From the NCBI RefSeq assembly GCF_007860015.1, contig NZ_SJPS01000006.1:1-64000 (forward strand): DNA of 64,000 nucleotides, in the 5' to 3' direction. The notes below the pieces were generated by a model. It ran no database searches, was not told the DNA's origin, and saw only the letters and a program-made list of their open reading frames with translations. Position 1 is the first letter of the stretch. Each line of letters begins with the position of its first letter. Below, piece by piece: positions 1 through 64,000 of the stretch. The translations under genes were made by a program, and so were the position numbers. Source of the DNA: Bythopirellula polymerisocia. Lineage in GTDB: Bacteria > Planctomycetota > Planctomycetia > Pirellulales > Lacipirellulaceae.

Positions 1-64
1 TGCCACCACCTCCATCACAAGCCGCCAAGACCTCACGGCGAAATTCCTTCGAGTAAGCTAACAT
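1..64 (-). CDS. IS630-like transposase, N-terminal fragment at window edge
   Basis: Only the first 21 codons are inside the window, beginning MLAYSKEFRREVLAAC and reading off the left edge. That opening resembles the N-terminal helix-turn-helix of IS630-type or related transposases, which bind the element ends. A strong AGGAGG ribosome site lies about 7 bases before the ATG at 62-64, which decides the start. The family call rests on a very short stretch and is an inference; another HTH protein with the same kind of opening is possible. Nothing can be said about intactness. Confidence 0.5.
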   Translation of the reverse strand, partial: MLAYSKEFRREVLAACDGGGG

Positions 65-201
65 CGGTTCACCTCCTGTTTCTGGTGAACCTAGATTAAC
101 TAACTTACCTAGAGGGCGCTAGAGCTAATCGATGGACGCACTAGGAGGAAGCAAGTGCACATGTTTAACCTCTACCCTCTAACCACTACCCACTATACAA
201 A
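65..201. other. Intergenic gap between transposase-like start and protease-like gene
   Basis: Holds the transposase ribosome site (AGGAGG near 73-78), a short CTAG-containing stretch (about 108-124, CTAGAGGGCGCTAG), and a 7-bp-period repeat at 167-201. If an insertion sequence ends here its terminal repeat should lie in 90-165, but the partner end is outside the window so it cannot be placed. Confidence 0.4.
167..201 (+). repeat. Degenerate 7-bp tandem array (TAACCAC-like)
   Basis: The top strand is free of G across this stretch and reads as degenerate heptamers of the form TCTACCC, TCTAACC, ACTACCC. It abuts the stop codon of the gene at 202-972 and, unlike most arrays of this family in the window, does not precede a recognised start codon. 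Confidence 0.6.
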
Positions 202-972
202 CTAATCCCCCATCTCGATATCGACCACAAAATCCCCTTCGAGGAAGTTTCTTCCCAGGAGCAGGGGATAGCTCATGTGGCCCCGATTGTTGAGTGTAAC
301 AACCACTTCCTTCTCGAAGTCATTCCAACGCAAGGTCATGGGGACTTTGTAGCGAGTCTCCCGCTTCTCGGACGTCTTCACGACCACGCATTCTTCGATC
401 CGACTAGCAACCCAGTGAGATTCCTCGTCGTCATTGCTGATGAGAACTCGAATCTCTTTGCCTACGTTCTCTTCCATGGATTCGGCTTCGTCATCGACTT
501 CCCACTCCTCGCAATGCATCGAGCAGGATGCGGCCCCCGTATCGACCCGAGCCTCAAACAGAAGTTCGCTCTGAGATTCCTGGACACGGGCGGTCGCCCC
601 AATGGTGAGTTTGTCAACTTTTTCAATCCGAGCATTGCTCTTGGGCAAGTCGTCAAGCTCTACCTGATCCAAGACCGAACCTGTTGGATCCACCTTATCG
701 AGGGAGGCTAGTTCCTCACGAGGCTTGTCTTTGCGAGACTTGCGAGCGCTGGTAGCCGAGACCAAGAGGTTAGTTTTCGACTTGGTTTTGTCGAGCTTCG
801 ACTTGGAATCCTTGCTGCTAGATTCAGCCTGGGATGGCTTTGCCAACTTGGGTGTTTCCTTGGCTATACCACTGGAAGATATCGTGGCCACAGCCCCAAA
901 GAGCAAAATCACGAGAATCCTCGGGCAGTCGATCAATCGGAGCTTGCCGAAGATTCGTGGAATGTTGTTCAT
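202..972 (-). CDS. Exported retropepsin-like protein (putative ATP-dependent zinc protease / RimK-associated domain)
   Basis: 256 residues. Residues about 17-38 form a hydrophobic signal segment, followed by a Lys/Ser-rich linker to about 115. The C-terminal half has a retropepsin-like fold signature: a DTGA motif around residues 143-146 and a closing LLLGRNFL motif near 240. This matches the family annotated as putative ATP-dependent zinc protease (PF05618), whose catalytic Asp lies in DTGA. Actual substrate is unknown; the family is often near RimK ligases, none of which is seen here. The start ATG at 970-972 has no strong ribosome site. It is the last gene before the transposase-like fragment. 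Confidence 0.75.
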   Translation of the reverse strand: MNNIPRIFGKLRLIDCPRILVILLFGAVATISSSGIAKETPKLAKPSQAESSSKDSKSKLDKTKSKTNLLVSATSARKSRKDKPREELASLDKVDPTGSVLDQVELDDLPKSNARIEKVDKLTIGATARVQESQSELLFEARVDTGAASCSMHCEEWEVDDEAESMEENVGKEIRVLISNDDEESHWVASRIEECVVVKTSEKRETRYKVPMTLRWNDFEKEVVVTLNNRGHMSYPLLLGRNFLEGDFVVDIEMGD

Positions 973-1395
973 GATTTAATCCCTGGGTCGGCCGGAAAAA
1001 GCGGTGGCACACCGGCTTTCTCCCCAGGATAGCAGGTAATGAGGACGAACTACAATCAGAATTTCATTTCCCAAGGGGTTTTGTCGGTATCCACCAAATC
1101 AAATCGTCGTATTTGGGCACTTTTACCCCTTCAAGAAGGTCTTTTCAACTCTCCAAAAGTGGAACCCGGCATACCTGGGAACGTGGGATTAACCAGCAAG
1201 TATCATCCTCAGGCACTCTGTGGTCGCAAAGAAAGCCCTACAAATGTAGCGAAAATCATTGACTTTTCCTTCGCGGGATGCGATGCTGCTGATTGGTAAA
1301 AAATCCGAGTTACTCGTTGTGAGTATTTGACCTGAGGGCGGTTAGCAATATTTGTAGCTAATTGCCCGTATTTTATTAATGGGAGAACACGTCTA
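973..1395. other. 423-bp intergenic gap, nothing convincing
   Basis: Lies between divergent genes, so it must carry both promoters, but no clear -35/-10 pair stands out. A TTGACC at about 1327 is a possible -35 for the downstream PEP-CTERM gene, without a matching -10. An 86-codon reading frame here has no recognisable features. Confidence 0.4.
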
Positions 1396-2037
1396 ATGAA
1401 GAGAAATTCAATTCGAACCTTTCTGGCTTACGCTAGCATGTTGTTGTGCGCGGGTGCGCCGGCTTCCGCAGAAATGTTGTTTATCTTTTCCCCGGCACCG
1501 GGGGGAGGCGTGAAGGTTGTGGGTTCCGGCAGTGGATTTGCGGATAGGGTCGATAATGCAGGTGGTGGAATCCCCGTGACCGCCAACGACTGGGATGTGC
1601 AAGACATCATGCCGGGCTTCTTGAAGACCTCATTTACAACGAGCCAACAGTCCGCCACTTCCGCATCGGGATTGTTTACCAATGTCACTACGGGTGATTC
1701 AGCGACCATCAGCAATTTCAGTGTAGATCGCGATCCCGATTCGGCGGATGACATCGATTGGTTTACGGATCCTGTTTCGCCAGGTGGGGCTGCCCAATTG
1801 ACATTCAATAATGGCGACGAATTTCTGTTTTCGCTCATGGCCTCGTTCGACGCGGCGACCTTGCCTTTTTCCGAATTGGTGATCGGGGAGTCGATCGACG
1901 TCGGTCACACTCAGGGCGCGGGAATCGCAGATGAGTCGTTCGGGATTACAACCGTACGAGTTGTCCCTGAACCGGCCTCGATTGCGCTCTTGTTTGGCTG
2001 TGTGGCTTCGCTGGTCGGTTGTCGGCGAATGCGTTAA
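1396..2037 (+). CDS. PEP-CTERM sorting-signal protein
   Basis: 213 residues. A Sec signal peptide covers residues 1-25 (cleavage after ASA). The C-terminus has the tripartite PEP-CTERM signal: VPEPAS near 190, a hydrophobic helix, then the basic tail CRRMR. Such proteins are exported and processed by an exosortase-type system, and are linked to the cell surface or extracellular matrix. The body is Gly/Ser/Thr-rich with no recognised domain. The ATG at 1396 follows GGGAGAA at good spacing. It is followed by a terminator and then by another PEP-CTERM gene. Confidence 0.85.
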   Translation: MKRNSIRTFLAYASMLLCAGAPASAEMLFIFSPAPGGGVKVVGSGSGFADRVDNAGGGIPVTANDWDVQDIMPGFLKTSFTTSQQSATSASGLFTNVTTGDSATISNFSVDRDPDSADDIDWFTDPVSPGGAAQLTFNNGDEFLFSLMASFDAATLPFSELVIGESIDVGHTQGAGIADESFGITTVRVVPEPASIALLFGCVASLVGCRRMR

Positions 2038-2059
2038 AGAGTCGTTGAATGATAAATAC

Positions 2060-2097
2060 ACACCGGCGATGCCGTTGGCGGTTTCGCCGGTGTTTTT
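2060..2097 (+). terminator. Rho-independent terminator after PEP-CTERM gene
   Basis: Perfect 10-bp stem ACACCGGCGA (2060-2069) with TCGCCGGTGT (2084-2093), 14-base loop, followed directly by a short T run. It lies 23 bases after the stop codon at 2037, and the next gene's ATG (2115) starts just beyond it, so the two PEP-CTERM genes are probably separate transcripts or are attenuated here. Confidence 0.85.
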
Positions 2098-2114
2098 AAT
2101 TGAGGAACGAGACA

Positions 2115-3407
2115 ATGAAGCATTCCGTAAAAGCGTTTGTCGTTGGGCTAGTCGGCCTAGTCGCGGGGACGACTCAGGGAGCGACTTTCTTTTATACCGG
2201 ACCCAATGGAGGGGAATTCTTCAACGAATCTAACTGGAATTCCATTTCAACCGGCGGGGGGACTTCGCCTCTGGCAGGGGAAATCGATCCAGATATTGGT
2301 ATTCTGCACGATCTGATCATCGAAGGAAAATCTGTGATGGCCACGGGCCCCGCAGGTGCAAATGGCTTTAGGCTTGATATCGGAGCGGGCGGGATCCTAT
2401 CACTATTGGCTGGCTCTGATCTGCAAGTCACGAATACCTCCTTCAATGCTCAATTTGAAATAAGCACTGGAGGAACCTTTGTTTTTGCAGATGCAAATTT
2501 AGGGGTCGATGACGACATCTTGTTACGAGGTACGTCCATGTTTTCGGGTGGCACGGTCGAATCCTTTGCCGATGACATCGAATTCATCAGCAGTGCAATT
2601 ACAATCAATGGAACTGAGTTCACTTCTGATGACTCGACAATCTTCAGAGCAGAAATCACTCCGAGTGCCGGTTCATCAGTCACGGGGGCCACGTTCAATG
2701 CTGCTAGTCGCATCGGTGTCCGTGAGTTCAATGTGACCGTCACCGATTCTCATTTTAATGTTACTGGAGATGTCGAAGACGTCTTTGCTACAGATTTACC
2801 TACCGCAACTGCCGCTTTGACTCTGCTCGGCAATTCAACTCTTATTGCTGACCAAGTTCAGGAGGGAGTGCGTCTCATATTGGGCGATTCTTCAACGGCC
2901 ACTTTGACCAATGAAGCCGATCCTGATGAGTTAACCTGGTTCACTGAGACATCAACAGCGACCCTAAACTCTCCTAATGCTCAATTGATTTTACTGAATC
3001 CACAAACGGACAGCTCTGCGGCCAAAATATTTAATGGTGTAACAGGGATGTCCTACGCTTCCGATTCGAGCACATGGATTCCCACGACCTGGAACGGCAC
3101 CGACGCAGTAACGCTCAGCATTACCAGCCTGCCTTCAAATGCCGATTTCGACGGCGATGGCGACGTTGATGGCAGGGACTTTCTCATTTGGCAACGGGGT
3201 TTCGGGCTCACCGGTCAGACGAGCAACTCCAACGGTGATGCCAATGGTAATGGCACCGTCGATGGAGTCGACTTGGCTGATTGGCAAGCCAAATATGGCG
3301 GTGCCCCCCTGGTAGCGGCAGTCGCTGCCGTCCCGGAGCCCGCGAGCCTGCTGTTGATCATAATGGCAGTCGCAGGTTACAGTTGCAAGAGTTTCCGAAG
3401 GGCTTAA
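2115..3407 (+). CDS. PEP-CTERM protein with dockerin-like repeats
   Basis: 430 residues from the ATG at 2115, which follows GAGGAACGAG; an in-frame TTG at 2100 is less likely because it lies in the terminator's T run. A signal peptide (about 1-23) is followed by a long beta-rich Thr/Ser/Asp region with no catalytic motif. Near the C-terminus are two calcium-loop repeats of dockerin type (DFDGDGDVDGRDF and DANGNGTVDGVDL), each followed by a W-Q helix. The protein ends in VPEPAS, a membrane helix and a basic tail. In planctomycetes such dockerin-like repeats are common in giant exported proteins; a partner cohesin is not visible here. Function unknown beyond surface export. Confidence 0.85.
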   Translation: MKHSVKAFVVGLVGLVAGTTQGATFFYTGPNGGEFFNESNWNSISTGGGTSPLAGEIDPDIGILHDLIIEGKSVMATGPAGANGFRLDIGAGGILSLLAGSDLQVTNTSFNAQFEISTGGTFVFADANLGVDDDILLRGTSMFSGGTVESFADDIEFISSAITINGTEFTSDDSTIFRAEITPSAGSSVTGATFNAASRIGVREFNVTVTDSHFNVTGDVEDVFATDLPTATAALTLLGNSTLIADQVQEGVRLILGDSSTATLTNEADPDELTWFTETSTATLNSPNAQLILLNPQTDSSAAKIFNGVTGMSYASDSSTWIPTTWNGTDAVTLSITSLPSNADFDGDGDVDGRDFLIWQRGFGLTGQTSNSNGDANGNGTVDGVDLADWQAKYGGAPLVAAVAAVPEPASLLLIIMAVAGYSCKSFRRA

Positions 3408-3482
3408 GTGTTTTTACCAAACAGGGTAGAAGCCCCGACCGATATACTGGTAACACAACGGGGCTATAAATGAGGATGAAAT

Positions 3483-4556
3483 ATGTCACGCCTTTTTGCA
3501 GCCGATTCTAATGCGCGTTCGATACGAAATCGGACAAGGCGAGGCTTTACTTTAGTCGAGCTTTTAGTCGTAATCGCCATCATCGGAGTACTGGTAGCGC
3601 TCTTGCTACCCGCTGTACAAGCTGCACGTGAGGCGGCCCGCCGTATGCAGTGTGTCAACAACTGTAAGCAAAGTGCCTTGGCAGTCATCAATTATGAATC
3701 GTCCCGCAAGGCCTTGCCTCCCGCCAGTTCACCTCCCTTAACCTTGGTCAATGCTACCGTTCCGTATCAGTACATTCTTCGTTCAGGCACCAACCATAGC
3801 TGGGTTGTCCACGTTCTGCCGTTCATGGAACAGCAAGCTTTGTACGATCAGTTTGACTTGAAAACCGCTATTGCTTCGACCAAAGGCAATCCTCAACCAC
3901 AAGAATCGCAACCCTCCGCGCTCCTGTGCCCGAGTGATCAGTCCCAAGGTGCATTTTACGAGCACGATCGCACGAATGCTCCCGACACTGGAAAACGCTC
4001 CCGTTTCGGCAAAGGCAACTATGCAGCCTTTACTAGCCTGACCCATGTGGACTACACAAACTTTCCTGGTGCAATGGCTCTTTTAGGGCAGGATTTGGCA
4101 CAGGTCCAGGATGGTACCTCGAATACACTTTTGGTTTCGGAAGTGAGGACGCGTAATCTCGAAGACGATGAACGGGGAGTGTGGGCATTGGCTTGGACAG
4201 GGGCTTCACTCATCTCCTACGATCTTCATCCCCTCAATGGACTTCGCACACAGGAAGAAGACGGATTTACACCTGATCCAACCTACCTAGGTACCGGACT
4301 GGCCAATGTTCCCAACGGCTTTCATCCAGACATTATCAACAAATGCACGGACAATGTCGGAGCTCTGGCTATCGGGATGCCCTGTGGAGACAATACTTTT
4401 TTCTCAGCTTCGCCTCGTTCCAATCATCAGGGAGGGGTAAATGCCTCCTTCCTGGACGGTCATGTTGGTTTCTTGAAAAACGACATCGATGAATTGGTAA
4501 TGGCCTATCTGATCTACATCCGTGATGGACAGTCGGTTGATACTTCCAGTCTGTGA
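3483..4556 (+). CDS. DUF1559 domain protein with prepilin-type N-terminus
   Basis: 357 residues. The N-terminus has a type IV prepilin cleavage and methylation signal: [17 protein letters not shown] at about 18-34, so the mature protein should begin at Phe after the Gly. After the pilin helix comes the DUF1559 core, closing with the planctomycete-specific motif [15 protein letters not shown] (H-X9-DG type) near residue 330. These proteins are amplified in planctomycetes and are thought to form pseudopili or surface structures; the role of any single copy is unknown. ATG at 3483 follows GAGGA. The stop overlaps a possible GTG start of the next gene. Confidence 0.9.
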
Positions 4557-4594
4557 GCCAAGAAATATTCTTTAGCAGCGACAGAGTAATCCCA

Positions 4595-4984
4595 ATGGCA
4601 AATTCATCCTTCGGTTCCGCATGGCCTGGAGTGACCGCAACCTTTGGAGTTCTTCTAATAATTGCAGGGCTCTTGATGCCGGCGATGTCGGATCCCGCGC
4701 AGGCCATTACTCAGGAACAGGCTGATGAATTCTACGAATCGGCGACTGCAATCGAACACGCTACTGCAAATCGGGCGAAGCAGATTCGTGAAAAGAAGGC
4801 TCCTGACAACGCTGAGCAGGCCCGTGAACTTCAGGCAGCCCGCGAACGCTTCACTGCCGCCAAGGAAGAGGTCGAGTCAGCCAAGGATGAACGTAAGAGC
4901 CTCGCTTTCTGGCTGAAAATGGGAGGGGTGGTATTCGTCGTCATTGGGGCAGGGGGCCTCTTTGCTCAAAAATCAGGTGGCTAA
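4595..4984 (+). CDS. Small membrane protein with two helices and a coiled coil, partner of DUF1559 gene
   Basis: 129 residues from the ATG at 4595. A GTG at 4553, overlapping the DUF1559 stop codon, would add 14 residues; neither start has a strong ribosome site. Two hydrophobic helices (about residues 10-30 and 105-125) flank a charged, heptad-like Glu/Lys/Ala-rich segment typical of a coiled coil. No family recognised. Tight spacing behind the DUF1559 gene suggests co-transcription and a role in the same surface apparatus, but this is context only. Confidence 0.7.
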   Translation: MANSSFGSAWPGVTATFGVLLIIAGLLMPAMSDPAQAITQEQADEFYESATAIEHATANRAKQIREKKAPDNAEQARELQAARERFTAAKEEVESAKDERKSLAFWLKMGGVVFVVIGAGGLFAQKSGG

Positions 4985-5033
4985 TTCCTGTAGCGTCGGA
5001 CAACGATTAGCCACCACTGAGGTCAATCACGTA

Positions 5034-6347
5034 ATGCCTAGACCTTTTTGTCCTCATTCGTTGTCATTCCGAGTTTTGGTTCCTGCCTTGATGTTGGCAG
5101 TTAGCTTGGTTTCTTCCCTCCAAGCCATCCAGATCACGCTCGATTACACCCTCGACGCGTACAACGAGAACTGGTTCAACTCTGGAACGCCCGCCGGACA
5201 GGCTCGCCGCGCTGCCGTCGACACCGCTGCCGCGTTCCTCTCCGCCATCATTACCAACGACGACTGGAACAGCCTCTCATCTTTCAGCGGTTCGATCGGT
5301 TTATCAGACATCGATGCGAGCACGATCGTCGATCTCGCTGGTAACACCGTGTCCGGTACGGCGGAAAATGATGGAAGGGGCTTTTCCTACACGATCCCCA
5401 CTTCCAACCGGTCCACCGTCGCCGCGAATGAATATATTATCTACGTCGGAGCCTTTGAGTTTGATTTCGGCACGACGGCCCATGCCAAAGCGATCTGGGA
5501 TGGTTCCGATCGTCGCAACGCGGCTGGGTTTGCGCTAACGGAGTTCAACACCTGGGGAGGGCAAATTAATTTTGATACCGGTAACAACTGGTTCACGGGC
5601 CTGAATCCTGGGATCGATCCCACGGACGACTATGGAGTTCAGGACCCCAACAAAATGCCAACCGTGGATATCACTACGGACAACTGGGATTGGAACACCA
5701 GCTCCGACTCTTGGAAGGGCTTCCAGTTGAGTACCTTGGACCTGTCAGCCAACAACCGTACCGATCTCTACGCCACAGCGCTGCATGAGATGCTCCATGC
5801 CTTGGGAGGCAGCACGAGCAACATGCCCATCTACGTGGGTGTTAACGGCGGTGGCAATTTCACTGGCGAAAACCTGATGACGGTTTATGGCGGCCCCGTA
5901 CCGGGTAGCGGGGGACACTTTGCCCAAAATGTACAGTCCAGAGTTTGGGACTCAGACAACATCATCTCTGAAGCCCTTCTGGATCCTAACTCAACCAGTG
6001 GTGTGCGGAAATACCTCACGGAAGTGGACGCGGCACTGCTCAAAGACCTTGGCTATCAAGTGCTCGACAAGTTCTCACCAGCCGACTTCAATCTAGACGG
6101 TCTCGTCAATGCCGACGATCTCTCGAAATGGCAAACTGCCTATGGAGTCGATAACTCGGCAGACGCCGACGGCGATGGAGATACCGACGGAGCCGACTTT
6201 CTCGTATGGCAACGCGAGATGGGGGCATTTTCAACGCTAGCTTCTAATTCCACAGCAGTTCCTGAACCGTCTGGCATGATCTTATTAGTATGTGCAGTAA
6301 CTCTCTGCGTTCAGCACTCTTTTTCTCGCAAGCCAAAAGCAACGTGA
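5034..6347 (+). CDS. PEP-CTERM metalloprotease with dockerin-like repeats
   Basis: 437 residues from ATG 5034, chosen because it begins directly before a signal peptide (residues 1-31); GAGG lies about 12 bases upstream. The catalytic zinc motif is HEMLHALGG at 251-259, the HExxH signature; the third ligand is not in an HExxHxxGxxH arrangement, so a later residue such as His295 may serve. Residues 347-397 hold two calcium-loop repeats of dockerin type, and the tail is VPEPSG plus helix plus SRKPKAT. Probably an exported, surface-retained zinc endopeptidase. Third gene of the exported-protein group. Confidence 0.85.
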   Translation: MPRPFCPHSLSFRVLVPALMLAVSLVSSLQAIQITLDYTLDAYNENWFNSGTPAGQARRAAVDTAAAFLSAIITNDDWNSLSSFSGSIGLSDIDASTIVDLAGNTVSGTAENDGRGFSYTIPTSNRSTVAANEYIIYVGAFEFDFGTTAHAKAIWDGSDRRNAAGFALTEFNTWGGQINFDTGNNWFTGLNPGIDPTDDYGVQDPNKMPTVDITTDNWDWNTSSDSWKGFQLSTLDLSANNRTDLYATALHEMLHALGGSTSNMPIYVGVNGGGNFTGENLMTVYGGPVPGSGGHFAQNVQSRVWDSDNIISEALLDPNSTSGVRKYLTEVDAALLKDLGYQVLDKFSPADFNLDGLVNADDLSKWQTAYGVDNSADADGDGDTDGADFLVWQREMGAFSTLASNSTAVPEPSGMILLVCAVTLCVQHSFSRKPKAT

Positions 6348-7125
6348 GCCTAAAGAAATTTCCAAGGGGTCGATACTCTCCGATTGACTCGCCAGAGGCA
6401 AATCGCGGAATCAACGCTGACCTCCTACTTCTCCAATTCAAGTCCTGCTCGGCAAGCATGGACCTACTGAAAATTGGCCCAAAAATCGTTGTGGTATTTC
6501 TCTTGCCCATTTCGATAATGGAGCTTGCCACAGGTCAGGCGAACTCGCCAGCGCGATATGGGGGCCAAGGTTTGCTGAGCTGCTTGCCGTCACGTGAAAT
6601 GGGAGGCTCAGTTGGCGAGGGGTTTAGTTTTAAAAACTCCGCCTTGTTCGTGATGCCATGAGCCGCGTAAGTCTTGACTCGCTAACGAGTTGAAGCGATT
6701 CGGACCCGGCGACAGGGGAGGGGTTTTTATTTTTTAAAAAAAGTTTTGACAAAAATATCACTCGCAATCCATCATCGATTCGCGCAGGCGCCACCGGTTC
6801 GCCGCTCCCATTTCGTTAGCCGCGACGCGTCCGACGAGTCTTACGAGTCAGAGCGAAGCGCGTAGATGGCTCAAAAATCGTGGTAGATATTGCCAACCCA
6901 CATCGCGATAATGTTCGTCGCAGCGGAATCTCATTGGGGCAAATTGCTGAACTGTGGTCTGCGAGTTGAGAGCCGAGGGTGTGCGTACTCCTTGTCCGTT
7001 CACTGACTATTCCAGTGGCAGTCAGATGAGAGGAAACTCATATTCTCCGGCAAACGAGGGCTGAATTGCACGGCACAGTATGTGCATCTCGGATTTCCTT
7101 TTTTGTGTAGACTTAATGCAGTTTA
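6348..7125. other. 778-bp intergenic region without a credible gene
   Basis: No reading frame with family features. An AT-rich stretch at 6722-6770 (T run then A run, then TTGACA near 6757) could hold promoter elements but lacks a good -10. At 6815-6832 is a GC-rich motif GTTAGCCGCGACGCGTCC, which recurs inverted at 41697-41714 and in variant form near 39955-39970. The leader of pyruvate kinase lies at the right end. Confidence 0.4.
6815..6832. repeat. GC-rich dispersed motif
   Basis: GTTAGCCGCGACGCGTCC; recurs inverted at 41697-41714 with one difference, and as TAGCCGTGTCGCGTC (complement) near 39956-39970. Confidence 0.5.
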
Positions 7126-8586
7126 ATGCCCTCGAATTTTTCTCAGTGGTCTAATATGGAATCGCAACCCAGATACTACCGGCAGACGAAAATCGTGATC
7201 ACCTTGGGGCCGGCCACAGAATCGGCTGAGCGCCTGTCACAGTTGATCGCTGCGGGTGTGGATATCATCCGCCTGAATATGGCACATGGCACGCGGGAAT
7301 GGGTCGTGGAGGTCGTCGGACGAATTCGAGATGTCTCCCAAGAGTCGGGCCGTCAAGTTGCCGTCATGATGGATGTCAAAGGACCGGAAATTCGCACCGG
7401 TGACGTTGAGCAACCAATTGAGTTAGCTAAGGGCGATCTGCTCGATTTCCATACCGATTCGACTCAGGTGAAAGATCCGAATATCCCATGCGTTTCCGTA
7501 AACTACGCGGATCTCCCTCGGGATGTGGGATTAGGGCAGATAATCTTGGTCGATAGCGGCTTGCTGCGTTTTAAGGTAATTGCCAAGGATGAGCAAAGTA
7601 TCCGCTGCGAAGTTCTCACGCCGGGCACACTAGGTTCGCGAAGACATATCAATCTGCCTGGAGTTCAGGTCGATTTGCCGTCACTTGCTAAGAAAGACGA
7701 GGCAGACTTGCAAGCCGGTGTGGCTGCGGGAATCGATTTTGTAGCTTTGTCATTTGTCCGCCAGGCCGAGGATGTTCGCACGTTGCGCCGTTTCTTGGAT
7801 CAACTTGGATCGTCAGCAAAGATTGTTTCCAAGATTGAAGAGCAAGCGGGAGTCCGCAATATGGAAGAAATCATTGACGCGTCAGACGCGATCATGGTTG
7901 CCAGGGGTGATCTTGGTATTGAAATCGATTACCACCAATTGCCTCTTGTTCAGACCGAGCTTGTCAGCGCTTGCCAAGGCAAAGGGAAACCCGTGATCAT
8001 CGCTACACACCTGCTCGAGTCCATGATCAATTCGCCGATTCCAACGCGTGCAGAGATTTCAGACATTTCGAACGCAGTTCGCGAACAGGCAGATGCAGTG
8101 ATGTTATCGGGCGAAACAACGACGGGCTCTTATCCGTTGGAATGTGTCGAGGTATTCAAGAATATCATTCGCAGCATCGAACCTACGGTGCATGGGCAAT
8201 TGAATTCGCGGATTGAACTCAAGGAGCCGAAGTCAAAAATGCTACGGTCGGCGGCTGTGTTGGCCCAAGAGCTGGGGCAATCGGCAATCGTGGTATTTAC
8301 GCGAAGTGGCTTTCTCGCCTACGTGCTCGGAGCATTACGACCTTACGGAGTTCCGATTTTCGCCTTTACCGATGTCGAAAAGATATTTCGCCAACTCTTG
8401 CTCCCTTGGGGAGTAGAACCTTTCCTGATGGACTTTTCAGAGGATCCCGAGCAAACAATCCTCGATTCGCTAAGCGTACTGAAGCAGAAACAATGGTGTG
8501 CGCCGGGTACATGGGTCGTTGTGATCACCAATGCCTTGGCGAACGAGAAAGTCATCGACACGATGCAGTTGCGCAAAGTGGAGTAA
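7126..8586 (+). CDS. pyk: Pyruvate kinase
   Basis: 486 residues. Transfers phosphate from phosphoenolpyruvate to ADP in the last step of glycolysis, in the cytoplasm. Visible family motifs: TKIVITLGPA (21-30), DVKGPEIRTG (83-92), the catalytic-lysine region KIVSKIEEQAG, MVARGDLGIEI, and THLLESMI...PTRAE with MLSGET. The C-terminal allosteric domain is present. Two positions that bind K+ in classical enzymes appear changed: the usual N-x-S-H-G is NMAHG (Ala53) and D-T-K-G-P is DVKGP (Val84). Start uncertain: ATG 7126 or ATG 7156; neither has a good ribosome site. Single gene, convergent with the next. Confidence 0.95.
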   Translation: MPSNFSQWSNMESQPRYYRQTKIVITLGPATESAERLSQLIAAGVDIIRLNMAHGTREWVVEVVGRIRDVSQESGRQVAVMMDVKGPEIRTGDVEQPIELAKGDLLDFHTDSTQVKDPNIPCVSVNYADLPRDVGLGQIILVDSGLLRFKVIAKDEQSIRCEVLTPGTLGSRRHINLPGVQVDLPSLAKKDEADLQAGVAAGIDFVALSFVRQAEDVRTLRRFLDQLGSSAKIVSKIEEQAGVRNMEEIIDASDAIMVARGDLGIEIDYHQLPLVQTELVSACQGKGKPVIIATHLLESMINSPIPTRAEISDISNAVREQADAVMLSGETTTGSYPLECVEVFKNIIRSIEPTVHGQLNSRIELKEPKSKMLRSAAVLAQELGQSAIVVFTRSGFLAYVLGALRPYGVPIFAFTDVEKIFRQLLLPWGVEPFLMDFSEDPEQTILDSLSVLKQKQWCAPGTWVVVITNALANEKVIDTMQLRKVE

Positions 8587-8661
8587 GCAGGCGATAACGA
8601 GCCGAGCTATCACCCGGGTCCGAGGGAGGCAAGGTTCAATGTGTACCACAGTGGCCTGCTG

Positions 8662-9648
8662 CTAACGCACGGCGGCTGATGGGTTCGCGGTTGATGGAGG
8701 AGGCGTCTTGTCCGCAACCCGCGCCGCGGCGACCGCTTGTTGGGCGCTTAGTTTCTCGAAAACCAACGTCGTTTCGTCGCTCCAGTCGACAGCACCTGGT
8801 TTGAATTCGAATACGGTCGCGTCGATCGCGTCGGCGAAATGGACCTCGAAGATTTCGTATCGCACCAGCGGATCGGGGGCCGGTTTGAGGCCAGCGAGGG
8901 TCTCGGTGAGATAGGCATCGTCAGAGCGGCGGAATTCCGTCACGTAAGGGAACAGATTGCTCTGTCCCACCAGCACCAATACATGGTGGGGTAGCTGCTC
9001 CGGCCATGGGGCAGAATCCGGATTAGCGGCGTCGGACTCTGGGGACATGACTGCGAGTTGCTCTGGGCGCCATCTTCCAACGAGCGCGTTGACGGCCAGT
9101 CCATTGAGTTGCGTGGGGCGGGGGGAATCAAATTGGTATCTGGTCAGCAGTTCGGTGAGTAATTGGGATATCCCGCCCCGAAACTCTGCAGCGTCAAGGA
9201 GACTGGCTCGTTCAGTCAGATCGGAGGATAGTCGATTTGTATTGCGGAGACGATTTTGGAGATTGGTCACGTCGAGCCGATGGACCTGCCGACCGCTCGG
9301 CAGGTGGCGGTCTGTCCACAGATAGCGACCATCATACACCTGAACATAGCTAGCAGTTTCGCCGGCCACCTGCGTTTGCATTTCCCAGCGTGTCGTACGC
9401 TGGGGTCCAGCACCTTGCTGCCAAAAATGACCATGACCTAGCTGGGTTTCGCCCGCTAGCCGGGACTGATGCCGAAGCTTGGCGGAGACATTTGCCCGGC
9501 GTTCCATGGTCGCCAGAACCTCGGTCAGGAAGTCGTCTCCAGCACCCAGATTTACGCCAGCAGTTGACTGAGCATGTGCCGCCGTTGCTCCGCATGCCAG
9601 CATCAAGACGCTTATGAACAGGAAACCGCGGAGTGGTAAGCCACGCAA
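8662..9648 (-). CDS. Exported LolA-like protein, planctomycete type
   Basis: 328 residues from a TTG at 9648-9646. That start is preferred because AGGAAG lies six bases upstream and the product begins with a clean signal peptide (MRGLPLRGF..., cleavage after AHA, about residue 25). The ATG at 9759 would add 37 residues before the signal peptide and has no ribosome site. The body has features of the LolA/LppX fold: an RWEM strand, YVQVYDGRYLWT, and FEVHFADAIDATVFEF near the C-terminus. A role in lipid or lipoprotein carriage is possible but unproven. Convergent with pyk. Confidence 0.6.
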   Translation of the reverse strand: MRGLPLRGFLFISVLMLACGATAAHAQSTAGVNLGAGDDFLTEVLATMERRANVSAKLRHQSRLAGETQLGHGHFWQQGAGPQRTTRWEMQTQVAGETASYVQVYDGRYLWTDRHLPSGRQVHRLDVTNLQNRLRNTNRLSSDLTERASLLDAAEFRGGISQLLTELLTRYQFDSPRPTQLNGLAVNALVGRWRPEQLAVMSPESDAANPDSAPWPEQLPHHVLVLVGQSNLFPYVTEFRRSDDAYLTETLAGLKPAPDPLVRYEIFEVHFADAIDATVFEFKPGAVDWSDETTLVFEKLSAQQAVAAARVADKTPPPSTANPSAAVR

Positions 9649-10007
9649 AATAGACTTCCTTTGCTGGTTTTGACGGATTTGCCAAAGATTCGGGTCGCAA
9701 CGCGCCGACCAATAACCAACGGGAGAGTACCCGAACAACTCGCTAGGGAATTCTCGCATGGTTACGAAATTAGTTGGCTACAAGGACAAGCAACCGAGGT
9801 GAGCGGATTCTAATTGGACTCCGCCAGATCGGTCCACAGCAAACTCACAGCGGCCGTTGAAGTTCAGCGGTGCTAGCAGTGGGTGTGCTGAGGAATGCGA
9901 AGAGCCGCAGTACCAAACATATCGGAGCACGCAATGCCGCGGGCATTGGCAACTCCACAACCTCGAACGCTTTTACGCATGTTCGTGCGACCTGAGGGGG
10001 AATCGCG
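9649..10007. other. 359-bp gap between divergent genes
   Basis: If the upstream minus-strand gene really starts at 9648, this gap contains both promoters. Just before 10008 is a good ribosome site, GAGGGGG. No clear -35/-10 pair or repeat was seen. Confidence 0.4.
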
Positions 10008-11294
10008 ATGAAAAAACATTTGTTCCGATCAACGATTTGCCGTTCATTGACTTGCTTGTTGACAGCGCTGGGCACAGCGAACTGTTTGGCACAGCATCAT
10101 TTGGCCTACAACTTGCCACCTGCTCAGCGTTTGATGGAGCCAGGCCCCGGTGTGGGCGGACCTGGCCCTGGAGTGCTGATGCCATCCGCTGGTATGGGAG
10201 GAGGCGGATTTGCTGCCGGGGCCTCACCAGCAGGCTATATGGGGGGTGGCGCATGTCCTCCCATGGGTATGAGTGCTGGTGCGACCTCTCAGATTGCATT
10301 CCTCGGTGTCGAAGGGGGTGAAGTAGCTTGGGACATCAGCGGACAGCAACTGTTCGACTCCGTGCCCCTGGTGATGCCAGGACGGCAGAATTTCCCCCAG
10401 GGCGCCATCTATCGATTAAAGCTCACCAGCTTGGCTGGTCGGGAAGGAGTAGAACTGTATCCCACGCTGGAAGTCGCTCCGGTGACCCCACGCACGGATG
10501 CCTATTTGGCCCACTCGCCGATCCCTGTGCAATTCACAGACGAGGATCTCGATCAGGTTCTCAGCGGCAACTTTGTGACCAAAGTCATTTATCTACCTGA
10601 TCCTGAGTTTCAAGAATTAGCGCTCTCTGGTGTGGAAACCTTGGTCAGCACACGGCTTGATCCGGGTGTCGATCCGATTGCCGAGGCCGACCGCCGTGGT
10701 GCGATCCTGGCGATCTTGCGAATTGGTAATCTTGACCTGCAACTCGGCGGCAATCAGGGAATGGCCATGAATGATGGCGTCGAGCATGCCCAGTACACCG
10801 AAGGGGGTTCCTATTGCCCCGATGGTGGTCAGGGCTGCTACGGCGGAGGGCAGGGTGGCTATGGCGGAATGCCTGGTCCCCAGGGAATGTCCACTGCGGG
10901 CTTTGCTCCTCAGCCGGTACCTCCTCACATGGTGTCGGGCATGAGTACACCCCAATGGGGCATGCCAAGCGTTGGCACACCAATTGGGCTGCCTGGTCCA
11001 CCTCACATCCCACTGGGACACGAAGCAGGCCTCACTAGCCATGTTGTCAAGAACCACACTCGCGTTCGGATGCCACCGCCAGTCCATGATGTGAATATCA
11101 ATGTCAAGCAACGACCTGGAATGAATTACCCACGTCCTGTGAATCATGTGAATATTTCCGAAGTCAATCGCGCCGGATTCCGGGCCTGCGGTGGAACCGT
11201 GGCACCGGCTGTGCCATCAGCATTCAAACGGTTCTGCGCAGCGGTCACTGGTTGCAACGATGACTGCGAATGTGTTGATGATTCTTGCCAGTAG
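10008..11294 (+). CDS. Secreted Gly/Pro/Met-rich protein with planctomycete-type conserved core
   Basis: 428 residues. Signal peptide to about residue 29 (cleavage after CLA). A low-complexity Gly/Pro/Met segment (about 45-90) precedes a conserved core (about 95-245) containing the pattern YRLKLTS..VELYPTLEV and VTKVIYLPDP. The C-terminal third is again Gly/Pro/Met-rich and ends in a Cys-rich tail (CNDDCECVDDSC). The core aligns by eye with the next gene's product, so the two are paralogues. No enzyme motif seen. Strong ribosome site. First gene of a three-gene co-directional group. Confidence 0.75.
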   Translation: MKKHLFRSTICRSLTCLLTALGTANCLAQHHLAYNLPPAQRLMEPGPGVGGPGPGVLMPSAGMGGGGFAAGASPAGYMGGGACPPMGMSAGATSQIAFLGVEGGEVAWDISGQQLFDSVPLVMPGRQNFPQGAIYRLKLTSLAGREGVELYPTLEVAPVTPRTDAYLAHSPIPVQFTDEDLDQVLSGNFVTKVIYLPDPEFQELALSGVETLVSTRLDPGVDPIAEADRRGAILAILRIGNLDLQLGGNQGMAMNDGVEHAQYTEGGSYCPDGGQGCYGGGQGGYGGMPGPQGMSTAGFAPQPVPPHMVSGMSTPQWGMPSVGTPIGLPGPPHIPLGHEAGLTSHVVKNHTRVRMPPPVHDVNINVKQRPGMNYPRPVNHVNISEVNRAGFRACGGTVAPAVPSAFKRFCAAVTGCNDDCECVDDSCQ

Positions 11295-11338
11295 GATGTG
11301 TGGGTGGCAAAGGGTGAAGATTTGGCAAGTTTGAGAAC

Positions 11339-11381
11339 GTCACAAACTACTAAACACCAACCTCTTACGACTAATATTTTT
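11339..11381 (+). repeat. Degenerate 7-bp array in gene leader
   Basis: Heptamers CACAAAC, TACTAAA, CACCAAC, CTCTTAC, GACTAAT run up to a short T tract and the ATG at 11382. The stretch is almost free of G on the coding strand and contains no Shine-Dalgarno sequence. Confidence 0.6.
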
Positions 11382-12173
11382 ATGACAGCGGACCGCACAG
11401 CTCGGCAATGCGACTTCGGTCGCATGTTGGTCGCAGGCAAAATGCTGCTTGCAGCAATGGTTTGGCTATCGTCTGGCACCTGGGTGTCGGCGGCAGAAAA
11501 ATCAGCGCATTGGCACCATGCAGGTGCCATGCCTCCGGGAGCGATTGGTCGCCAGCGACTGCTGAGAGGCGGTGCGTTGTCAGGTGCCTGTCAGCCGGTG
11601 GAGATTCGTGCCCCTCATGGAGCTCGAATCGCACCGGCGGCAGGGACCAGTTTTCTTGAAGGAGCTCCAGATCGGCTGCTTGTCGGTCTGGCGATCGGAC
11701 CGGTCTATCGGTTTCGTGTCACCGAGATTCCTGAGCATCCAGGGCTAGAGGTCTTTCCCTCGGTGGAAATGATTGACCGCTTGTATCCGCCACCAGGACA
11801 GGCTCTCCGGTTTCCTGTGCCGATTGAATTGACACTCGACGAATTGCTGCAGGCTGCCGAGGGTCGCTTTATCACACGAGTGATCTACCTGGAAGACCCG
11901 TTGCTCGCACCGGCAATTGCTCGCGATGGGGAACAACTTCCGTGGGTGGAAGCGCGTCCCGGCGACGACCCGTTGGTGATGGCTGATCACCTTGGACGTC
12001 CACTGGCAATATTGCGCATGGGAGGGCGTGTCCCAGAAAATTCGATGTCCGACGCAGGATTCACATATGGTTCGCCGCAAGCGATCGTGCTGGATCAACC
12101 ACCCGTTGAATTCGATCACGGTGCCGAGGAAACGTTGATCGTTCCCGAGGCCGATGTCCAACCCCTTCCCTGA
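11382..12173 (+). CDS. Secreted protein, paralogue of the preceding gene's core
   Basis: 263 residues from ATG 11382, picked because it opens just before a signal peptide (LLAAMVWLSSGTWVSAAE). An upstream in-frame start would translate the repeat leader and is unlikely. The core (about 75-210) matches the neighbour: YRFRVTEIPEHPGLEVFP against YRLKLTSLAGREGVELYP, and FITRVIYLEDP against FVTKVIYLPDP. It lacks the Gly/Pro/Met-rich extensions. Function unknown; likely cell-surface or periplasmic. Leader consists of degenerate heptamers with no ribosome site. Confidence 0.7.
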   Translation: MTADRTARQCDFGRMLVAGKMLLAAMVWLSSGTWVSAAEKSAHWHHAGAMPPGAIGRQRLLRGGALSGACQPVEIRAPHGARIAPAAGTSFLEGAPDRLLVGLAIGPVYRFRVTEIPEHPGLEVFPSVEMIDRLYPPPGQALRFPVPIELTLDELLQAAEGRFITRVIYLEDPLLAPAIARDGEQLPWVEARPGDDPLVMADHLGRPLAILRMGGRVPENSMSDAGFTYGSPQAIVLDQPPVEFDHGAEETLIVPEADVQPLP

Positions 12174-12185
12174 AAAACAAACGCC

Positions 12186-13436
12186 GTGCAACCATCTGCC
12201 CACTACTATTCGACAACTCCCGATTCAGGGCGACCACCCGTGTGGTTCCGCTACATCGTCGTCGCGTTTGTGGTCTTGATTCTATGTTCCTGTCGGGCGA
12301 TAGGACCACAGGGGCAAGTGGGATCGTATAGACAACCTGGTCCAGAGGCGAATCCCTTCGCGGCTGCACAGCCGCAGCGACAAGTCATGCCGGTGGTCTA
12401 TCACCAGGATCAACATCTTCCTCCGCCCATTGAGCGACAAGCCGAGTATGCTGCCGGGATTCGCCCCGCCCAGTGCCAAATGCCGGGGTGTTCATGCTGC
12501 AATGGCTGCGGTGATTGTGGGATCGTGGGCCCCCGCGACGAATACCTGTGTGATGGCGGGGATTCCCGCCTGCCAGCAGGCGTGAAAGCAGACTGGGAAA
12601 TCGTGGGCCTCGAACAGGAAGACACCGTGGCACACTACGACACGGTCGATGGCCGCACAATTATCACGCCCAGCAATCGGGTCTGCATTTATGCCCCCAG
12701 GTTTGGCGTGGTACGCCGCGTGATCGATCTGCACGAGTATGCCCGCTACGATGCGGCAATCGGTTACGGTCAGGCTACGGCACTGGCTAAGATCGATGAA
12801 CGCGAGCGACCTGCTCACTCGATCAACAAGCTAGAACCAACCATCAATCGGGTACAAGATCCTGCCAGCTTGCTGCGAGAACGCCAGCAGCTTGGCGAGC
12901 TAGGTCGCGAAGAGCGACTGGCCGCAGAGATTGGTACCCTTTCACCGTATTGCGACCTGCAGGTCGTCAAGGCTGGTATCTTTGTTGGGGACGAAAAGGT
13001 AAAAATCGCTCGCTCAAGCCTGGCCGCGATCACTTGGACTGGCGACCAGTCTCCACAAATCACTGTTGATAGTCGCAACGCCGTGGCAGCAGTTAGCGAT
13101 CGTCAGCCCGGCGTGATCTACCACCTTGAAGAACCCAACAAGCCTTGCCTACGTCTGATTAAGTTGGCCTCCTGTGGCTCGGCCAAGCAAGGCGAAATCG
13201 TCGAATTCACTTTGCGGCTCGACAACGTCGGCAACCGCGAGATGGGTAATGTCACGGTCGTTGACAATCTCACGACTCGGTTGGAGTATGTTCCCGACAG
13301 TGCCAAGGCGAGTGTTGCTGCCGACTTCTCAACCGAGCCCAATTCTGGTGGCTCAGAAGTCCTGCGTTGGGAGATCAAAGAACCTCTCGAAGCCGGCGCC
13401 GGTTGCATCTTGCAGTTCAAGTGCAAAGTGCTGTGA
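12186..13436 (+). CDS. Lipoprotein with C-terminal DUF11-like repeat
   Basis: 416 residues, starting at GTG 12186, 12 bases after the preceding stop. A membrane segment at about 24-36 ends in ILCSC, a plausible lipobox. A Cys-rich patch (CQMPGCSCCNGCGDCG, about 97-112) follows. The C-terminal 100 residues fit a DUF11/CARDB-like beta-sandwich: KLASCGSAKQGEIVEFT, LRLDNVGNREMG, VTVVDNLTTRLEYV. Such domains are found in surface and cell-wall proteins of planctomycetes. Third member of the secreted operon; a structural role is inferred. Confidence 0.7.
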   Translation: MQPSAHYYSTTPDSGRPPVWFRYIVVAFVVLILCSCRAIGPQGQVGSYRQPGPEANPFAAAQPQRQVMPVVYHQDQHLPPPIERQAEYAAGIRPAQCQMPGCSCCNGCGDCGIVGPRDEYLCDGGDSRLPAGVKADWEIVGLEQEDTVAHYDTVDGRTIITPSNRVCIYAPRFGVVRRVIDLHEYARYDAAIGYGQATALAKIDERERPAHSINKLEPTINRVQDPASLLRERQQLGELGREERLAAEIGTLSPYCDLQVVKAGIFVGDEKVKIARSSLAAITWTGDQSPQITVDSRNAVAAVSDRQPGVIYHLEEPNKPCLRLIKLASCGSAKQGEIVEFTLRLDNVGNREMGNVTVVDNLTTRLEYVPDSAKASVAADFSTEPNSGGSEVLRWEIKEPLEAGAGCILQFKCKVL

Positions 13437-13587
13437 GAGTCGTCAATCGAACGGACTCGATCTCTAAGTGGGAGAGTCACGTCTATATTTTTTCCCCAGC
13501 GACGAAGCACGTCGGACAAAGGGTGTCGATGCGTGAACATGAACAACATTATGAGAAATGCGAACGCCAAAGAAACGATTCTTTGAG

Positions 13588-14931
13588 TCAACCCATCGGC
13601 TTCTGCGGGGGTAGTGTCAGTGATTCGGTACCAGGCAGCCACAATCTCGTGGTCAAAAACACACCAACGAAAAAGAGCATAAGAAAAGGGGTCAGCACTG
13701 GGAGCCAATTCCTCCTCTTATACCAAGGCAACTGCGGCACATAGGGCCATGATTCCCACAAGCAGGTTAGCAGTGAGAGAATCCCTGCGCATGTCGTCAA
13801 ACCAACGACATTGGTCCAACTGATCTCTCGCTGGAGAGTAACTTTCATTATGGCCAGCAGAAGAAATACGCCAGCGAAAAAGTAGCTGGCAAAACTTTTC
13901 CAAGTCAGCCAGGATTGCTCGAGTCCCTGCTCGACTGCAACACTTTCTCTAGCAATGGCTGAAGAAGAAGCGATGCCCCTCAGATCGGTTTTGACATCGC
14001 TGGCATGCTGGTAGCGTTTGTCCGGCTCGCGCTCCAAACTCCGCAAGACGACTTCGTCAAGTCGGACGTCAATTTGAACTCTCCTGGATGGAGGTTCAAA
14101 CCTTCCCATGGGGACTTCACCTGTTAGCATTTCATAGAACACAACACCCAGGGAATAGATATCTGCCCGATGATCGACCGCGTGTGTCCCCTTAATTTGC
14201 TCCGGGGCCATGTAGTTGACCGTGCCCATCACTTGGTGCGTGCCGGTAAGCCTGGTTTCTGGCTGTTCATCACTCAGCAGTTTCGAGAGGCCGAAATCGG
14301 CAATCTTTACGTTGCCATTCTTGTCAAGCAAGATGTTTTCTGGCTTGATATCTCGATGAACTACGCCTAGCCCATGGGCATACTGCAGTGCGTCGCACAC
14401 TTGGGGGACGATCGCTAATGCCTCGTCGGGCTGGAGTTCACCAGTCTGGATAGTTTGTCGTAGATTTGCTCCCTCGACATACTCCATGATCAGATAAAAC
14501 AGATCGTTGGTGACGCCGAAGTCGTGGATGGCAACGATATTGGGGTGGCTAAGTCGGGCCATAGCCCGCGCCTCTCGAGCAAACCGTTCAGCAAACGCAG
14601 GGTCGGCACCAAACTCAGGAGAAAGTATTTTCACGGCCACAATCCGATCAAGCCCAGGCTGTCGCGCTTTGTAAACGGCCCCCATGCCCCCTCGACCTAG
14701 AAGTTCCAGGATTTCCAACTGCGGAAAGTGCTCATTCAACTGCGAAGGCTCGGGTGGCACAAAGCCCTTGGCTGAAGTTCCGTCCCCTGCTGGCGAATAG
14801 GTCTCGGTTCGTTGCTGCCCTCCTTCGGAGCCCACGAGTCCGGCTGCCATGAGGCAACTTGGACATAGCCCCCCTGGAGAGAGGCTTGGGACGTGTTTTC
14901 CGCATCGGGGACAAACCGGTGAATTGGACAT
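13588..14931 (-). CDS. Transmembrane Ser/Thr protein kinase with zinc ribbon
   Basis: 447 residues. N-terminal zinc ribbon (Cys7, Cys10, Cys23, Cys26), then a Hanks-type kinase domain (about 70-330): glycine loop GRGGMGAVYKA, ATP-binding Lys101, HRDIKPEN at 192-199, DFG at 212-214, and APEQ. Three or four hydrophobic helices follow from about 345, so the kinase domain is cytoplasmic and the C-terminus is membrane-embedded. No extracellular sensor is seen. It lies just downstream of an ECF sigma factor gene on the same strand, an association well known in planctomycetes that suggests signalling coupling. Confidence 0.93.
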   Translation of the reverse strand: MSNSPVCPRCGKHVPSLSPGGLCPSCLMAAGLVGSEGGQQRTETYSPAGDGTSAKGFVPPEPSQLNEHFPQLEILELLGRGGMGAVYKARQPGLDRIVAVKILSPEFGADPAFAERFAREARAMARLSHPNIVAIHDFGVTNDLFYLIMEYVEGANLRQTIQTGELQPDEALAIVPQVCDALQYAHGLGVVHRDIKPENILLDKNGNVKIADFGLSKLLSDEQPETRLTGTHQVMGTVNYMAPEQIKGTHAVDHRADIYSLGVVFYEMLTGEVPMGRFEPPSRRVQIDVRLDEVVLRSLEREPDKRYQHASDVKTDLRGIASSSAIARESVAVEQGLEQSWLTWKSFASYFFAGVFLLLAIMKVTLQREISWTNVVGLTTCAGILSLLTCLWESWPYVPQLPWYKRRNWLPVLTPFLMLFFVGVFLTTRLWLPGTESLTLPPQKPMG

Positions 14932-15010
14932 CGTTAAGGTCTTCCTAAGTGAATTGGTTCTATAGACCTCTAACGAATAACACGATCCAAGGTTACAGGT
15001 TTTCCCTCAA

Positions 15011-15754
15011 TTACTGTGAAAGCACGGAAAACAGGTACTGAATTTCTTCGTCTACTTCCTCCGAGCCAGCCAGTGTTTGGGCAATTCCGGTTCGGAGTGC
15101 CTCCCGATATCGCTGACGAAGGCGATGGACGGCAACCTTGGCAGCCCCTGGCGTGACCCCCAGTTTATTGGCAGATTCAACAAGAGTGCCTTCAGATTCT
15201 CGCCCAACAAGGAAATCCTTAAAGACTTCGAATTGCTGCTCCTGGCCACGTTTTTTGTAATCGACACGCAACGAGTCAAGTACCGAATCTAGTAATTGCA
15301 GTGCCCACTTCCTTTCAAAGAGTGACTCGGGTGTCTCATTGTTTGTCGGCTCGACGGACAGGCGCGCCTCTTCAGAGTCAAAATCGAGTGAAAAATGCAA
15401 CCGATCTCCACCTCGCTTGAGTGCTCGATCGTGCTGACGTTCGTTTGCTATAAAGTGCTTAAAGGATGTAAGCAGGAACGATCGAAATCGACCCCGTTCA
15501 TGGTCTGCCGCTGCAATTGTGTGTTTCTCCAAGACGCTTACAAAAAAAGCTTGTGTGTACTCTTGGGCCTGATTAGCATCCGACATTCTGCGGCGGGCAT
15601 ATGCATACAGAGGCGGCCAGTAGCGCTGGCACAAACTTGAGAGTGCATCTCGCGCCGCGGAAGAGTCTTGACTTCCCGCGGCGGCAACAATGCTCCACTG
15701 AGTTGTTGCGAATTCAATGGAATGATTTCCATCGTGAGGAGTTGGAAATGTCAT
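15011..15754 (-). CDS. ECF-type RNA polymerase sigma factor, planctomycete class
   Basis: 247 residues. Sigma region 2 spans about 40-100 (YWPPLYAYARRR, FFVSVLEK, GRFRSFLLTSFKHFIANE) and region 4 about 165-225 (LGVTPGAAKVAVHRLRQRYREAL). The opening TTQWSIV is typical of the large planctomycete ECF group associated with Ser/Thr kinases. No anti-sigma gene is adjacent; the kinase gene at 13588-14931 follows 79 bases downstream. Its target promoters cannot be seen from here. Confidence 0.9.
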   Translation of the reverse strand: MTFPTPHDGNHSIEFATTQWSIVAAAGSQDSSAARDALSSLCQRYWPPLYAYARRRMSDANQAQEYTQAFFVSVLEKHTIAAADHERGRFRSFLLTSFKHFIANERQHDRALKRGGDRLHFSLDFDSEEARLSVEPTNNETPESLFERKWALQLLDSVLDSLRVDYKKRGQEQQFEVFKDFLVGRESEGTLVESANKLGVTPGAAKVAVHRLRQRYREALRTGIAQTLAGSEEVDEEIQYLFSVLSQ

Positions 15755-15819
15755 CGGAGTGCACTGAATCCTGACTGACGATTGCTCTCAGACGTCCAGA
15801 TTACAATCAACAACCTCTT

Positions 15820-16413
15820 TCAACCTTCCAGTGTCCCCTTGGTGCTGGGCACGCCTGGCATGCATGGGTCGGACTCCACGGCCATTCTCATAGCTCGGGC
15901 TGTCGCCTTGAAAATCGCCTCAGCAATATGGTGGCTGTTGCGACCATAGTGCAGCAACACATGCAGGTTGCAAAGTGCATTCGCAGAGACCGACTGCCAG
16001 AAGTCTTCGAGTAACTCGCTATCAAAGTCGCCAATCTTGGCCGCCGGCACCGATGCGCGATAGGCCAACACGCTTCGACCACTAAAGTCGACCGCCACGG
16101 TTACTAAAGTCTCTTCCATCGGCAACGTGAAATGACCATAACGGCGAATTCCTGCCTTGTTGCCTAACGCCTCGCGCAAGGCGAGGCCAAGGCAAATGCC
16201 GGTGTCTTCGACGGTGTGATGCTGGTCGACGTGCAGGTCTCCCTCAGATTTGAGCTTCAGGTCGAACGCTCCATGCTTGGTGAAAAGGTCGAGCATGTGA
16301 TCGAGAAAGCCGACACCGGTCTGGACGTCAGCAACGCCTGAGCCATCGAGACATAGATCGATCTTGATCTTCGTTTCGTTCGTTTTTCGTTCCAGACTTC
16401 CGCTGCGTGCCAT
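15820..16413 (-). CDS. hisB: Imidazoleglycerol-phosphate dehydratase
   Basis: 197 residues, the usual length for the single-function enzyme of histidine biosynthesis. It dehydrates imidazole glycerol phosphate to imidazole acetol phosphate. Manganese-binding motifs are intact: GFLDHML (34-40), DQHHTVED (63-70) and [12 protein letters not shown] near 155-166. No other his gene is adjacent, so the pathway is dispersed. No histidinol-phosphatase domain is fused. Confidence 0.96.
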
Positions 16414-16632
16414 AGTGACTCACACATTGCTTCTAGTTCTCGATAGCCGCGACCCAACTTAGTCGCAGGTGCCTGACTTCCATCTTATCACGGACCACCC
16501 TGCAAGGGGACGGGTTCGAAGGCCGCGAATCCCCGAGAGAAACGCCGATTTGGCGGTTTGTCCCCCTGACTGTTATAATCGATTTCGCCGGCGCTGGCCG
16601 ACACTCATTGCTAATCCTTGGAGGGTATTTCG

Positions 16633-16854
16633 ATGGCACCTATGAAACGCCCGGTGCAACCTGAGCACCACCACCCCTTTGAGAATAGTCACTCGCTTAC
16701 GCACCTGGCTCACCGCTGGCATGTACCCCGCCGCAAGATTCGCGACCTGCTCAAATCGGGAACTTTGCCGTTTGTCGATTTAGAAGGGCAGTTGCGGGTT
16801 CCTGATCCTGCGGTGCAGGCATTTGAGAGCCATCAGCGACAGCACTTGGAATGA
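16633..16854 (+). CDS. Small HTH / excisionase-like DNA-binding protein
   Basis: 73 residues from ATG 16633 with GGAGG upstream. Residues about 22-60 (THLAHRWHVPRRKIRDLLKSGTLPF as a pattern of hydrophobic positions) fit a MerR/excisionase-like winged helix of the helix_turn_helix_17 kind. Such small proteins are often conserved as single genes in planctomycetes; the target is unknown. It is convergent with rsmA, only 11 bases apart. Confidence 0.7.
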   Translation: MAPMKRPVQPEHHHPFENSHSLTHLAHRWHVPRRKIRDLLKSGTLPFVDLEGQLRVPDPAVQAFESHQRQHLE

Positions 16855-16865
16855 ACTGGTGTTCT

Positions 16866-17771
16866 TTATAAGGTCCAACCAGGTGCTCGCGCTCTAACCA
16901 GCTCAGTTAACTTGAGTAGCGTTGGCACGTCGAGTTGCTCGGTACGAGCTTCTTCGGAGAGTTGCATTTCGGCGAGAATCTCATCCACTTCGGTCTTGGA
17001 GAGGTGATGTTTAAGCGCCGCCACGACATTGGCGCGGAGGAATTTTCGGCGGTGGATGAAGATTGCCTTGACAAATTGGTGGAAAAATCGCAAGTCGGGG
17101 ACACTGTTGCGCTTGACAGGATCAACTACGATTCGCACGATGGCCGAGTCGACCTTGGGCATTGGCCAGAATACGGTTGGTGGCATGAGTCGCACGATTT
17201 CTGCATCGGCCTGGCACTGCATCCACACACTTAGCGCACCGTAGTCCCTGCTCCACGGTTGGGCCACGATGCGGTCGCCCAGTTCTTTCTGGATGGTGGC
17301 CACCATCGTGTGGGGCACATGTTCGCACAACAAGAGATTGCTCAGCACTGGGGTCGCAATGTTGTAGGGCAGATTGGCCACCAGCTTGAAGCGGCTGTCA
17401 GGGGCTTCGGCCAGTCTTTCGCCCACTGCTTCCATCACGCGACTGTCAAAATGATTCTTATTCTTAAGGGCATCGATATGGAGCATCGTCACATGCGGGT
17501 AGTCGATGAGATGTTCGCTAGCGAGTTCAAACAGATGGCCATCGATCTCGACCGTGATCACAGCCGCAGCCTTCTCCGCCATCAGCGTCGTCAAGGCTCC
17601 GGTGCCCGTGCCAACCTCCAACACCACGTCCTGATTTGTAAGGTCGGCCGCGTCGATGATCACACGGTGGAGATTCAGATCGATGAGAAAATTCTGTCCG
17701 TGCCGCGTCGCGGGGGATATCCCCATCTCGCGGAAGCGATTCATCAAAAAGGTCTTAGTCTGGCGGCTCAT
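16866..17771 (-). CDS. rsmA: 16S rRNA (adenine1518/1519-N6)-dimethyltransferase
   Basis: 301 residues. Dimethylates two adjacent adenosines near the 3' end of 16S rRNA during 30S maturation. Motifs: GQNFLID (25-31), SAM-binding EVGTGTGALT (about 52-61), catalytic NLPYNIATP (about 139-147), and the C-terminal RNA-binding domain with RRKFLRAN. The start ATG has no Shine-Dalgarno site; instead it is preceded directly by a 75-base stretch of heptamers without G on the coding strand. Confidence 0.96.
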   Translation of the reverse strand: MSRQTKTFLMNRFREMGISPATRHGQNFLIDLNLHRVIIDAADLTNQDVVLEVGTGTGALTTLMAEKAAAVITVEIDGHLFELASEHLIDYPHVTMLHIDALKNKNHFDSRVMEAVGERLAEAPDSRFKLVANLPYNIATPVLSNLLLCEHVPHTMVATIQKELGDRIVAQPWSRDYGALSVWMQCQADAEIVRLMPPTVFWPMPKVDSAIVRIVVDPVKRNSVPDLRFFHQFVKAIFIHRRKFLRANVVAALKHHLSKTEVDEILAEMQLSEEARTEQLDVPTLLKLTELVRARAPGWTL

Positions 17772-17846
17772 TGAATTTGTGATTTGTGATTTGTGATTTG
17801 TGAGGGGTGAGGGGTGAGAGGTGAGAGGTGAGGGGTTGGTGGTGAG
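17772..17846 (-). repeat. Ten-unit degenerate 7-bp array before rsmA
   Basis: On the top strand the units read GATTTGT (about three to four copies), GAGGGGT, GAGGGGT, GAGAGGT, GAGAGGT, GAGGGGT, TGGTGGT, then GAGCCGG. There is no C on the top strand for about 75 bases, so the rsmA leader RNA is free of G up to the start codon. The longest and most regular array in the window. Confidence 0.9.
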
Positions 17847-17879
17847 CCGGGTCGTCCTCGACCTCGGTTGATCAAAGGG

Positions 17880-18479
17880 CTATTTTTCGCTCTGCCAGGC
17901 GAGTTGTCGTGCTACGTACTTGGCCAATACGTCGGTTTCTAGATTGACGGAGTCACCTTCCTGCTTGAGGCCCAATGTGGTCACTTTGAGAGTGTGAGGA
18001 ATCAGGGCGACGCTGAAACGGTTTCGCTCCACGTCGACTAGAGTGAGACTCACCCCGTCGACAGCCACCGAACCTTTGCTTGCCATCTGCCGAGTGAGAT
18101 CACCCGGGACATGGAACCAAAACTTGGACCATTCGGCATCATCGATTCGCTCTTCGACCGTTCCCACGCCATCGATGTGACCTGTTACGAGATGACCCCC
18201 GAGCTCGTCGCCCAGGCAGAGAGAGGTTTCCAGATTTACCCGGTCGCCAACGCCAACCTTTCCCAGTGTTGTGCGCTGCAGGGTCTCCTCGCCGGCTTCG
18301 AATGCCAATGACTCATCATCGAGCGACACCACGGTCAGGCAGCAACCGTTGATTGCAATACTATCACCGACCGCCGATCTGGCTGCGGTGAGAGCATCGA
18401 TGATTTCGAGTCTCACACCCGGTCCCTGAGACACCAAGGCTCGCACCGTCGCCAAACTTTCGACCAGACCAGTAAACAT
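17880..18479 (-). CDS. ribE: Riboflavin synthase, alpha subunit
   Basis: 199 residues from ATG 18479, which opens with the diagnostic MFTGLVES. The longer frame reaching 18830 is rejected since it overlaps pssA. The enzyme dismutates two 6,7-dimethyl-8-ribityllumazine molecules to riboflavin. Both internal lumazine-binding repeats are present: the first with GCCLTVV near 45, the second with LGGHLVTGHIDGVG near 95 and GVSLTLVDV near 145. The start lies two bases after the pssA stop codon, so the two genes are probably co-transcribed. Some genomes call this gene ribC. Confidence 0.95.
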   Translation of the reverse strand: MFTGLVESLATVRALVSQGPGVRLEIIDALTAARSAVGDSIAINGCCLTVVSLDDESLAFEAGEETLQRTTLGKVGVGDRVNLETSLCLGDELGGHLVTGHIDGVGTVEERIDDAEWSKFWFHVPGDLTRQMASKGSVAVDGVSLTLVDVERNRFSVALIPHTLKVTTLGLKQEGDSVNLETDVLAKYVARQLAWQSEK

Positions 18480-18481
18480 GG

Positions 18482-19348
18482 CTACACGGCCTCGCCAGAT
18501 ACTGATTTCTTTAAATTCGTCTTTTCGCGAGACAGCTTCCAGAGATACTGCGCTGCAGGGATTGCTACGTAGATCCCGCACACAAACGGAACGATATACC
18601 ATCGAAATGTCACCAGGAGCATGATGATAAAAACCAACCCGACCACATGAGCAAAGCTGCGTCGTCCTCGCACGAATTGAGTGATGATGTGTGGGTAGGG
18701 GATCCGTGAAACCATCAGTACGGCGATCACCACTGCGCACAGTGGCAGCAAACGTTGTAACCACCAATCGTAGCCAGCGAAATTCTCGAAATTGATCTCG
18801 TTCCGAAGTGTGTAGGAAAACATGGCCCAACTCGCGATCACCGATGCCGCCGCAGGAGTGGGAAGTCCGGCGAAAGTGCCGTGATCGTCGTCTTCATCGG
18901 TCTCCACATTGAAACGCGCCAATCGCAGGGCCGCACAACAAGCGAATAGAGCCGAAATCGTCCAGACGGCTTCGCGGTGGACGCTCGTGAAATCAGGGCA
19001 CATTTTCACGAGTAAAATGGCTGGTGCGACGCCGAATGAAACGATATCGCAGAGGCTATCAAGCTGGCCCCCGAAATCGCTCGTAGTACGTGTAATGCGG
19101 GCGACCTGGCCATCGAACATGTCAAAAAGCATGGCAAGAAAAATCAACCCGCCACAAAGCATGAGATTGTGCGTAGGGTCGATGCTATCGAGCAGATGCC
19201 GATAGGTTTCTAGCTTGGGCGAGGGCAAGATGTCGACCGTTCCTGCCTTCGCAATGCGGCTCGCCACGACAATCGCAAAAAAACCGCACACCAGGTTTCC
19301 CAGTGTGAAGAGGGTTGGCAAGACATTGATTGCACGAATGGGTCTCAT
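18482..19348 (-). CDS. pssA: CDP-diacylglycerol-serine O-phosphatidyltransferase
   Basis: 288 residues from ATG 19348. A TTG at 19417 overlapping the psd stop would add 23 residues encoded by the repeat leader and is disfavoured; the MRPIRAINVLPTLFT opening is the family norm. Makes phosphatidylserine in the membrane. The CDP-alcohol phosphotransferase signature is intact: DGQVAR, eight residues, then GGQLDSLCD. About six to eight membrane helices. Sits between psd and ribE; together with psd it forms the phosphatidylethanolamine branch. Confidence 0.93.
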   Translation of the reverse strand: MRPIRAINVLPTLFTLGNLVCGFFAIVVASRIAKAGTVDILPSPKLETYRHLLDSIDPTHNLMLCGGLIFLAMLFDMFDGQVARITRTTSDFGGQLDSLCDIVSFGVAPAILLVKMCPDFTSVHREAVWTISALFACCAALRLARFNVETDEDDDHGTFAGLPTPAAASVIASWAMFSYTLRNEINFENFAGYDWWLQRLLPLCAVVIAVLMVSRIPYPHIITQFVRGRRSFAHVVGLVFIIMLLVTFRWYIVPFVCGIYVAIPAAQYLWKLSREKTNLKKSVSGEAV

Positions 19349-19350
19349 GC

Positions 19351-19382
19351 GATTTGGGTGAGTAAGTGAGTAAGTGAGTATG
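19351..19382 (-). repeat. Short tandem array before pssA, 8-bp period
   Basis: Top strand reads GTGAGTAA, GTGAGTAA, GTGAGTA with no C for 32 bases. It ends a few bases before the pssA ATG. Same placement and strand bias as the 7-bp arrays, but with an 8-base unit. Confidence 0.75.
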
Positions 19383-19413
19383 CAGAATGTTTCTTGAGTC
19401 TCGAAATAATAGC

Positions 19414-20361
19414 TCAACGGTAACGGGCCAAGATTGTACTGCCGGCAAGCACCCTGTCACCTACTGCCGTGGTTACTTCGACTGCATCCCGGGGCAAAAT
19501 TAGCTCTGTCCGGGAACCAAGTTTGATCATACCAAATTTCTCACCCCGCTGGACCTCCTTACCAGGCCGAAGTGTGCAGACAATTCTCCGGGCGATCAGC
19601 CCAGAGATGGCCCGCACAGCCAATTTCTGCTCGGGATGGTCGATCTCTTCCATCCCGATCCACATGTATTCATTGCGGAGTGCACTTTCAGGGTTCAATG
19701 CATTGAGAAATTCTCCTGGCTTGTAATGCATGTCAACGACTCGCGCCGCACGTGGAGCGCGATTTACATGCACGTTGAAGATCGAAAGAAAGATGCCGAT
19801 TCGCATCGCGGGGCCATCGAAGAAATCGTAATGATCGAGTTCCGTGACCTCCGCAATCGTGCCGTCTGCTGGAGAGACTATGGCAGCAGGGTCCGCGGGA
19901 ATCTCTCTCACTGGGTCACGAAAGAAATAGATAATGAGCACGAGTATGACCGCCGGAACCACGGCTAGCCATTGCCACCAACAACCGAGCCAGAGCAAGA
20001 ATCCAATCATAGCGAGCAAGGGCCATCCCATGATCTGTAGCTCGGCGAGCCCCCAGCGGGCGAACGGCAGGCGGTCGCGCCACTTAAAGGGATCATCTAC
20101 TGAGAGCCAATGCGCTGAGCATAGGTTTTCGCAATACTTGAGATCGCGAGGATCGAGAATCTCATGCGGCGCCCCCGCAAGATCGCCCTTACGCAGGGAG
20201 GCCAATCGCTCGACGTACCCTCCGCGAAAAGTCCGCAAATAGAACCGCCGCCAGCGGCCCCATGCGAGCTCGATCTGGTAGCAAATACCCCCACCCGGTT
20301 GCACACTGCTAATGTTCTCCGGCAGGGGAGGGTAGGTGCCTTGGGTTTCAGATTCCGCCAT
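19414..20361 (-). CDS. psd: Phosphatidylserine decarboxylase, archaeal-type core with N-terminal extension
   Basis: 315 residues. Decarboxylates phosphatidylserine to phosphatidylethanolamine. The catalytic core is in the second half: SPADGTI (about 163-169), FNVHVNRAP (about 196-204) and the self-cleavage site LGSRTEL (about 278-284), where Ser becomes the pyruvoyl group. Two membrane segments lie at about 110-150. The first 105 residues are an extension not found in short archaeal-type enzymes (usually about 200-220 residues). Directly upstream of pssA, so product order is reversed relative to the pathway. Confidence 0.93.
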   Translation of the reverse strand: MAESETQGTYPPLPENISSVQPGGGICYQIELAWGRWRRFYLRTFRGGYVERLASLRKGDLAGAPHEILDPRDLKYCENLCSAHWLSVDDPFKWRDRLPFARWGLAELQIMGWPLLAMIGFLLWLGCWWQWLAVVPAVILVLIIYFFRDPVREIPADPAAIVSPADGTIAEVTELDHYDFFDGPAMRIGIFLSIFNVHVNRAPRAARVVDMHYKPGEFLNALNPESALRNEYMWIGMEEIDHPEQKLAVRAISGLIARRIVCTLRPGKEVQRGEKFGMIKLGSRTELILPRDAVEVTTAVGDRVLAGSTILARYR

Positions 20362-20503
20362 TAGATTACCGAACTATTTCGCAGGGTGGGTAAACTTCCC
20401 AGAGTACACACTCGAATCCAATTCACAAGCGGCAAGCTCAACAATGGAACTTCTCTGGGAATCGATTTGGCTTATAATCTGAGTTGAACAAGGAGATTCG
20501 CCC

Positions 20504-20728
20504 ATGCAAACCGCCGAAGTTATAGCCATTAACGATTCCCTGGGGATTATCCTATCGCAGGAGATACTGGACAAGTTGCAAGTCGGCGCGGGAGATTCCG
20601 TGCATATCTTGGAAATACCCGATGGCATGAGGCTCGTTCCATACGACGCAGAGTTTGAAAGACAGTTTAAGCTTGCCGAGAGGGTAATGGAAAAAAGGAG
20701 TGATGTTTTACGCAAGTTGGCTGAGTAA
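20504..20728 (+). CDS. AbrB/MazE-type antitoxin, apparently without toxin
   Basis: 74 residues. N-terminal swapped-hairpin DNA-binding domain (SLGIILSQEILDKLQVGAGD, about 12-31) and an acidic/basic C-terminal tail (RVMEKRSDVLRKLAE) like antitoxins that partner Doc-type toxins. AAGGAG lies 7 bases before the ATG. In intact loci the toxin gene follows immediately; here only short frames without a Doc motif follow. It may be an orphan or a regulator of its own. Confidence 0.75.
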   Translation: MQTAEVIAINDSLGIILSQEILDKLQVGAGDSVHILEIPDGMRLVPYDAEFERQFKLAERVMEKRSDVLRKLAE

Positions 20729-20780
20729 GGAATGGCTCAATGATAACTTCGGGATTTTGGGGTATCCCCTGAGTCGGTTT

Positions 20781-20816
20781 GAACAGGAGGAAAGAGAGGC
20801 AACGGAGGAATGGAAA
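20781..20816 (+). repeat. 9-bp-period array, units like GNAACGGAG
   Basis: Units GAACAGGAG, GAAAGAGAG, GCAACGGAG, GAATGGAAA. Purine-rich on the top strand. Confidence 0.6.
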
Positions 20817-20850
20817 AGTAGGTTTGAAGTTGAAATTTTACTTATCGACT

Positions 20851-20877
20851 CTCTGTTAGCTCCGTTACCTCCTGTTC
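20851..20877 (-). repeat. 9-bp-period array, inverted relative to 20781-20816
   Basis: Units CTCTGTTAG, CTCCGTTAC, CTCCTGTTC. Its complement reads GAACAGGAG, GTAACGGAG, CTAACAGAG, so the two arrays can base-pair in RNA. Confidence 0.6.
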
Positions 20878-20989
20878 CATGATTTTTGGTTACGGCAAAG
20901 AGCTGCGTGGTACCTCAAACGCTGCGCCAATCACGTCATGATTGAATTCAGAAGCTAGTAAAAATAAGGGATGCAGTGGAGAGGCCTTT

Positions 20990-21016
20990 CTAACAGAGAA
21001 TACAAAGTAAACGGAG
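20990..21016 (+). repeat. Third 9-bp-period array
   Basis: Units CTAACAGAG, AATACAAAG, TAAACGGAG, between the antitoxin gene and the end of zwf. Confidence 0.5.
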
Positions 21017-21100
21017 CGGTCCTATTGCTTCCAAAGCCAGGCGAATAACTTCTGTTATCGAAATAGAGACGATATTTATGAGTCGCTTCTTCCCAACGCA

Positions 21101-22555
21101 TCACCCCAACAGCGGGCACGTATCAAACCACTGGCGTCCCTGAGCGGTCATCCAATCGAGGCATTCTTCGGGTCCCCAGAAACCGGGGTCGTACATAAAC
21201 AGTGTCGGCTTGTCTTTAGCCTCCCACGCTTCCAGGATCGGATCGCAGATCTTCCAGGCGGCCTCTACTTCGTCGGCCCGAGCGAACAGGCTGGCGTCTC
21301 CTTCGAGGGCATCGAGTAGCAGTCGCTCGTAGGCCTCTGGCATTACACCGCGAAATTCTTTCTGGTAATTGAAGTTCAAGTCAGTTTGACGCATACGCAT
21401 TCCAGCGTCAGGGACTTTGGTTTGGAAGTGCAGTTGAATCCCCTCAGCCGGCTGAACTTGTATCACCAAGCGATTCGCCTCTCCTAGTCCAGTAGGCGTG
21501 TCAACAAACAGCTTCTGCGGTGGGGCATAGAACTGGATCACGATCTGCGTAGTTCGGCAAGACATTGCCTTGCCGCTTCGCAGATAAAATGGTACCCCTT
21601 GCCAACGCCAGTTATCGATTCCCAGTTTGAGCGCGGCAAATGTCGGTGTGCGGCTTGTAGGCTTGACCCCTTCCGAGGCTGTGTAGCCCCGATACTGACC
21701 GCGAAATGTGTCGGTACGTACTTGCTCGGCATCTAGCGGACGAATGGCATGGAGCACTTTCACTTTTTCATTGCGAATGGCATCCGCTTCATACCGCACG
21801 GGGGCCTCCATAGCCGTCACCATCAACAGTTGCAGTAGATGGTTTTGAACCATGTCGCGGACCACGCCGGCCGAATCATAGTATCCGGCACGGCTCCCAA
21901 CTTCAACTTCCTCGGCCACGGTTATCTGCACATGGTCGATATAGTTTCGATTCCAGATCGGCTCAAATATTGTATTCCCAAAGCGCAGGACTAATAAGTT
22001 CTGCACCGTTTCTTTGCCGAGATAATGGTCGATCCGATAGACCTGATGCTCAGCAAAAACTTCATGGACTGCTTTATTCAGCTCCTTAGCACTCTTCAAA
22101 TCCCTGCCAAAGGGTTTCTCGATCACCACGCGCCGCGGACCATTGGTTTCGCAGGCCATGCCCGCTTGTCCAAGATGTTCGACAGCAGGCAGGTAAAATC
22201 TTGGTGCCGTGGAAAGATAGTAGATTCGAGTGCCGGATTCGCCCCCTTCAATCTCATCGACAAATTTGGCCAGAGCGGCAAAATCCTCCGCCTGTCCGAT
22301 ATCCCCTGGTTGGTAATAAATCCGCTCAGCAAACTGGGCCCATTTCTCCTGGTCGAATGAATCCCCTGCAAACTTCTCCGTCGACGTGGCAAGTTCCGTC
22401 CGCCACTCGTCATGAGAAAACTTGGTCCGAGACACACCAACAATATTCAGCGGTGAGGAAAGCCGACCTTTGCGAAATAGCTGATATAAGGCAGGAATCA
22501 ATTTGCGACCTGTTAAATCACCAGAGGCACCGAAGATGACTATAGTCGCGGCCAT
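21101..22555 (-). CDS. zwf: Glucose-6-phosphate 1-dehydrogenase
   Basis: 484 residues from ATG 22555, which begins MAATIVIFGASGDLTGRKL; a TTG at 22582 would add nine residues. Oxidises glucose 6-phosphate to 6-phosphogluconolactone with NADP. The nucleotide-binding GASGDLT (about 8-14) and the active-site RIDHYLGKE (about 168-176, with catalytic His) are intact. Length is usual. Last gene of the operon pfp, HAD, gnd, SDR, zwf, so the oxidative pentose phosphate branch is encoded with a glycolytic kinase. Confidence 0.96.
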   Translation of the reverse strand: MAATIVIFGASGDLTGRKLIPALYQLFRKGRLSSPLNIVGVSRTKFSHDEWRTELATSTEKFAGDSFDQEKWAQFAERIYYQPGDIGQAEDFAALAKFVDEIEGGESGTRIYYLSTAPRFYLPAVEHLGQAGMACETNGPRRVVIEKPFGRDLKSAKELNKAVHEVFAEHQVYRIDHYLGKETVQNLLVLRFGNTIFEPIWNRNYIDHVQITVAEEVEVGSRAGYYDSAGVVRDMVQNHLLQLLMVTAMEAPVRYEADAIRNEKVKVLHAIRPLDAEQVRTDTFRGQYRGYTASEGVKPTSRTPTFAALKLGIDNWRWQGVPFYLRSGKAMSCRTTQIVIQFYAPPQKLFVDTPTGLGEANRLVIQVQPAEGIQLHFQTKVPDAGMRMRQTDLNFNYQKEFRGVMPEAYERLLLDALEGDASLFARADEVEAAWKICDPILEAWEAKDKPTLFMYDPGFWGPEECLDWMTAQGRQWFDTCPLLG

Positions 22556-22655
22556 GAATAAGGGCTCCGAATCGTCGCGCAAGGGGATAGAGTCATACCG
22601 CCAGCAAGATAGTACCCATACTCAACAGTGTAAAGCCCACACCATCGCGTCGCGA

Positions 22656-23438
22656 TCAGATCGTCATCGCGGTAAACCCACCATCGACATAGATGGCTGT
22701 GCCTGTGATAAAGCTGCCTGCTGTAGGTGAGAGCAATAAGAGAGCCGCGCCAACCAGTTCCTCTGGCAAGCCGAAACGATTCATCGGCGTGTGCCTCATG
22801 ATGCTCTCGGTGCGATCTGGGCTGAGAATCTTACGGTTCTGTTCCGCAGGAAAAAAGCCGGGGCAGAGGCAGTTGATCCGGACGTTTTGAGGTGCAAATT
22901 CCCGAGCCATGTTTTGGGTCAGGTTGAGAATGGCTGCCTTCGTGGCAGCATACATATAGACTCGCGACAGGGGGAGAAAGCAAGTAACGCTACCGATGTT
23001 GAGAATAGACCCACCACCTTTTTCGACCATGTGAGGAATAAACGTCTGGCAGGCCAAGTGGGTCCCCATAAAGTTCGCGTCAAAAATGCCTTGAAGCTCT
23101 TCGTCGGTGATTTCCAAATAAGGAGTTGCGGAATTAACGCCCGTGCCGTTGATCAGCGAATCAACACCGCCATGTTCGGTTACCACAGTATCGAGCAGCT
23201 GTTGCAGGGATTCACGCGATGTAGCGTCAACGGCCGTAAAGGACGCTTGTCCACCAAGCTTTTCAATCGCCTTGACACGCTCCTCGCCGCGTTCTGTGCT
23301 GCGCCCTGCCACAACAACGTGAGCTCCCGCCTGAGCAATACCTTCGCAAAGAGCACCGCCTAGCACTCCCGTTCCACCAATTACGACGCAGACTTGCCCG
23401 TCGAAGCCAAATTGTTTCTGCAAGAATTCTGCGTTCAT
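22656..23438 (-). CDS. Short-chain dehydrogenase/reductase (gluconate or mannonate oxidoreductase-like)
   Basis: 260 residues. Classical SDR: dinucleotide motif GGTGVLGG (about 21-28) in place of TGxxxGxG, catalytic Ser in NIGSVT (about 145), YxxxK as YAATK (about 162-166), and the C-terminal ITGTAIYVDGGF. By overall resemblance it looks like the SDR annotated as D-mannonate oxidoreductase or gluconate 5-dehydrogenase. Sitting between gnd and zwf it may act on a sugar acid of that branch; this is context inference. A heptamer array lies 26 bases upstream of the start. Confidence 0.85.
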   Translation of the reverse strand: MNAEFLQKQFGFDGQVCVVIGGTGVLGGALCEGIAQAGAHVVVAGRSTERGEERVKAIEKLGGQASFTAVDATSRESLQQLLDTVVTEHGGVDSLINGTGVNSATPYLEITDEELQGIFDANFMGTHLACQTFIPHMVEKGGGSILNIGSVTCFLPLSRVYMYAATKAAILNLTQNMAREFAPQNVRINCLCPGFFPAEQNRKILSPDRTESIMRHTPMNRFGLPEELVGAALLLLSPTAGSFITGTAIYVDGGFTAMTI

Positions 23439-23463
23439 AAAAGTCTCAAGTCGCTGGAAATTG

Positions 23464-23492
23464 GTCGTTAGTCATTTGTCATTAGACATTCG
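23464..23492 (-). repeat. Degenerate 7-bp array before the SDR gene
   Basis: Top strand units GTCGTTA, GTCATTT, GTCATTA, GACATTC fill the space between the gnd stop codon and the SDR leader. Less G-poor than other arrays. Confidence 0.55.
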
Positions 23493-24932
23493 TTATGCTT
23501 TCGGCTTCTTCCTCAGTTGAATCCACTCGGCGTGGAAAGTGCCAGGTTTATCAAGCCGCTCGAAGGTATGGGCGCCAAAATAGTCTCGCTGGGCTTGGAG
23601 AAGGTTGGCTGGCAAGCGTTCGCGGCGGTAGCCGTCGTAGTAGGCCAATGCAGCCGAGAAAGCAGGGGTTGGAATTCCTAACTGAGCGGCCGAAGCGACC
23701 ACATGTCGCCAGCCATCTTGGGAACGCTGGATTGCCTCTTGAAAGTAGGGAGCGATGAGCAGATTCTCGAGCTTTGGGTCGGCGTCAAATGCTTCCTTAA
23801 TGCGATCCAAGAACACGGCACGGATGATGCAACCACCTCGCCACAACATCGCACATTCGCCGAAATTTAACGGCCAATCATGCTCCACCGCGGCGGCTTG
23901 CAATTGAACAAAGCCTTGGGCGTAGCTGCAAATCTTCGAAGCATAGAGTGCATCGCGGATCTGCTCGATGAACTTGGCCTTGTCGCCCGTGTAATTCGGC
24001 TTAGGGCCAGAGAGAACCTTACTTGCTCGTACTCTCGCTTCCTTCATCGCCGACAGGCAACGGGCATAGACGGCTTCCGTCACTAGTGTGCTGGGCACCC
24101 CGAGATCCAGGGCCAATTGGCTCATCCATTTGCCGGTCCCCTTGGCCCCGGCACGGTCCATGATTTTGTCGACCAGGAAGCCGCCGTCTTCGTCCTTCAC
24201 ACTGAAAATGTCGCGCGTGATCTCAATCAGATAGCTATTGAGTTCACCTTGATACCAATTCTCGAACACATCGTACAATTCGTCGTTCGAGAGTCCCAAT
24301 GCTTCGGTCAGTAGGAAGTAGGCTTCGCAGATCATCTGCATGTCGCCGTATTCGATGCCGTTGTGGACCATCTTGACGTAGTGACCAGCACCACGTGGAC
24401 CGACCCATTCACAGCAGGGGATATCGTTGTTCGGGCCGACTTTAGCTGCGATTGACTGGAAGATGGGTTTCAAATGTGGCCAAGCAGCCTCGCTGCCCCC
24501 TGGCATCATGCTGGGACCCAACAAGGCACCTTCTTCGCCCCCTGAGACACCAGTGCCGCAATAAAGCAGGCCTTTGCTTTCGACATACTTAGTACGACGC
24601 TCCGTGTCGGCATAAAAAGTGTTGCCTCCGTCGATCAGTATGTCTCCTGGCGACAAGAGTGGGATCAAGGTCTCGATGAGATCGTCGACCGCAGGCCCCG
24701 CCTTGACCATCATCATCACTTTGCGAGGGGTCTTGAGCGAGCCGACCAATTCTTCCAAACTGTGACAGCCGACAAATTGCTTGCCCTTGGCCCGGCCGGC
24801 CATGAGTTCGTCTACTTTCGAAGTAGTACGGTTAAACACGGCGACCCGATAGCCACGACTTTCGACATTTAATGCCAGATTCTCGCCCATCACAGCGAGA
24901 CCAATCAGTCCGAAATCACAAAGTTCTGCCAT
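23493..24932 (-). CDS. gnd: 6-phosphogluconate dehydrogenase, decarboxylating
   Basis: 479 residues, the long homodimeric form. Oxidatively decarboxylates 6-phosphogluconate to ribulose 5-phosphate. Visible: N-terminal GLIGLAVMGENLALN (9-23), a variant of the GxAxxG dinucleotide site; GGNTFYADTERR; VSGGEEGA; the catalytic VGPRGAGHYVKMVHNGIEYG region (about 178-197) with Lys and Asn; and GTGKWMSQ. Intact. Confidence 0.97.
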   Translation of the reverse strand: MAELCDFGLIGLAVMGENLALNVESRGYRVAVFNRTTSKVDELMAGRAKGKQFVGCHSLEELVGSLKTPRKVMMMVKAGPAVDDLIETLIPLLSPGDILIDGGNTFYADTERRTKYVESKGLLYCGTGVSGGEEGALLGPSMMPGGSEAAWPHLKPIFQSIAAKVGPNNDIPCCEWVGPRGAGHYVKMVHNGIEYGDMQMICEAYFLLTEALGLSNDELYDVFENWYQGELNSYLIEITRDIFSVKDEDGGFLVDKIMDRAGAKGTGKWMSQLALDLGVPSTLVTEAVYARCLSAMKEARVRASKVLSGPKPNYTGDKAKFIEQIRDALYASKICSYAQGFVQLQAAAVEHDWPLNFGECAMLWRGGCIIRAVFLDRIKEAFDADPKLENLLIAPYFQEAIQRSQDGWRHVVASAAQLGIPTPAFSAALAYYDGYRRERLPANLLQAQRDYFGAHTFERLDKPGTFHAEWIQLRKKPKA

Positions 24933-24997
24933 GTTATTTTCATTCCAAGCTGGGAGGTTTTCGTTGTATCTGTTTACAAGATCAGATTATGAGACAG

Positions 24998-25867
24998 TTA
25001 TTTCGCATCCACCTGCCAAGGGGGAGTTGCGGGAAGAAACTCGTTGAATTCGTCCACAAGTTGCTGCTGGTAGTCACCAGCAAACGTACCGGCGAAAAAG
25101 CGATCAATCCCCTCATCCAAGAGACGTTTCCAACTGGCCTCTTCCTGCCCGGGATTAATCGGGAAGAACAAGCAGTTATTAGCCACTGCGGCCTTGTGGT
25201 CACCTGGTGCATCTCCAATCATCAGTGCCTTGTTCGGCTCGTACTGACCTGCAACAACTAGTGTTTCCTTCTTAGTGCCGCTTTCCTGACCACAGATTTC
25301 GCGCACATAATCGGCCACTCCATGCTCTTGCCACTCGGCTTCCAATGCCGCATTTGGAGTGGCGGAGACGACCAGCATATCTGACCTTTCTCCCAATCTT
25401 TCGAGGCACTTCTTCACATTGGGAAAAGGAGGCACACCACGCACCATGTCGGCGATAGCCTCATTAACGGCGCGCGACCACTCTAACGCCTTCGTCAAAT
25501 CGGGATCGCCCGTTGCTTCAGCTGCCTTCTCCAAGGCAGGGTTGCCTAGTTTCGTTTCCTGTTCGATCCAGTTAGTCACTCCCGATGGACTAGGCACCTT
25601 CACGCCTCGTGCCTTAACTTCAGGACGCCGACGTAGCCAATCGAGTTGCTCTACAAGTGCAGGAAAGCGATTGACTCCTCGACTCTTGGAATAGAGATTC
25701 ACAAACTCGGCAGCCTCGCGGGCATATTTACTGACTCCCTGCAGATCGTAGAAGTTGATGAATGCCGGGATAAAACACTCTTTGTGTTTCACTTCCATCG
25801 TGTCAAAAACACAACCATCAGAATCGATGCCAACCAAGAATTCATGCTTCGGAGTAAAATCTTTCAT
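24998..25867 (-). CDS. HAD-superfamily phosphatase
   Basis: 289 residues. Motif I DSDGCVFD (15-22) supplies the catalytic aspartates, motif II is VVSATPN (about 172), and motif IV is MIGDAPGDHKAA (about 222-233). An alpha-helical cap lies between motifs I and II. Substrate unknown; phosphoglycolate or sugar phosphates are the usual guess for this group. It sits between pfp and gnd in the sugar-phosphate operon, which favours a sugar-phosphate substrate. Confidence 0.85.
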   Translation of the reverse strand: MKDFTPKHEFLVGIDSDGCVFDTMEVKHKECFIPAFINFYDLQGVSKYAREAAEFVNLYSKSRGVNRFPALVEQLDWLRRRPEVKARGVKVPSPSGVTNWIEQETKLGNPALEKAAEATGDPDLTKALEWSRAVNEAIADMVRGVPPFPNVKKCLERLGERSDMLVVSATPNAALEAEWQEHGVADYVREICGQESGTKKETLVVAGQYEPNKALMIGDAPGDHKAAVANNCLFFPINPGQEEASWKRLLDEGIDRFFAGTFAGDYQQQLVDEFNEFLPATPPWQVDAK

Positions 25868-25908
25868 GCTTGCCTTTGATTCAAAAAACTTGAAGTTTTG
25901 CTTCGAAT

Positions 25909-27210
25909 TTATACAGGAGCCTTGCTGCGGTCTGCTTGCGGGACATACTTGCCAAGCTTCTGCTCAGCAAAAATTGGCTTGAGTCTGGCAAGCCGTTGCC
26001 GACCGTGTTCCATGGGCAAACTAACCATAGAATCTCCCACCAGCGGCTTGCAATAGGCTACGAACTCGTCTGAGACGTCCAGGCCATCGGCCGATATCCA
26101 CTTGTCTGGAAAAGTCCGCTCACTGTTGGCCACGTCCGGCAGAGGCACCTTGTCATAGGTCACGCCATAGGTGGAACTAGGTTTGCGCAATATCGTAGAC
26201 ATGAACCCGCTCTCTCCTGCGGCGGCGAGCTGCAGCGCCTTCACACCGACTTCATATGCCTCGTCCAAATCTACAACCGAAGCGTAACCGATGGAATTTC
26301 GCTGGTCGGTTCCTGAGACGTTACAACGCGCAGCACCCTTCGTAGCCAATCCCTTCGAGTTGAGATAATTGACGATGAGTTGTGCCACCGTGAGTTGGCT
26401 TGCGCCAAATGACGTATGGCCAAAGGAGTCCTTGACTTCGCCGAGGTCCCCCACATCGAGCCCTTCACTTACCACCAACATCACCCGACCATCGCGTTTG
26501 AGTTGGTCGTTCACGTTATCGGCAACTTGCTCCAGAGTGACTTTTCGCTCTGCGAGATAAATCTGCAACGGCATCTCACGATCCGGATCAGCCAGCCGAG
26601 CCGCGGCGGGAATGAACCCGATCTTGCGACCCATCGCTTGCATTACTAGCACAGGATCGGCCGGTGAGGAGCCTGCGTTTTCTTCGTTGCAGTTCTGCAC
26701 CATGTGCATCCAGTATTTGGCACAGGAGCCATAGCCGGGCGTATGATCGATAAGTTTGAATTCACTATCACCGACGTCGTTGTCGATGGTCTTAGGAACT
26801 CCAACTCCAATTAGATCGAGCCCGCGCTCCTGACCAAGTTTGGCGACCTTGTTGGCAGTATCCATCGAATCATTGCCTCCAATGTAGAGGAAGTATCCGA
26901 TGTCGTGAGCCTTGAAGACGTCCATCACTCGGTCGAAATCTTCGTTCTGCCAGCTCTTGAGCTTATACCGACAAGTGCCGATGGAACCTGCGGCGGGAGT
27001 AAACCGAAGGAGGGCGATTTCTTCTGGGGACTGTGCTGAAAGATCGATGAGCTCTTCCTTGAGAACTCCTTCGATGCCGTGATGACCGCCGTAGATCGTT
27101 CTCACTTCCGACGACTCACGGGCCGCTTCTACGATGCCTCGTAGAGTGCTATTGATAACGCAACTCGGTCCGCCACTCTGGGCAACAACCATGTTTATCG
27201 GACGACCCAT
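25909..27210 (-). CDS. pfp: 6-phosphofructokinase, predicted pyrophosphate-dependent
   Basis: 433 residues from ATG 27210 (GGAG seven bases upstream). Phosphorylates fructose 6-phosphate. Donor preference can be read from two positions: GGNDS at 111-115 has Asp114 where ATP enzymes have Gly, and PKTIDND at 139-145 has Lys140, both marks of PPi-dependent enzymes. The first Asp of the usual GGDD is Asn113 here, which is unusual. If PPi-dependent the reaction is reversible. First gene of the five-gene operon. Confidence 0.9.
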   Translation of the reverse strand: MGRPINMVVAQSGGPSCVINSTLRGIVEAARESSEVRTIYGGHHGIEGVLKEELIDLSAQSPEEIALLRFTPAAGSIGTCRYKLKSWQNEDFDRVMDVFKAHDIGYFLYIGGNDSMDTANKVAKLGQERGLDLIGVGVPKTIDNDVGDSEFKLIDHTPGYGSCAKYWMHMVQNCNEENAGSSPADPVLVMQAMGRKIGFIPAAARLADPDREMPLQIYLAERKVTLEQVADNVNDQLKRDGRVMLVVSEGLDVGDLGEVKDSFGHTSFGASQLTVAQLIVNYLNSKGLATKGAARCNVSGTDQRNSIGYASVVDLDEAYEVGVKALQLAAAGESGFMSTILRKPSSTYGVTYDKVPLPDVANSERTFPDKWISADGLDVSDEFVAYCKPLVGDSMVSLPMEHGRQRLARLKPIFAEQKLGKYVPQADRSKAPV

Positions 27211-27376
27211 ACTAGCTCCACAAAGCAGCTTCTCACCGCATTTTCGCTTGAAAGACAAAGCCTGTTGCCCGGGGCAACCACGCTAGAATACCGCATTGTA
27301 GCGGGAGAAATGCGAGCCAACAATTGGCACACTTTTGCAAAATGTGGCGAGTGTGATACGGAAAATCCAACAACGG

Positions 27377-29218
27377 CTACTGATAAACCGGCAGGGTTAA
27401 GATACGCTGTTCGATTTTTTCCAATTCTGCGTTTATAAGGGCACCGTCATCTTTCGCGTATCGGGTGCGGAGTGTGTCTCCCTGCATTCCCTCCGCTAAA
27501 TCGTCAATTTCCGGAAGATAACGATTTACGGTGAATTCCTCGGCTATCTGCTCCAGTCCAAATTTACCAGCCAGCATTTTTTCTGCAAAGAGAATCCCCG
27601 CTCGATTCGCTGCCATGTCTACAAAACTAAAGCCTGTGCCACCGTTTGCGTCGAGCATCTCTTTGGCCAATCCGACTCCACGAGCAGTTGTACCACCAAG
27701 AGCGACTGCTAGATGCGCCGATACAAAAAAATGCTTGGCCAGATCGGTGCGTCCGCGCATAGTCGGATTGCCGAGGAATGCCTGTCGCTCTTTACTCGCT
27801 TCTTCGGTTTCTACCTGCGACACCAATCCACTAGTAAGTGGAAAATTGCGCAAGACTCCTTCCGAATCCATAAAGATCCCGAGGGCGAGCAGCATGGACT
27901 GGTTCGCATCGGGAGATTGAAACTCATTTGCTATTGCTGCCGCTTCACGAACAAAGCGAGCCGTGAGATCATCTCCGGTCAAATTGTTTGCCCCCTGGAT
28001 TCCTCCCTCGGCAGCTCTCTTCTCTGCCCGAGCATTTTCCATCTTCGCCATTTGGGTGAGCAACCGCAACACTTCTCTGACCTCTTGTACCAACCGAGGA
28101 GAAGTGGCCATGGATACTAACCGCTTGTACTGTGCTGCGGCAGGATCGTTGGGTAGTGCGTCGGCGAGTACTTCATAGATCTCAATCATGCGCTGCTTTG
28201 TGGGGAGTGAAACATCCGCAAACCTCGTTACGCTACGCTGGCGTAACTCATCGCTAAGCAGCGACATTAGCAAAGAATTAACTGGGTCGAATTGGATATG
28301 TCCGCCAAAATTTGCCGGTTGCATCACGTCAAACACGGGTCGCATGACGCTACTCGGCTCGGGGCTATGTGTCGCACCCAAGAAATGCCCGAGTTCATGC
28401 ACTAGGAGTTGAAGTCGATGAGATTCGCGGACGTTGCGGGCTCGCTCTTTAAGAAGGATGTAGGGATGCAGTGTGCCGCGGCTTCCCCCCATATGGGTTC
28501 GCCCCGCTGTAAGTTCGTATTGGCTGCTGAATCCAATGACCAATCGCGCTGGTTTCGTGGGGACTTTTTGTTCAAATTCCTGCATGGATTGAAAAAAGTC
28601 TCGCGTGTCGTCGTTCGAATCCCAGGTTGCGACGTCTACTACTTCCAGTTGTACTCCACAGTTTTGCTCGAGAATGCGTGATGCGGCCGCGACTCGCTCG
28701 CGCAGGCGGGGTTCCCAGATCGAACGATGCGTCGGTTCATCATCATCCACCGCGATCTTCACGGGGATTTTAAATGGCTCATATTTGTGTGGAGCGCTTA
28801 ATTTGCCAGGGATTGGTGTCTTGGGTTGAAGATCGCTCTTTCCCAATCCGATTCTCTCCAGATCAAGGGAGCTACCGTCCGGGCCTCGCTTGAAGAAATA
28901 GGCGCTTCCAGCAGACAAATCGAACGTCTGAAATACTATGCCCTGGCCAAATCGTACATTCAGGCTTCCCGTGAAAAACACGGGCTTTGAGTCACCCGGA
29001 GATATGCTAAGCGAGCGCCTCGTTTCTCCAAAGGGATGCAACTCGACAGTTACCCCAGACAGCGTTCGATTGGAAAGCACCACCACTTCTGCCCAAACTG
29101 GTACGGTCGCTGACCACTCACAGAGTAAACCAATGCCGAGGATCAACAGTCGTCTGATTGTCAAAATAGAGAGAGAGGGCACAAGGACCACCAGAAGGAG
29201 AGGGAACGCATAAATCAA
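27377..29218 (-). CDS. Exported metzincin-type zinc metalloprotease
   Basis: 613 residues as drawn from a TTG at 29218; an in-frame TTG about 19 residues later would give a neater signal peptide (TIRRLLILGIGLL..., cleavage after VWA). The zinc site is complete: HELGHFLGATH at 274-284 (three His, catalytic Glu) with the Met-turn SVMRP at 290-294, so the metzincin clan is well supported. A beta-rich domain lies at 45-135 and a helical C-terminal region of unknown role at about 330-613. No PEP-CTERM or dockerin. Start remains uncertain. Confidence 0.8.
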   Translation of the reverse strand: MIYAFPLLLVVLVPSLSILTIRRLLILGIGLLCEWSATVPVWAEVVVLSNRTLSGVTVELHPFGETRRSLSISPGDSKPVFFTGSLNVRFGQGIVFQTFDLSAGSAYFFKRGPDGSSLDLERIGLGKSDLQPKTPIPGKLSAPHKYEPFKIPVKIAVDDDEPTHRSIWEPRLRERVAAASRILEQNCGVQLEVVDVATWDSNDDTRDFFQSMQEFEQKVPTKPARLVIGFSSQYELTAGRTHMGGSRGTLHPYILLKERARNVRESHRLQLLVHELGHFLGATHSPEPSSVMRPVFDVMQPANFGGHIQFDPVNSLLMSLLSDELRQRSVTRFADVSLPTKQRMIEIYEVLADALPNDPAAAQYKRLVSMATSPRLVQEVREVLRLLTQMAKMENARAEKRAAEGGIQGANNLTGDDLTARFVREAAAIANEFQSPDANQSMLLALGIFMDSEGVLRNFPLTSGLVSQVETEEASKERQAFLGNPTMRGRTDLAKHFFVSAHLAVALGGTTARGVGLAKEMLDANGGTGFSFVDMAANRAGILFAEKMLAGKFGLEQIAEEFTVNRYLPEIDDLAEGMQGDTLRTRYAKDDGALINAELEKIEQRILTLPVYQ

Positions 29219-29272
29219 GAAACCTAAGCAGTGACTCTCGCTATTCTAACTCGACATTGCAGTAAGGGCGAA

Positions 29273-29962
29273 TCACTTTTCCAATAGCTCAAGTAGTTCC
29301 TGCATCGCCAGCATGTTGCGTTCTTGACCTGTGGCAGTGAAGACCGAAAGCAGATTCATCAGCATACGGGCCAGCCATTGCCGGTGAGTTGCCCGTGGCA
29401 ACCAATCAAGCGAGATGACTATTGGCTGACCTGCAGTTTGCACGATCCGATCTTTGGCTTCCTGGACAGTTAACACAGTTCCGCTAAAAAAGGGATCGAC
29501 GAACATCGATTTGCTTGATTCAATACCGGTAGATTCTACCTCTGCCATGAAGTGTCCAGGTGAATTGATGCCGTGAACGACCAGACCCACGAGTTCGGCA
29601 ACCCTCTTATAGACAAGCACTAAAGTAATCGGCAGCCCTCGGCGTGCGAGCAATACATCCGGCAAGTAACTATTCGCCGGGTTGTAATAGTCGTCCGAAT
29701 TACCATGCAGACCGAACACGTCGAAAAGCACATCGTGTAGGTGCGCAAGCAACGCTTCGTCTGACTTCGAGTGAACCCGATTCTTGACGGTAGCTGCCAG
29801 TTGTTCAATGATCGCCTCTGCCTCAGCAAGACTTGCTTCAGGTCGTTCATGGAGTGCAATCGCAAAAGCGGCACGAAACAACCCTGTGCTTGTGTCAATA
29901 CTCGCCAACTCTGATTCGAAGAGCTGATAGGCGGCAAGTCGGCAATAGATGGGAGTTCGCAT
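29273..29962 (-). CDS. SirB1-family transglutaminase-like protein
   Basis: 229 residues. Matches the SirB1/transglutaminase_9 pattern: NPANSYLPDVLLARRGLPITL (beginning about residue 92), VYKRVAELVGL, and GINSPGHFM near 138. The nucleophilic Cys of true transglutaminases is not seen near the expected place, consistent with a non-catalytic family. Its role is unknown. Confidence 0.8.
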   Translation of the reverse strand: MRTPIYCRLAAYQLFESELASIDTSTGLFRAAFAIALHERPEASLAEAEAIIEQLAATVKNRVHSKSDEALLAHLHDVLFDVFGLHGNSDDYYNPANSYLPDVLLARRGLPITLVLVYKRVAELVGLVVHGINSPGHFMAEVESTGIESSKSMFVDPFFSGTVLTVQEAKDRIVQTAGQPIVISLDWLPRATHRQWLARMLMNLLSVFTATGQERNMLAMQELLELLEK

Positions 29963-30040
29963 ATTTCTAGTTTAGCGAACTCGTCAACAGATGGCATTCA
30001 GATTGTTCTGGGGCTTTCAGATATCTTAGGCGTGCGAAGT

Positions 30041-30850
30041 TTATTCTAGCGCTGCTCGGAAGAGTACTTCTTCACTTGGCCGCTCGGCACTAGCAAAGTC
30101 ATCGATCGTTAACCAGATCTCAGCATAATCAGCGGCCCCTTGAGGCAAGTCGATTAGGGAACTTGAAGTGCCACTATCACCAACAAGGAGTGTCGCCAGG
30201 CTCAGAAAATCCCCCGTTTTCAATTCAGCCCAAAGTTGCAAAGTTGAATCAGGCTTCGTGGTGGGAAGACCTGCCACCAGTACATGCCATTGATTCACCG
30301 ACTCGTTTCGTACAATCGAGACCATCATGTCCTTGCTACCGGCCAATTGCTTGAGTCCCACCGTTCGAAAACCAGATGATGGTTGATCGTGCGCAAGATC
30401 TCCCCACATTTCTTGCTTGGTAGAACCACGCGAGTTCTCGGCTATATCGAGTACACCCGACAATGCTTTCCAACTGACCACTGCCGCCATGGCACCCAGC
30501 AGCGTAGCCGCGATCACATAGGGAATTACACGTGAGTTTGCCGATGGAGAAGGAGTGCTCGTGTCGAGTACAACGTGATCCTTTGAGAGTGGACCGGCAG
30601 AGAGATCTTGCGCATCAAGATTCTTGTCACTGCGAATTGTGGCCATGAGCCGTTCTGTAATCGCGGGAGGAACCTTAACTGGATCAAGACTAATAGCCAG
30701 ACTCGCCCAAGCATCAGAAACTTCGGCTAGCTCTCGTCCGCATGCTTCACAACCTTCCTCCAAATGATTGCGGAGCTCGGTCTGAACCAAGGGATCTAGT
30801 TGTCCCAAAGCATAGTCCATGAGCAGATCTTTTCGATCTTCGCAATTCAT
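30041..30850 (-). CDS. Anti-sigma factor, zinc-type with RskA-like C-terminal domain
   Basis: 269 residues. The cytoplasmic N-terminus has a zinc-type HxxxxCxxC patch (HLEEGCEACG, about 28-37), one membrane helix at about 108-128, and a C-terminal domain with the RskA-like pattern WHVLVAGLPTTKPDSTLQLW. Its start overlaps the stop of the sigma gene by 4 bases (30847-30850), a tight sigma and anti-sigma pair. Presumed to hold the neighbouring sigma factor at the membrane. Confidence 0.88.
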   Translation of the reverse strand: MNCEDRKDLLMDYALGQLDPLVQTELRNHLEEGCEACGRELAEVSDAWASLAISLDPVKVPPAITERLMATIRSDKNLDAQDLSAGPLSKDHVVLDTSTPSPSANSRVIPYVIAATLLGAMAAVVSWKALSGVLDIAENSRGSTKQEMWGDLAHDQPSSGFRTVGLKQLAGSKDMMVSIVRNESVNQWHVLVAGLPTTKPDSTLQLWAELKTGDFLSLATLLVGDSGTSSSLIDLPQGAADYAEIWLTIDDFASAERPSEEVLFRAALE

Positions 30851-31488
30851 TCTTGATTCCGCTCCTGGAAAGTTGGAGTTAGTTTTGTGCGGAGACGGTT
30901 CAATCCTTGTCGGATTCGGCTCTTGACGGTCCCCAAGGGGGACTGCAAGCGATCAGCTATCTGCTGATGACTCAGTCCCTCGAAAAATGACAATTCTAAC
31001 ACTTCTCTCTGCACAGCATCGAGCTTCATGAGGGCAGCCCGAACCAGTTGGGCCTCTTCTTTTCCACTGGCATTCTCCCCGGGTGACCCAATCGGATCAA
31101 CTGAATGATTTACCAACTCGGGAGTCAAAACGTTGGCCACGCGACTTCCTTGCCGACCCAAACTCCGCAGCCGATCAATAGCTCGACTCCTCGCTATCAA
31201 CAGCATATACGTCTGAGGAGAGCTTCTCGATGAGTCATATCGGTCTGGATGTTGCCAGATTTCCCAAAAAACTTCCGCTAGTACGTCCTCTGCAGTGTGC
31301 CTATCGCAAAGCACCCTCAGGCAGACTGCATAAACCCTTTCTCCAAAAAGACTTAGAAGATTCTGAAACGCGGATTCGTCCCTCTCCCGCAAGGCAGACA
31401 TCCAGCCTACCGCTGCATCTTGGCCTTCTGATGCACCGCATGGCTGGGTAGCCGAGAGTTGGCCAGCTTCTGGAGGAGTTTCTCTCAT
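30847..31488 (-). CDS. ECF sigma factor, SigK-like
   Basis: 213 residues. Region 2 (about 37-105: FGERVYAVCLRVL, AEDVLAEVFWEIW, TYMLLIARSRAIDRLR) and region 4 (about 150-200: LDAVQREVLELSFFEGLSHQQIADRL, here pattern only) are complete. It overlaps its anti-sigma gene, as SigK/RskA pairs do. The stimulus cannot be read from sequence. Confidence 0.92.
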   Translation of the reverse strand: MRETPPEAGQLSATQPCGASEGQDAAVGWMSALRERDESAFQNLLSLFGERVYAVCLRVLCDRHTAEDVLAEVFWEIWQHPDRYDSSRSSPQTYMLLIARSRAIDRLRSLGRQGSRVANVLTPELVNHSVDPIGSPGENASGKEEAQLVRAALMKLDAVQREVLELSFFEGLSHQQIADRLQSPLGTVKSRIRQGLNRLRTKLTPTFQERNQE

Positions 31489-31521
31489 ATTTCCGCTAAT
31501 TCGATTGGCAATCGATTATTG

Positions 31522-32148
31522 CTAGATTTCCATGGACTGGCTTTTGGGTACGACGGAGTGCATTACTGTGGGAGGCCTCGCAGGTTCTCTTGAATCTATC
31601 GAGCGCAACGGAAAAACGGCCTCTGTCATCCAGCACCCGGAGCAATCACCTTCAATCTGTTTCGAGAGCACGAACTGAAAGACCTGCACACCGCCAAGCG
31701 AATCGAGCAAGGATACCGTCACTGTGGCATGATCGTCGTGGATATCCGGACTTCCAATGAGCAGTTCCTGCGGTGAGAGTAGTACATCATAAGGAGGCCG
31801 CTGGACCATCTTGGCAAAGCGTGAAATTGGTCCGGTCATACTTTTATTTGCTGGTGAAGCAAATACGAAGCATTGATTAATCCCTTGAAGTCGGTCGGCA
31901 GAGCCCAATCCTTCCAATTGGTAGGCCACTACTTCCCGAGGGCTGAAGCGTGGGTCAGGTTTTATAGGTGCTTCGGCAACAAATTCCTCTGAAGAGCTCA
32001 AATCTGTTACTTGCTCTACCTGGAAAGCTTGTCCGAAGTACAACAGGGCCTGGATCAAAAGAGACAGCAGAAATCCAAATGCAAAGAAACATACAATAAC
32101 GACTGCAAGCCCACCTCGGCTGGATTCTTCGCGTTGAATGCTATTCAT
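31522..32148 (-). CDS. Membrane-anchored DUF4864-like protein
   Basis: 208 residues. One membrane helix at about 14-38, then an extracytoplasmic domain. The region from about 70 (SPREVVAYQLEGLGSADRL, then FVFASPANK and FAKMV) fits DUF4864. A CSGC pair lies near residue 170. Function unknown. It is 33 bases upstream of the sigma gene on the same strand and may belong to its regulon. Confidence 0.65.
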   Translation of the reverse strand: MNSIQREESSRGGLAVVIVCFFAFGFLLSLLIQALLYFGQAFQVEQVTDLSSSEEFVAEAPIKPDPRFSPREVVAYQLEGLGSADRLQGINQCFVFASPANKSMTGPISRFAKMVQRPPYDVLLSPQELLIGSPDIHDDHATVTVSLLDSLGGVQVFQFVLSKQIEGDCSGCWMTEAVFPLRSIDSREPARPPTVMHSVVPKSQSMEI

Positions 32149-32449
32149 AGCAATCGCTTTCTTGCGGACAACAAATACAGTCGACCGCCAAACTCGATGA
32201 TCAGTTCAAGTCCATTCCACAAGCAACACAATACTTCGCCGGAACGTGCCAATCGATCACCCTATCATGGAAGCGCCATAGCTCATAGAGATGTGTGGGA
32301 TGTATTTCGTTCGGAGTAAGGCGAACTATTGCAACTTATCATCAATTCCAACGACTCCCGCAGTATATCCAGAAAACAGCCAAAACGGTGCTTAAATTAT
32401 GATCTGAACCACTTGATCTACAAAAATCTCAACCAGGAAGTGCGACTAA
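32149..32449. other. 301-bp gap, nothing recognised
   Basis: Between two minus-strand genes. Presumed to hold the promoter of the DUF4864 and sigma group and the end of avtA. No clear hairpin, repeat or promoter pair seen. Confidence 0.4.
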
Positions 32450-33724
32450 TCAACTAGAGCCCTGATGAATTCGCCGCAGTTCGTCGGCGATGATCTTGAT
32501 GCCCTCGGCAACAGTGGCTTCTGACTGAGAAAAGGTGAGTCGAATGCACTGGCGTTGATGTGGCCACTCATCGCCCGTATCAAGACCGAAGAAGAAATAC
32601 TCGCCCGGCACAATTAGCACGCCACGCTTTTTCAGTCGCTCATAAAGTTCACGCGTGCTAATGGGCAACTCTGGAAACCACAACCAGAGAAAAAAGGCAC
32701 CCTCGCTGCGGTGAACGAGATAAGGAAAATCATCTCCGAAATGCTCGGCGATAAGCGCCTGGGCAGCTTGTGACTTGGTTTGGTAGAAGGGCCGAATGAT
32801 ATCTCGGGCAAGCTTGAGGATTTCTCCGCTGGCCAAGAGCGGTTCGACGATCGTTTGCCCCATGTTCGTATTTGCCAGACCAATGATGCAAGTCATCGAA
32901 CTTATACGACTGACGATTTCTTTGCTCGCCAGCACGATTCCTGTGCGCGTGCCTGGTAACCCCAGCTTAGATAGGCTGAAAGTCATCACCATGTCGGAGT
33001 TCCACATGGGCTTTATCGGTTCGAAGACGGCAGCGGGAAAAGGCTCGCCGTAGGCGTTATCTATTAGCAGGGGAATCTGTCGCTCGGCTGCAAGTCGAGC
33101 GAGATGGTTGATCTCCTCGTCGGTGAGTACATTGCCAGTCGGGTTGGTAGGTCGACTCACGCAGATCGCGCCAATGTCATCTCCCACTTCCAGCGAGTCG
33201 AAGTCAATGCGGTATTTGAAAGTATGCTCGTCGAGTCGGTCAATCAACGGGCGTTTGCTCGCAAAAATCTCAGGGATGAGCCCCTGATCAGAGTAACCAA
33301 TATACTCCGGCACAATAGGGAGTAATATTCGCCGCCGATTGCCAGCCGGCATCTCGCCGGCAAGTAGCATGAATAAGAAGAAAAACGCCGTCTGTCCACC
33401 GACGGTGACAGCGATATTGTCACGACTAACATCCCAACCATAGGCGTTCCGAAGACACGTGGTAACCGACTCACGAAACTCTGGATTGCCCGCTGGTCCA
33501 TCGTAATTGGAGAGCATCCGGTCGCAAAGTGGCTCGTTTGCAACGATTTCCGTAAGTCGCTGTCGCCAGAGGGCCTGTACCTCCGGGATATGGGCCGGAT
33601 TGCCCCCGCCAAGCATGTACATCGAACTCCCACCGGCCAAGGCTGCACCGAGGTCGTCCATTAATTCGACAATCCCACTGTGCCCTGAAAGGGCCTGACC
33701 GATTTTGCTTAGTTGGAGATTCAT
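32450..33724 (-). CDS. avtA: Valine-pyruvate aminotransferase
   Basis: 424 residues from ATG 33724 (MNLQLSKIGQAL); E. coli AvtA is of similar length. PLP-dependent fold type I enzyme exchanging the amino group between valine and pyruvate. Motifs: YDGPAGNPEFRE (about 72-83), SRPTNPTGNV (about 190-199), DNAYGEPFP, and the PLP Lys in SLSKLGLPGTRTG. No other branched-chain genes nearby. Confidence 0.92.
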   Translation of the reverse strand: MNLQLSKIGQALSGHSGIVELMDDLGAALAGGSSMYMLGGGNPAHIPEVQALWRQRLTEIVANEPLCDRMLSNYDGPAGNPEFRESVTTCLRNAYGWDVSRDNIAVTVGGQTAFFFLFMLLAGEMPAGNRRRILLPIVPEYIGYSDQGLIPEIFASKRPLIDRLDEHTFKYRIDFDSLEVGDDIGAICVSRPTNPTGNVLTDEEINHLARLAAERQIPLLIDNAYGEPFPAAVFEPIKPMWNSDMVMTFSLSKLGLPGTRTGIVLASKEIVSRISSMTCIIGLANTNMGQTIVEPLLASGEILKLARDIIRPFYQTKSQAAQALIAEHFGDDFPYLVHRSEGAFFLWLWFPELPISTRELYERLKKRGVLIVPGEYFFFGLDTGDEWPHQRQCIRLTFSQSEATVAEGIKIIADELRRIHQGSS

Positions 33725-33789
33725 AGTTCCAGATCGTTCAGTTGTAGCTTTCTCGATACTTATACTCGCTTGCGCTTTTGCTCGCCGAA

Positions 33790-34773
33790 TTATGTGGTGC
33801 AATCGACCAACACCTTGCCAATTGCTCCACGTTCGACAGCTTCGTGGGCAGCTATGGTCTCATTCAAATGGAAACGCTCGCCAATATTGTGAGAGAGTTC
33901 TCCATCAGCAAGCCAGCGGGAAATGTCGACTAACGCGCGCTCAAGCAACTCTTGCGGAGACCCGAACACTAGCACATGGCGAACTACGACACCACGGTAC
34001 ATCAGATCATAGAAAGGCAACTTAGGTTCAGGTTCGGCTTGCGATGCGTAGGTGGCGATGATGCCCCCCATGCGAATCGCGCGGAGACTCGTCGGAAGAT
34101 TGCCACCAAATTCGACTTCGACGATGCGATCGGCACCTTTTCCGTCGGTGATCTCCAGCACAAGGTCGCCGATGTCTGTTTCGCGGTAGTTAAGCACATG
34201 ATCGGCACCAGCCTTCATGGCCAATCCCGCTTTCTCGTCGGTGCTGACAGTGGCAATAACCCGTGCTCCCGCGAGCCGAGCAAATTGCACGGCATAGCAA
34301 CCCACGGCTCCTGCACCACCCGTCACAAGCACGGTTTTCCCGGCAACTTCACCATCGGCAAACACACTGGCGTAGGCCGTGAGTGCCGGAATACCGAGGC
34401 ACGCTCCCTCGGAAAAGTCACAATCATCAGGCAGCGGCACGGCTTGCGAGGCTGGCAGAGATACTAATTCTGCAGCAGTACCGAAATCGCGTTGCCACTG
34501 GGCTGCATAAAGCCAAACTCGTTCTCCCACGCGACTAGAATCGACATTCTCACCGACCGCATCGATCACGCCGGCACCATCAAAGTGGGGAACTATCCGT
34601 GGGGAGGTCATCGTTCCTCGGCCTCCTTGGCGCCGTTTGACGTCGATAGGGTTGACTCCAGAGACATGCACCGCCACGCGTACCTCGCCCGGTTCCGGTT
34701 GAGAATCGGGCAGATCACCAAACTTGAGCACCTCGGCGGCGGATCCCAGTCGTTCGTACCAAACCGCTTTCAT
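33790..34773 (-). CDS. NADPH:quinone reductase-like MDR oxidoreductase
   Basis: 327 residues from ATG 34773, preferred because AGGAG stands at good spacing; a TTG nine bases upstream is too close to it. Medium-chain reductase with a GroES-like domain (SGVNPIDVKRR, about 38-48) and the NADPH-binding GGAGAVGCYAVQ (about 150-161). No catalytic zinc cysteines, so it belongs to the quinone-oxidoreductase branch. The start lies 12 bases past the stop of the transporter gene at 34786, so the two are likely co-transcribed. Confidence 0.9.
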   Translation of the reverse strand: MKAVWYERLGSAAEVLKFGDLPDSQPEPGEVRVAVHVSGVNPIDVKRRQGGRGTMTSPRIVPHFDGAGVIDAVGENVDSSRVGERVWLYAAQWQRDFGTAAELVSLPASQAVPLPDDCDFSEGACLGIPALTAYASVFADGEVAGKTVLVTGGAGAVGCYAVQFARLAGARVIATVSTDEKAGLAMKAGADHVLNYRETDIGDLVLEITDGKGADRIVEVEFGGNLPTSLRAIRMGGIIATYASQAEPEPKLPFYDLMYRGVVVRHVLVFGSPQELLERALVDISRWLADGELSHNIGERFHLNETIAAHEAVERGAIGKVLVDCTT

Positions 34774-34785
34774 GACAAACAACTC

Positions 34786-35988
34786 CTAGCTTTCAAGATT
34801 TTCGGCGGACGATTGAGAAGCACTCTCACGCCACTTCCAGAAATACCATATAGCCGTTCCTGTCAACAGCCCGACGAGAAAACCTTGCTTCACACCAAAG
34901 GCAATAGCACCAACGAGGACAACTATCGTGAACTGGGTCTTATCGCCAGCCATATCACGCACCAGTACGAGTAGCATTACGGCCTCAAAGAGCAAGATCA
35001 CTCCCAATACAGGTCGCGGATACGCGGCGACCAGCACGTCAACGGTATCTCCTAGTAGCAAGCCAAGTGCGAGGTACATCGTACCATAGATAATGACCGA
35101 TCCCCCGGTACGAGCCCCAAACCCATAGTGCCCAGCCAATCCGCCACATCCGTGACAGACAGGAATTCCACCCAGCAACGAAGCGAAGAAATTGGCTACA
35201 GCATAGGTGACGCCGATTTTCTTTATTCCAATTGCCCGCTGGGGAAACAAGTCGTGCAGCGTCTGCTCCGTGGCGATTACCGAATTGGAAAGCGAAAGCG
35301 GAATCTGAGGCAATGCAAGCAAAATCAAACCAGTCCAAATCGCATCCCAAGTGGGGACCTCGATCGCCGGTAAGCTTAGCGACGATGCTATCCGCAAGGT
35401 TGACCAATCCACAGTCGCCATCGCCGCATATACCAGGCCCAGTAGAATTACCAACAGTGCAGCAGGAACACGCCGGTTTCCCCATAGGACCACGACGATG
35501 ACGAAACAAACAGCTGCCAACACATAGCCACTTGTACCCAGTGAGGGTACATAATCCTTGAGCGCCAGCGATGCTAAACTCAGTCCCAGTCCAAACTGCA
35601 CGCCACGCACTGCGCAGCGGGGGATGGCACGCGCAAGCCAGGACAAAGCACCACTGATACTCAAAACAAGCATGATGACGGCAATCGCCATTCCCGCGCC
35701 GAAAAGTACATTGCCAGCGATTTTCTGAGTGATGACAAGCACCGCCATCGCCTTGAGTGGCTGCATCGGCATCGGCACGCCGTAAAGGATCCCGGTGAGA
35801 ATCTGTAGCAAGCCGAAGACAATGAAGACGGTCGCACCATTTAGGCCAGCAGCCGGAATCATCGCGACGATCAGCGGGAGATCGGTCCCGATATCCCCAA
35901 AGCTCCCCGCTAGTTCGTTCCGGTCGAAGCGGATCCAAGCGGATTCTGACGGAGTTTGAGGTATATCTGCTTCGCTCATGTTCGCCAT
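34786..35988 (-). CDS. MOT1-type molybdate/sulfate transporter
   Basis: 400 residues with about ten membrane helices. The two signature segments of the MOT1 family (PF16983) are present: GDIGTDLPLIVAM (about 31-43) with PMPMQPLKAMAV (about 74), and GGIPVCHGCGGLAGHYGFG (about 262-280). Members import molybdate in eukaryotes and bacteria; sulfate is the alternative. No Mo-enzyme gene is adjacent apart from fhcA-like 36080-37705, whose complex can contain a molybdopterin subunit in archaea but not in methylotrophs. Divergent from fhcA. Confidence 0.85.
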   Translation of the reverse strand: MANMSEADIPQTPSESAWIRFDRNELAGSFGDIGTDLPLIVAMIPAAGLNGATVFIVFGLLQILTGILYGVPMPMQPLKAMAVLVITQKIAGNVLFGAGMAIAVIMLVLSISGALSWLARAIPRCAVRGVQFGLGLSLASLALKDYVPSLGTSGYVLAAVCFVIVVVLWGNRRVPAALLVILLGLVYAAMATVDWSTLRIASSLSLPAIEVPTWDAIWTGLILLALPQIPLSLSNSVIATEQTLHDLFPQRAIGIKKIGVTYAVANFFASLLGGIPVCHGCGGLAGHYGFGARTGGSVIIYGTMYLALGLLLGDTVDVLVAAYPRPVLGVILLFEAVMLLVLVRDMAGDKTQFTIVVLVGAIAFGVKQGFLVGLLTGTAIWYFWKWRESASQSSAENLES

Positions 35989-36079
35989 TATCTTGCATCC
36001 ACAATCGTTCTACAAGATTGTCACTGAGCATTCACGGCGATTCCTGTTCTTGCCGCAACATAGTAGAATGCCGCACAGA

Positions 36080-37705
36080 ATGGAAAACAACTTCACCAAG
36101 ATCTGCGGCGGTACGCTTTACGACCCAACCAATGGGATCGATGGTGAGGTGCGCGATCTCTGGCTCGCTGACGGCAAAATCGTTGCCCCACCGAGCGATC
36201 CGCATGTTCGACCCGCGCGAACCATCGACGCCAGTGGGCTGGTCGTGATGCCAGGCGGGATCGATATGCATTGCCATATTGCCGGGCCGAAGGTAAATGC
36301 CGCCCGCAAGCTTCGACCCGATGATCGCCGGGATGCCGAACCGGTCCATCGCACCGCTACCACACGCAGCGGCACCATGGGAAGCGTTCCCAGCACATTC
36401 GCCACAGGATACAAATACGCTGCCTTAGGTTACACGACGGCGTTCGACGCCGCAGTGCCACCTTTGTTAGCAGCGCACGCCCATGCAGAGTTTGCCGACA
36501 CACCCTGCCTCGACAAGGGGTGCTATCTTTTGATGGGTAACAATCACTATGTGATGCAAAGCATCCGCGACAAAGAACCTGCCAAGTTGCGTTCTTTCAT
36601 TGGGTGGCTCCTCTCACGGGGCAAAGGTTACGCCCCGAAGCTTGTGAACCCCGGTGGTGTGGAGGCGTGGAAACACCGCGATGGTTCTCGCAGCACAGGA
36701 CTCGACGATACGGTACCTCACTTCGACGTCACGCCGCGACAAATTATTAGTGAAGTCGCTCAGGCGGCAGCGGATTTGAAACTTCCCCACCCGGTACATA
36801 TCCACTGCAATCAGCTCGGCATGCCAGGGAATTGGCGAACGACACTCGAAACAATGCAGGCACTCGAAAATCGCTGCGGTCATCTGACACACATCCAATT
36901 CCACAGCTATGGTGGAGGGGATGCCGACGAGGGAACTTCCTCCAGCAAAGTTCCGCAACTAGCGGACTACATCAACTCTCATCCCCAACTAACCGTAGAT
37001 GTGGGTCAAGTGCTCTTCGGCGAAACCACCAGTATGACCGGTGATGGTCCACTGGGGCATTTCCTGGCCAATCTTTATGGCAGCAAATGGATTAGTTCCG
37101 ACGTGGAAATGGAAGCAGGCTGTGGCATCTCACCCATTGAGTATAAAAACAAATCGCTCATTCATGCTTTGCAGTGGGCTATCGGTTTGGAGTGGTATCT
37201 GCTGGTCGAAGATCCCTGGCAAGTGGTGATGAGTACTGACCACCCCAATGGCGGATCGTTCCTGGCCTATCCGCAGATCATTCGCCTGTTAATGGATCGG
37301 ACTTACCGAAGCGACATGCTCAAGAGTTGCCACCCGGATGTCACGAAGCGATCTTCTCTCGCCGATCTGGACCGTGAATACTCACTTAACGACATCGCCA
37401 TCATCACCCGCGCAGGTCCGGCAAAGATACTGGGACTCGCCGACAAGGGCCATTTAGGACCGGGAGCCGCAGCCGATATCACTATCTACACGCCAGACGA
37501 CGATAAAGAAACAATGTTTGAGTTGCCTCGGATGGTCATTAAGGCTGGCGAAATGGTGGTCGAACAGGGAGAAATCCGCAGCACACCTCAGGGCAACATC
37601 CTGCATGTGGACGCCGACTACGATCGAGAAGTCGAGCCCGACATTAAGGCGTGGTTCGAAGACACCTACTCAGTCCGTTGGGAGAACTATGGAGTTGAGG
37701 GTTGA
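36080..37705 (+). CDS. fhcA: Formyltransferase/hydrolase complex subunit A (formylmethanofuran dehydrogenase subunit A-like)
   Basis: 541 residues from ATG 36080 (MENNFTKICGGTLYDP); ATG 36068 would add four. Amidohydrolase-fold subunit of the Fhc complex, which releases formate from a formyl carrier in the tetrahydromethanopterin C1 pathway. Visible: GGIDMHCHIAGPKVNAAR metal site (about 58-75), VHIHCNQLG, and STDHPNGG with the conserved Asp. Family length is about 550, so it is complete. The other subunits (fhcB, C, D) are not in the window. Confidence 0.93.
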   Translation: MENNFTKICGGTLYDPTNGIDGEVRDLWLADGKIVAPPSDPHVRPARTIDASGLVVMPGGIDMHCHIAGPKVNAARKLRPDDRRDAEPVHRTATTRSGTMGSVPSTFATGYKYAALGYTTAFDAAVPPLLAAHAHAEFADTPCLDKGCYLLMGNNHYVMQSIRDKEPAKLRSFIGWLLSRGKGYAPKLVNPGGVEAWKHRDGSRSTGLDDTVPHFDVTPRQIISEVAQAAADLKLPHPVHIHCNQLGMPGNWRTTLETMQALENRCGHLTHIQFHSYGGGDADEGTSSSKVPQLADYINSHPQLTVDVGQVLFGETTSMTGDGPLGHFLANLYGSKWISSDVEMEAGCGISPIEYKNKSLIHALQWAIGLEWYLLVEDPWQVVMSTDHPNGGSFLAYPQIIRLLMDRTYRSDMLKSCHPDVTKRSSLADLDREYSLNDIAIITRAGPAKILGLADKGHLGPGAAADITIYTPDDDKETMFELPRMVIKAGEMVVEQGEIRSTPQGNILHVDADYDREVEPDIKAWFEDTYSVRWENYGVEG

Positions 37706-37742
37706 GAGTCAGAATGTTCTCACTCAACTCTCAAGCCTCAAC
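37694..37742. terminator. Inverted repeat between convergent genes, possible two-way terminator
   Basis: Arms 37694-37709 and 37727-37742 pair over 16 bases with one mismatch, around a 17-base loop. It overlaps the stop codons of fhcA and the aminotransferase. There is no T run, so intrinsic termination is unproven. The arms themselves are built of heptamers (GTTGAGG, GTTGAGA). Confidence 0.55.
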
Positions 37743-38857
37743 TACTCCGCCAATTCTCGCAGCACTTCCAGTCCGCGCTGCAAAGTCTCCATAGTCGCTG
37801 CGTACGAAATACGAAAATGCGTATCGCGCTCGCTAAAAATGTTGCCGGGGATAATGAGCAATTCCCGCTCGATGGCCCGAAGGACGAACTCGGCGCCGGT
37901 AGCTCCTCCATCAGGTACCTTGGGAAAGACATAGAATGCCCCGCCGGTCGGTGCAACTTCGTAACCAGCTTCTCGCAGTCCTGACACCACATAATCGCGG
38001 CGCACTTGGTACTCAGCCACCTGCGCGCTCATGTCGGTCTCGAGCGCTGCCAGACCCGCCCACTGTAATGGATGAGGCGCACACACAAATGTGTACTGCT
38101 GGAGCATGGTAAGCTTATCAATGATCGCCGCCGGGCCGTGGATCCAACCGAGTCGCCAACCAGTTACCCCATAGGTCTTACTAAAACCATCGACCACGAG
38201 GGTTTGATCGTTCCACTGGGCAGGGGAGGGGGGCACGCTGTCGTAACTGAACGTGCGATAAATCTCATCACTCAAGAGGGCGATGTTGTGCTTGGCAGCT
38301 AGTTCCGCAATGGCACGCACGCTTTCCTTGCTGGCAATCACTCCGGTGGGGTTCGCTGGGCTGTTGAGCATGATCAGCTTAGTTCGTGGTGTGATAGCTG
38401 CTGCAACTTTGTCAGGATCAATCGCGAAGTCGGGATAAGTGTCGATCATCACGCACTTGCCACCGACCATCCGCACCAGGGCGGGATACATGACGAAGTA
38501 GGGATCCATGAAGATCACCTCATCACCCGGATCGACCATCGCGAGCATCGCCATCACCAATGCACCACTAGTGCCCGAGGTGACCATCACCTGTCGATCC
38601 GCATGCCCATACTCTGCATCGACTCGCGACTGAAGTGCTTCACGCAAGGGTGGGATCCCCTGGGTGAGACTGTAGCCATTCTTGTCGCTATGAATGGCGT
38701 CGATCGCCGCGTCCTTCACCGCATCGGGCACCGGGAAGTCAGGTTGACCAATTGAAAGATTGATCGGGTTGGCCATCTTCGCCGCCAGATCAAACACCTT
38801 GCGGATGCCAGAACTATCGAATTCGCTCGTACGCTGCGCCAGCCAAGGATGGGACAT
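37742..38857 (-). CDS. PLP-dependent class I aminotransferase
   Basis: 371 residues. Aspartate-aminotransferase-like fold type I: SIGQPDFPVP (35-44), TSGTSGAL (about 93-100), NSPANPTGV (about 160), DEIYRTFSY and the PLP-binding Lys in DGFSKTYGVTGWRLG (about 223-237). Substrate is not certain; aspartate or a related amino acid is likely. Its leader is a heptamer array and has no ribosome site. Confidence 0.88.
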   Translation of the reverse strand: MSHPWLAQRTSEFDSSGIRKVFDLAAKMANPINLSIGQPDFPVPDAVKDAAIDAIHSDKNGYSLTQGIPPLREALQSRVDAEYGHADRQVMVTSGTSGALVMAMLAMVDPGDEVIFMDPYFVMYPALVRMVGGKCVMIDTYPDFAIDPDKVAAAITPRTKLIMLNSPANPTGVIASKESVRAIAELAAKHNIALLSDEIYRTFSYDSVPPSPAQWNDQTLVVDGFSKTYGVTGWRLGWIHGPAAIIDKLTMLQQYTFVCAPHPLQWAGLAALETDMSAQVAEYQVRRDYVVSGLREAGYEVAPTGGAFYVFPKVPDGGATGAEFVLRAIERELLIIPGNIFSERDTHFRISYAATMETLQRGLEVLRELAE

Positions 38858-38905
38858 AGGAATAGAGGCTAGAGGTTAGTGGTTAGAAATTAGTGGTTAG
38901 CCGCG
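38858..38905 (-). repeat. 7-bp array before the aminotransferase gene
   Basis: Top strand units GAGGCTA, GAGGTTA, GTGGTTA, GAAATTA, GTGGTTA, followed by GCCGCGA. Abuts the start codon within a few bases. Confidence 0.85.
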
Positions 38906-38944
38906 ATTTAACAACTCGCAGGGATAACGCGTAACCTATCAGAT

Positions 38945-39856
38945 TTATGCCAGGGGTTCACCCTGGGGCGGGGGAGATTTCGCCGCCCCCCACTGCACCA
39001 TGGCAACCATACAGAGTGTACCTGCCATCGCCGCGAGTTGCAGCGTCGTAAGACGCTCGCTGTCGTACTGCCCCCAAACGAGTGCCACCAGCGGAATCAC
39101 ATACGTGACCATCCCTGCGAATAATGGGCCTTGGCGTTTTACTAGCTGAATGAACAACAGGATTGCCAATCCTGTACTCAACATGGCAAGCAGCGAAATC
39201 GACACGATTGCCATCGGCCAACCATGCGGCTGCGCCGGCCCTCCCAAACCCGTCTCTTTCAAAAATACCGGAGCAAACTGCAGAGGCACCAACAGTAATC
39301 CACCAAAAGCGAGAAACAATACCGTGAGCGGCAAGGCAGGCAAATGATCGAGTTTCCATTTGATGTAGGCGTTCCCGGTGGCATAGGCGAGTGGCACGGT
39401 CAGGGCCAAAGCCAGCACCCACGGCGCAATTCCCCGCTGAGCGCCATCCTGTACAACTCCCGCGAGACAAACGAGCCCACCTGTCACACCGATCATCTGC
39501 CTTGCGGTCGGCCAGATCCCCAGCATGGGGATCGAGACTAGAATGGTCACCAGCGGCACCAAAGTAACCATCAAGCCAAAATACCCGTGCTCATTGGCCT
39601 GGGTCATCACAAAGGGCAACACAGTAAAAGGCCAGGCATTGGCTAGCAAGCCGACCAAGAGAATATGAATCCAGTCACTGGGAGCAATGTGCACACAGGG
39701 ACGTTTCCACCACCAAAACAGACCCAGTACCAAGGCCCCACCCAAGAGCCGAAACATCCCAATGGACAATGGCCCCAAAGCCATTGCCGCTCGATCCATG
39801 AGAATAAAGCTGGTGCCCCAAGTCAGACAGATAAACAGGAAACTGAGATAGGGCAT
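38945..39856 (-). CDS. EamA/DMT-family transporter
   Basis: 303 residues from ATG 39856 (MPYLSFLFICLTWG). About ten hydrophobic helices arranged as two EamA halves, the first with LTWGTSFILMDRA at its start, the second beginning near LALTVPLAYATGNAYIKW. Members export metabolites or amino acids; substrate unknown. Separated from the aminotransferase by a repeat leader. Confidence 0.88.
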   Translation of the reverse strand: MPYLSFLFICLTWGTSFILMDRAAMALGPLSIGMFRLLGGALVLGLFWWWKRPCVHIAPSDWIHILLVGLLANAWPFTVLPFVMTQANEHGYFGLMVTLVPLVTILVSIPMLGIWPTARQMIGVTGGLVCLAGVVQDGAQRGIAPWVLALALTVPLAYATGNAYIKWKLDHLPALPLTVLFLAFGGLLLVPLQFAPVFLKETGLGGPAQPHGWPMAIVSISLLAMLSTGLAILLFIQLVKRQGPLFAGMVTYVIPLVALVWGQYDSERLTTLQLAAMAGTLCMVAMVQWGAAKSPPPQGEPLA

Positions 39857-39967
39857 GGAGTGGGCTGTGATGATATGTGAACTGGGTGCTGAGATTTTGC
39901 ACAATGCCGGGTTGCTTGCTCTGACGCGATCCGTTCTTCCGAGTTCCTCTCGGCAGACGCGACACGG

Positions 39968-40183
39968 CTAATGGGAGATTTTTCGCCGCTGCTGGTGAAA
40001 CTTTTCCATCACGTCGAGTTCGGTGTAGTACATTGCGCTGGGGTTGATTTGCTGGGCTTCTAGCCAGTCGAGGTGGGATTTCATGCCAGGTTGCTCGGCG
40101 ATCCAGGGCAAGAGCAACAGCCAAGCGAATCCGATCAGACCACTCGCAGCCATCAAACGTTTCATGCCAGTTTGTTTAGGCAT
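39968..40183 (-). CDS. Small single-helix membrane protein after the YeiH-like gene
   Basis: 71 residues; Met7 could be the start instead. One hydrophobic helix (about 11-28) then a polar tail ending HQQRRKISH. Begins three bases after the stop of the YeiH-like gene, so co-translation is likely. No family recognised. The stop codon TAG lies within the motif TAGCCGTGTCGCGTC. Confidence 0.55.
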   Translation of the reverse strand: MPKQTGMKRLMAASGLIGFAWLLLLPWIAEQPGMKSHLDWLEAQQINPSAMYYTELDVMEKFHQQRRKISH

Positions 40184-40186
40184 AGT

Positions 40187-41638
40187 TTATGGCACCATCT
40201 GGTTGATACTGCCGACGAAGATTACCCGGAACATCAGCCAGGCCATGAAGAGGGTCAGAGAGAGATTCAATGTTTGACCACAGACATAGAGCAAGAGCGG
40301 CTTGCCACCGCGGAGATAGGGCCTTAACTCGCGGAAATTCGTTTCCAATCCAATGCTGACAAAAGCGAGGCAAAAGAGCCAGCCGCGGAGGGTCTTGGTG
40401 GAACCTTTGATTGTGGCATCCACGAGTTCTGGTCCATGATTGAGACCCACGTAGAGCAGTGAAAAAATAGCAGAAGCCAGCACGAAGCCGATTACAAACT
40501 TGGGGAACCGATACCAGATTTCCATTTTGCTCAAGCGATTTCCCGCAGGATCCTGTTCTACATACGTGACCCAGTAGACGGCGACGGCAAACGCGACCAC
40601 ACCGATCAGAATGTTCTGAATCATCTTCACCGTTGCCGCCACTTCAAGAGCCCGGTCTCCCAATGCAGCGCCGGCAGCCGCGACGGCCCCCGTGGAATCG
40701 ATCGTGCCTCCCAGCCAGGCGCCGCCGAGGATTTCGTCCATGCCAACTGCTTTGATGATTGCGGGCATGACCACCATCATGATGACCGTAAAGGTCAGCG
40801 ACATGCCAATGGCCAACGACAATTCTTCCTTCTTTGCTCTGCAAGCCGCGGCGGTTGCAATCGCTGCCGAAACACCGCAAACCGACATATCCGCAGAGAT
40901 GACCATATTCAGGGAACGCGATTCCATCTTCAGCACTTTTTGCCCAAAGATATAAGTGCTAACCAGCACGATCGGGGTGACCACCCAGGCGACGAATATG
41001 CCCGGTAGGCCGAGTGCGAGTAGGCGACTCATCAGTACTTCGGCTCCGAGAAGTACGAGGCCAGTCTTGATGTAGAACTCAGTGAGAACGGCGGGCTTAA
41101 GAAACTTGGGGGTTCCAACTGTGTTCGAAATTAGTAAACCGACTACGAGTGCCCAAAGGGCATATTCCAAGTTGTAGGCAGCCACAACACTGTGCTCGGC
41201 CATAACGTAGGCCAGCGTAGCCAGTAAAAACACGAAGGGAAAAGCTATCCAGAAATCACGTGCTGAATTACCGCGCAACTGGGTTGCAAGGGCGAATAGC
41301 ACCCCGATCACGACAAAGGCTCCGAATATGCCTGGGATCGTGCTGATAGGAAGAGTTCTCGAACTGCTTATCTTGGTGAAGGCTTCGAGCGGACTACTGC
41401 GCCATGACCCGGGTTTGGCGAGCCACGCTTCCAACGGACTGGACAGTTCGACCGCATCGCCGGTTGATGGCAGCTCCGATAGTAGTTGCGCATTACTCCA
41501 CCAGACGGCGGCAAACGACACAGCAAGCAGCAACCCGCCGCACCAGACCGCTAACCAATCCTCGGAGATCCGCATTTCTGTTGGCAGGCGAGGCCGGTCG
41601 CCGAATTGAGAATCAGATTGTGTGGGGTCGTCGTCCAA
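40187..41638 (-). CDS. YeiH/UPF0324-family putative sulfate exporter
   Basis: 483 residues, longer than typical YeiH (about 340), with an N-terminal extension including a membrane helix (about 31-47). The core has about ten helices and the family segment [16 protein letters not shown] (about 248-263), followed by [15 protein letters not shown]. Family members are annotated as putative sulfate exporters on limited evidence. Downstream end of the respiratory block; a link to sulfur chemistry there is speculative. Confidence 0.85.
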
Positions 41639-41696
41639 ATCAATCCTGCGATCTTAAAGGTCGAATTCTCGCTTCGCTCTGCTGAGCGGACTCAGT

Positions 41697-41714
41697 GGAC
41701 GCGGCGCGGCTAAC
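41697..41714. repeat. GC-rich dispersed motif, inverted copy of 6815-6832
   Basis: Complement reads GTTAGCCGCGCCGCGTCC, differing from the copy at 6815-6832 at one base. It contains the stop codon of the small CxxC gene. Confidence 0.5.
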
Positions 41715-41991
41715 GGTCCAGTTCACGCTTGCGCGCGCGGCGGATCGAGAGATAGGCAGCGCCGCCGAAGGTGCCAATCAATACAAAGGGCATCGCCATC
41801 ATGAACATGATGCTATAGAAGTACCCTGCGGCGCGGGCTTGTGAGAGTGGATCGCTGTCGGCCATGCCGTCTTTGCAAGTGGGGCAGGCCAGCGCATCAG
41901 TCGCCACGAGTGTGACTGCGAGGCACAGGAGGACAAGCACCGCAGTGCGGAGCCATCGTTTTTGTTCCATCATCTGGAATATGATTTTCAT
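41710..41991 (-). CDS. Small exported CxxC membrane protein
   Basis: 93 residues from ATG 41991 (GAGAGGA upstream). Signal or anchor helix at about 14-33 ending ALACPTCKDGM, with the Cys pair on the outer side, then a second helix at about 57-80 and a basic tail. The CPTC pair could bind copper or act in thiol exchange, which would fit the neighbouring SCO and oxidase genes, but this is inference. Small proteins of this kind are seen beside planctomycete oxidase genes. Confidence 0.7.
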   Translation of the reverse strand: MKIIFQMMEQKRWLRTAVLVLLCLAVTLVATDALACPTCKDGMADSDPLSQARAAGYFYSIMFMMAMPFVLIGTFGGAAYLSIRRARKRELDR

Positions 41992-42022
41992 CTTGCTTTT
42001 CCTCTCTCTCCATTCTAGATCA

Positions 42023-42520
42023 TCACGCGACGGGAGGCCAGAGATGATAGAGCATGACGTAGACCACGACTCCAGTGACCGAGACATAGAGCCATATCGG
42101 CAGGGTCCAGTGAGCCAATCGACGGTGTTTGGCCAAATAGCGTGAACGCTGGTCTTGAGTAAGCTCACTGGCACTCTTAAAACCGGTCCCCAACAAGGCA
42201 AAGGCGATCGTCGCCGAGGCGAGAAAGGGGACCGTCATGGCCAGCACAACGTGGGTTAGGAGAATCACAAGGTAGATCACTTTGACGATGCCGGGATGCG
42301 TGAATCGCACGCTGCCGGCGGTCCAGTGATAGGTGAGGTAACTCACTAAAAACAAGCAGGAGACCAAAAATGCCGAAATCATCACCCAGCCGTGTGCTTG
42401 CCGATGGCCCCTCTTAATGAGCACAAATCCCAGCACCAGAAGCACCGTGGCAATCGAGTTGAGAACGGCATTGAGATGCACCAGGGGGTTAATGGTGGCG
42501 GCAAACAGCAAAGAGTCCAT
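42023..42520 (-). CDS. DUF420 membrane protein (CtaM-like)
   Basis: 165 residues, four to five membrane helices. Fits DUF420 by the pattern LNAVLNSIATVLL (about 16-28), the His-rich HRQAHGW, and LTYHW. In Gram-positive bacteria the related CtaM is needed to assemble heme-copper oxidase. It lies between SCO and the CxxC protein in the respiratory block, consistent with an assembly role. Confidence 0.85.
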   Translation of the reverse strand: MDSLLFAATINPLVHLNAVLNSIATVLLVLGFVLIKRGHRQAHGWVMISAFLVSCLFLVSYLTYHWTAGSVRFTHPGIVKVIYLVILLTHVVLAMTVPFLASATIAFALLGTGFKSASELTQDQRSRYLAKHRRLAHWTLPIWLYVSVTGVVVYVMLYHLWPPVA

Positions 42521-42535
42521 GCGAAGTTTTTGACC

Positions 42536-43180
42536 TCAGTTGATTGCCGATGCGATCTCATTCGTGGATTTCTCGGCAGGGGGATCCTCCGCCAGACATT
42601 CCAGGAGCAGCTCCCGGAGTTTTTTAGATTGGCTGATACTCGTCGCGTCGTACATTCCACGTACATTTCCCGCCCGGTCGATTACCACCGCGTAGTCTTT
42701 GTGACCACGCCAAGTAACGGGCATCTTCATGATCTCTTCGCCAACGCGCTTGATGTAATCAAATTCGCCCGTGCAAAACAACCACCGCTCAGGATCCGCT
42801 TGGTAGCGGTCGGCATATTCTTGCAGCACCGGGAGTGTGTCATTGTCGGGATCGACTGTGATACTTACCCACGTAACATCTGCCAACTCAGGTTGATCAT
42901 GCAGATACTTGATGTTGGCGTTGAGCCTCGGACATTGACCGGGGCAACTGGCAAAGAAAAACGTAGCGACCCATACCTTTCCTTCCATGTCAGCCGAGCG
43001 AAATGGCTCGCCGCTGCGCTCGGTGAGTTCAAACTCTTCCAGAGGAGGACCCTCGAACTCAATCCCACCCACCTCGCGGCTCGATTCAATCAGGCTCACC
43101 TGATACCACTTCCACGCTCCGTAGCTGCCGGCCAACAGCACCATGAAGGACAACCAATAGGGGAGGGCACTGCTTTTCAT
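42536..43180 (-). CDS. SCO1/SenC-family copper chaperone
   Basis: 214 residues from ATG 43180, with AGGAGA six bases upstream. One N-terminal membrane anchor (about 8-26), then a thioredoxin-like domain with the copper-binding pair CPGQCP (Cys79, Cys83) and the third ligand His160 in RGHKDY. Delivers copper to the CuA site of oxidase subunit II. Its start overlaps the stop of the ABC permease by 4 bases. Confidence 0.92.
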   Translation of the reverse strand: MKSSALPYWLSFMVLLAGSYGAWKWYQVSLIESSREVGGIEFEGPPLEEFELTERSGEPFRSADMEGKVWVATFFFASCPGQCPRLNANIKYLHDQPELADVTWVSITVDPDNDTLPVLQEYADRYQADPERWLFCTGEFDYIKRVGEEIMKMPVTWRGHKDYAVVIDRAGNVRGMYDATSISQSKKLRELLLECLAEDPPAEKSTNEIASAIN

Positions 43181-43965
43181 AATAAATCTCCTGTCGTACG
43201 GGTCGCGGCAATCCGCCAGGAGAGCACCACCATCAGCAAAGCAAAGGACAGAGAGACTCCCCAGCAAACCGGCAAACTGGGCAACGCATTAACCATCGTT
43301 TCATCGCCAAAATGTAGATAATGCCGCAGTCCGGCAACGCCATAGGTGAGCGGATTAAAGCGAGAAATAAATGTTATCCAACTCTGGGGGTCGTCGGGAA
43401 ACAGCGCTCCCGAGAGCAACCACATAGGGAACAAGAATACGCTCATGATTGCGTGAAAACCTTGAGTGGATTCCATCCGCCAAGCGAGCAGAAAGCCGAG
43501 TCCCGTGAGAGCAATAGCCAGCACGGCCATGAGTACAATCGACAACACGATCTCAAGCGGCGAACCGGGCAAGCCTAACGTGACACAGCCAAGCGCCAGG
43601 AACAAGAGGGCCTGTAAGAGTGCGATCGCTGATCCGCCAAGTATTTTTCCCATCACCATAGCCCAGCGCGGCGCGGGTGCCACGAGCACCGACTGCAAGA
43701 AGCCCTCGCGACGATCTTCGATGATCGAGATCGTCGCAAAGATAGCCGTGAACAAAAGAATCATCGCAATCGTGCCGGGGAAGAAAAACGCAAAACCCAG
43801 GTCGTTGCCACGCAGTCCCAGACTGAACAATCCCCAAAACATGATCGGCTGCACCAATGCACCGATCACCCGATTCCGCTGACGGAAAAAACGCACGAGT
43901 TCGCGCTGGGCTAAGGTCAACACTACGGGGAGTGAGGGTACGCTAGTTATCGCACTACTTGCCAT
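43177..43965 (-). CDS. ABC-2 type transporter permease
   Basis: 262 residues from ATG 43965, with six hydrophobic helices. ABC-2 membrane family pattern: EDRREGFLQSVLVAP (about 82-96) and GFLLAW with MWLLSGALFP near 185. Overlaps the ATPase gene by 11 bases and the SCO gene by 4, so all three are translated together. Substrate unknown; in oxidase clusters such exporters are often linked to heme or copper handling, without proof. Confidence 0.9.
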   Translation of the reverse strand: MASSAITSVPSLPVVLTLAQRELVRFFRQRNRVIGALVQPIMFWGLFSLGLRGNDLGFAFFFPGTIAMILLFTAIFATISIIEDRREGFLQSVLVAPAPRWAMVMGKILGGSAIALLQALLFLALGCVTLGLPGSPLEIVLSIVLMAVLAIALTGLGFLLAWRMESTQGFHAIMSVFLFPMWLLSGALFPDDPQSWITFISRFNPLTYGVAGLRHYLHFGDETMVNALPSLPVCWGVSLSFALLMVVLSWRIAATRTTGDLL

Positions 43966-44905
43966 CGGACTTCTTTTCCTCGTTCCAGAAACGATGTCCT
44001 GTACGATCAATGAATACGTCTTCGAGCGTAGGTTTGCCGAGAGTGATGGTTTCGATCTCAGCAGGAAACGCTTCGACCAGGCGAGGGATCCACTGATGAC
44101 CCTCTGGCTGCTCAAGTCGCACACATCCGTCGAGGACGGTTACGTCACAATTGAATTTTACTCGAATAGCGTCGGCAAGTTCAGTGGGTCGCGGGGTGCG
44201 AATGGTGATTGCATCGCCACCGACCGAGGCTTGCAAGGCGGCAGGGGTGTCCAAGGCCGCCAATTTGCCTTCGTGCATGATCGCAATCCGATCGGCGCGG
44301 TCTGCTTCTTCCAAGAGGTGCGTCGTAAGAACGATGGTCACCCCATCCGAGTCGCGGATTTGATGCAAATACTTCCACAGATCGCTGCGGGCACCAGGGT
44401 CAAGACCTGTGGAGGGCTCATCCAATAACAGCAGTTGAGGTCGATGCAGAAGTCCCTTCGCAAGCTCAACACGTCGACGCATCCCTCCCGAAAGCGTTTC
44501 GGTGAGATCGGCGGCCCGATCGGCGATCCCAACGGCAGAGAGCATTTGGTCAATTCGGTCTCGGAGTTCGCTCCCACCGAGTCCGTAGAGTTTCCCTTGG
44601 TGATGAAGATTCTCGGCAACCGTAAGCTTCTTATCGAGGCTAGGTGCCTGGAAAACGACCCCCAGTTTACAGCGAATTGCATTGGCAGCGCGACGCAGAT
44701 CGTCACCGAGAATACTGATTTCTCCTCCCTGCAAAGGGATCAGAGTCGAGAGTACGCGGAAAAGGGTCGTCTTGCCACTACCGTTAGGTCCCAAGAAAAC
44801 AAAGACTTCGCCGCGCTCGATGGAAAGCGACAATTGATCGACCGCCACCCGCGCACCATAGCGATGCGTGCAGGATGAAATCTCAATCGCATAGTCGGCA
44901 CTCAT
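43955..44905 (-). CDS. ABC transporter ATP-binding protein
   Basis: 316 residues. Complete ATPase: Walker A GPNGSGKTT (about 39-47), signature LSGGMRRR (about 139-146), Walker B LLLLDEPSTGLDP (about 158-170) and the switch His in LTTHL. A C-terminal extension of about 80 residues carries LEDVFI. Pairs with the overlapping permease. Confidence 0.94.
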   Translation of the reverse strand: MSADYAIEISSCTHRYGARVAVDQLSLSIERGEVFVFLGPNGSGKTTLFRVLSTLIPLQGGEISILGDDLRRAANAIRCKLGVVFQAPSLDKKLTVAENLHHQGKLYGLGGSELRDRIDQMLSAVGIADRAADLTETLSGGMRRRVELAKGLLHRPQLLLLDEPSTGLDPGARSDLWKYLHQIRDSDGVTIVLTTHLLEEADRADRIAIMHEGKLAALDTPAALQASVGGDAITIRTPRPTELADAIRVKFNCDVTVLDGCVRLEQPEGHQWIPRLVEAFPAEIETITLGKPTLEDVFIDRTGHRFWNEEKKSDGK

Positions 44906-44963
44906 TACAAAAACCAGTGCAGACAGCGGTCCGCTCGGTTAGTCGAAGGGGATTGGACCGAAC

Positions 44964-45440
44964 CTACGCCGCCGATTTCTTGACTGCGGGTTCGTTGGCA
45001 GGGGGGGTTGCCGGTTTATGGTCTTGGTTGTGCTCGCCTGCTTCTTTGGGAGGTAGCTCGGCAGCGTGAATCATTCGCTGATGAGAGGCATGTCTCATCC
45101 GCAGCCCTACGTCAGGTATCAAGGCAAGGATCAGCAAGGCAGACATAATGCTCGCCGGCACGGTCAGCACCCATTTCCAGTTGGCTTCCCACTTCAGATG
45201 CATGAAGAACATGATCACCAGCATCGCCTTGGTACAGGAGACGGCCATCATGAAGGCGCGACTCACTTCCACAGGAACATGTGTGCGCCAGAATGGGAAG
45301 TAGGTTAAAAACGACATAGTCGTCAGCACGCATAATGCGATAAATATGCCAATGAATAGGCGAATATCGTGCTGATGCTCCCCTTCGTGGGAGTCTGCAT
45401 TAAATGCATGTTCGGCATGAGCTTGATCATGAGTGGACAT
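44964..45440 (-). CDS. Cytochrome c oxidase subunit IV-like protein
   Basis: 158 residues from ATG 45440. His-rich N-terminus (about 4-26), then three membrane helices as in the prokaryotic cytochrome c oxidase subunit IV family (PF03626), with FFMHLKWE before the third. The C-terminal tail is Ala/Pro/Lys-rich. Directly follows subunit III. Confidence 0.85.
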   Translation of the reverse strand: MSTHDQAHAEHAFNADSHEGEHQHDIRLFIGIFIALCVLTTMSFLTYFPFWRTHVPVEVSRAFMMAVSCTKAMLVIMFFMHLKWEANWKWVLTVPASIMSALLILALIPDVGLRMRHASHQRMIHAAELPPKEAGEHNQDHKPATPPANEPAVKKSAA

Positions 45441-45490
45441 AATTGGGTAACTCGCAATGCCCGGCGATTCGTTGAATCGCGGATATTCAA

Positions 45491-46492
45491 TTAAAAAAGG
45501 TACAACAGCGGAAATAGGAAAATCCACACCAGATCGACGAAGTGCCAATAGAGGCCGACGTTCTCGATGGTACCAAACGCAGCACGGTTAAGCGTCATGG
45601 TGAGCAGCAGGCCAAAAGCGATCAGCCCCACTATGACGTGTAAGGCGTGAAAACCAGTGAGCAAGAAATAGGTGCTCGCCCACATGTTGCCCCCTGGGAT
45701 CATGATCGGTAGCTTCAGCCAGTTATACTTGTCGTTAAGCCCTTCCAGGTGGCCACCGCCGACAGTGGTTTCATGTTCGGCCGCCACTAAATGGAAAGGC
45801 GAATCACCAGTAGCCGCATGGGACGCACTGGAAGTGTGATCGTGGATACTCGCCCGAGGATAAATCTTGTCAGCAAGCTCGAAAATCTTTATGCGACCTG
45901 CTGGGGAATCGGGTTCGTTGCGAAGTGCAACTTCCGCAGCATCTACCTCGCGGAGTAGATCGTCGACTAAACCCAGGCTCGCGGTATCTTCTTCAGTCTT
46001 GTCAGTCTTGTTTTCCAGTTCTGCCTTGAGCGTATTGAGTCGAGTGCGAACCGCTTGGGCGTAGTACACATCTGGCTTCTCATAGATTTGGCTATGAGGC
46101 AGTTGCGGATAGATGCCGTGGGAAAACTTGGCGTTGTACTCGTACATCTTGATACCGAGGAACACCAGTCCTAGTAGAAACGTCAACACCATCCAGCCTT
46201 TAGCAGCGGAGGCATTATTTTTCTTGGCGGCTTCCAAGGCCAGCACGACGGTTACGCTGGAACAGATCAGCACAAACGTGTTAGTGGCACCCCAGATCTC
46301 AGCAAGATGGACATCATGGGTCGAAGGCCAAGAAATCGCTCCGAAACGCAACACTATATAAGTGCCGATGAGCCCCGCAAAGAACATGATTTCCGTCGAC
46401 AGAAACAACCACATGAAGGCCTTACCGTTGGGTATCGGCAACGCGGGCTGATAGTCGAATTGCGGCGCATGTGCGTGATGGTCGTCGGACAT
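45491..46492 (-). CDS. coxC: Cytochrome c oxidase subunit III with a large central insertion
   Basis: 333 residues. The subunit III fold is recognisable: [19 protein letters not shown] (about 27-45) and the end [11 protein letters not shown]...[17 protein letters not shown]. Between helices, about residues 130-262 form an inserted polar segment with a charged, probably helical part ([16 protein letters not shown]) and a His-rich part. Ordinary subunit III has no such loop. The start has no ribosome site; a 7-bp array abuts it. Confidence 0.92.
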
Positions 46493-46526
46493 TATAAGTG
46501 GTTAGTGGTTGGTGGTTAGTGGATGG
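46493..46526 (-). repeat. 7-bp array before coxC
   Basis: Top strand TATAA then GTGGTTA, GTGGTTG, GTGGTTA, GTGGATG; no C for 34 bases. Joined on its far side to the palindrome at 46527-46552. Confidence 0.9.
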
Positions 46527-46573
46527 CGAGCCGGATGCATTAGCTTCCGGTAGGGTTTTCAGTTGTCAGTTGT
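46527..46573. repeat. Palindromic intergenic element with CAGTTGT repeat
   Basis: GAGCCGG, spacer, then CTTCCGGTAGGGTT (to about 46558), followed by CAGTTGT twice (46560-46573). With the array at 46493-46526 it fills the whole space between the ctaB stop and the coxC start. A close copy lies at 61229-61296. Confidence 0.75.
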
Positions 46574-47482
46574 TCATAGGGTTACTACCAAAAGCATGGC
46601 AAGCCATGCAGGGAGATAGATTAACGACGCTCTAAGTAAAAACCTCGCGGAAATCTCGTCACGGAAAATCGCGAAGCGAATCGACAGGCCCAGGAGAATC
46701 GTTCCCAGGGTGAAAGACCAGGTCAAATAGAGCAAAGGACTGCCGCTCGTGGGGACCACGGCAGGAATCAAGCTTACTGGGATCAGCACGGCCGCACCCA
46801 AGACAGCTTGAGCACCGGCACGCATGCCGCTTGGGTCTACAACCGTCAACATCCGATGACCGGCAGCAGCATAGTCGTGGCGATAGATCCAGGCGATGGC
46901 CATGAAATGTGGAAATTGCCAGAGGAATAGGACTCCCGCCAGCGACCAGGCGTTCAGCCCCAGCGGTGTTCCAGTAGCTGTCCAACCCATGATGATCGGA
47001 ATCGCTCCCGCGACAGCACCAACTGTCGTGTTAAAAGAGCTGCGGGTCTTGAGTGGTGTGTAGATCACCACATAAAGCATCCAGCTTGCCAATCCCAACA
47101 AGGCTGTAAGCATATTGACTCGCCAAACCAAAATCGCCATGCCCGCGAGAAGCGTTACGAGCGACAATAAGATTGCTTCGGCGGAACTGACTCGACCAGC
47201 AGGAAGTGGCCGATCTTCCGTTCGCGGCATGTGGGCATCACTCGAGCGTTCCCACCATTGATTGGCGATACTTGCACTGGCCGCTACCAATCCCGTGCCT
47301 GCAAGGGCAAATAGCAGGACTTGCATGTCAAGGGTGTGCGGTGCTGCCAAACACGCTGCCGCGCTAGCTACTATTAACTCCAGCAACACAATCCGTGGTT
47401 TAGTAAGTTCCAAGTAGTCGCTCAATTTCGCTACGAGCGCCCGACTCGGACTTTCAGAAGTAATAATCGTGGAGGTACTCAT
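46574..47482 (-). CDS. ctaB: Heme O synthase (protoheme IX farnesyltransferase)
   Basis: 302 residues, about nine membrane helices. Prenyltransferase signature NQWWERSSDAHMPRTEDRPL (about 73-92) with the Asp-rich farnesyl-binding site, and YTPLKTRSSFNT (about 140). Adds farnesyl to heme b to make heme O, precursor of heme A. Overlaps heme A synthase by 4 bases (47479-47482). Confidence 0.95.
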   Translation of the reverse strand: MSTSTIITSESPSRALVAKLSDYLELTKPRIVLLELIVASAAACLAAPHTLDMQVLLFALAGTGLVAASASIANQWWERSSDAHMPRTEDRPLPAGRVSSAEAILLSLVTLLAGMAILVWRVNMLTALLGLASWMLYVVIYTPLKTRSSFNTTVGAVAGAIPIIMGWTATGTPLGLNAWSLAGVLFLWQFPHFMAIAWIYRHDYAAAGHRMLTVVDPSGMRAGAQAVLGAAVLIPVSLIPAVVPTSGSPLLYLTWSFTLGTILLGLSIRFAIFRDEISARFLLRASLIYLPAWLAMLLVVTL

Positions 47483-48480
47483 AGAACGACCCCCATTCGA
47501 GAAGTGGATGACCCGACTGTCTCGGGAACTCCAATCCGCAACTGCCGAGCGACTCGCAGAGCAAGCGCCAGAGATGTTACCAGGATGAGAGAACCCACCG
47601 CCACGTGGCTGGTTACGACGACGGCCTGAAAGGCGTTATCAGCAGTATTAGCGAACGTCAGCTCACCAAACATCCGCGAGGCCCAGCGGGGCAGGCCATA
47701 CTTTACAATCCAAGTCGATCCGCCAAGTACGATTTGTACTCCAATTAATGCCCCCAGCAACCAACAGCGCCCAATAGGTTGCTTACAACGGTTGGCCTGC
47801 CAGATCAGCAACACCCCATGGACAACAATCGCCACAGCCAGCAGAACGTGGAGATAGACGGCTGCCTGGAAAACAGCGGATGCGGATTGCCCAACCAAGT
47901 GGGGGCTATGCCGCACGACGGCACCAGCAATGAGCTGCATATAAGCGAGAATCGTGGTAAGTGCTGCCAGACGGAGATATTTCCATTCCCGGGGCGAACT
48001 TTCTAACGGCTCGACGTCGCACCACCAGCGAGAAGTGATGACTACCATCGCCACGCACATGGCAAAGAACAAGGGACCAGTACAACCATGTATCAGGGCC
48101 AAAGTTCGCTCGTCGAATACAACACGCATGCCACCCAAGGCACCTTGAATGATGACGCCAACGAGTATGGCCAAGCTAAAGATGCGAACCCAATAACGGG
48201 ATTCCTTAGCCCAGGTGATTCCTACTAGCCCGATCGCAAGTAGCCCGACAATCATCCCCAAGAGGCGATGGCCATGCTCGATGAATTTGTCTCCCGTTGA
48301 ACTGAGCCATGGATAAAACGGCATCAGGTATCCGTCAGAGGTGAGCCAATCACGAAAGGCCATACCTGCACCCGTAGTAGTGACGAGTCCTCCCCACCAA
48401 ATCAGCGGAAACGTCGCGCAGGCCAGTAGCCACGCCCAGAGGTGGACAAGCGGGCTTCGGGTTTTGCGGTTGGTAATCAT
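47479..48480 (-). CDS. ctaA: Heme A synthase (COX15/CtaA family)
   Basis: 333 residues, eight membrane helices. Oxidises heme O to heme A. His ligands appear in FIEHGHRLLG (about 65-74), ALIHGCTGPL (about 127), VVRHSPHL and VTSHVAVGS. Sits between subunit I and heme O synthase, three bases after the subunit I stop. Confidence 0.93.
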   Translation of the reverse strand: MITNRKTRSPLVHLWAWLLACATFPLIWWGGLVTTTGAGMAFRDWLTSDGYLMPFYPWLSSTGDKFIEHGHRLLGMIVGLLAIGLVGITWAKESRYWVRIFSLAILVGVIIQGALGGMRVVFDERTLALIHGCTGPLFFAMCVAMVVITSRWWCDVEPLESSPREWKYLRLAALTTILAYMQLIAGAVVRHSPHLVGQSASAVFQAAVYLHVLLAVAIVVHGVLLIWQANRCKQPIGRCWLLGALIGVQIVLGGSTWIVKYGLPRWASRMFGELTFANTADNAFQAVVVTSHVAVGSLILVTSLALALRVARQLRIGVPETVGSSTSRMGVVL

Positions 48481-48483
48481 CGT

Positions 48484-50280
<1,797 letters not shown>

Positions 50281-50297
50281 GGGAAATCTCGATTAAA

Positions 50298-50331
50298 ATG
50301 ATAAATGACGAATAGTGCTTGATGAATGAAA
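50298..50331 (-). repeat. Weak 7-bp array before coxA
   Basis: Top strand units near ATGATAA, ATGACGA, ATAGTGC, TTGATGA, ATGAAAG. More diverged than other arrays and 17 bases from the start. Confidence 0.4.
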
Positions 50332-50368
50332 GCAGATTTCATTCAAGCCACATCATTCCTCAATCAAC

Positions 50369-51157
50369 TCACTCTTCTTCAGGAACCTCTACGGTCATAG
50401 TTTCTTGCTCCGCAGTAAACTCTGCCAGTTTGGCGTCGTACTCGTCGCGGGGCAGGAAAAATACCCGGCCCTTCATTTTATAATGGCCCCAGCCACACAG
50501 TTCGGCGCAGACGATGTCGTATCCACCGGTCTTCTTTCCCTTGAACCACATCTTTTGCGCCATGCCGGGCACGACATCCTGCTTAACGCGTAGATTGGGT
50601 AGGAAGAAACTGTGCAGAACGTCTGCACTGGTGATCTTTAAGAGAATCTCTTCATTGACAGGAAGATACAACTTTCCATCGGTCCGGACGATATCGTCCT
50701 GGGTATAGAGTTCGTTGTCAGGCCCAGGATAGCGGAAGTCCCAATTGAATTGCCGGCCCGTCACTTCGCACGTGTAATCAATCGCGGGAGCATCCAGCTT
50801 GTCGGCAGCCCACGCCTGCATTTGGTAAATAGCGATGAAAAGCAGTGTCACCGCCGGGATTATCGTCCAAACGAGTTCCAAGGCATGGCTGCCATGAGAG
50901 AACTTGACAGGCTGATCGTTTGATTTGCCGTTGTACTTCCAAAGGTAATAAAACAGCACGCTCTCGGTGACAATGAACACTGCGCCCGTGAGGTACAAGA
51001 TAAACATGAACAGGCCATCAATGACTCTGCCTTGTTCGGAAATGTCGCGGGGAAGCCAGATGTTGAAGTGAGGCGCAAACACAAAGGTTGCCACCCCAAA
51101 CAATGGCACCAAGAAAAACAAAAAACTCCAAAAATGCTTCACGATCGCTCTCCACAC
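50369..51157 (-). CDS. coxB: Cytochrome c oxidase subunit II
   Basis: 262 residues. Two N-terminal helices (about 10-30 and 48-73) and an outer domain with the complete CuA site: His182, Cys217, Glu219, Cys221, His225, Met228 in the pattern CAELCGWGHYKM. There is no fused cytochrome c domain, although subunit I is of the caa3-like A2 class; the diheme protein at 51183-52475 may supply that function. Confidence 0.96.
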   Translation of the reverse strand: MWRAIVKHFWSFLFFLVPLFGVATFVFAPHFNIWLPRDISEQGRVIDGLFMFILYLTGAVFIVTESVLFYYLWKYNGKSNDQPVKFSHGSHALELVWTIIPAVTLLFIAIYQMQAWAADKLDAPAIDYTCEVTGRQFNWDFRYPGPDNELYTQDDIVRTDGKLYLPVNEEILLKITSADVLHSFFLPNLRVKQDVVPGMAQKMWFKGKKTGGYDIVCAELCGWGHYKMKGRVFFLPRDEYDAKLAEFTAEQETMTVEVPEEE

Positions 51158-51182
51158 CGTTGAGATAGTCTACTCAACAACG

Positions 51183-52475
51183 TCAGTTCACCAGTTCAGT
51201 ATTAATCGGCAGGGCTCGCTGTGGCTGACTTGCATTCTCATAAGGCAACGACAACACATAATCCACAATGTTCCACATCTCTTCCTCGGTCAAAGTCCCT
51301 TGGGCACCGGGACTTGCCGGACCACTGCCGGGCATCGGGGATCCTGCGATACCAGCATAGATACGCCAAAAGAGGTCGATCCGCCGATTTCCACCCCGGT
51401 AGATTCCCTTTCTGAGGTTACGAGGTATTGCATTACGAACCGGGAACAACGACTCGGCTACTTCTGTCCGATCCTGAGCTATCTCACCTTCACCTGGGTC
51501 CTCAGCAACTGATTCCAAGAACTGCAAATGTGCCTTGTTCCAGATATCGTAGTCATCCTGCTGACCATCACCCAAGCCGGTCGGTCCGTGACACTTCATA
51601 CAGTTAGCGCGCGTACCGTAAAACAACTCTCGTCCTTTGGCCGCCGATTCGGCAAACTTTTTCATGTCACTTACATCGGTGGGGATAGCATCCTCGGCGG
51701 GGACGATGATCTGCTCGTTGGCCTCGTTCCAGCCGTCGACAATCTCGGCAAGTAACTCCTTGATGACTTCTTGCTGCTCTGGATCGTTTTCGGGATCAAG
51801 AGGAATCAACTTGGTGACAGGCTCTCCCTCGTCGTCGAGAACAGGATCGCCATTTTCGTCAGTCACCTCCTCCTCACCTAAATCGTTGTAGACATAGTTG
51901 GTGAGTGCCGTTTCCATTTGGCCGCGAAAGCTCAGATATTTGACGTACTCAACCAAAGCCTCGACTTCAGCCGAGGGAAGCAATGAGAACGACGGCATCG
52001 CTGATCCTGGAATTCCATTAACCAAAACGCGATGCAAGTCCTCGTCGGTCGGCTTCGCTGGATTGTAAGTTGATTTGAACTTATAAACCCCTTGGCGGTA
52101 ATCGCGAGGATAGGGATTCAGAAACAAAGCCGTGGGACCCATTCCATCCCCATCGATCCCATGGCAATGGGAACAGTGCTGGCGATAGAGACCAAAGGCA
52201 GCACCCTTTTGATCTGTCCATGCTGGCCCAGCAGCCATCTTTAATCTACGAATGTCCAGTCCCGTTTCGGGCAATGCAAACGGCTCGTCGGGGTCGCCGA
52301 ACATACCCCCCAGCACATTGGCAATTTGCTCTTGGTATTCGACGGGAGTAGGAGTGGCATCCGAAACCATCTGCACCATGTTGAGGTGAAACTCAGGCGC
52401 ACGAAAATCGCACCCTGTCGCACCCATTACAACCAAGGAACCCAAGAAACAAATTGAACGTAAACCGTAGTTCAT
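51183..52475 (-). CDS. Diheme cytochrome c lipoprotein
   Basis: 430 residues from ATG 52475; a TTG at 52517 would add 14. Lipobox at about 19-22 (ATGC). Two heme c motifs: CSHCH (101-105) and CMKCH (292-296), each followed by a Gly-rich region typical of class I cytochromes, with Met ligands likely in PGSAMPSF and PGSGPA regions. An acidic insert lies at about 198-240. It sits 25 bases before coxB, so it may donate electrons to CuA. Confidence 0.88.
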   Translation of the reverse strand: MNYGLRSICFLGSLVVMGATGCDFRAPEFHLNMVQMVSDATPTPVEYQEQIANVLGGMFGDPDEPFALPETGLDIRRLKMAAGPAWTDQKGAAFGLYRQHCSHCHGIDGDGMGPTALFLNPYPRDYRQGVYKFKSTYNPAKPTDEDLHRVLVNGIPGSAMPSFSLLPSAEVEALVEYVKYLSFRGQMETALTNYVYNDLGEEEVTDENGDPVLDDEGEPVTKLIPLDPENDPEQQEVIKELLAEIVDGWNEANEQIIVPAEDAIPTDVSDMKKFAESAAKGRELFYGTRANCMKCHGPTGLGDGQQDDYDIWNKAHLQFLESVAEDPGEGEIAQDRTEVAESLFPVRNAIPRNLRKGIYRGGNRRIDLFWRIYAGIAGSPMPGSGPASPGAQGTLTEEEMWNIVDYVLSLPYENASQPQRALPINTELVN

Positions 52476-52523
52476 CAAATGACTACCAAACTCATTGTTA
52501 TTCTTTAATGACAGCAATGCTGA

Positions 52524-53447
52524 CTACAACCCGAACGCAGAACTGGGAACGTTGAGATTCAATTCCTTCACTTCATCTTCATCGAGCTTAATCTTAAACC
52601 GACCTTTCTTCGACCATTTTAACTCTTTCGCTTCCGGTGAATCCAAGATCAGTGATTTTCCCGGCCCCGCGGCACTTTCGTGCCAAACCTGGAATTCTAG
52701 ATCTTCTCCCGCTGGCAAGTTAGCGATCTCGAAACTGCCGTCCTCACTTGTAATAGCAACATAGCCATTCTCCCGAGGTAAGAAATACGCCAACATCCAC
52801 GGATGGATGCTGCACCGCACACTAACTGGTACGGCCTCTTCCTTTTGTGGCTTGAAAGCAATTGTTTCGCCGACAGGAATGGTTTGATTGAAGCTGTTCT
52901 TGCCTTCGATGTTCGTATTATGACCAACTGGATCGCTATTCTTGATATCCATGGTATTTCCCAACACGAAAGGAAACACGTGAGAAAGAAACACACATTG
53001 CTTTTGATCGAATAGGACTTGCCCACCCTCAGGTTCTGCGGACTCATGCACACGTGACACCTTGCGAACAAAAACCGCAACGTTGGCAATTCCCTTCGTC
53101 GCAGAATCCACTAATAGAGTTTGTTGCAGGGGAGCCTTTCCATTGATTGTGCATGCTGCCTGATCTTTATTCACGTTATACGGCTCCATTTCGGGAGGCG
53201 TACCATCGAAGATAAAGGTTCCTTTGAGACTCGCCCAACCGGTGCCGGTTGCAACCGCAGCTCCCTCTTCGCCACTGCCAGCCTCTCCCAATAATGCTTC
53301 TCGGACCTTTACCGCTGCAGCAGGATTGGCTACGGGACCAAAGTCGGTTACTCGCCGACAGCCGATAAGCATCAATCCCACAAGCATTAGAGCGCAAGCG
53401 TACCGATCAATCTTGTTAGTTCGCACGTATGTTACTCTCTCAGCCAT
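52524..53447 (-). CDS. Cupredoxin-like lipoprotein with carboxypeptidase-regulatory-like domain
   Basis: 307 residues. Lipobox LIGC30. A beta-sandwich with possible type I copper ligands: His176 (GHNTN), Cys212, His215 and Met218 in CSIHPWM. The C-terminal part (ITSEDGSFEIANLPAG) fits a carboxypeptidase-regulatory fold. The Cys-x2-His-x2-Met spacing is tighter than in plastocyanin. Paralogue of the next gene; probably an electron carrier between the cytochrome complex and oxidase, which is inference. Confidence 0.7.
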   Translation of the reverse strand: MAERVTYVRTNKIDRYACALMLVGLMLIGCRRVTDFGPVANPAAAVKVREALLGEAGSGEEGAAVATGTGWASLKGTFIFDGTPPEMEPYNVNKDQAACTINGKAPLQQTLLVDSATKGIANVAVFVRKVSRVHESAEPEGGQVLFDQKQCVFLSHVFPFVLGNTMDIKNSDPVGHNTNIEGKNSFNQTIPVGETIAFKPQKEEAVPVSVRCSIHPWMLAYFLPRENGYVAITSEDGSFEIANLPAGEDLEFQVWHESAAGPGKSLILDSPEAKELKWSKKGRFKIKLDEDEVKELNLNVPSSAFGL

Positions 53448-53457
53448 CGTTCAATGA

Positions 53458-54243
53458 TTACTTGCCTAAGGCTTTCGCGGGGATCTTAATTTCACCCAAG
53501 TCGAGTGTCTCGCCAGATGCGATTTTCAACTTCGCTCGGCCTTTGCGATCGGTTTTCCCACCGGTCATCTTCAGATCCTTCATGTTGCCCTTAGCTTCGT
53601 GCCAGAAAATAAACTCGTGTTGACCAGCAGGAACATTCAAAATTTCGAATTCCCCATTTTCATCGCTAACCGCCATGTAGGGGTCTTCACGAACCACAGC
53701 ATACGCTTTCATCCAGGGATGAACGTTACATGCAACCGGGGCTGGGACTGGTTCAGCTTTTTGTAAGGTCTTGGTGATCGGTGCACCATTCGTAACCATC
53801 TCATTGAAACCTGGATTAGCCACAAACGAGGCATTGGTATTGTGACCGATCCCTGGGTCATCGTTACGAACTTCCAGCGGTTGTCCCGTACGGACTGCAA
53901 TCACATGCGGCTCGAAGCGACAACCCTTATTGTCTAGCACGACTGGTTCACTGGCCGATGCTTCGAAGTCGGGATGCACGTCCAAAGACTGGCCGCGCTT
54001 GGTGTAAATATAAACAACCACGTTGGCCAACCCACCATCATCACCTACGACGACTGTTTCATCGACAAGGTCGTGCTTGCCACAATACTCGGTGTCTTTG
54101 TTGACATTGATGGCAGCCGGATCACCGACTGAACCATCGACCACAAATTTACCCTTGATAGATCCCCAATCTGCTGCGTTTAGTTGACTTGTTAACATAA
54201 GCAACAACATCGTGGTGCTGTAAATTGTAAATAGTTTTCGCAT
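53458..54243 (-). CDS. Periplasmic cupredoxin-like protein, paralogue of 52524-53447
   Basis: 261 residues. Sec signal peptide (1-23, cleavage after LNA), no lipobox. Same order of motifs as the neighbour: GHNTN (His134) and CNVHPWM (Cys172, His175, Met178), then DENGEFEILNVPAGQ. Probably soluble, where the paralogue is lipid-anchored. Lies directly after the octaheme gene. Confidence 0.7.
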   Translation of the reverse strand: MRKLFTIYSTTMLLLMLTSQLNAADWGSIKGKFVVDGSVGDPAAINVNKDTEYCGKHDLVDETVVVGDDGGLANVVVYIYTKRGQSLDVHPDFEASASEPVVLDNKGCRFEPHVIAVRTGQPLEVRNDDPGIGHNTNASFVANPGFNEMVTNGAPITKTLQKAEPVPAPVACNVHPWMKAYAVVREDPYMAVSDENGEFEILNVPAGQHEFIFWHEAKGNMKDLKMTGGKTDRKGRAKLKIASGETLDLGEIKIPAKALGK

Positions 54244-54270
54244 CTTGATATCCTCCTCTGCTGGATGACT

Positions 54271-57200
54271 TTACTTAAGAGATTCTTCGTCGCCGCGGGC
54301 ATCGGATGTCTGCGGTGCGTTGGCTTCGGCCGCAGCTTTTACCATGGGGGCAACTTCGGTTTGCCGTTTGGCAAAGGTATCGAAATTCAACAACAGGTCT
54401 ACTAGCCCCGTCAACTGCTCAATACTGGTGCCTGAAAAAAGGTTTTGAGCGACTCCCCCGAGATGCGGCGCATCGGCATTAAAGGGAATGTTAACAGGCA
54501 TGCCTGTGTAAGGCAGGATTCGTTTCGGATTGGCTACCCAATTGCGAATGTACTCAGGCCGCAAGCGGGGATGCACATTGGCAAGGTTCGGGCCGAAGGT
54601 CGTAGGATCACCCTGCGGGTAAAAGTCCTCCACTGCATGGCACTTCACGCAGTAGTTACCATTGACCACGATATTCATCGCTTCCTGGAATCGCTCTGGA
54701 TGCTCGGCTTCCTGATCTGCAAGGTAACTCCCGCGCTGACTGCGGTTGTACTCATACGGATATTCGGCACCCGATGAAGCAGCGAAGTAATTGACCAAGG
54801 TAGAGGCTTCATCGCTCGACAAGTGGAAATTGGGCATCCGCATTACGACCGCAGGACGAATCTCTGTGGGGTCCATCAAGAAGGCATGCAACCAACCGGG
54901 CTGTACCTTAACGCCTTCTTCCATCAGTGGCGGGGGCAACCAACCCCAGGCTTCGGAGCCTTTGACTTGCGGGTTCGTCTGCTTAGCGTGATCGATCACC
55001 TTCGAAAACAAGTAACGAGTCAGGTCGCCACCCCAGGCCGGGAATGCGTTACCCTCGGCGGGGCCATAACCAGTGCGACTCCCGGGCACCATGGGGTCTT
55101 GAATCCCGACGTTCCAGGCTTCGCCAGCAATAAGTGTGTCTCGCCAAAGTGTAAAGCGATAGTAGGGATCCGACTCATCGTCGTCCTCTTCGATCTGCAA
55201 ACCATCAATGTCAAACCGTTCCGGTTCGCCAGTTTCTTCGTTCATCACCGGCAAGCCATTGAGCGTCGTATGCATCCGCCCGCGCGTATCAACGACGAGT
55301 GATTCAGCAATCTGCTGTTCAGAGAAATGCTTCCCTAGGAATGGATAGTCCTGGACCTCGATCGGAGACTCGAATTCCCCCTCCTGGAAAGCTACCTGCC
55401 ACTGCTCCATCTTCAGCGTATGGCAACCGGCACAATTGAAGCGATCAAGCACCTGGCGACCTGCAATTACTGCAGCTGTGCGGGCATCTGGTTGGAAAAC
55501 AAACTTCTCGGCGGGAGGTTCGCTCACCAATCCGAGTACAAAAGTAATCACCTTCTCACGCTCTGCCTCTGTGAACGGGAATTTTGGCATGCGCAGACGC
55601 TCGTTGTAACCCTTGTTCTTGGTCGTCTTGTAGTCGTAGCTCCGTGGAAACCGAAGCTTTTGCCAAATGAAACCATCGCGAGCATGACTGACCAAGGCCT
55701 GGAGATAGTAGCTGATGCCATCTTCCACATAGTCGCCCGGATTAAGGTGGCCATGGCCCCCGGCATGCTCCGCATCGTCCCCATGCGAATTGCCAGCCTG
55801 CTCGTCATGAGACTGATCAATCTTATGCGGATCGCCGGGCCCGGCGAGGAAGGCATGGATATTCTCAAACGCAAGCTTTGAGCTGTCCTTGCGGCCCCAG
55901 TCAGCCAGACCAGTACCAATCGGCTTTGCTTCTTCGTATCCAGGAATATCGTGGCAGCCAAAACAACCGTACTTACTGATTGTGCGGCGGGCAACAAAGT
56001 CTTGTAACTGCTGCGTGCGATTAGCAAAGTTTTTCTTCAACAGCAGCTTCTCATCTGCTTTTAGTTTCGGCTCCAACGAGTCGGGGATGCCATTCTGGAC
56101 AAATTCCTTTGCCCGATCAGCAGGAATGGCATCACTTGAGAGCCACTCTTGAGCCAAATCGGCCAGTGCCGACAACTCTTCATCAGACCAATTGCGAGCG
56201 GGAACGTCTGTAGGTTTCCAATCCGAAGGAGTACCCAGGAGGAAAGCGGCAATGTCCGCCGCGGGATCGGTGATCTTGCCTGTCGGTTGGTTTTGCGCAT
56301 CCTTTTCGACAATTGGATCGAGGTACAGATTAGGCATTTTAGTGCGGGTATTATAACGATGCGGTTGCTTCACCCAACTGTACAACCACAAGGCTCCCTT
56401 CTTGTTGTTCAACTTGGCACCAACCCGTGATAGATCAGGACCTTGATTGGAAGCGATGCCTGTAAAAGCTTCATGCGAATGGCAAGCCAAGCAGCCACGT
56501 GATTCAAAGAGCCATTTGCCACGCTCGGCAGACGCCGCCTCAGTAACCTCTTTCGGAGGAGTGAGGTATGTGAAATCGGAACTATTCGACAAGAGGTACT
56601 CGCTCATAGCGTGAATTTCCACAGCCTCGAACCGTTTCGTCTTGGCCAATTCCTCAGGATCCTCCTGAAGATGCTCCCACAACCCGAAGAATTGCGGCAT
56701 ACGGGTTGTTGGTCGGAAGTTCGAAGGCAACTTGATCCAGCTGTAAACCCAGTCGAAATCAACTTTCGATTTCAAGTAACGCAGGCTGGGGCCAACCTTG
56801 CGATAGGTCCCGGGGACTTCGACATCTTTCAGGCCGTCGGCAAGCTTGTGCGTCTCGGCAGTCAAACGGGCTTCATTACGAGTTTCGGAACTTGATGCCA
56901 GTTTGGCATCAGACTTAAGCGCATCGAACAATGAATGCCGCGCGCTGTTGTCATCGGGGTGATTTCGTAGTGTCTTGGCCCATGCTTGTTCCTGCTCGTT
57001 CAAGTCGCCATCGCGAAGAAGCTGCGCAGCAACTTCGCTATAGGGAGGTTCGAGCCGCAAGTCGGGACCAACTCGCTTATCGGGTCCGTCGTAGCCATTG
57101 ATCTCATGACAGCCGTAGCAGCCGTATTGCTCGACAAGGGTCCAGCCCTCAACCAACTTTGGTGCAGGGGGTTCGGGGAAGCGTTCGCTCGGTTCCAAGC

Positions 57201-58839
57201 CTCCCTTGTCGTAATGGCACTTGAGACAGTTACTCTCCACAAAGCGTTGGGGCTTCATGGGGAAAATCCAGTGATGGTTGTCAAACCAACCATATTTGCG
57301 GAGCCACTCGTCTTGCTGATCGAAATCATTGGGAGTGTGAGAAGTCCACTTGAATTCCGTACCGCTGCCCTGTCCATCATGGCAAACCGTACAACCCATT
57401 ACCTTCTCGGGATGAGGACTTGAGTCGGTAAGAAACAAATCCAAACGCGGATGCGAGGTAAAAGGGTGATCCAAACCACGACGAATACTTATCTCGGCCG
57501 GTTCGCCCCAACTGACGAGCGTAAGCAGATAGTTGGCAACGGACTCCATATTGTTGACAGGAATTCCGCCGGCGGCCTCGATAATGTCGCCCGATTCCAG
57601 ACCTGCTTGAGCGGCCAAAGTCCCTGGGAGTACATAATGAACGAGGGCATGCTCTCCTTGGCCCACAATAACATCGTTGGTGAGCTCCAGACCGTAGACC
57701 TCCCGAATTCCTTCCCCTTCGGCAGGGGCTTCATCAGGAGTTGCAATTTTTAAAGTTAGGTTGCGCTGCGATTCAGGCAGAGTGGGAAATGCCGGGTCCG
57801 TAGCTGTGCCGGCGGCGGTCGTCGAAATGTCCTGGTGGCAGGTCTTGCAGCGATCAAACCGTGCAGCCTGGGAAAAATTGTAGTTGATCGTCAGATCTGG
57901 TAGCCAAATCTGATCGATTTGCACATTGCCGCTATAAAGCGCATTGAGGATCGGCCAGCGAGTGACCCATTCGCCAAGGCGACTTAACCCAGAGGGCTGG
58001 GTCTTCTGAGCTTGCTCCGAAAGCCGATCGAGCTCCGTCTTCATCGTGCCGCGCTCTTTCAATAGCTCAGTTTTTCGATCATTGATCGAGGCGCGGACTT
58101 CATCGAGACTCATGCGATAGTTGTTGGCAGCGGCGAGATCTGAGGTCAATTCCGCAATCCGCTTGGAGTACTCGTCGATTTTCTCCTGTGCTTCTGTTTT
58201 TTTCTTTTCACTGGCACCCTCGTTGACCATCAGCCCCAACGCACTCACCGAGGCTGTACGGTTAGCCGAGACAAACTTGCGCGTTCCGGCGATGGCCTTC
58301 TCGCGGCGGCGTGCTTCATTGATGTAGTCGGCCATCTCATCAAGTAACTTATCGCGAGCCACAGCGGTAGCCGCTTCAGCTGAAAGCAATTCGTTTGCCT
58401 GCTGCTTATCAGGTTCCTCTTTCAAACTCTCTAGGTCGTCGCGAACCTCGGCTGCTTTTGTGGCGGCTTCATTGACTTTCTGCAACTGGTTGTCCAACGC
58501 TGAAAAATCGGTCTCGGGCAAAGAAAGCCGCTTGTTCTCAGCAGTTACCAAAGATTTGAATTCTTGCACGTCAGCAGGATCAACGGGTTCGCTCTCGGCT
58601 TGCCTCAATTCCTTGTCGAAGTTCTCCAGCTTGGAAGAGTACTGATCAGCGAGCGAATCATGCCGGGCTTGGATGATCCAGGCAGATTTCTTGCGATTCT
58701 CAAGTTGCACGCTTTTCCACTGGCGATTGTGATCCTTGGCCAATAGCCACAACGTAGCAATCGTCATCACCAGCGCCGTAGCACCGAAGATGATATGCAT
58801 GAGCTTTTGATCGTACCAGGTTTGTTCGCTTGCAGGCAT
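54271..58839 (-). CDS. Giant octaheme cytochrome c with coiled coil and PDZ domain
   Basis: 1522 residues. One N-terminal membrane helix (about 13-34); a long coiled coil (about 45-280); heme 1 CKTCH (331-335); a PDZ domain (about 380-455, with GLESGDIIEAAGG); then CTVCH 483, CLKCH 538, CYGCH 574, CLACH 783, CFGCH 959, CAGCH 1136 and CVKCH 1397, giving eight CxxCH sites. A His-rich patch lies at about 1010-1032. No cytochrome c1 gene is present in the cluster, so this protein is the likely acceptor from the Rieske protein. Heptamers precede the start. Confidence 0.88.
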   Translation of the reverse strand: MPASEQTWYDQKLMHIIFGATALVMTIATLWLLAKDHNRQWKSVQLENRKKSAWIIQARHDSLADQYSSKLENFDKELRQAESEPVDPADVQEFKSLVTAENKRLSLPETDFSALDNQLQKVNEAATKAAEVRDDLESLKEEPDKQQANELLSAEAATAVARDKLLDEMADYINEARRREKAIAGTRKFVSANRTASVSALGLMVNEGASEKKKTEAQEKIDEYSKRIAELTSDLAAANNYRMSLDEVRASINDRKTELLKERGTMKTELDRLSEQAQKTQPSGLSRLGEWVTRWPILNALYSGNVQIDQIWLPDLTINYNFSQAARFDRCKTCHQDISTTAAGTATDPAFPTLPESQRNLTLKIATPDEAPAEGEGIREVYGLELTNDVIVGQGEHALVHYVLPGTLAAQAGLESGDIIEAAGGIPVNNMESVANYLLTLVSWGEPAEISIRRGLDHPFTSHPRLDLFLTDSSPHPEKVMGCTVCHDGQGSGTEFKWTSHTPNDFDQQDEWLRKYGWFDNHHWIFPMKPQRFVESNCLKCHYDKGGLEPSERFPEPPAPKLVEGWTLVEQYGCYGCHEINGYDGPDKRVGPDLRLEPPYSEVAAQLLRDGDLNEQEQAWAKTLRNHPDDNSARHSLFDALKSDAKLASSSETRNEARLTAETHKLADGLKDVEVPGTYRKVGPSLRYLKSKVDFDWVYSWIKLPSNFRPTTRMPQFFGLWEHLQEDPEELAKTKRFEAVEIHAMSEYLLSNSSDFTYLTPPKEVTEAASAERGKWLFESRGCLACHSHEAFTGIASNQGPDLSRVGAKLNNKKGALWLYSWVKQPHRYNTRTKMPNLYLDPIVEKDAQNQPTGKITDPAADIAAFLLGTPSDWKPTDVPARNWSDEELSALADLAQEWLSSDAIPADRAKEFVQNGIPDSLEPKLKADEKLLLKKNFANRTQQLQDFVARRTISKYGCFGCHDIPGYEEAKPIGTGLADWGRKDSSKLAFENIHAFLAGPGDPHKIDQSHDEQAGNSHGDDAEHAGGHGHLNPGDYVEDGISYYLQALVSHARDGFIWQKLRFPRSYDYKTTKNKGYNERLRMPKFPFTEAEREKVITFVLGLVSEPPAEKFVFQPDARTAAVIAGRQVLDRFNCAGCHTLKMEQWQVAFQEGEFESPIEVQDYPFLGKHFSEQQIAESLVVDTRGRMHTTLNGLPVMNEETGEPERFDIDGLQIEEDDDESDPYYRFTLWRDTLIAGEAWNVGIQDPMVPGSRTGYGPAEGNAFPAWGGDLTRYLFSKVIDHAKQTNPQVKGSEAWGWLPPPLMEEGVKVQPGWLHAFLMDPTEIRPAVVMRMPNFHLSSDEASTLVNYFAASSGAEYPYEYNRSQRGSYLADQEAEHPERFQEAMNIVVNGNYCVKCHAVEDFYPQGDPTTFGPNLANVHPRLRPEYIRNWVANPKRILPYTGMPVNIPFNADAPHLGGVAQNLFSGTSIEQLTGLVDLLLNFDTFAKRQTEVAPMVKAAAEANAPQTSDARGDEESLK

Positions 58840-58931
58840 TTTGTAGTTAGTAGTTATTAGGCGCTAGGCGCTGGTCAGAGTCACTCTGTTAGTATTTCTG
58901 ACTAGCGTCTAGATACTAGTGGCTAGCGCCA
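58840..58931 (-). repeat. Heptamers plus imperfect inverted repeat before octaheme gene
   Basis: GTAGTTA, GTAGTTA, TTAGG (58840-58861, no C), then an imperfect inverted repeat from GGCGCTAGGCGCTGGTCAGA (about 58860-58879) to TCTGACTAGCG...GGCTAGCGCC (about 58897-58930). It occupies the gap between cytochrome b C-terminal and octaheme genes. Confidence 0.7.
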
Positions 58932-58935
58932 TTAA

Positions 58936-60360
58936 TTAAAAATTAAAAAAGAACTCCGGAATCGCAATCAAGTATTTCAATTGAAACACCCACCGCAGGA
59001 CCATCTTGATGGGGAGCGATGCCATAAACAACAACAGGTTCGCCATGATCATGAACCGAATGAAGCCCATTCTCTGGTAAAAACCGCGGAAGACTGTTAG
59101 AGCCATAACCGGAGGGAGGGCAATAAAATAACCGAGTACCAGCAGTGTGCCCGGTAACTCGCGGCCAAATAGCAGCGAGAAAAACTGCAAAAACGGATTC
59201 AGAAAAGCCGTCAACCACGCAGGCAGAGGAATCCAGGGCATATCCGAGAAGGACAGCGCACCTGGCAAACTCATATTTAATCCTCGTTGCCAAACATACT
59301 CCGAGAGATTCACGTTGTTGAGCGCTTCTACTTTGTGCGCATCCCAATGCTCGTAAGGCCCAAAAAAGTTCCAGTTTGGTCCGCGCAGGAGAGTTCCCAA
59401 CACGATCAAAGTGATCCACATTTCCAAGAAGCCAAATTGGAATACGATGTAGCTGAACTGACGTTCCTTGATCGTGTAGTAGCCGTTCCCCTTCTTGTTG
59501 AAGTCCAGATAGGGAATCGCCATCAATCCGGCCACGATCATGCTCGGAAGCACAACCCCAGCCATCCAGGGATCGTAATAGACGAGCATTTCCTGCAAAC
59601 CAAGGAAGTACCAAGGGGCCTTCGAAGGGTTAGGGGTCTTAACGCTGCTCGCCGCTTCTTCGAGGGGTGCTGGTAAAGCAATCGCCCAAAAGATCAAGAA
59701 GGCGGTGAGCGCGATCATGCAAATCAATTCGGTGTAGACAAGGTCTGGCCACACGAGAATTTTCTCGTCGTCGAGTTTCTCCAGCGGTGGTTCACCATTG
59801 GCAATCCGCTCGTCATTGATTACGGCCCGATAGGTCGCCAGCCAGGTAAAGAAGGCCAGCAAGAATACAAGCATCACGATGGGAACATTATCTGGCTTCG
59901 CCACAATGTCGTAGAAGTCGGGGTCTGTCATCGACAACCCGAGGAACAACCACATCAGATTCCAGATCGCCCAGGCAATAGCTGGTCGGACGAAAAACCC
60001 TCTAAATAGATAAAGAATGATAAGGACAGCCGACGACCCCACGCTATAGACCACGGGACCAGTACTATTATTAATTGCCTCGCGCAGCCATTCGGGCAGA
60101 GAAGCGATTGATGTATTGCCGCTACCGGCAATCGCAGCCAAGACGGCAAAAACCATGGCAACCAGCAGCCAGACAACTACGTTGGTGATTGCGACCCGCT
60201 TACCACCAATAGAGCCTGGAAGATTGAACCAAGCCTTCGTCTGCCCAGACCGCCAGAGATACAGAGCAGCCAGCCCGTTCATTAAAGCCAGCGCAATGTA
60301 ATAGGGCCCCAAGAACGAGGAGACCAAATCCTGAAACTGAAGTTCCGACAGTCCGTGCAT
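58936..60360 (-). CDS. Cytochrome b C-terminal subunit (subunit-IV-like, extended)
   Basis: 474 residues, about eleven helices, much longer than b6f subunit IV (about 160). An N-terminal group of four to five helices (1-180) precedes the subunit-IV-like part. At the quinol-oxidation site the usual PEWY is APWY (248-251, in KAPWYFLGLQEML). The C-terminal helices extend past the usual end. Follows the b6-like gene on the same strand; a heptamer leader precedes it. Confidence 0.85.
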   Translation of the reverse strand: MHGLSELQFQDLVSSFLGPYYIALALMNGLAALYLWRSGQTKAWFNLPGSIGGKRVAITNVVVWLLVAMVFAVLAAIAGSGNTSIASLPEWLREAINNSTGPVVYSVGSSAVLIILYLFRGFFVRPAIAWAIWNLMWLFLGLSMTDPDFYDIVAKPDNVPIVMLVFLLAFFTWLATYRAVINDERIANGEPPLEKLDDEKILVWPDLVYTELICMIALTAFLIFWAIALPAPLEEAASSVKTPNPSKAPWYFLGLQEMLVYYDPWMAGVVLPSMIVAGLMAIPYLDFNKKGNGYYTIKERQFSYIVFQFGFLEMWITLIVLGTLLRGPNWNFFGPYEHWDAHKVEALNNVNLSEYVWQRGLNMSLPGALSFSDMPWIPLPAWLTAFLNPFLQFFSLLFGRELPGTLLVLGYFIALPPVMALTVFRGFYQRMGFIRFMIMANLLLFMASLPIKMVLRWVFQLKYLIAIPEFFFNF

Positions 60361-60404
60361 GCTTTAGTGGCTAGTGGTTGTTGGTTTGTGGCTAGAGGAG
60401 AGTG
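60361..60404 (-). repeat. 7-bp array before cytochrome b C-terminal gene
   Basis: Top strand units GTGGCTA, GTGGTTG, TTGGTTT, GTGGCTA, GAGGAGA. Ends within six bases of the start codon. No ribosome site. Confidence 0.8.
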
Positions 60405-60451
60405 TCGCGCGGCCATAAACTAGCTGCCCGCCACTCACCACAAGCTCCTCA

Positions 60452-61228
60452 TTACAGCGGCCCGCTGATGCCGCCGTCTTTTCTTACGCGCCAGAAGTGG
60501 ATTGCCAAAAGCAATGCCACTCCGAGCGGGATCGCAATACAGTGCAAAATATAAAATCGGTTGAGCGTTTCCTCACCGACCTCGCGCGCACCTAGTAGCG
60601 CAAAGCGCGCATCAGATGCGTTAGTAATCATGTCTACCCCGCCGAGAGTCAATAGCTGTTGCCCAGGGCCTTCATGCCCTAGGAAGGGAGTTGCCCTGGC
60701 CATATTGGAACCGACTGTAATAGCCCAGACTGCCAGCTGATCCCAAGGAAGCAAATAACCGGTGAAGGACAACAGCAGTGTCAGCAGCAGCAGGAACACA
60801 CCGACAACCCAGTTGAACTCACGTGGAGGCTTATAGCTGCCGGTGAGAAACACGCGGTACATATGTAGCCAGACGGTGATCACCATCGCATGAGCACCCC
60901 AGCGATGGATTTCGCGCAGGATCCCTAACGAATGCACATCGCGGAGCATTTGGATGTCTGTGTACGCCCATTCGACCGTGGGGCGGTAATAGAACATCAG
61001 CAGGACGCCGGTGACTGTTTCCACCAGAAACAAAAAGAAGGTCACACCACCCATACACCAGGTATACGAGAGGGCAATCCCCTGCTTCTTGATCGAGACT
61101 GGATGCAAATGCAAAAAGAAATTCGTCAACATCACCACGATTCGATTCCGGCGATCAACCGGCATCGGGTGACGAAAAATGCTCTTCCAAATCTGCGATT
61201 CGCGAATCGTTTCGCCTAAATCGGGCAT
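60452..61228 (-). CDS. Cytochrome b N-terminal subunit (b6-like)
   Basis: 258 residues, four core helices. Heme b ligands in two helices: [18 protein letters not shown] pattern (His at about 108, 112 and 122) and [11 protein letters not shown]...LAIHFW (about 227-244). [15 protein letters not shown] (about 155) is the cd-loop region. Quinol oxidation by the bc complex, with the C-terminal half on the next gene. Ends in a short [12 protein letters not shown] tail like b6f. Confidence 0.95.
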
Positions 61229-61250
61229 ATGTGGCTAGTGGTTAGTGGCG
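61229..61250 (-). repeat. 7-bp array before cytochrome b6-like gene
   Basis: Top strand GTGGCTA, GTGGTTA, GTGGCGA, running into the palindrome at 61251-61274. Directly abuts the start codon. Confidence 0.8.
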
Positions 61251-61296
61251 AGCCGGAAACGTAAGCTTCCGGTTGGGTTGTCAATTGTCCGTTAAT
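61251..61296. repeat. Palindromic intergenic element, copy of 46527-46573
   Basis: AGCCGGAAACGTAAGCTTCCGGTT, then GGGTT and heptamers GTTGTCA, ATTGTCC, GTTAATT. Same order of parts as at 46527-46573. Confidence 0.75.
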
Positions 61297-61314
61297 TTGT
61301 ATTCCGCAAGTCTC

Positions 61315-62346
61315 TTAAACTGGAATGAAGGAAGACGGTTCTTCCCACTGTCCCATTTCTTCCTGGAAGGTTTGGCTCTTGTCGATTTCTATCTGCCCGT
61401 CGTCGGCCACGCGGATAGCATAACGCTCCAAGGGACGCGGGGCCGGACCTTCAAAGTTGATGCCGTCTTTGTAGAAACCACTCCCATGGCAGGGACATTT
61501 AAATTTCTGCTCGGCCTCTAACCAGTTCGGGGTGCATCCCAGGTGGGTACAGACCGATTTAAGAGCGAAAATCTCTGGGTGACCGTTAACTTCTGTGTTC
61601 ACCACCCATACACCGAACTGGGCCTTAAACTTGGTTTGCACCTGCCCGGAGGGGAATGCATCGGGAAAACCAACTTTGAATTTGCTCGGCGGCTCACGAC
61701 GCACGTTGGGAAACATAAACTTCAAGGTCGCCAGTGACCAGAGGGCTCCAACGGCTGTCAGAAGCCAAAAACCCATGTTCAAGAAGCCGCGACGTGTTTC
61801 ATCAGCGGGCTCTTTAGGTTTTGCTGCTGCCTTGCCTTTTGCGTAGGCTGGCTTCGCAGGCATGGGAGGGACCACGATCTGCGGCTTGGCCTTCGGAACG
61901 GGATCCGCCTTCTCTTTGGCGGCCGCCTCGGCCTTGGAGGTTGGCCCTGCTTTCGATGATTTTTTCGCGGCAGCCAGAATACTCGCGGTATCGCGGGGTT
62001 CGCTCGGTGACGCTTCAGCTTGCTTCTTCGCGGCGACCGGCTTAGCCTTCTCCGCAGCGGGTTTCGGTGCAGGCTTTTTCTCCGCTGGCTTGGCGGCAGC
62101 AGCTCCACCCCCACCACCACGGGCGGCGGCTAGCATCTCGGCAACGCTCATGCGTCCCCCGTCGGCGGCCTTAGCCGGTGCGGGGTTGCCTGACTTCGGC
62201 TCGGGGGATTTTGCTTGGGTTGGCTCCGCAGCAGCTTCGGCTGGTGGAGCCTCCGCGGGCTCGGCAGAAGACGCACCGTCCCCACCGTCAGCCTTGCGGG
62301 CTGCGGCTAGCATCTCAGCCACAGACATCTTTTTCTTTTCGGCCAT
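61315..62346 (-). CDS. Rieske iron-sulfur protein with repeat-bearing N-terminal extension
   Basis: 343 residues. The 2Fe-2S site is intact: CTHLGC (266-271) and CPCHGSG (284-290). A twin-arginine-like RRGFLN (about 185) precedes the membrane helix (about 189-208). Before it lies about 180 residues of Ala/Pro/Lys-rich sequence with a short motif, MSVAEMLAAAR, at 7-17 and 66-76 and a diverged copy DTASILAAAKK at 119-129. That part is cytoplasmic. First gene of the respiratory block. Confidence 0.94.
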   Translation of the reverse strand: MAEKKKMSVAEMLAAARKADGGDGASSAEPAEAPPAEAAAEPTQAKSPEPKSGNPAPAKAADGGRMSVAEMLAAARGGGGGAAAAKPAEKKPAPKPAAEKAKPVAAKKQAEASPSEPRDTASILAAAKKSSKAGPTSKAEAAAKEKADPVPKAKPQIVVPPMPAKPAYAKGKAAAKPKEPADETRRGFLNMGFWLLTAVGALWSLATLKFMFPNVRREPPSKFKVGFPDAFPSGQVQTKFKAQFGVWVVNTEVNGHPEIFALKSVCTHLGCTPNWLEAEQKFKCPCHGSGFYKDGINFEGPAPRPLERYAIRVADDGQIEIDKSQTFQEEMGQWEEPSSFIPV

Positions 62347-62527
62347 CGCTCAATCCATCCGCACATCAACACCTGTGATCCGTCCCACAGCTCGTCCCTG
62401 CGAAAAATCGCCCGCATCAAGGAATTGATGGAGCCAGGAGCTTTGAGAGAGTTTTACACCTGAGACCACCAGCTGCAAGCCCTTTGTTGATAGGAACTTA
62501 GGACTTTCTGTTGGCACTCAACATAGT

Positions 62528-62545
62528 TTGTGACAATTTTCACAA
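62528..62545. promoter_or_regulatory. CRP/FNR-family-like palindrome
   Basis: TTGTGACAATTTTCACAA, a perfect inverted repeat TTGTGA-N6-TCACAA, matching the CRP half-site TGTGA. It lies between the divergent Rieske and purD genes, just past the proposed -10, so at that promoter it would repress. The regulator is not in the window. Confidence 0.5.
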
Positions 62546-62557
62546 TCTATTTTTGTT

Positions 62558-62586
62558 AGGCTACGATGCCACCTCTTAATTGTCAA
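62558..62586 (-). promoter_or_regulatory. Possible sigma-70-like promoter of the respiratory block
   Basis: -35 TTGACA at 62586-62581 is perfect; -10 TAGCCT at 62563-62558 matches weakly; spacing is 17. It would give a leader of about 200 bases before the Rieske gene. Confidence 0.4.
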
Positions 62587-62774
62587 CCGCCCTTTTTATC
62601 AGAACGTTCACTAACTGCGTAGGGACCAATCCGCAAGAGCGTCCCTGTTGATTGTTGATGCCGCCGCGCTTTGGATATGGAAGCGAGTTACGTGGCCAGT
62701 CAGATTTGGGTAAAATCTCGACTACGATTGTTGCAGGTTAAGCACCAGGGTTGGTCGAGAACAGGGCATTTGAA

Positions 62775-64000
62775 ATGAAAGTATTGGTGGTCGGCGGTGG
62801 AGGACGCGAACATGCCTTGGCTTGGAAGATTGGTCAGAGCAAACGGGTCGAACAAGTATTTGTCGCTCCCGGAAACGCCGGAACTGCGCAAGATGACTCG
62901 GCACCCATCGAAAATGTTGAGATTGGTGACACCGATATTGCCCATCTGCTCGCCTTTGCCAAGAAGAATTCCATCGGTCTGACCGTAGTCGGTCCCGAGG
63001 CTTCACTGGCAGCGGGAATCGTCGACGCATTTTCTGCCGAGGGCCTGCGCATCTTTGGACCCAACAAGCAGGCCACCGAACTTGAAGCCAGCAAGGTTTT
63101 CTGCAAAAACCTGCTCCGCCATGCCGATGTGCCGACAGCCGATTTTCACACATTCCGCGATGCAGAAAGTGCCCTGTTGTTTCTCGACGAGCGCGAGGAC
63201 TCGTCGCTGGTGATTAAGGCAGATGGGCTGGCCGCGGGCAAAGGGGTCATCGTCTGCGCAAACAAGGCCGAGGCACTAGAGGCCGTCAAGCGAATCACGG
63301 GCAGCGACGAATTTGGCGCAGCTGGCAAGCAATTGGTCATCGAGGATCGACTTGTCGGCCAAGAGGCGAGTGTGCTGGCGATCACCGACGGCCACACGAT
63401 TCTCATCATGCCAGCCGCGCAAGATCATAAACCGGCCCATGATGGAGACAAGGGACCTAACACGGGCGGGATGGGCGCCTACAGCCCGACTCCGCTCGTG
63501 ACCGACGAGCTAATGCGCAGTATCGAAGAAAAGGTGCTTGTCCCCACGGTGCATCAACTCAAGCGCATGCGCCGGCCTTTCAAGGGGGTCCTCTACGCCG
63601 GCTTGATGATTACCAAGCAGGGCCTCAAAGTTCTGGAATACAACGTCCGCTTTGGCGACCCCGAGTGTCAGCCGCTGGTGATGCGACTTCAGAGTGACTT
63701 GGTCGACGTGCTCGAAGCCGCCGCCGATGGGCGACTTGATGAAGCAGCTGAGATGGTATGGGACCCGCGTCCTGCGGTTTGCGTCGTGATGGCTAGCGAA
63801 GGCTATCCGGGCGAGTACACCAAGGGGCACCCTATCCGTGGTCTTACAGAGGCCGCGGCGGTGCCAAACGCCAAGGTCTTTCACGCTGGCACAAAACTCG
63901 TGGACGGGCAGGTCGTCACCAATGGCGGCCGTGTTCTAGGAGTAACTGCGTTGGGCAACAGCATCTCTGCCGCAAAATTGCAGGCTTACACGGCAGTGAA
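62775..64000 (+). CDS. purD: Phosphoribosylamine-glycine ligase, truncated by window edge
   Basis: At least 408 residues; the frame is open at the right edge, and the usual length is about 425-430, so nearly all is here. Ligates glycine to phosphoribosylamine in purine synthesis. Motifs: MKVLVVGGGGREHALAWK start, VGPEASLAAG, IKADGLAAGKGV (ATP-grasp), PAAQDHKPAHDGDKGPNTGGMG, and VLEYNVRFGDPECQ. ATG 62775 is preferred as it begins at the family N-terminus. Confidence 0.95.
   Translation, partial: MKVLVVGGGGREHALAWKIGQSKRVEQVFVAPGNAGTAQDDSAPIENVEIGDTDIAHLLAFAKKNSIGLTVVGPEASLAAGIVDAFSAEGLRIFGPNKQATELEASKVFCKNLLRHADVPTADFHTFRDAESALLFLDEREDSSLVIKADGLAAGKGVIVCANKAEALEAVKRITGSDEFGAAGKQLVIEDRLVGQEASVLAITDGHTILIMPAAQDHKPAHDGDKGPNTGGMGAYSPTPLVTDELMRSIEEKVLVPTVHQLKRMRRPFKGVLYAGLMITKQGLKVLEYNVRFGDPECQPLVMRLQSDLVDVLEAAADGRLDEAAEMVWDPRPAVCVVMASEGYPGEYTKGHPIRGLTEAAAVPNAKVFHAGTKLVDGQVVTNGGRVLGVTALGNSISAAKLQAYTAV

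Follow-up and report, generated by a model that had tools for sequence, protein, structure and literature searches.

Several genes of Bythopirellula polymerisocia are preceded by short tandem repeats that are poor in G, and the question raised by this locus is whether such repeats are made for translation or tolerated beside it. The window is a stretch of 64,000 nucleotides (contig positions 1-64000) from a genome assembly of 6,143,780 bp in 27 contigs with a GC content of ~53%. A first-pass annotation had listed ten arrays with a 7-bp period, or 8 bp at pssA, before start codons, and had described them as nearly free of G and as taking the place of the ribosome site. Two readings were offered: unstructured leaders that drive Shine-Dalgarno (SD)-independent initiation, or tolerated repeats similar to the STRRs of cyanobacteria. 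Arrays were scored as the best lag-7 run in the 60 nt before a start (match +1, mismatch -1) and called at a score of at least 8; the score thresholds were fixed post hoc, once the arrays had already been pointed out. With this measure, seven of the ten are 7-bp arrays with a score of at least 8, and the array at pssA has the 8-base period ascribed to it. The one at 50298 is borderline, and no array is present at 11339. The poverty in G holds on average and not strictly, the arrays of the window containing 0-5 G each. The SD site, defined as GGAG, GAGG or AGGA at -20..-5, is missing from all ten leaders, as had been stated. Two arrays past stop codons (166-195 and 46555-46573) were missing from the earlier list. 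The features are as follows.

166-195, strand not assigned: 7-bp array past the stop of the minus-strand gene 202-972, G-rich in the sense of that gene.
11339-11381, plus strand: G-poor leader (2 G in 43) without array; lag-7 and lag-8 scores both 4.
17772-17846, minus strand: longest 7-bp array; lag-7 score 42; 0 G in 75 nt; TRF repeats 17775-17803 and 17800-17846.
19351-19382, minus strand: 8-bp array of the unit CTCACTTA, before pssA; lag-8 score 15; 0 G; also found with TRF; 2 nt before the ATG at 19348.
23460-23507, minus strand: degenerate 7-bp array, AATGACT-like; score 13 and 5 G in 29 for 23464-23492.
38858-38905, minus strand: 7-bp array of CTAACCA; score 15; 4 G; before the aminotransferase gene 37742-38857.
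46493-46526, minus strand: 7-bp array of CTAACCA; score 15; 0 G; before the cytochrome oxidase subunit III (COX3) gene 45491-46492.
46555-46573, minus strand: 7-bp array of CAACTGA, directly past the stop of the gene 46574-47482; it shares its spacer with 46493-46526.
50298-50331, minus strand: borderline array; score 7; 17 nt before the COX1 gene start at 50280.
58840-58872, minus strand: 7-bp array of AGCGCCT and then ACTAACT; score 14 and 0 G for 58840-58861; it abuts the ATG of the multihaem gene 54271-58839.
60361-60404, minus strand: 7-bp array of CTAGCCA; score 11; 3 G; before the gene 58936-60360.
61229-61250, minus strand: 7-bp array of CTAACCA; score 9; 2 G; it abuts the ATG of the cytochrome b gene 60452-61228.

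On the coding strand, the longest array consists of CACCTCT/CACCCCT units followed by four copies of ACAAATC, and it stops 3 nt short of the ATG of the rsmA/ksgA gene (16866-17771). The degenerate array at 23460-23507 starts within the end of the gene 23493-24932 and ends ~22-25 nt before the SDR gene start at 23438. Four of the seven start arrays in the window are hosted by a respiratory cluster (45491-62346), which encodes Rieske, cytochrome b and multihaem proteins and cytochrome c oxidase subunits. The multihaem protein has about 1520 residues and a PDZ match, and the gene 58936-60360 encodes a membrane protein with a sub-threshold match to ExtQ. Within the window, no Rfam family matched at the gathering threshold, and no tRNA gene was found.

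The analysis was extended to a sample of 1.264 of the 6.14 Mb (twelve 100 kb blocks and the window), with uncurated gene starts called by a hexamer-based gene finder whose training set was this sample itself, and to the sister species G005 (6,473,141 bp in one contig). A chance origin of the arrays is ruled out by other lags and by shuffles. Arrays with a score of at least 8 occupy the last 50 nt before 7 of the 51 starts in the window; mononucleotide shuffles of the 51 leaders give 0.19 on average and 2 at most (300 rounds). Order-1 resampling of each 50-mer gives a mean of 0.69 and a maximum of 4, a figure inflated because the repeat words are inherited. At a threshold of 10, the 1.264 Mb contain 50 noncoding and 7 coding lag-7 segments, against 3-15 noncoding segments at the other lags from 4 to 13 and 35 at lag 14, the harmonic of 7. 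The bulk lag-7 match rate over all noncoding DNA is not raised, so the arrays are sparse. The window is richer in them than the remaining sample (7/51 against 13/769 starts, p = 1e-4).

The period is not strictly seven, since arrays of the octamer CTCACTTA are present in both genomes, at 19351-19382 and, in G005, after the orthologue of g6 69783. The spacers 46493-46573 and 61229-61314 share a short palindrome (CCGGAAGC...TCCGGCTCG) that lies immediately ahead of the array. This palindrome was considered as a carrier of the arrays and rejected, since it occurs only twice in 1.264 Mb of this genome and once in 0.4 Mb of G005.

The arrays are not confined to starts. Of the 820 starts, 20 have a lag-7 score of at least 8 in the 50 nt before them (1-4 for lags 4, 5, 8, 10, 11 and 13), and of the 820 stops, 19 have one in the 50 nt after them (0-5 for the other tested lags). 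The G005 figures are 10/245 starts and 10/244 stops, other lags giving 0-2. Being as frequent near stops as near starts, these are spacer repeats and not start elements. By spacer length, arrays precede 15 of the 232 starts behind spacers of 40-160 bp and 5 of the 464 behind longer ones, and for 16 of the 20 start arrays the gap to the start codon is no more than 12 nt.

The strand of the arrays distinguishes starts from other places. Upstream of starts, C exceeds G on the coding strand in all 20 arrays of this genome (20:0), 13 of which lie outside the window by subtraction, and in 8 of 10 in G005 (8:2). Downstream of stops, the ratio of C-rich to G-rich arrays is 10:7 and 3:7, respectively. 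Among all leaders of this genome, C exceeds G in 50% and equals it in 10%. In tandem spacers of 40-250 bp from both genomes, 21 arrays near the start are C-rich and none G-rich, and those near the stop are divided 7:7 with 3 ties (p = 5e-4). Arrays in long tandem spacers, more than 60 nt from both ends, include 12 C-rich, 11 G-rich and 2 ties; in divergent spacers, arrays farther than 60 nt from a start codon point to the nearer one in 10 cases and away from it in 11. Within 60 nt of a start, the ratio is 3:1 in long (>250 bp) tandem spacers and 3:2 in divergent ones. The bias is thus clear-cut in short, operon-like spacers and slight in the others. The main result is that the repeat process looks strand-blind, while the start region does not. 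The strand bias noticed in the first-pass annotation is total at the starts of this genome and strong in G005, and it gives way to balance away from starts. The same annotation had held that arrays equally common in both strand senses, or away from starts, would refute a translational role. Away from starts they are indeed common and balanced, which means that starts are not what they are made for; beside a start codon the bias persists.

The relation to the SD site depends on distance. In this genome, an SD site accompanies 1 of the 16 arrays that end within 12 nt of the start, compared with 203 of the 673 leaders without array (p = 0.049); for arrays farther than 12 nt, it is present in 3 of 4, between the array and the start. 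In G005, the corresponding counts are 0/6, 1/4 and 58/199 (p = 0.19 for 0/6 against 58/199). The statement that arrays take the place of the ribosome site therefore fits the close arrays only. The genes g3 63628 and g5 54053, presumably GroEL-like and GroES-like from their sequences, have arrays upstream of an AAGGA site and not in place of it. Among family orthologues of array genes, an SD site is found in 2 of the 43 leaders with an array and in 14 of the 58 without (p = 0.011), the latter figure being close to the 27/84 of other genes (p = 0.35); the non-array groups of this comparison include leaders that overlap the upstream gene. The array and the SD site thus behave as alternatives, and in another species the same gene may use an SD site. 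Since the array-less orthologues have it as often as other genes, the array genes are not SD-independent in every species. One 16S gene (L341), the sole 16S among the pattern matches, has an intact GGATCACCTCCTTT end. Two rpsA-family genes are close together on contig C1, at ~193.5 kb (L339) and 202.7 kb (L338); one lies above its curated cut-off, together with an in-frame neighbour match, and the other scores below it.

The leaders with arrays are predicted to be open. Folding of positions -40..+36 gave a mean unpaired fraction over -30..+3 of 0.715 for array leaders (n = 20), 0.506 for SD-less leaders without array (n = 100, p = 3e-7) and 0.491 for SD leaders (n = 60), and with 120 nt of context the first two became 0.641 and 0.468 (p = 7e-6). 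When the array was reversed in silico, the fraction fell to 0.427; when the leader was shuffled, it was 0.679 (p = 0.10). In G005, the difference has the same direction and is weaker: 0.626 against 0.516 (n = 8, p = 0.07), 0.625 against 0.514 in a second count (n = 10, p = 0.026), and 0.533 against 0.456 with 120 nt of context (p = 0.13), the effect of reversal having p = 0.31 and that of shuffling p = 0.74. The period was considered as the cause of the openness and rejected, as shuffling alters little. Because reversal closes the leader and shuffling hardly does, it is the composition, namely the poverty in G, that opens it. Weak predicted structure at the start, as expected of SD-independent open leaders, is therefore found in this genome and more weakly in G005.

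For the comparison of species, 17 array genes were selected (score at least 10, within 30 nt), of which 12 were compared in five relatives and 3 in the respiratory cluster; 22656-23438 and h4 91781 belong to neither set. An array with a score of at least 8 is kept at the same place for 9 of the 12 genes in G005, 6 in G010, 2 in G009, 1 in G007 and 1 in G019, and retention is lower with the distance of the relative. The 9/12 in G005 compares with 10/245 for all G005 starts and 4/16 for G005 leaders with at most 3 G (p = 0.02). Among controls, a small and picked set of 5 conserved-looking genes out of 14 drawn, arrays occur in 1 of the 16 orthologous leaders.

In the respiratory cluster, arrays precede 20 of the 40 family orthologues of the four array genes and 6 of the 86 of the other 13 genes (p = 1e-7), and 4 of these 6 precede COX1, which has an array in 4 of its 9 family orthologues. 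The gene 58936-60360 has one in 8 of 11 family orthologues and the cytochrome b gene 60452-61228 in 3 of 10. All 26 arrays have C in excess of G, save two before the gene 47479. Among the genomes at order level, the cluster leaders carry arrays in 4/32 (array genes) and 2/55 (other genes).

Of 11 hand-picked stop-proximal arrays, out of 22, 3 have a counterpart in G005, one of which is in fact the start array of the next gene, against 9/12 at starts (p = 0.04). In this comparison, the G010 rows of g7 25661 and win 202 are one stretch and count as one place. When a period-8 stop array of G005 is counted, the figure becomes 4/11 (p = 0.10); the start leader of the GroEL-like gene in G005 has a lag-8 run, and counting it gives 10/12 against 4/11. 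As the counting of period-8 arrays changes the retention at stops, that retention at starts exceeds that at stops is suggestive only.

The repeated words are less stable than the sites. At the aminotransferase gene, the units in five genomes are of the CTAACCA, ATTCCGC, CCCCTCA, TCATTCC and CTCCGAC types, and arrays of another unit with a score of at least 8 are present at the same place in 4 of the 5 relatives. At a gene that we take to encode a PII-like protein, the ATTCCG type is kept in four genomes. The similarity of arrays averages 0.346 for orthologous sites (112 pairs), 0.311 between different sites within a genome (368) and 0.265 otherwise (1600). For 14 pairs of arrays from this genome and G005, similarity is 11.0 against 7.9 (permutation p = 0.0014). 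Judged from the sequences, the units appear to combine some descent and some within-genome likeness with much turnover. Composition is also kept where the array is missing: orthologues of array genes with neither array nor SD site have 5.0 G per 30 nt (n = 41), compared with 7.7 in the remaining genes compared (n = 58, p = 3e-5) and 6.4 in SD-less leaders of this genome (n = 274, p = 0.003), leaders overlapping an upstream gene being included in the non-array groups. It seems that the constraint on these leaders is composition, and arrays are one way to meet it.

The best named match of the cytochrome b protein is from Adhaeretor mobilis (98%), in a search that may omit the species itself and very near records. 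Among 80 named cytochrome b loci, 60 leaders could be scored, the other 20 having no ATG near the match, and 6 have a score of at least 8 at lag 7, against 0-1 leaders at other lags. All 6 are in records titled as planctomycetes, five with C in excess of G and one G-rich. Of 199 genomes drawn from the phylum, 6 contain three tandem copies of CYARCCAC, this genome included and no other family member being drawn, and the spread of one unit through the phylum is therefore rejected. The 30 loci examined for it contain 16 distinct arrays of this unit: 6 have an ORF start within 20 nt in the sense direction, 0 in the antisense, and 7 neither within 60 nt. Some of those from this genome are also part of the main sample.

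The explanation that fits these observations best, and that is given somewhat better than even chances, is that the heptads would be born by slippage without regard to strand in the spacers and be filtered at starts for open, G-poor leaders. Duplication of 7 bp would generate degenerate heptad repeats in intergenic spacers on either strand, and hardly any copies would be retained in the initiation region unless their coding strand is C/A-rich and G-poor. The start bias is probably caused by selection on the messenger, since an array in the other orientation would pair across the start codon or present spurious, G-rich SD sites. An open G-poor leader could serve instead of an SD site, perhaps with ribosomal protein S1. 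Slippage would renew the array, the unit drifting or being swapped while the site often keeps an array. The earlier idea of STRR-like repeats tolerated at starts is supported in a sharper form, with a strand-blind origin and with only C-rich copies, G-poor in the sense strand, beside the start. The idea that arrays drive SD-independent initiation went further than the data, as the arrays are not start-made, and what stands of it is that array and SD site look like alternatives. In sum, the first-pass annotation was mostly right in its observation and in its tolerated-repeat reading, and its translation-driving reading has been sharpened to a question of reversing or shuffling the array.

A further possibility, for now a tentative one, is that core genes keep the place, period and strand of the array while the repeated word is rewritten across species. 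A lineage-wide process would then renew 7-bp repeats, selection at the start would set their direction only, and ribosomes would obtain open, SD-free landing sites from mutational raw material.

It is unlikely that the arrays are selected translational elements, A/C-rich repeats that recruit ribosomes to core genes by binding S1, a cold-shock protein or another RNA-binder. The same genes keep arrays across species, and S1, Csp or Csr was proposed for TAACTGA repeats in the available text of MacGregor (PMC4679880). The 12 traced array genes also have a best match in all five relatives (60/60) compared with 16/25 for the 5 controls, although the array genes were fetched with more effort. Against such elements, five genomes have five units at one site, and similarity at orthologous sites is 0.35 against 0.27 otherwise; units that differ so widely at the same site fit no sequence-specific protein. 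In addition, a shuffled leader is nearly as open, and 41 of the 60 orthologues have no array.

Somewhat less probable still is that the arrays are purely neutral spacer repeats with no bearing on translation, the start bias reflecting the general composition of leaders. Their equal frequency beside stops and starts and their abundance in long spacers agree with neutrality, as does the fact that, with period-8 arrays included for stops, retention there is not clearly below that at starts (p = 0.10). The composition of leaders does not suffice for it: 50% of leaders with C in excess of G and 10% ties are too few for 20:0 and 21:0. Moreover, leaders with at most 3 G in 30 carry arrays in 11/52 cases in this genome and 4/16 in G005, below the retention of 9/12.

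That the arrays are arms of hairpin elements, either mobile or similar to terminators or attenuators, G-rich after the stop and C-rich before the start, is very improbable. A complementary upstream arm was found in 7 of the 30 array spacers (z at least 2.5 against shuffles), most strongly in G005 with GCTAA and CCACTAA arms, and those leaders could be paired; inverted array pairs are also present in this genome. The other 23 spacers, including that of the longest array at 17772, have no such arm. In the spacer 58840-58935 and in the orthologous G005 spacers before 54271-58839 and 58936-60360, a G-rich arm after the stop may pair with the C-rich array, and the window spacer 60361-60451 has a similar heptad arm with only z = 1.5.

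A stop-codon barrier, in which a unit with TAA, TAG or TGA closes all three frames before the start because 7 is coprime to 3, as noted for TAACTGA in the available text of MacGregor (PMC4679880), is hardly credible: all three frames are closed in the last 30 nt in 6/20 against 7/100 leaders of this genome and 3/8 against 3/100 in G005, but the reverse strand closes them about as often (5/20 and 3/8), so a barrier does not explain the orientation, and by reading, the sense strand of the longest array, at 17772, is free of stop triplets.

STRRs of Cyanobacteria are tandem heptamers of several units. The present arrays, which are degenerate, intergenic tandem heptamers of several units, are like them, STRRs being known for cyanobacteria. 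We know of no start-specific strand filter or site-by-site comparison described for STRRs. A heptanucleotide repeat report on Calothrix is mentioned in the accessible part of Rehm et al. 2015 (PMC4692102).

TAACTGA repeats of marine Beggiatoaceae are, according to the available text of MacGregor 2015 (PMC4679880), mostly intergenic, mostly forward and just upstream of starts. An SD site is present in only ~10% of the repeat spacers, no pattern of gene function is seen, and such repeats are also found in Cyanobacteria and Bacteroidetes; translational regulation was suggested. The present arrays are likewise heptamer direct repeats, mostly intergenic and in forward orientation a few nt upstream of starts, and SD sites are rare with them when they are close (1/16 within 12 nt), not when they are farther (3/4). 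Whereas TAACTGA is, as far as that text goes, one fixed heptamer with related ones rare, the units here are many (CTAACCA, ACAAATC, CAACTGA, GCTAATA, ATTCCGC, ACTCGTA and others, instead of a TAACTGA unit) and drift or are replaced at the same site. The arrays here are also strand-balanced away from starts and belong to another phylum.

The GGGAATC and GGGGA(C/T)T repeats of Xanthomonas and Nostoc form G-quadruplexes, have a period of 7 and are mostly transcribed, as described in the accessible part of Rehm et al. 2015 (PMC4692102). Their preferred place is the spacer of aligned genes, at most 50 bp before an ORF and with the G-rich strand anti-sense, and an inverted pair is shown there; copies past stops prefer the sense strand. 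The period of 7 is shared by the present arrays, as is the orientation in the 50 bp before an ORF, where the non-coding strand is G-rich and the coding strand C-rich. In contrast to those fixed, G-quadruplex-forming units, the arrays here have no clear bias downstream of stops (10:7 and 3:7), and by reading, GGG/CCC runs are absent from most units and present in few (CCCCAG types), in which most differ from units of the G-quadruplex kind.

Planctomycetes are among the phyla with small fractions of SD genes, and the start regions of non-SD genes tend to be less structured, as reported in the available text of PMC5397173; the open leaders here differ from that account of SD-independent initiation in that they carry repeats. 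'Satellites in the prokaryote world' (PMC6749651) includes, in its accessible part, satellites of Rhodopirellula baltica and a mention of heptamer-derived families, but nothing like the present arrays. A search of the open PMC literature, with supplements outside its scope, gave no report of heptad arrays in planctomycete leaders. The kind of repeat is thus known from TAACTGA and GGGAATC, and relative to the available texts on those, the turnover of units at kept sites and the strand bias restricted to starts seem to be new.

If the preferred reading of strand-blind origin and filtering at starts is right, it would separate where short tandem repeats arise, which is in any spacer and on any strand, from where they can persist; next to a start codon, they would persist only when G-poor on the messenger. 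The reports on Beggiatoaceae, Xanthomonas and Nostoc would be tied to one rule. The arrays would also be a natural experiment on the requirements of a leader without SD site, in a phylum which, from the available text of PMC5397173, has few SD genes.
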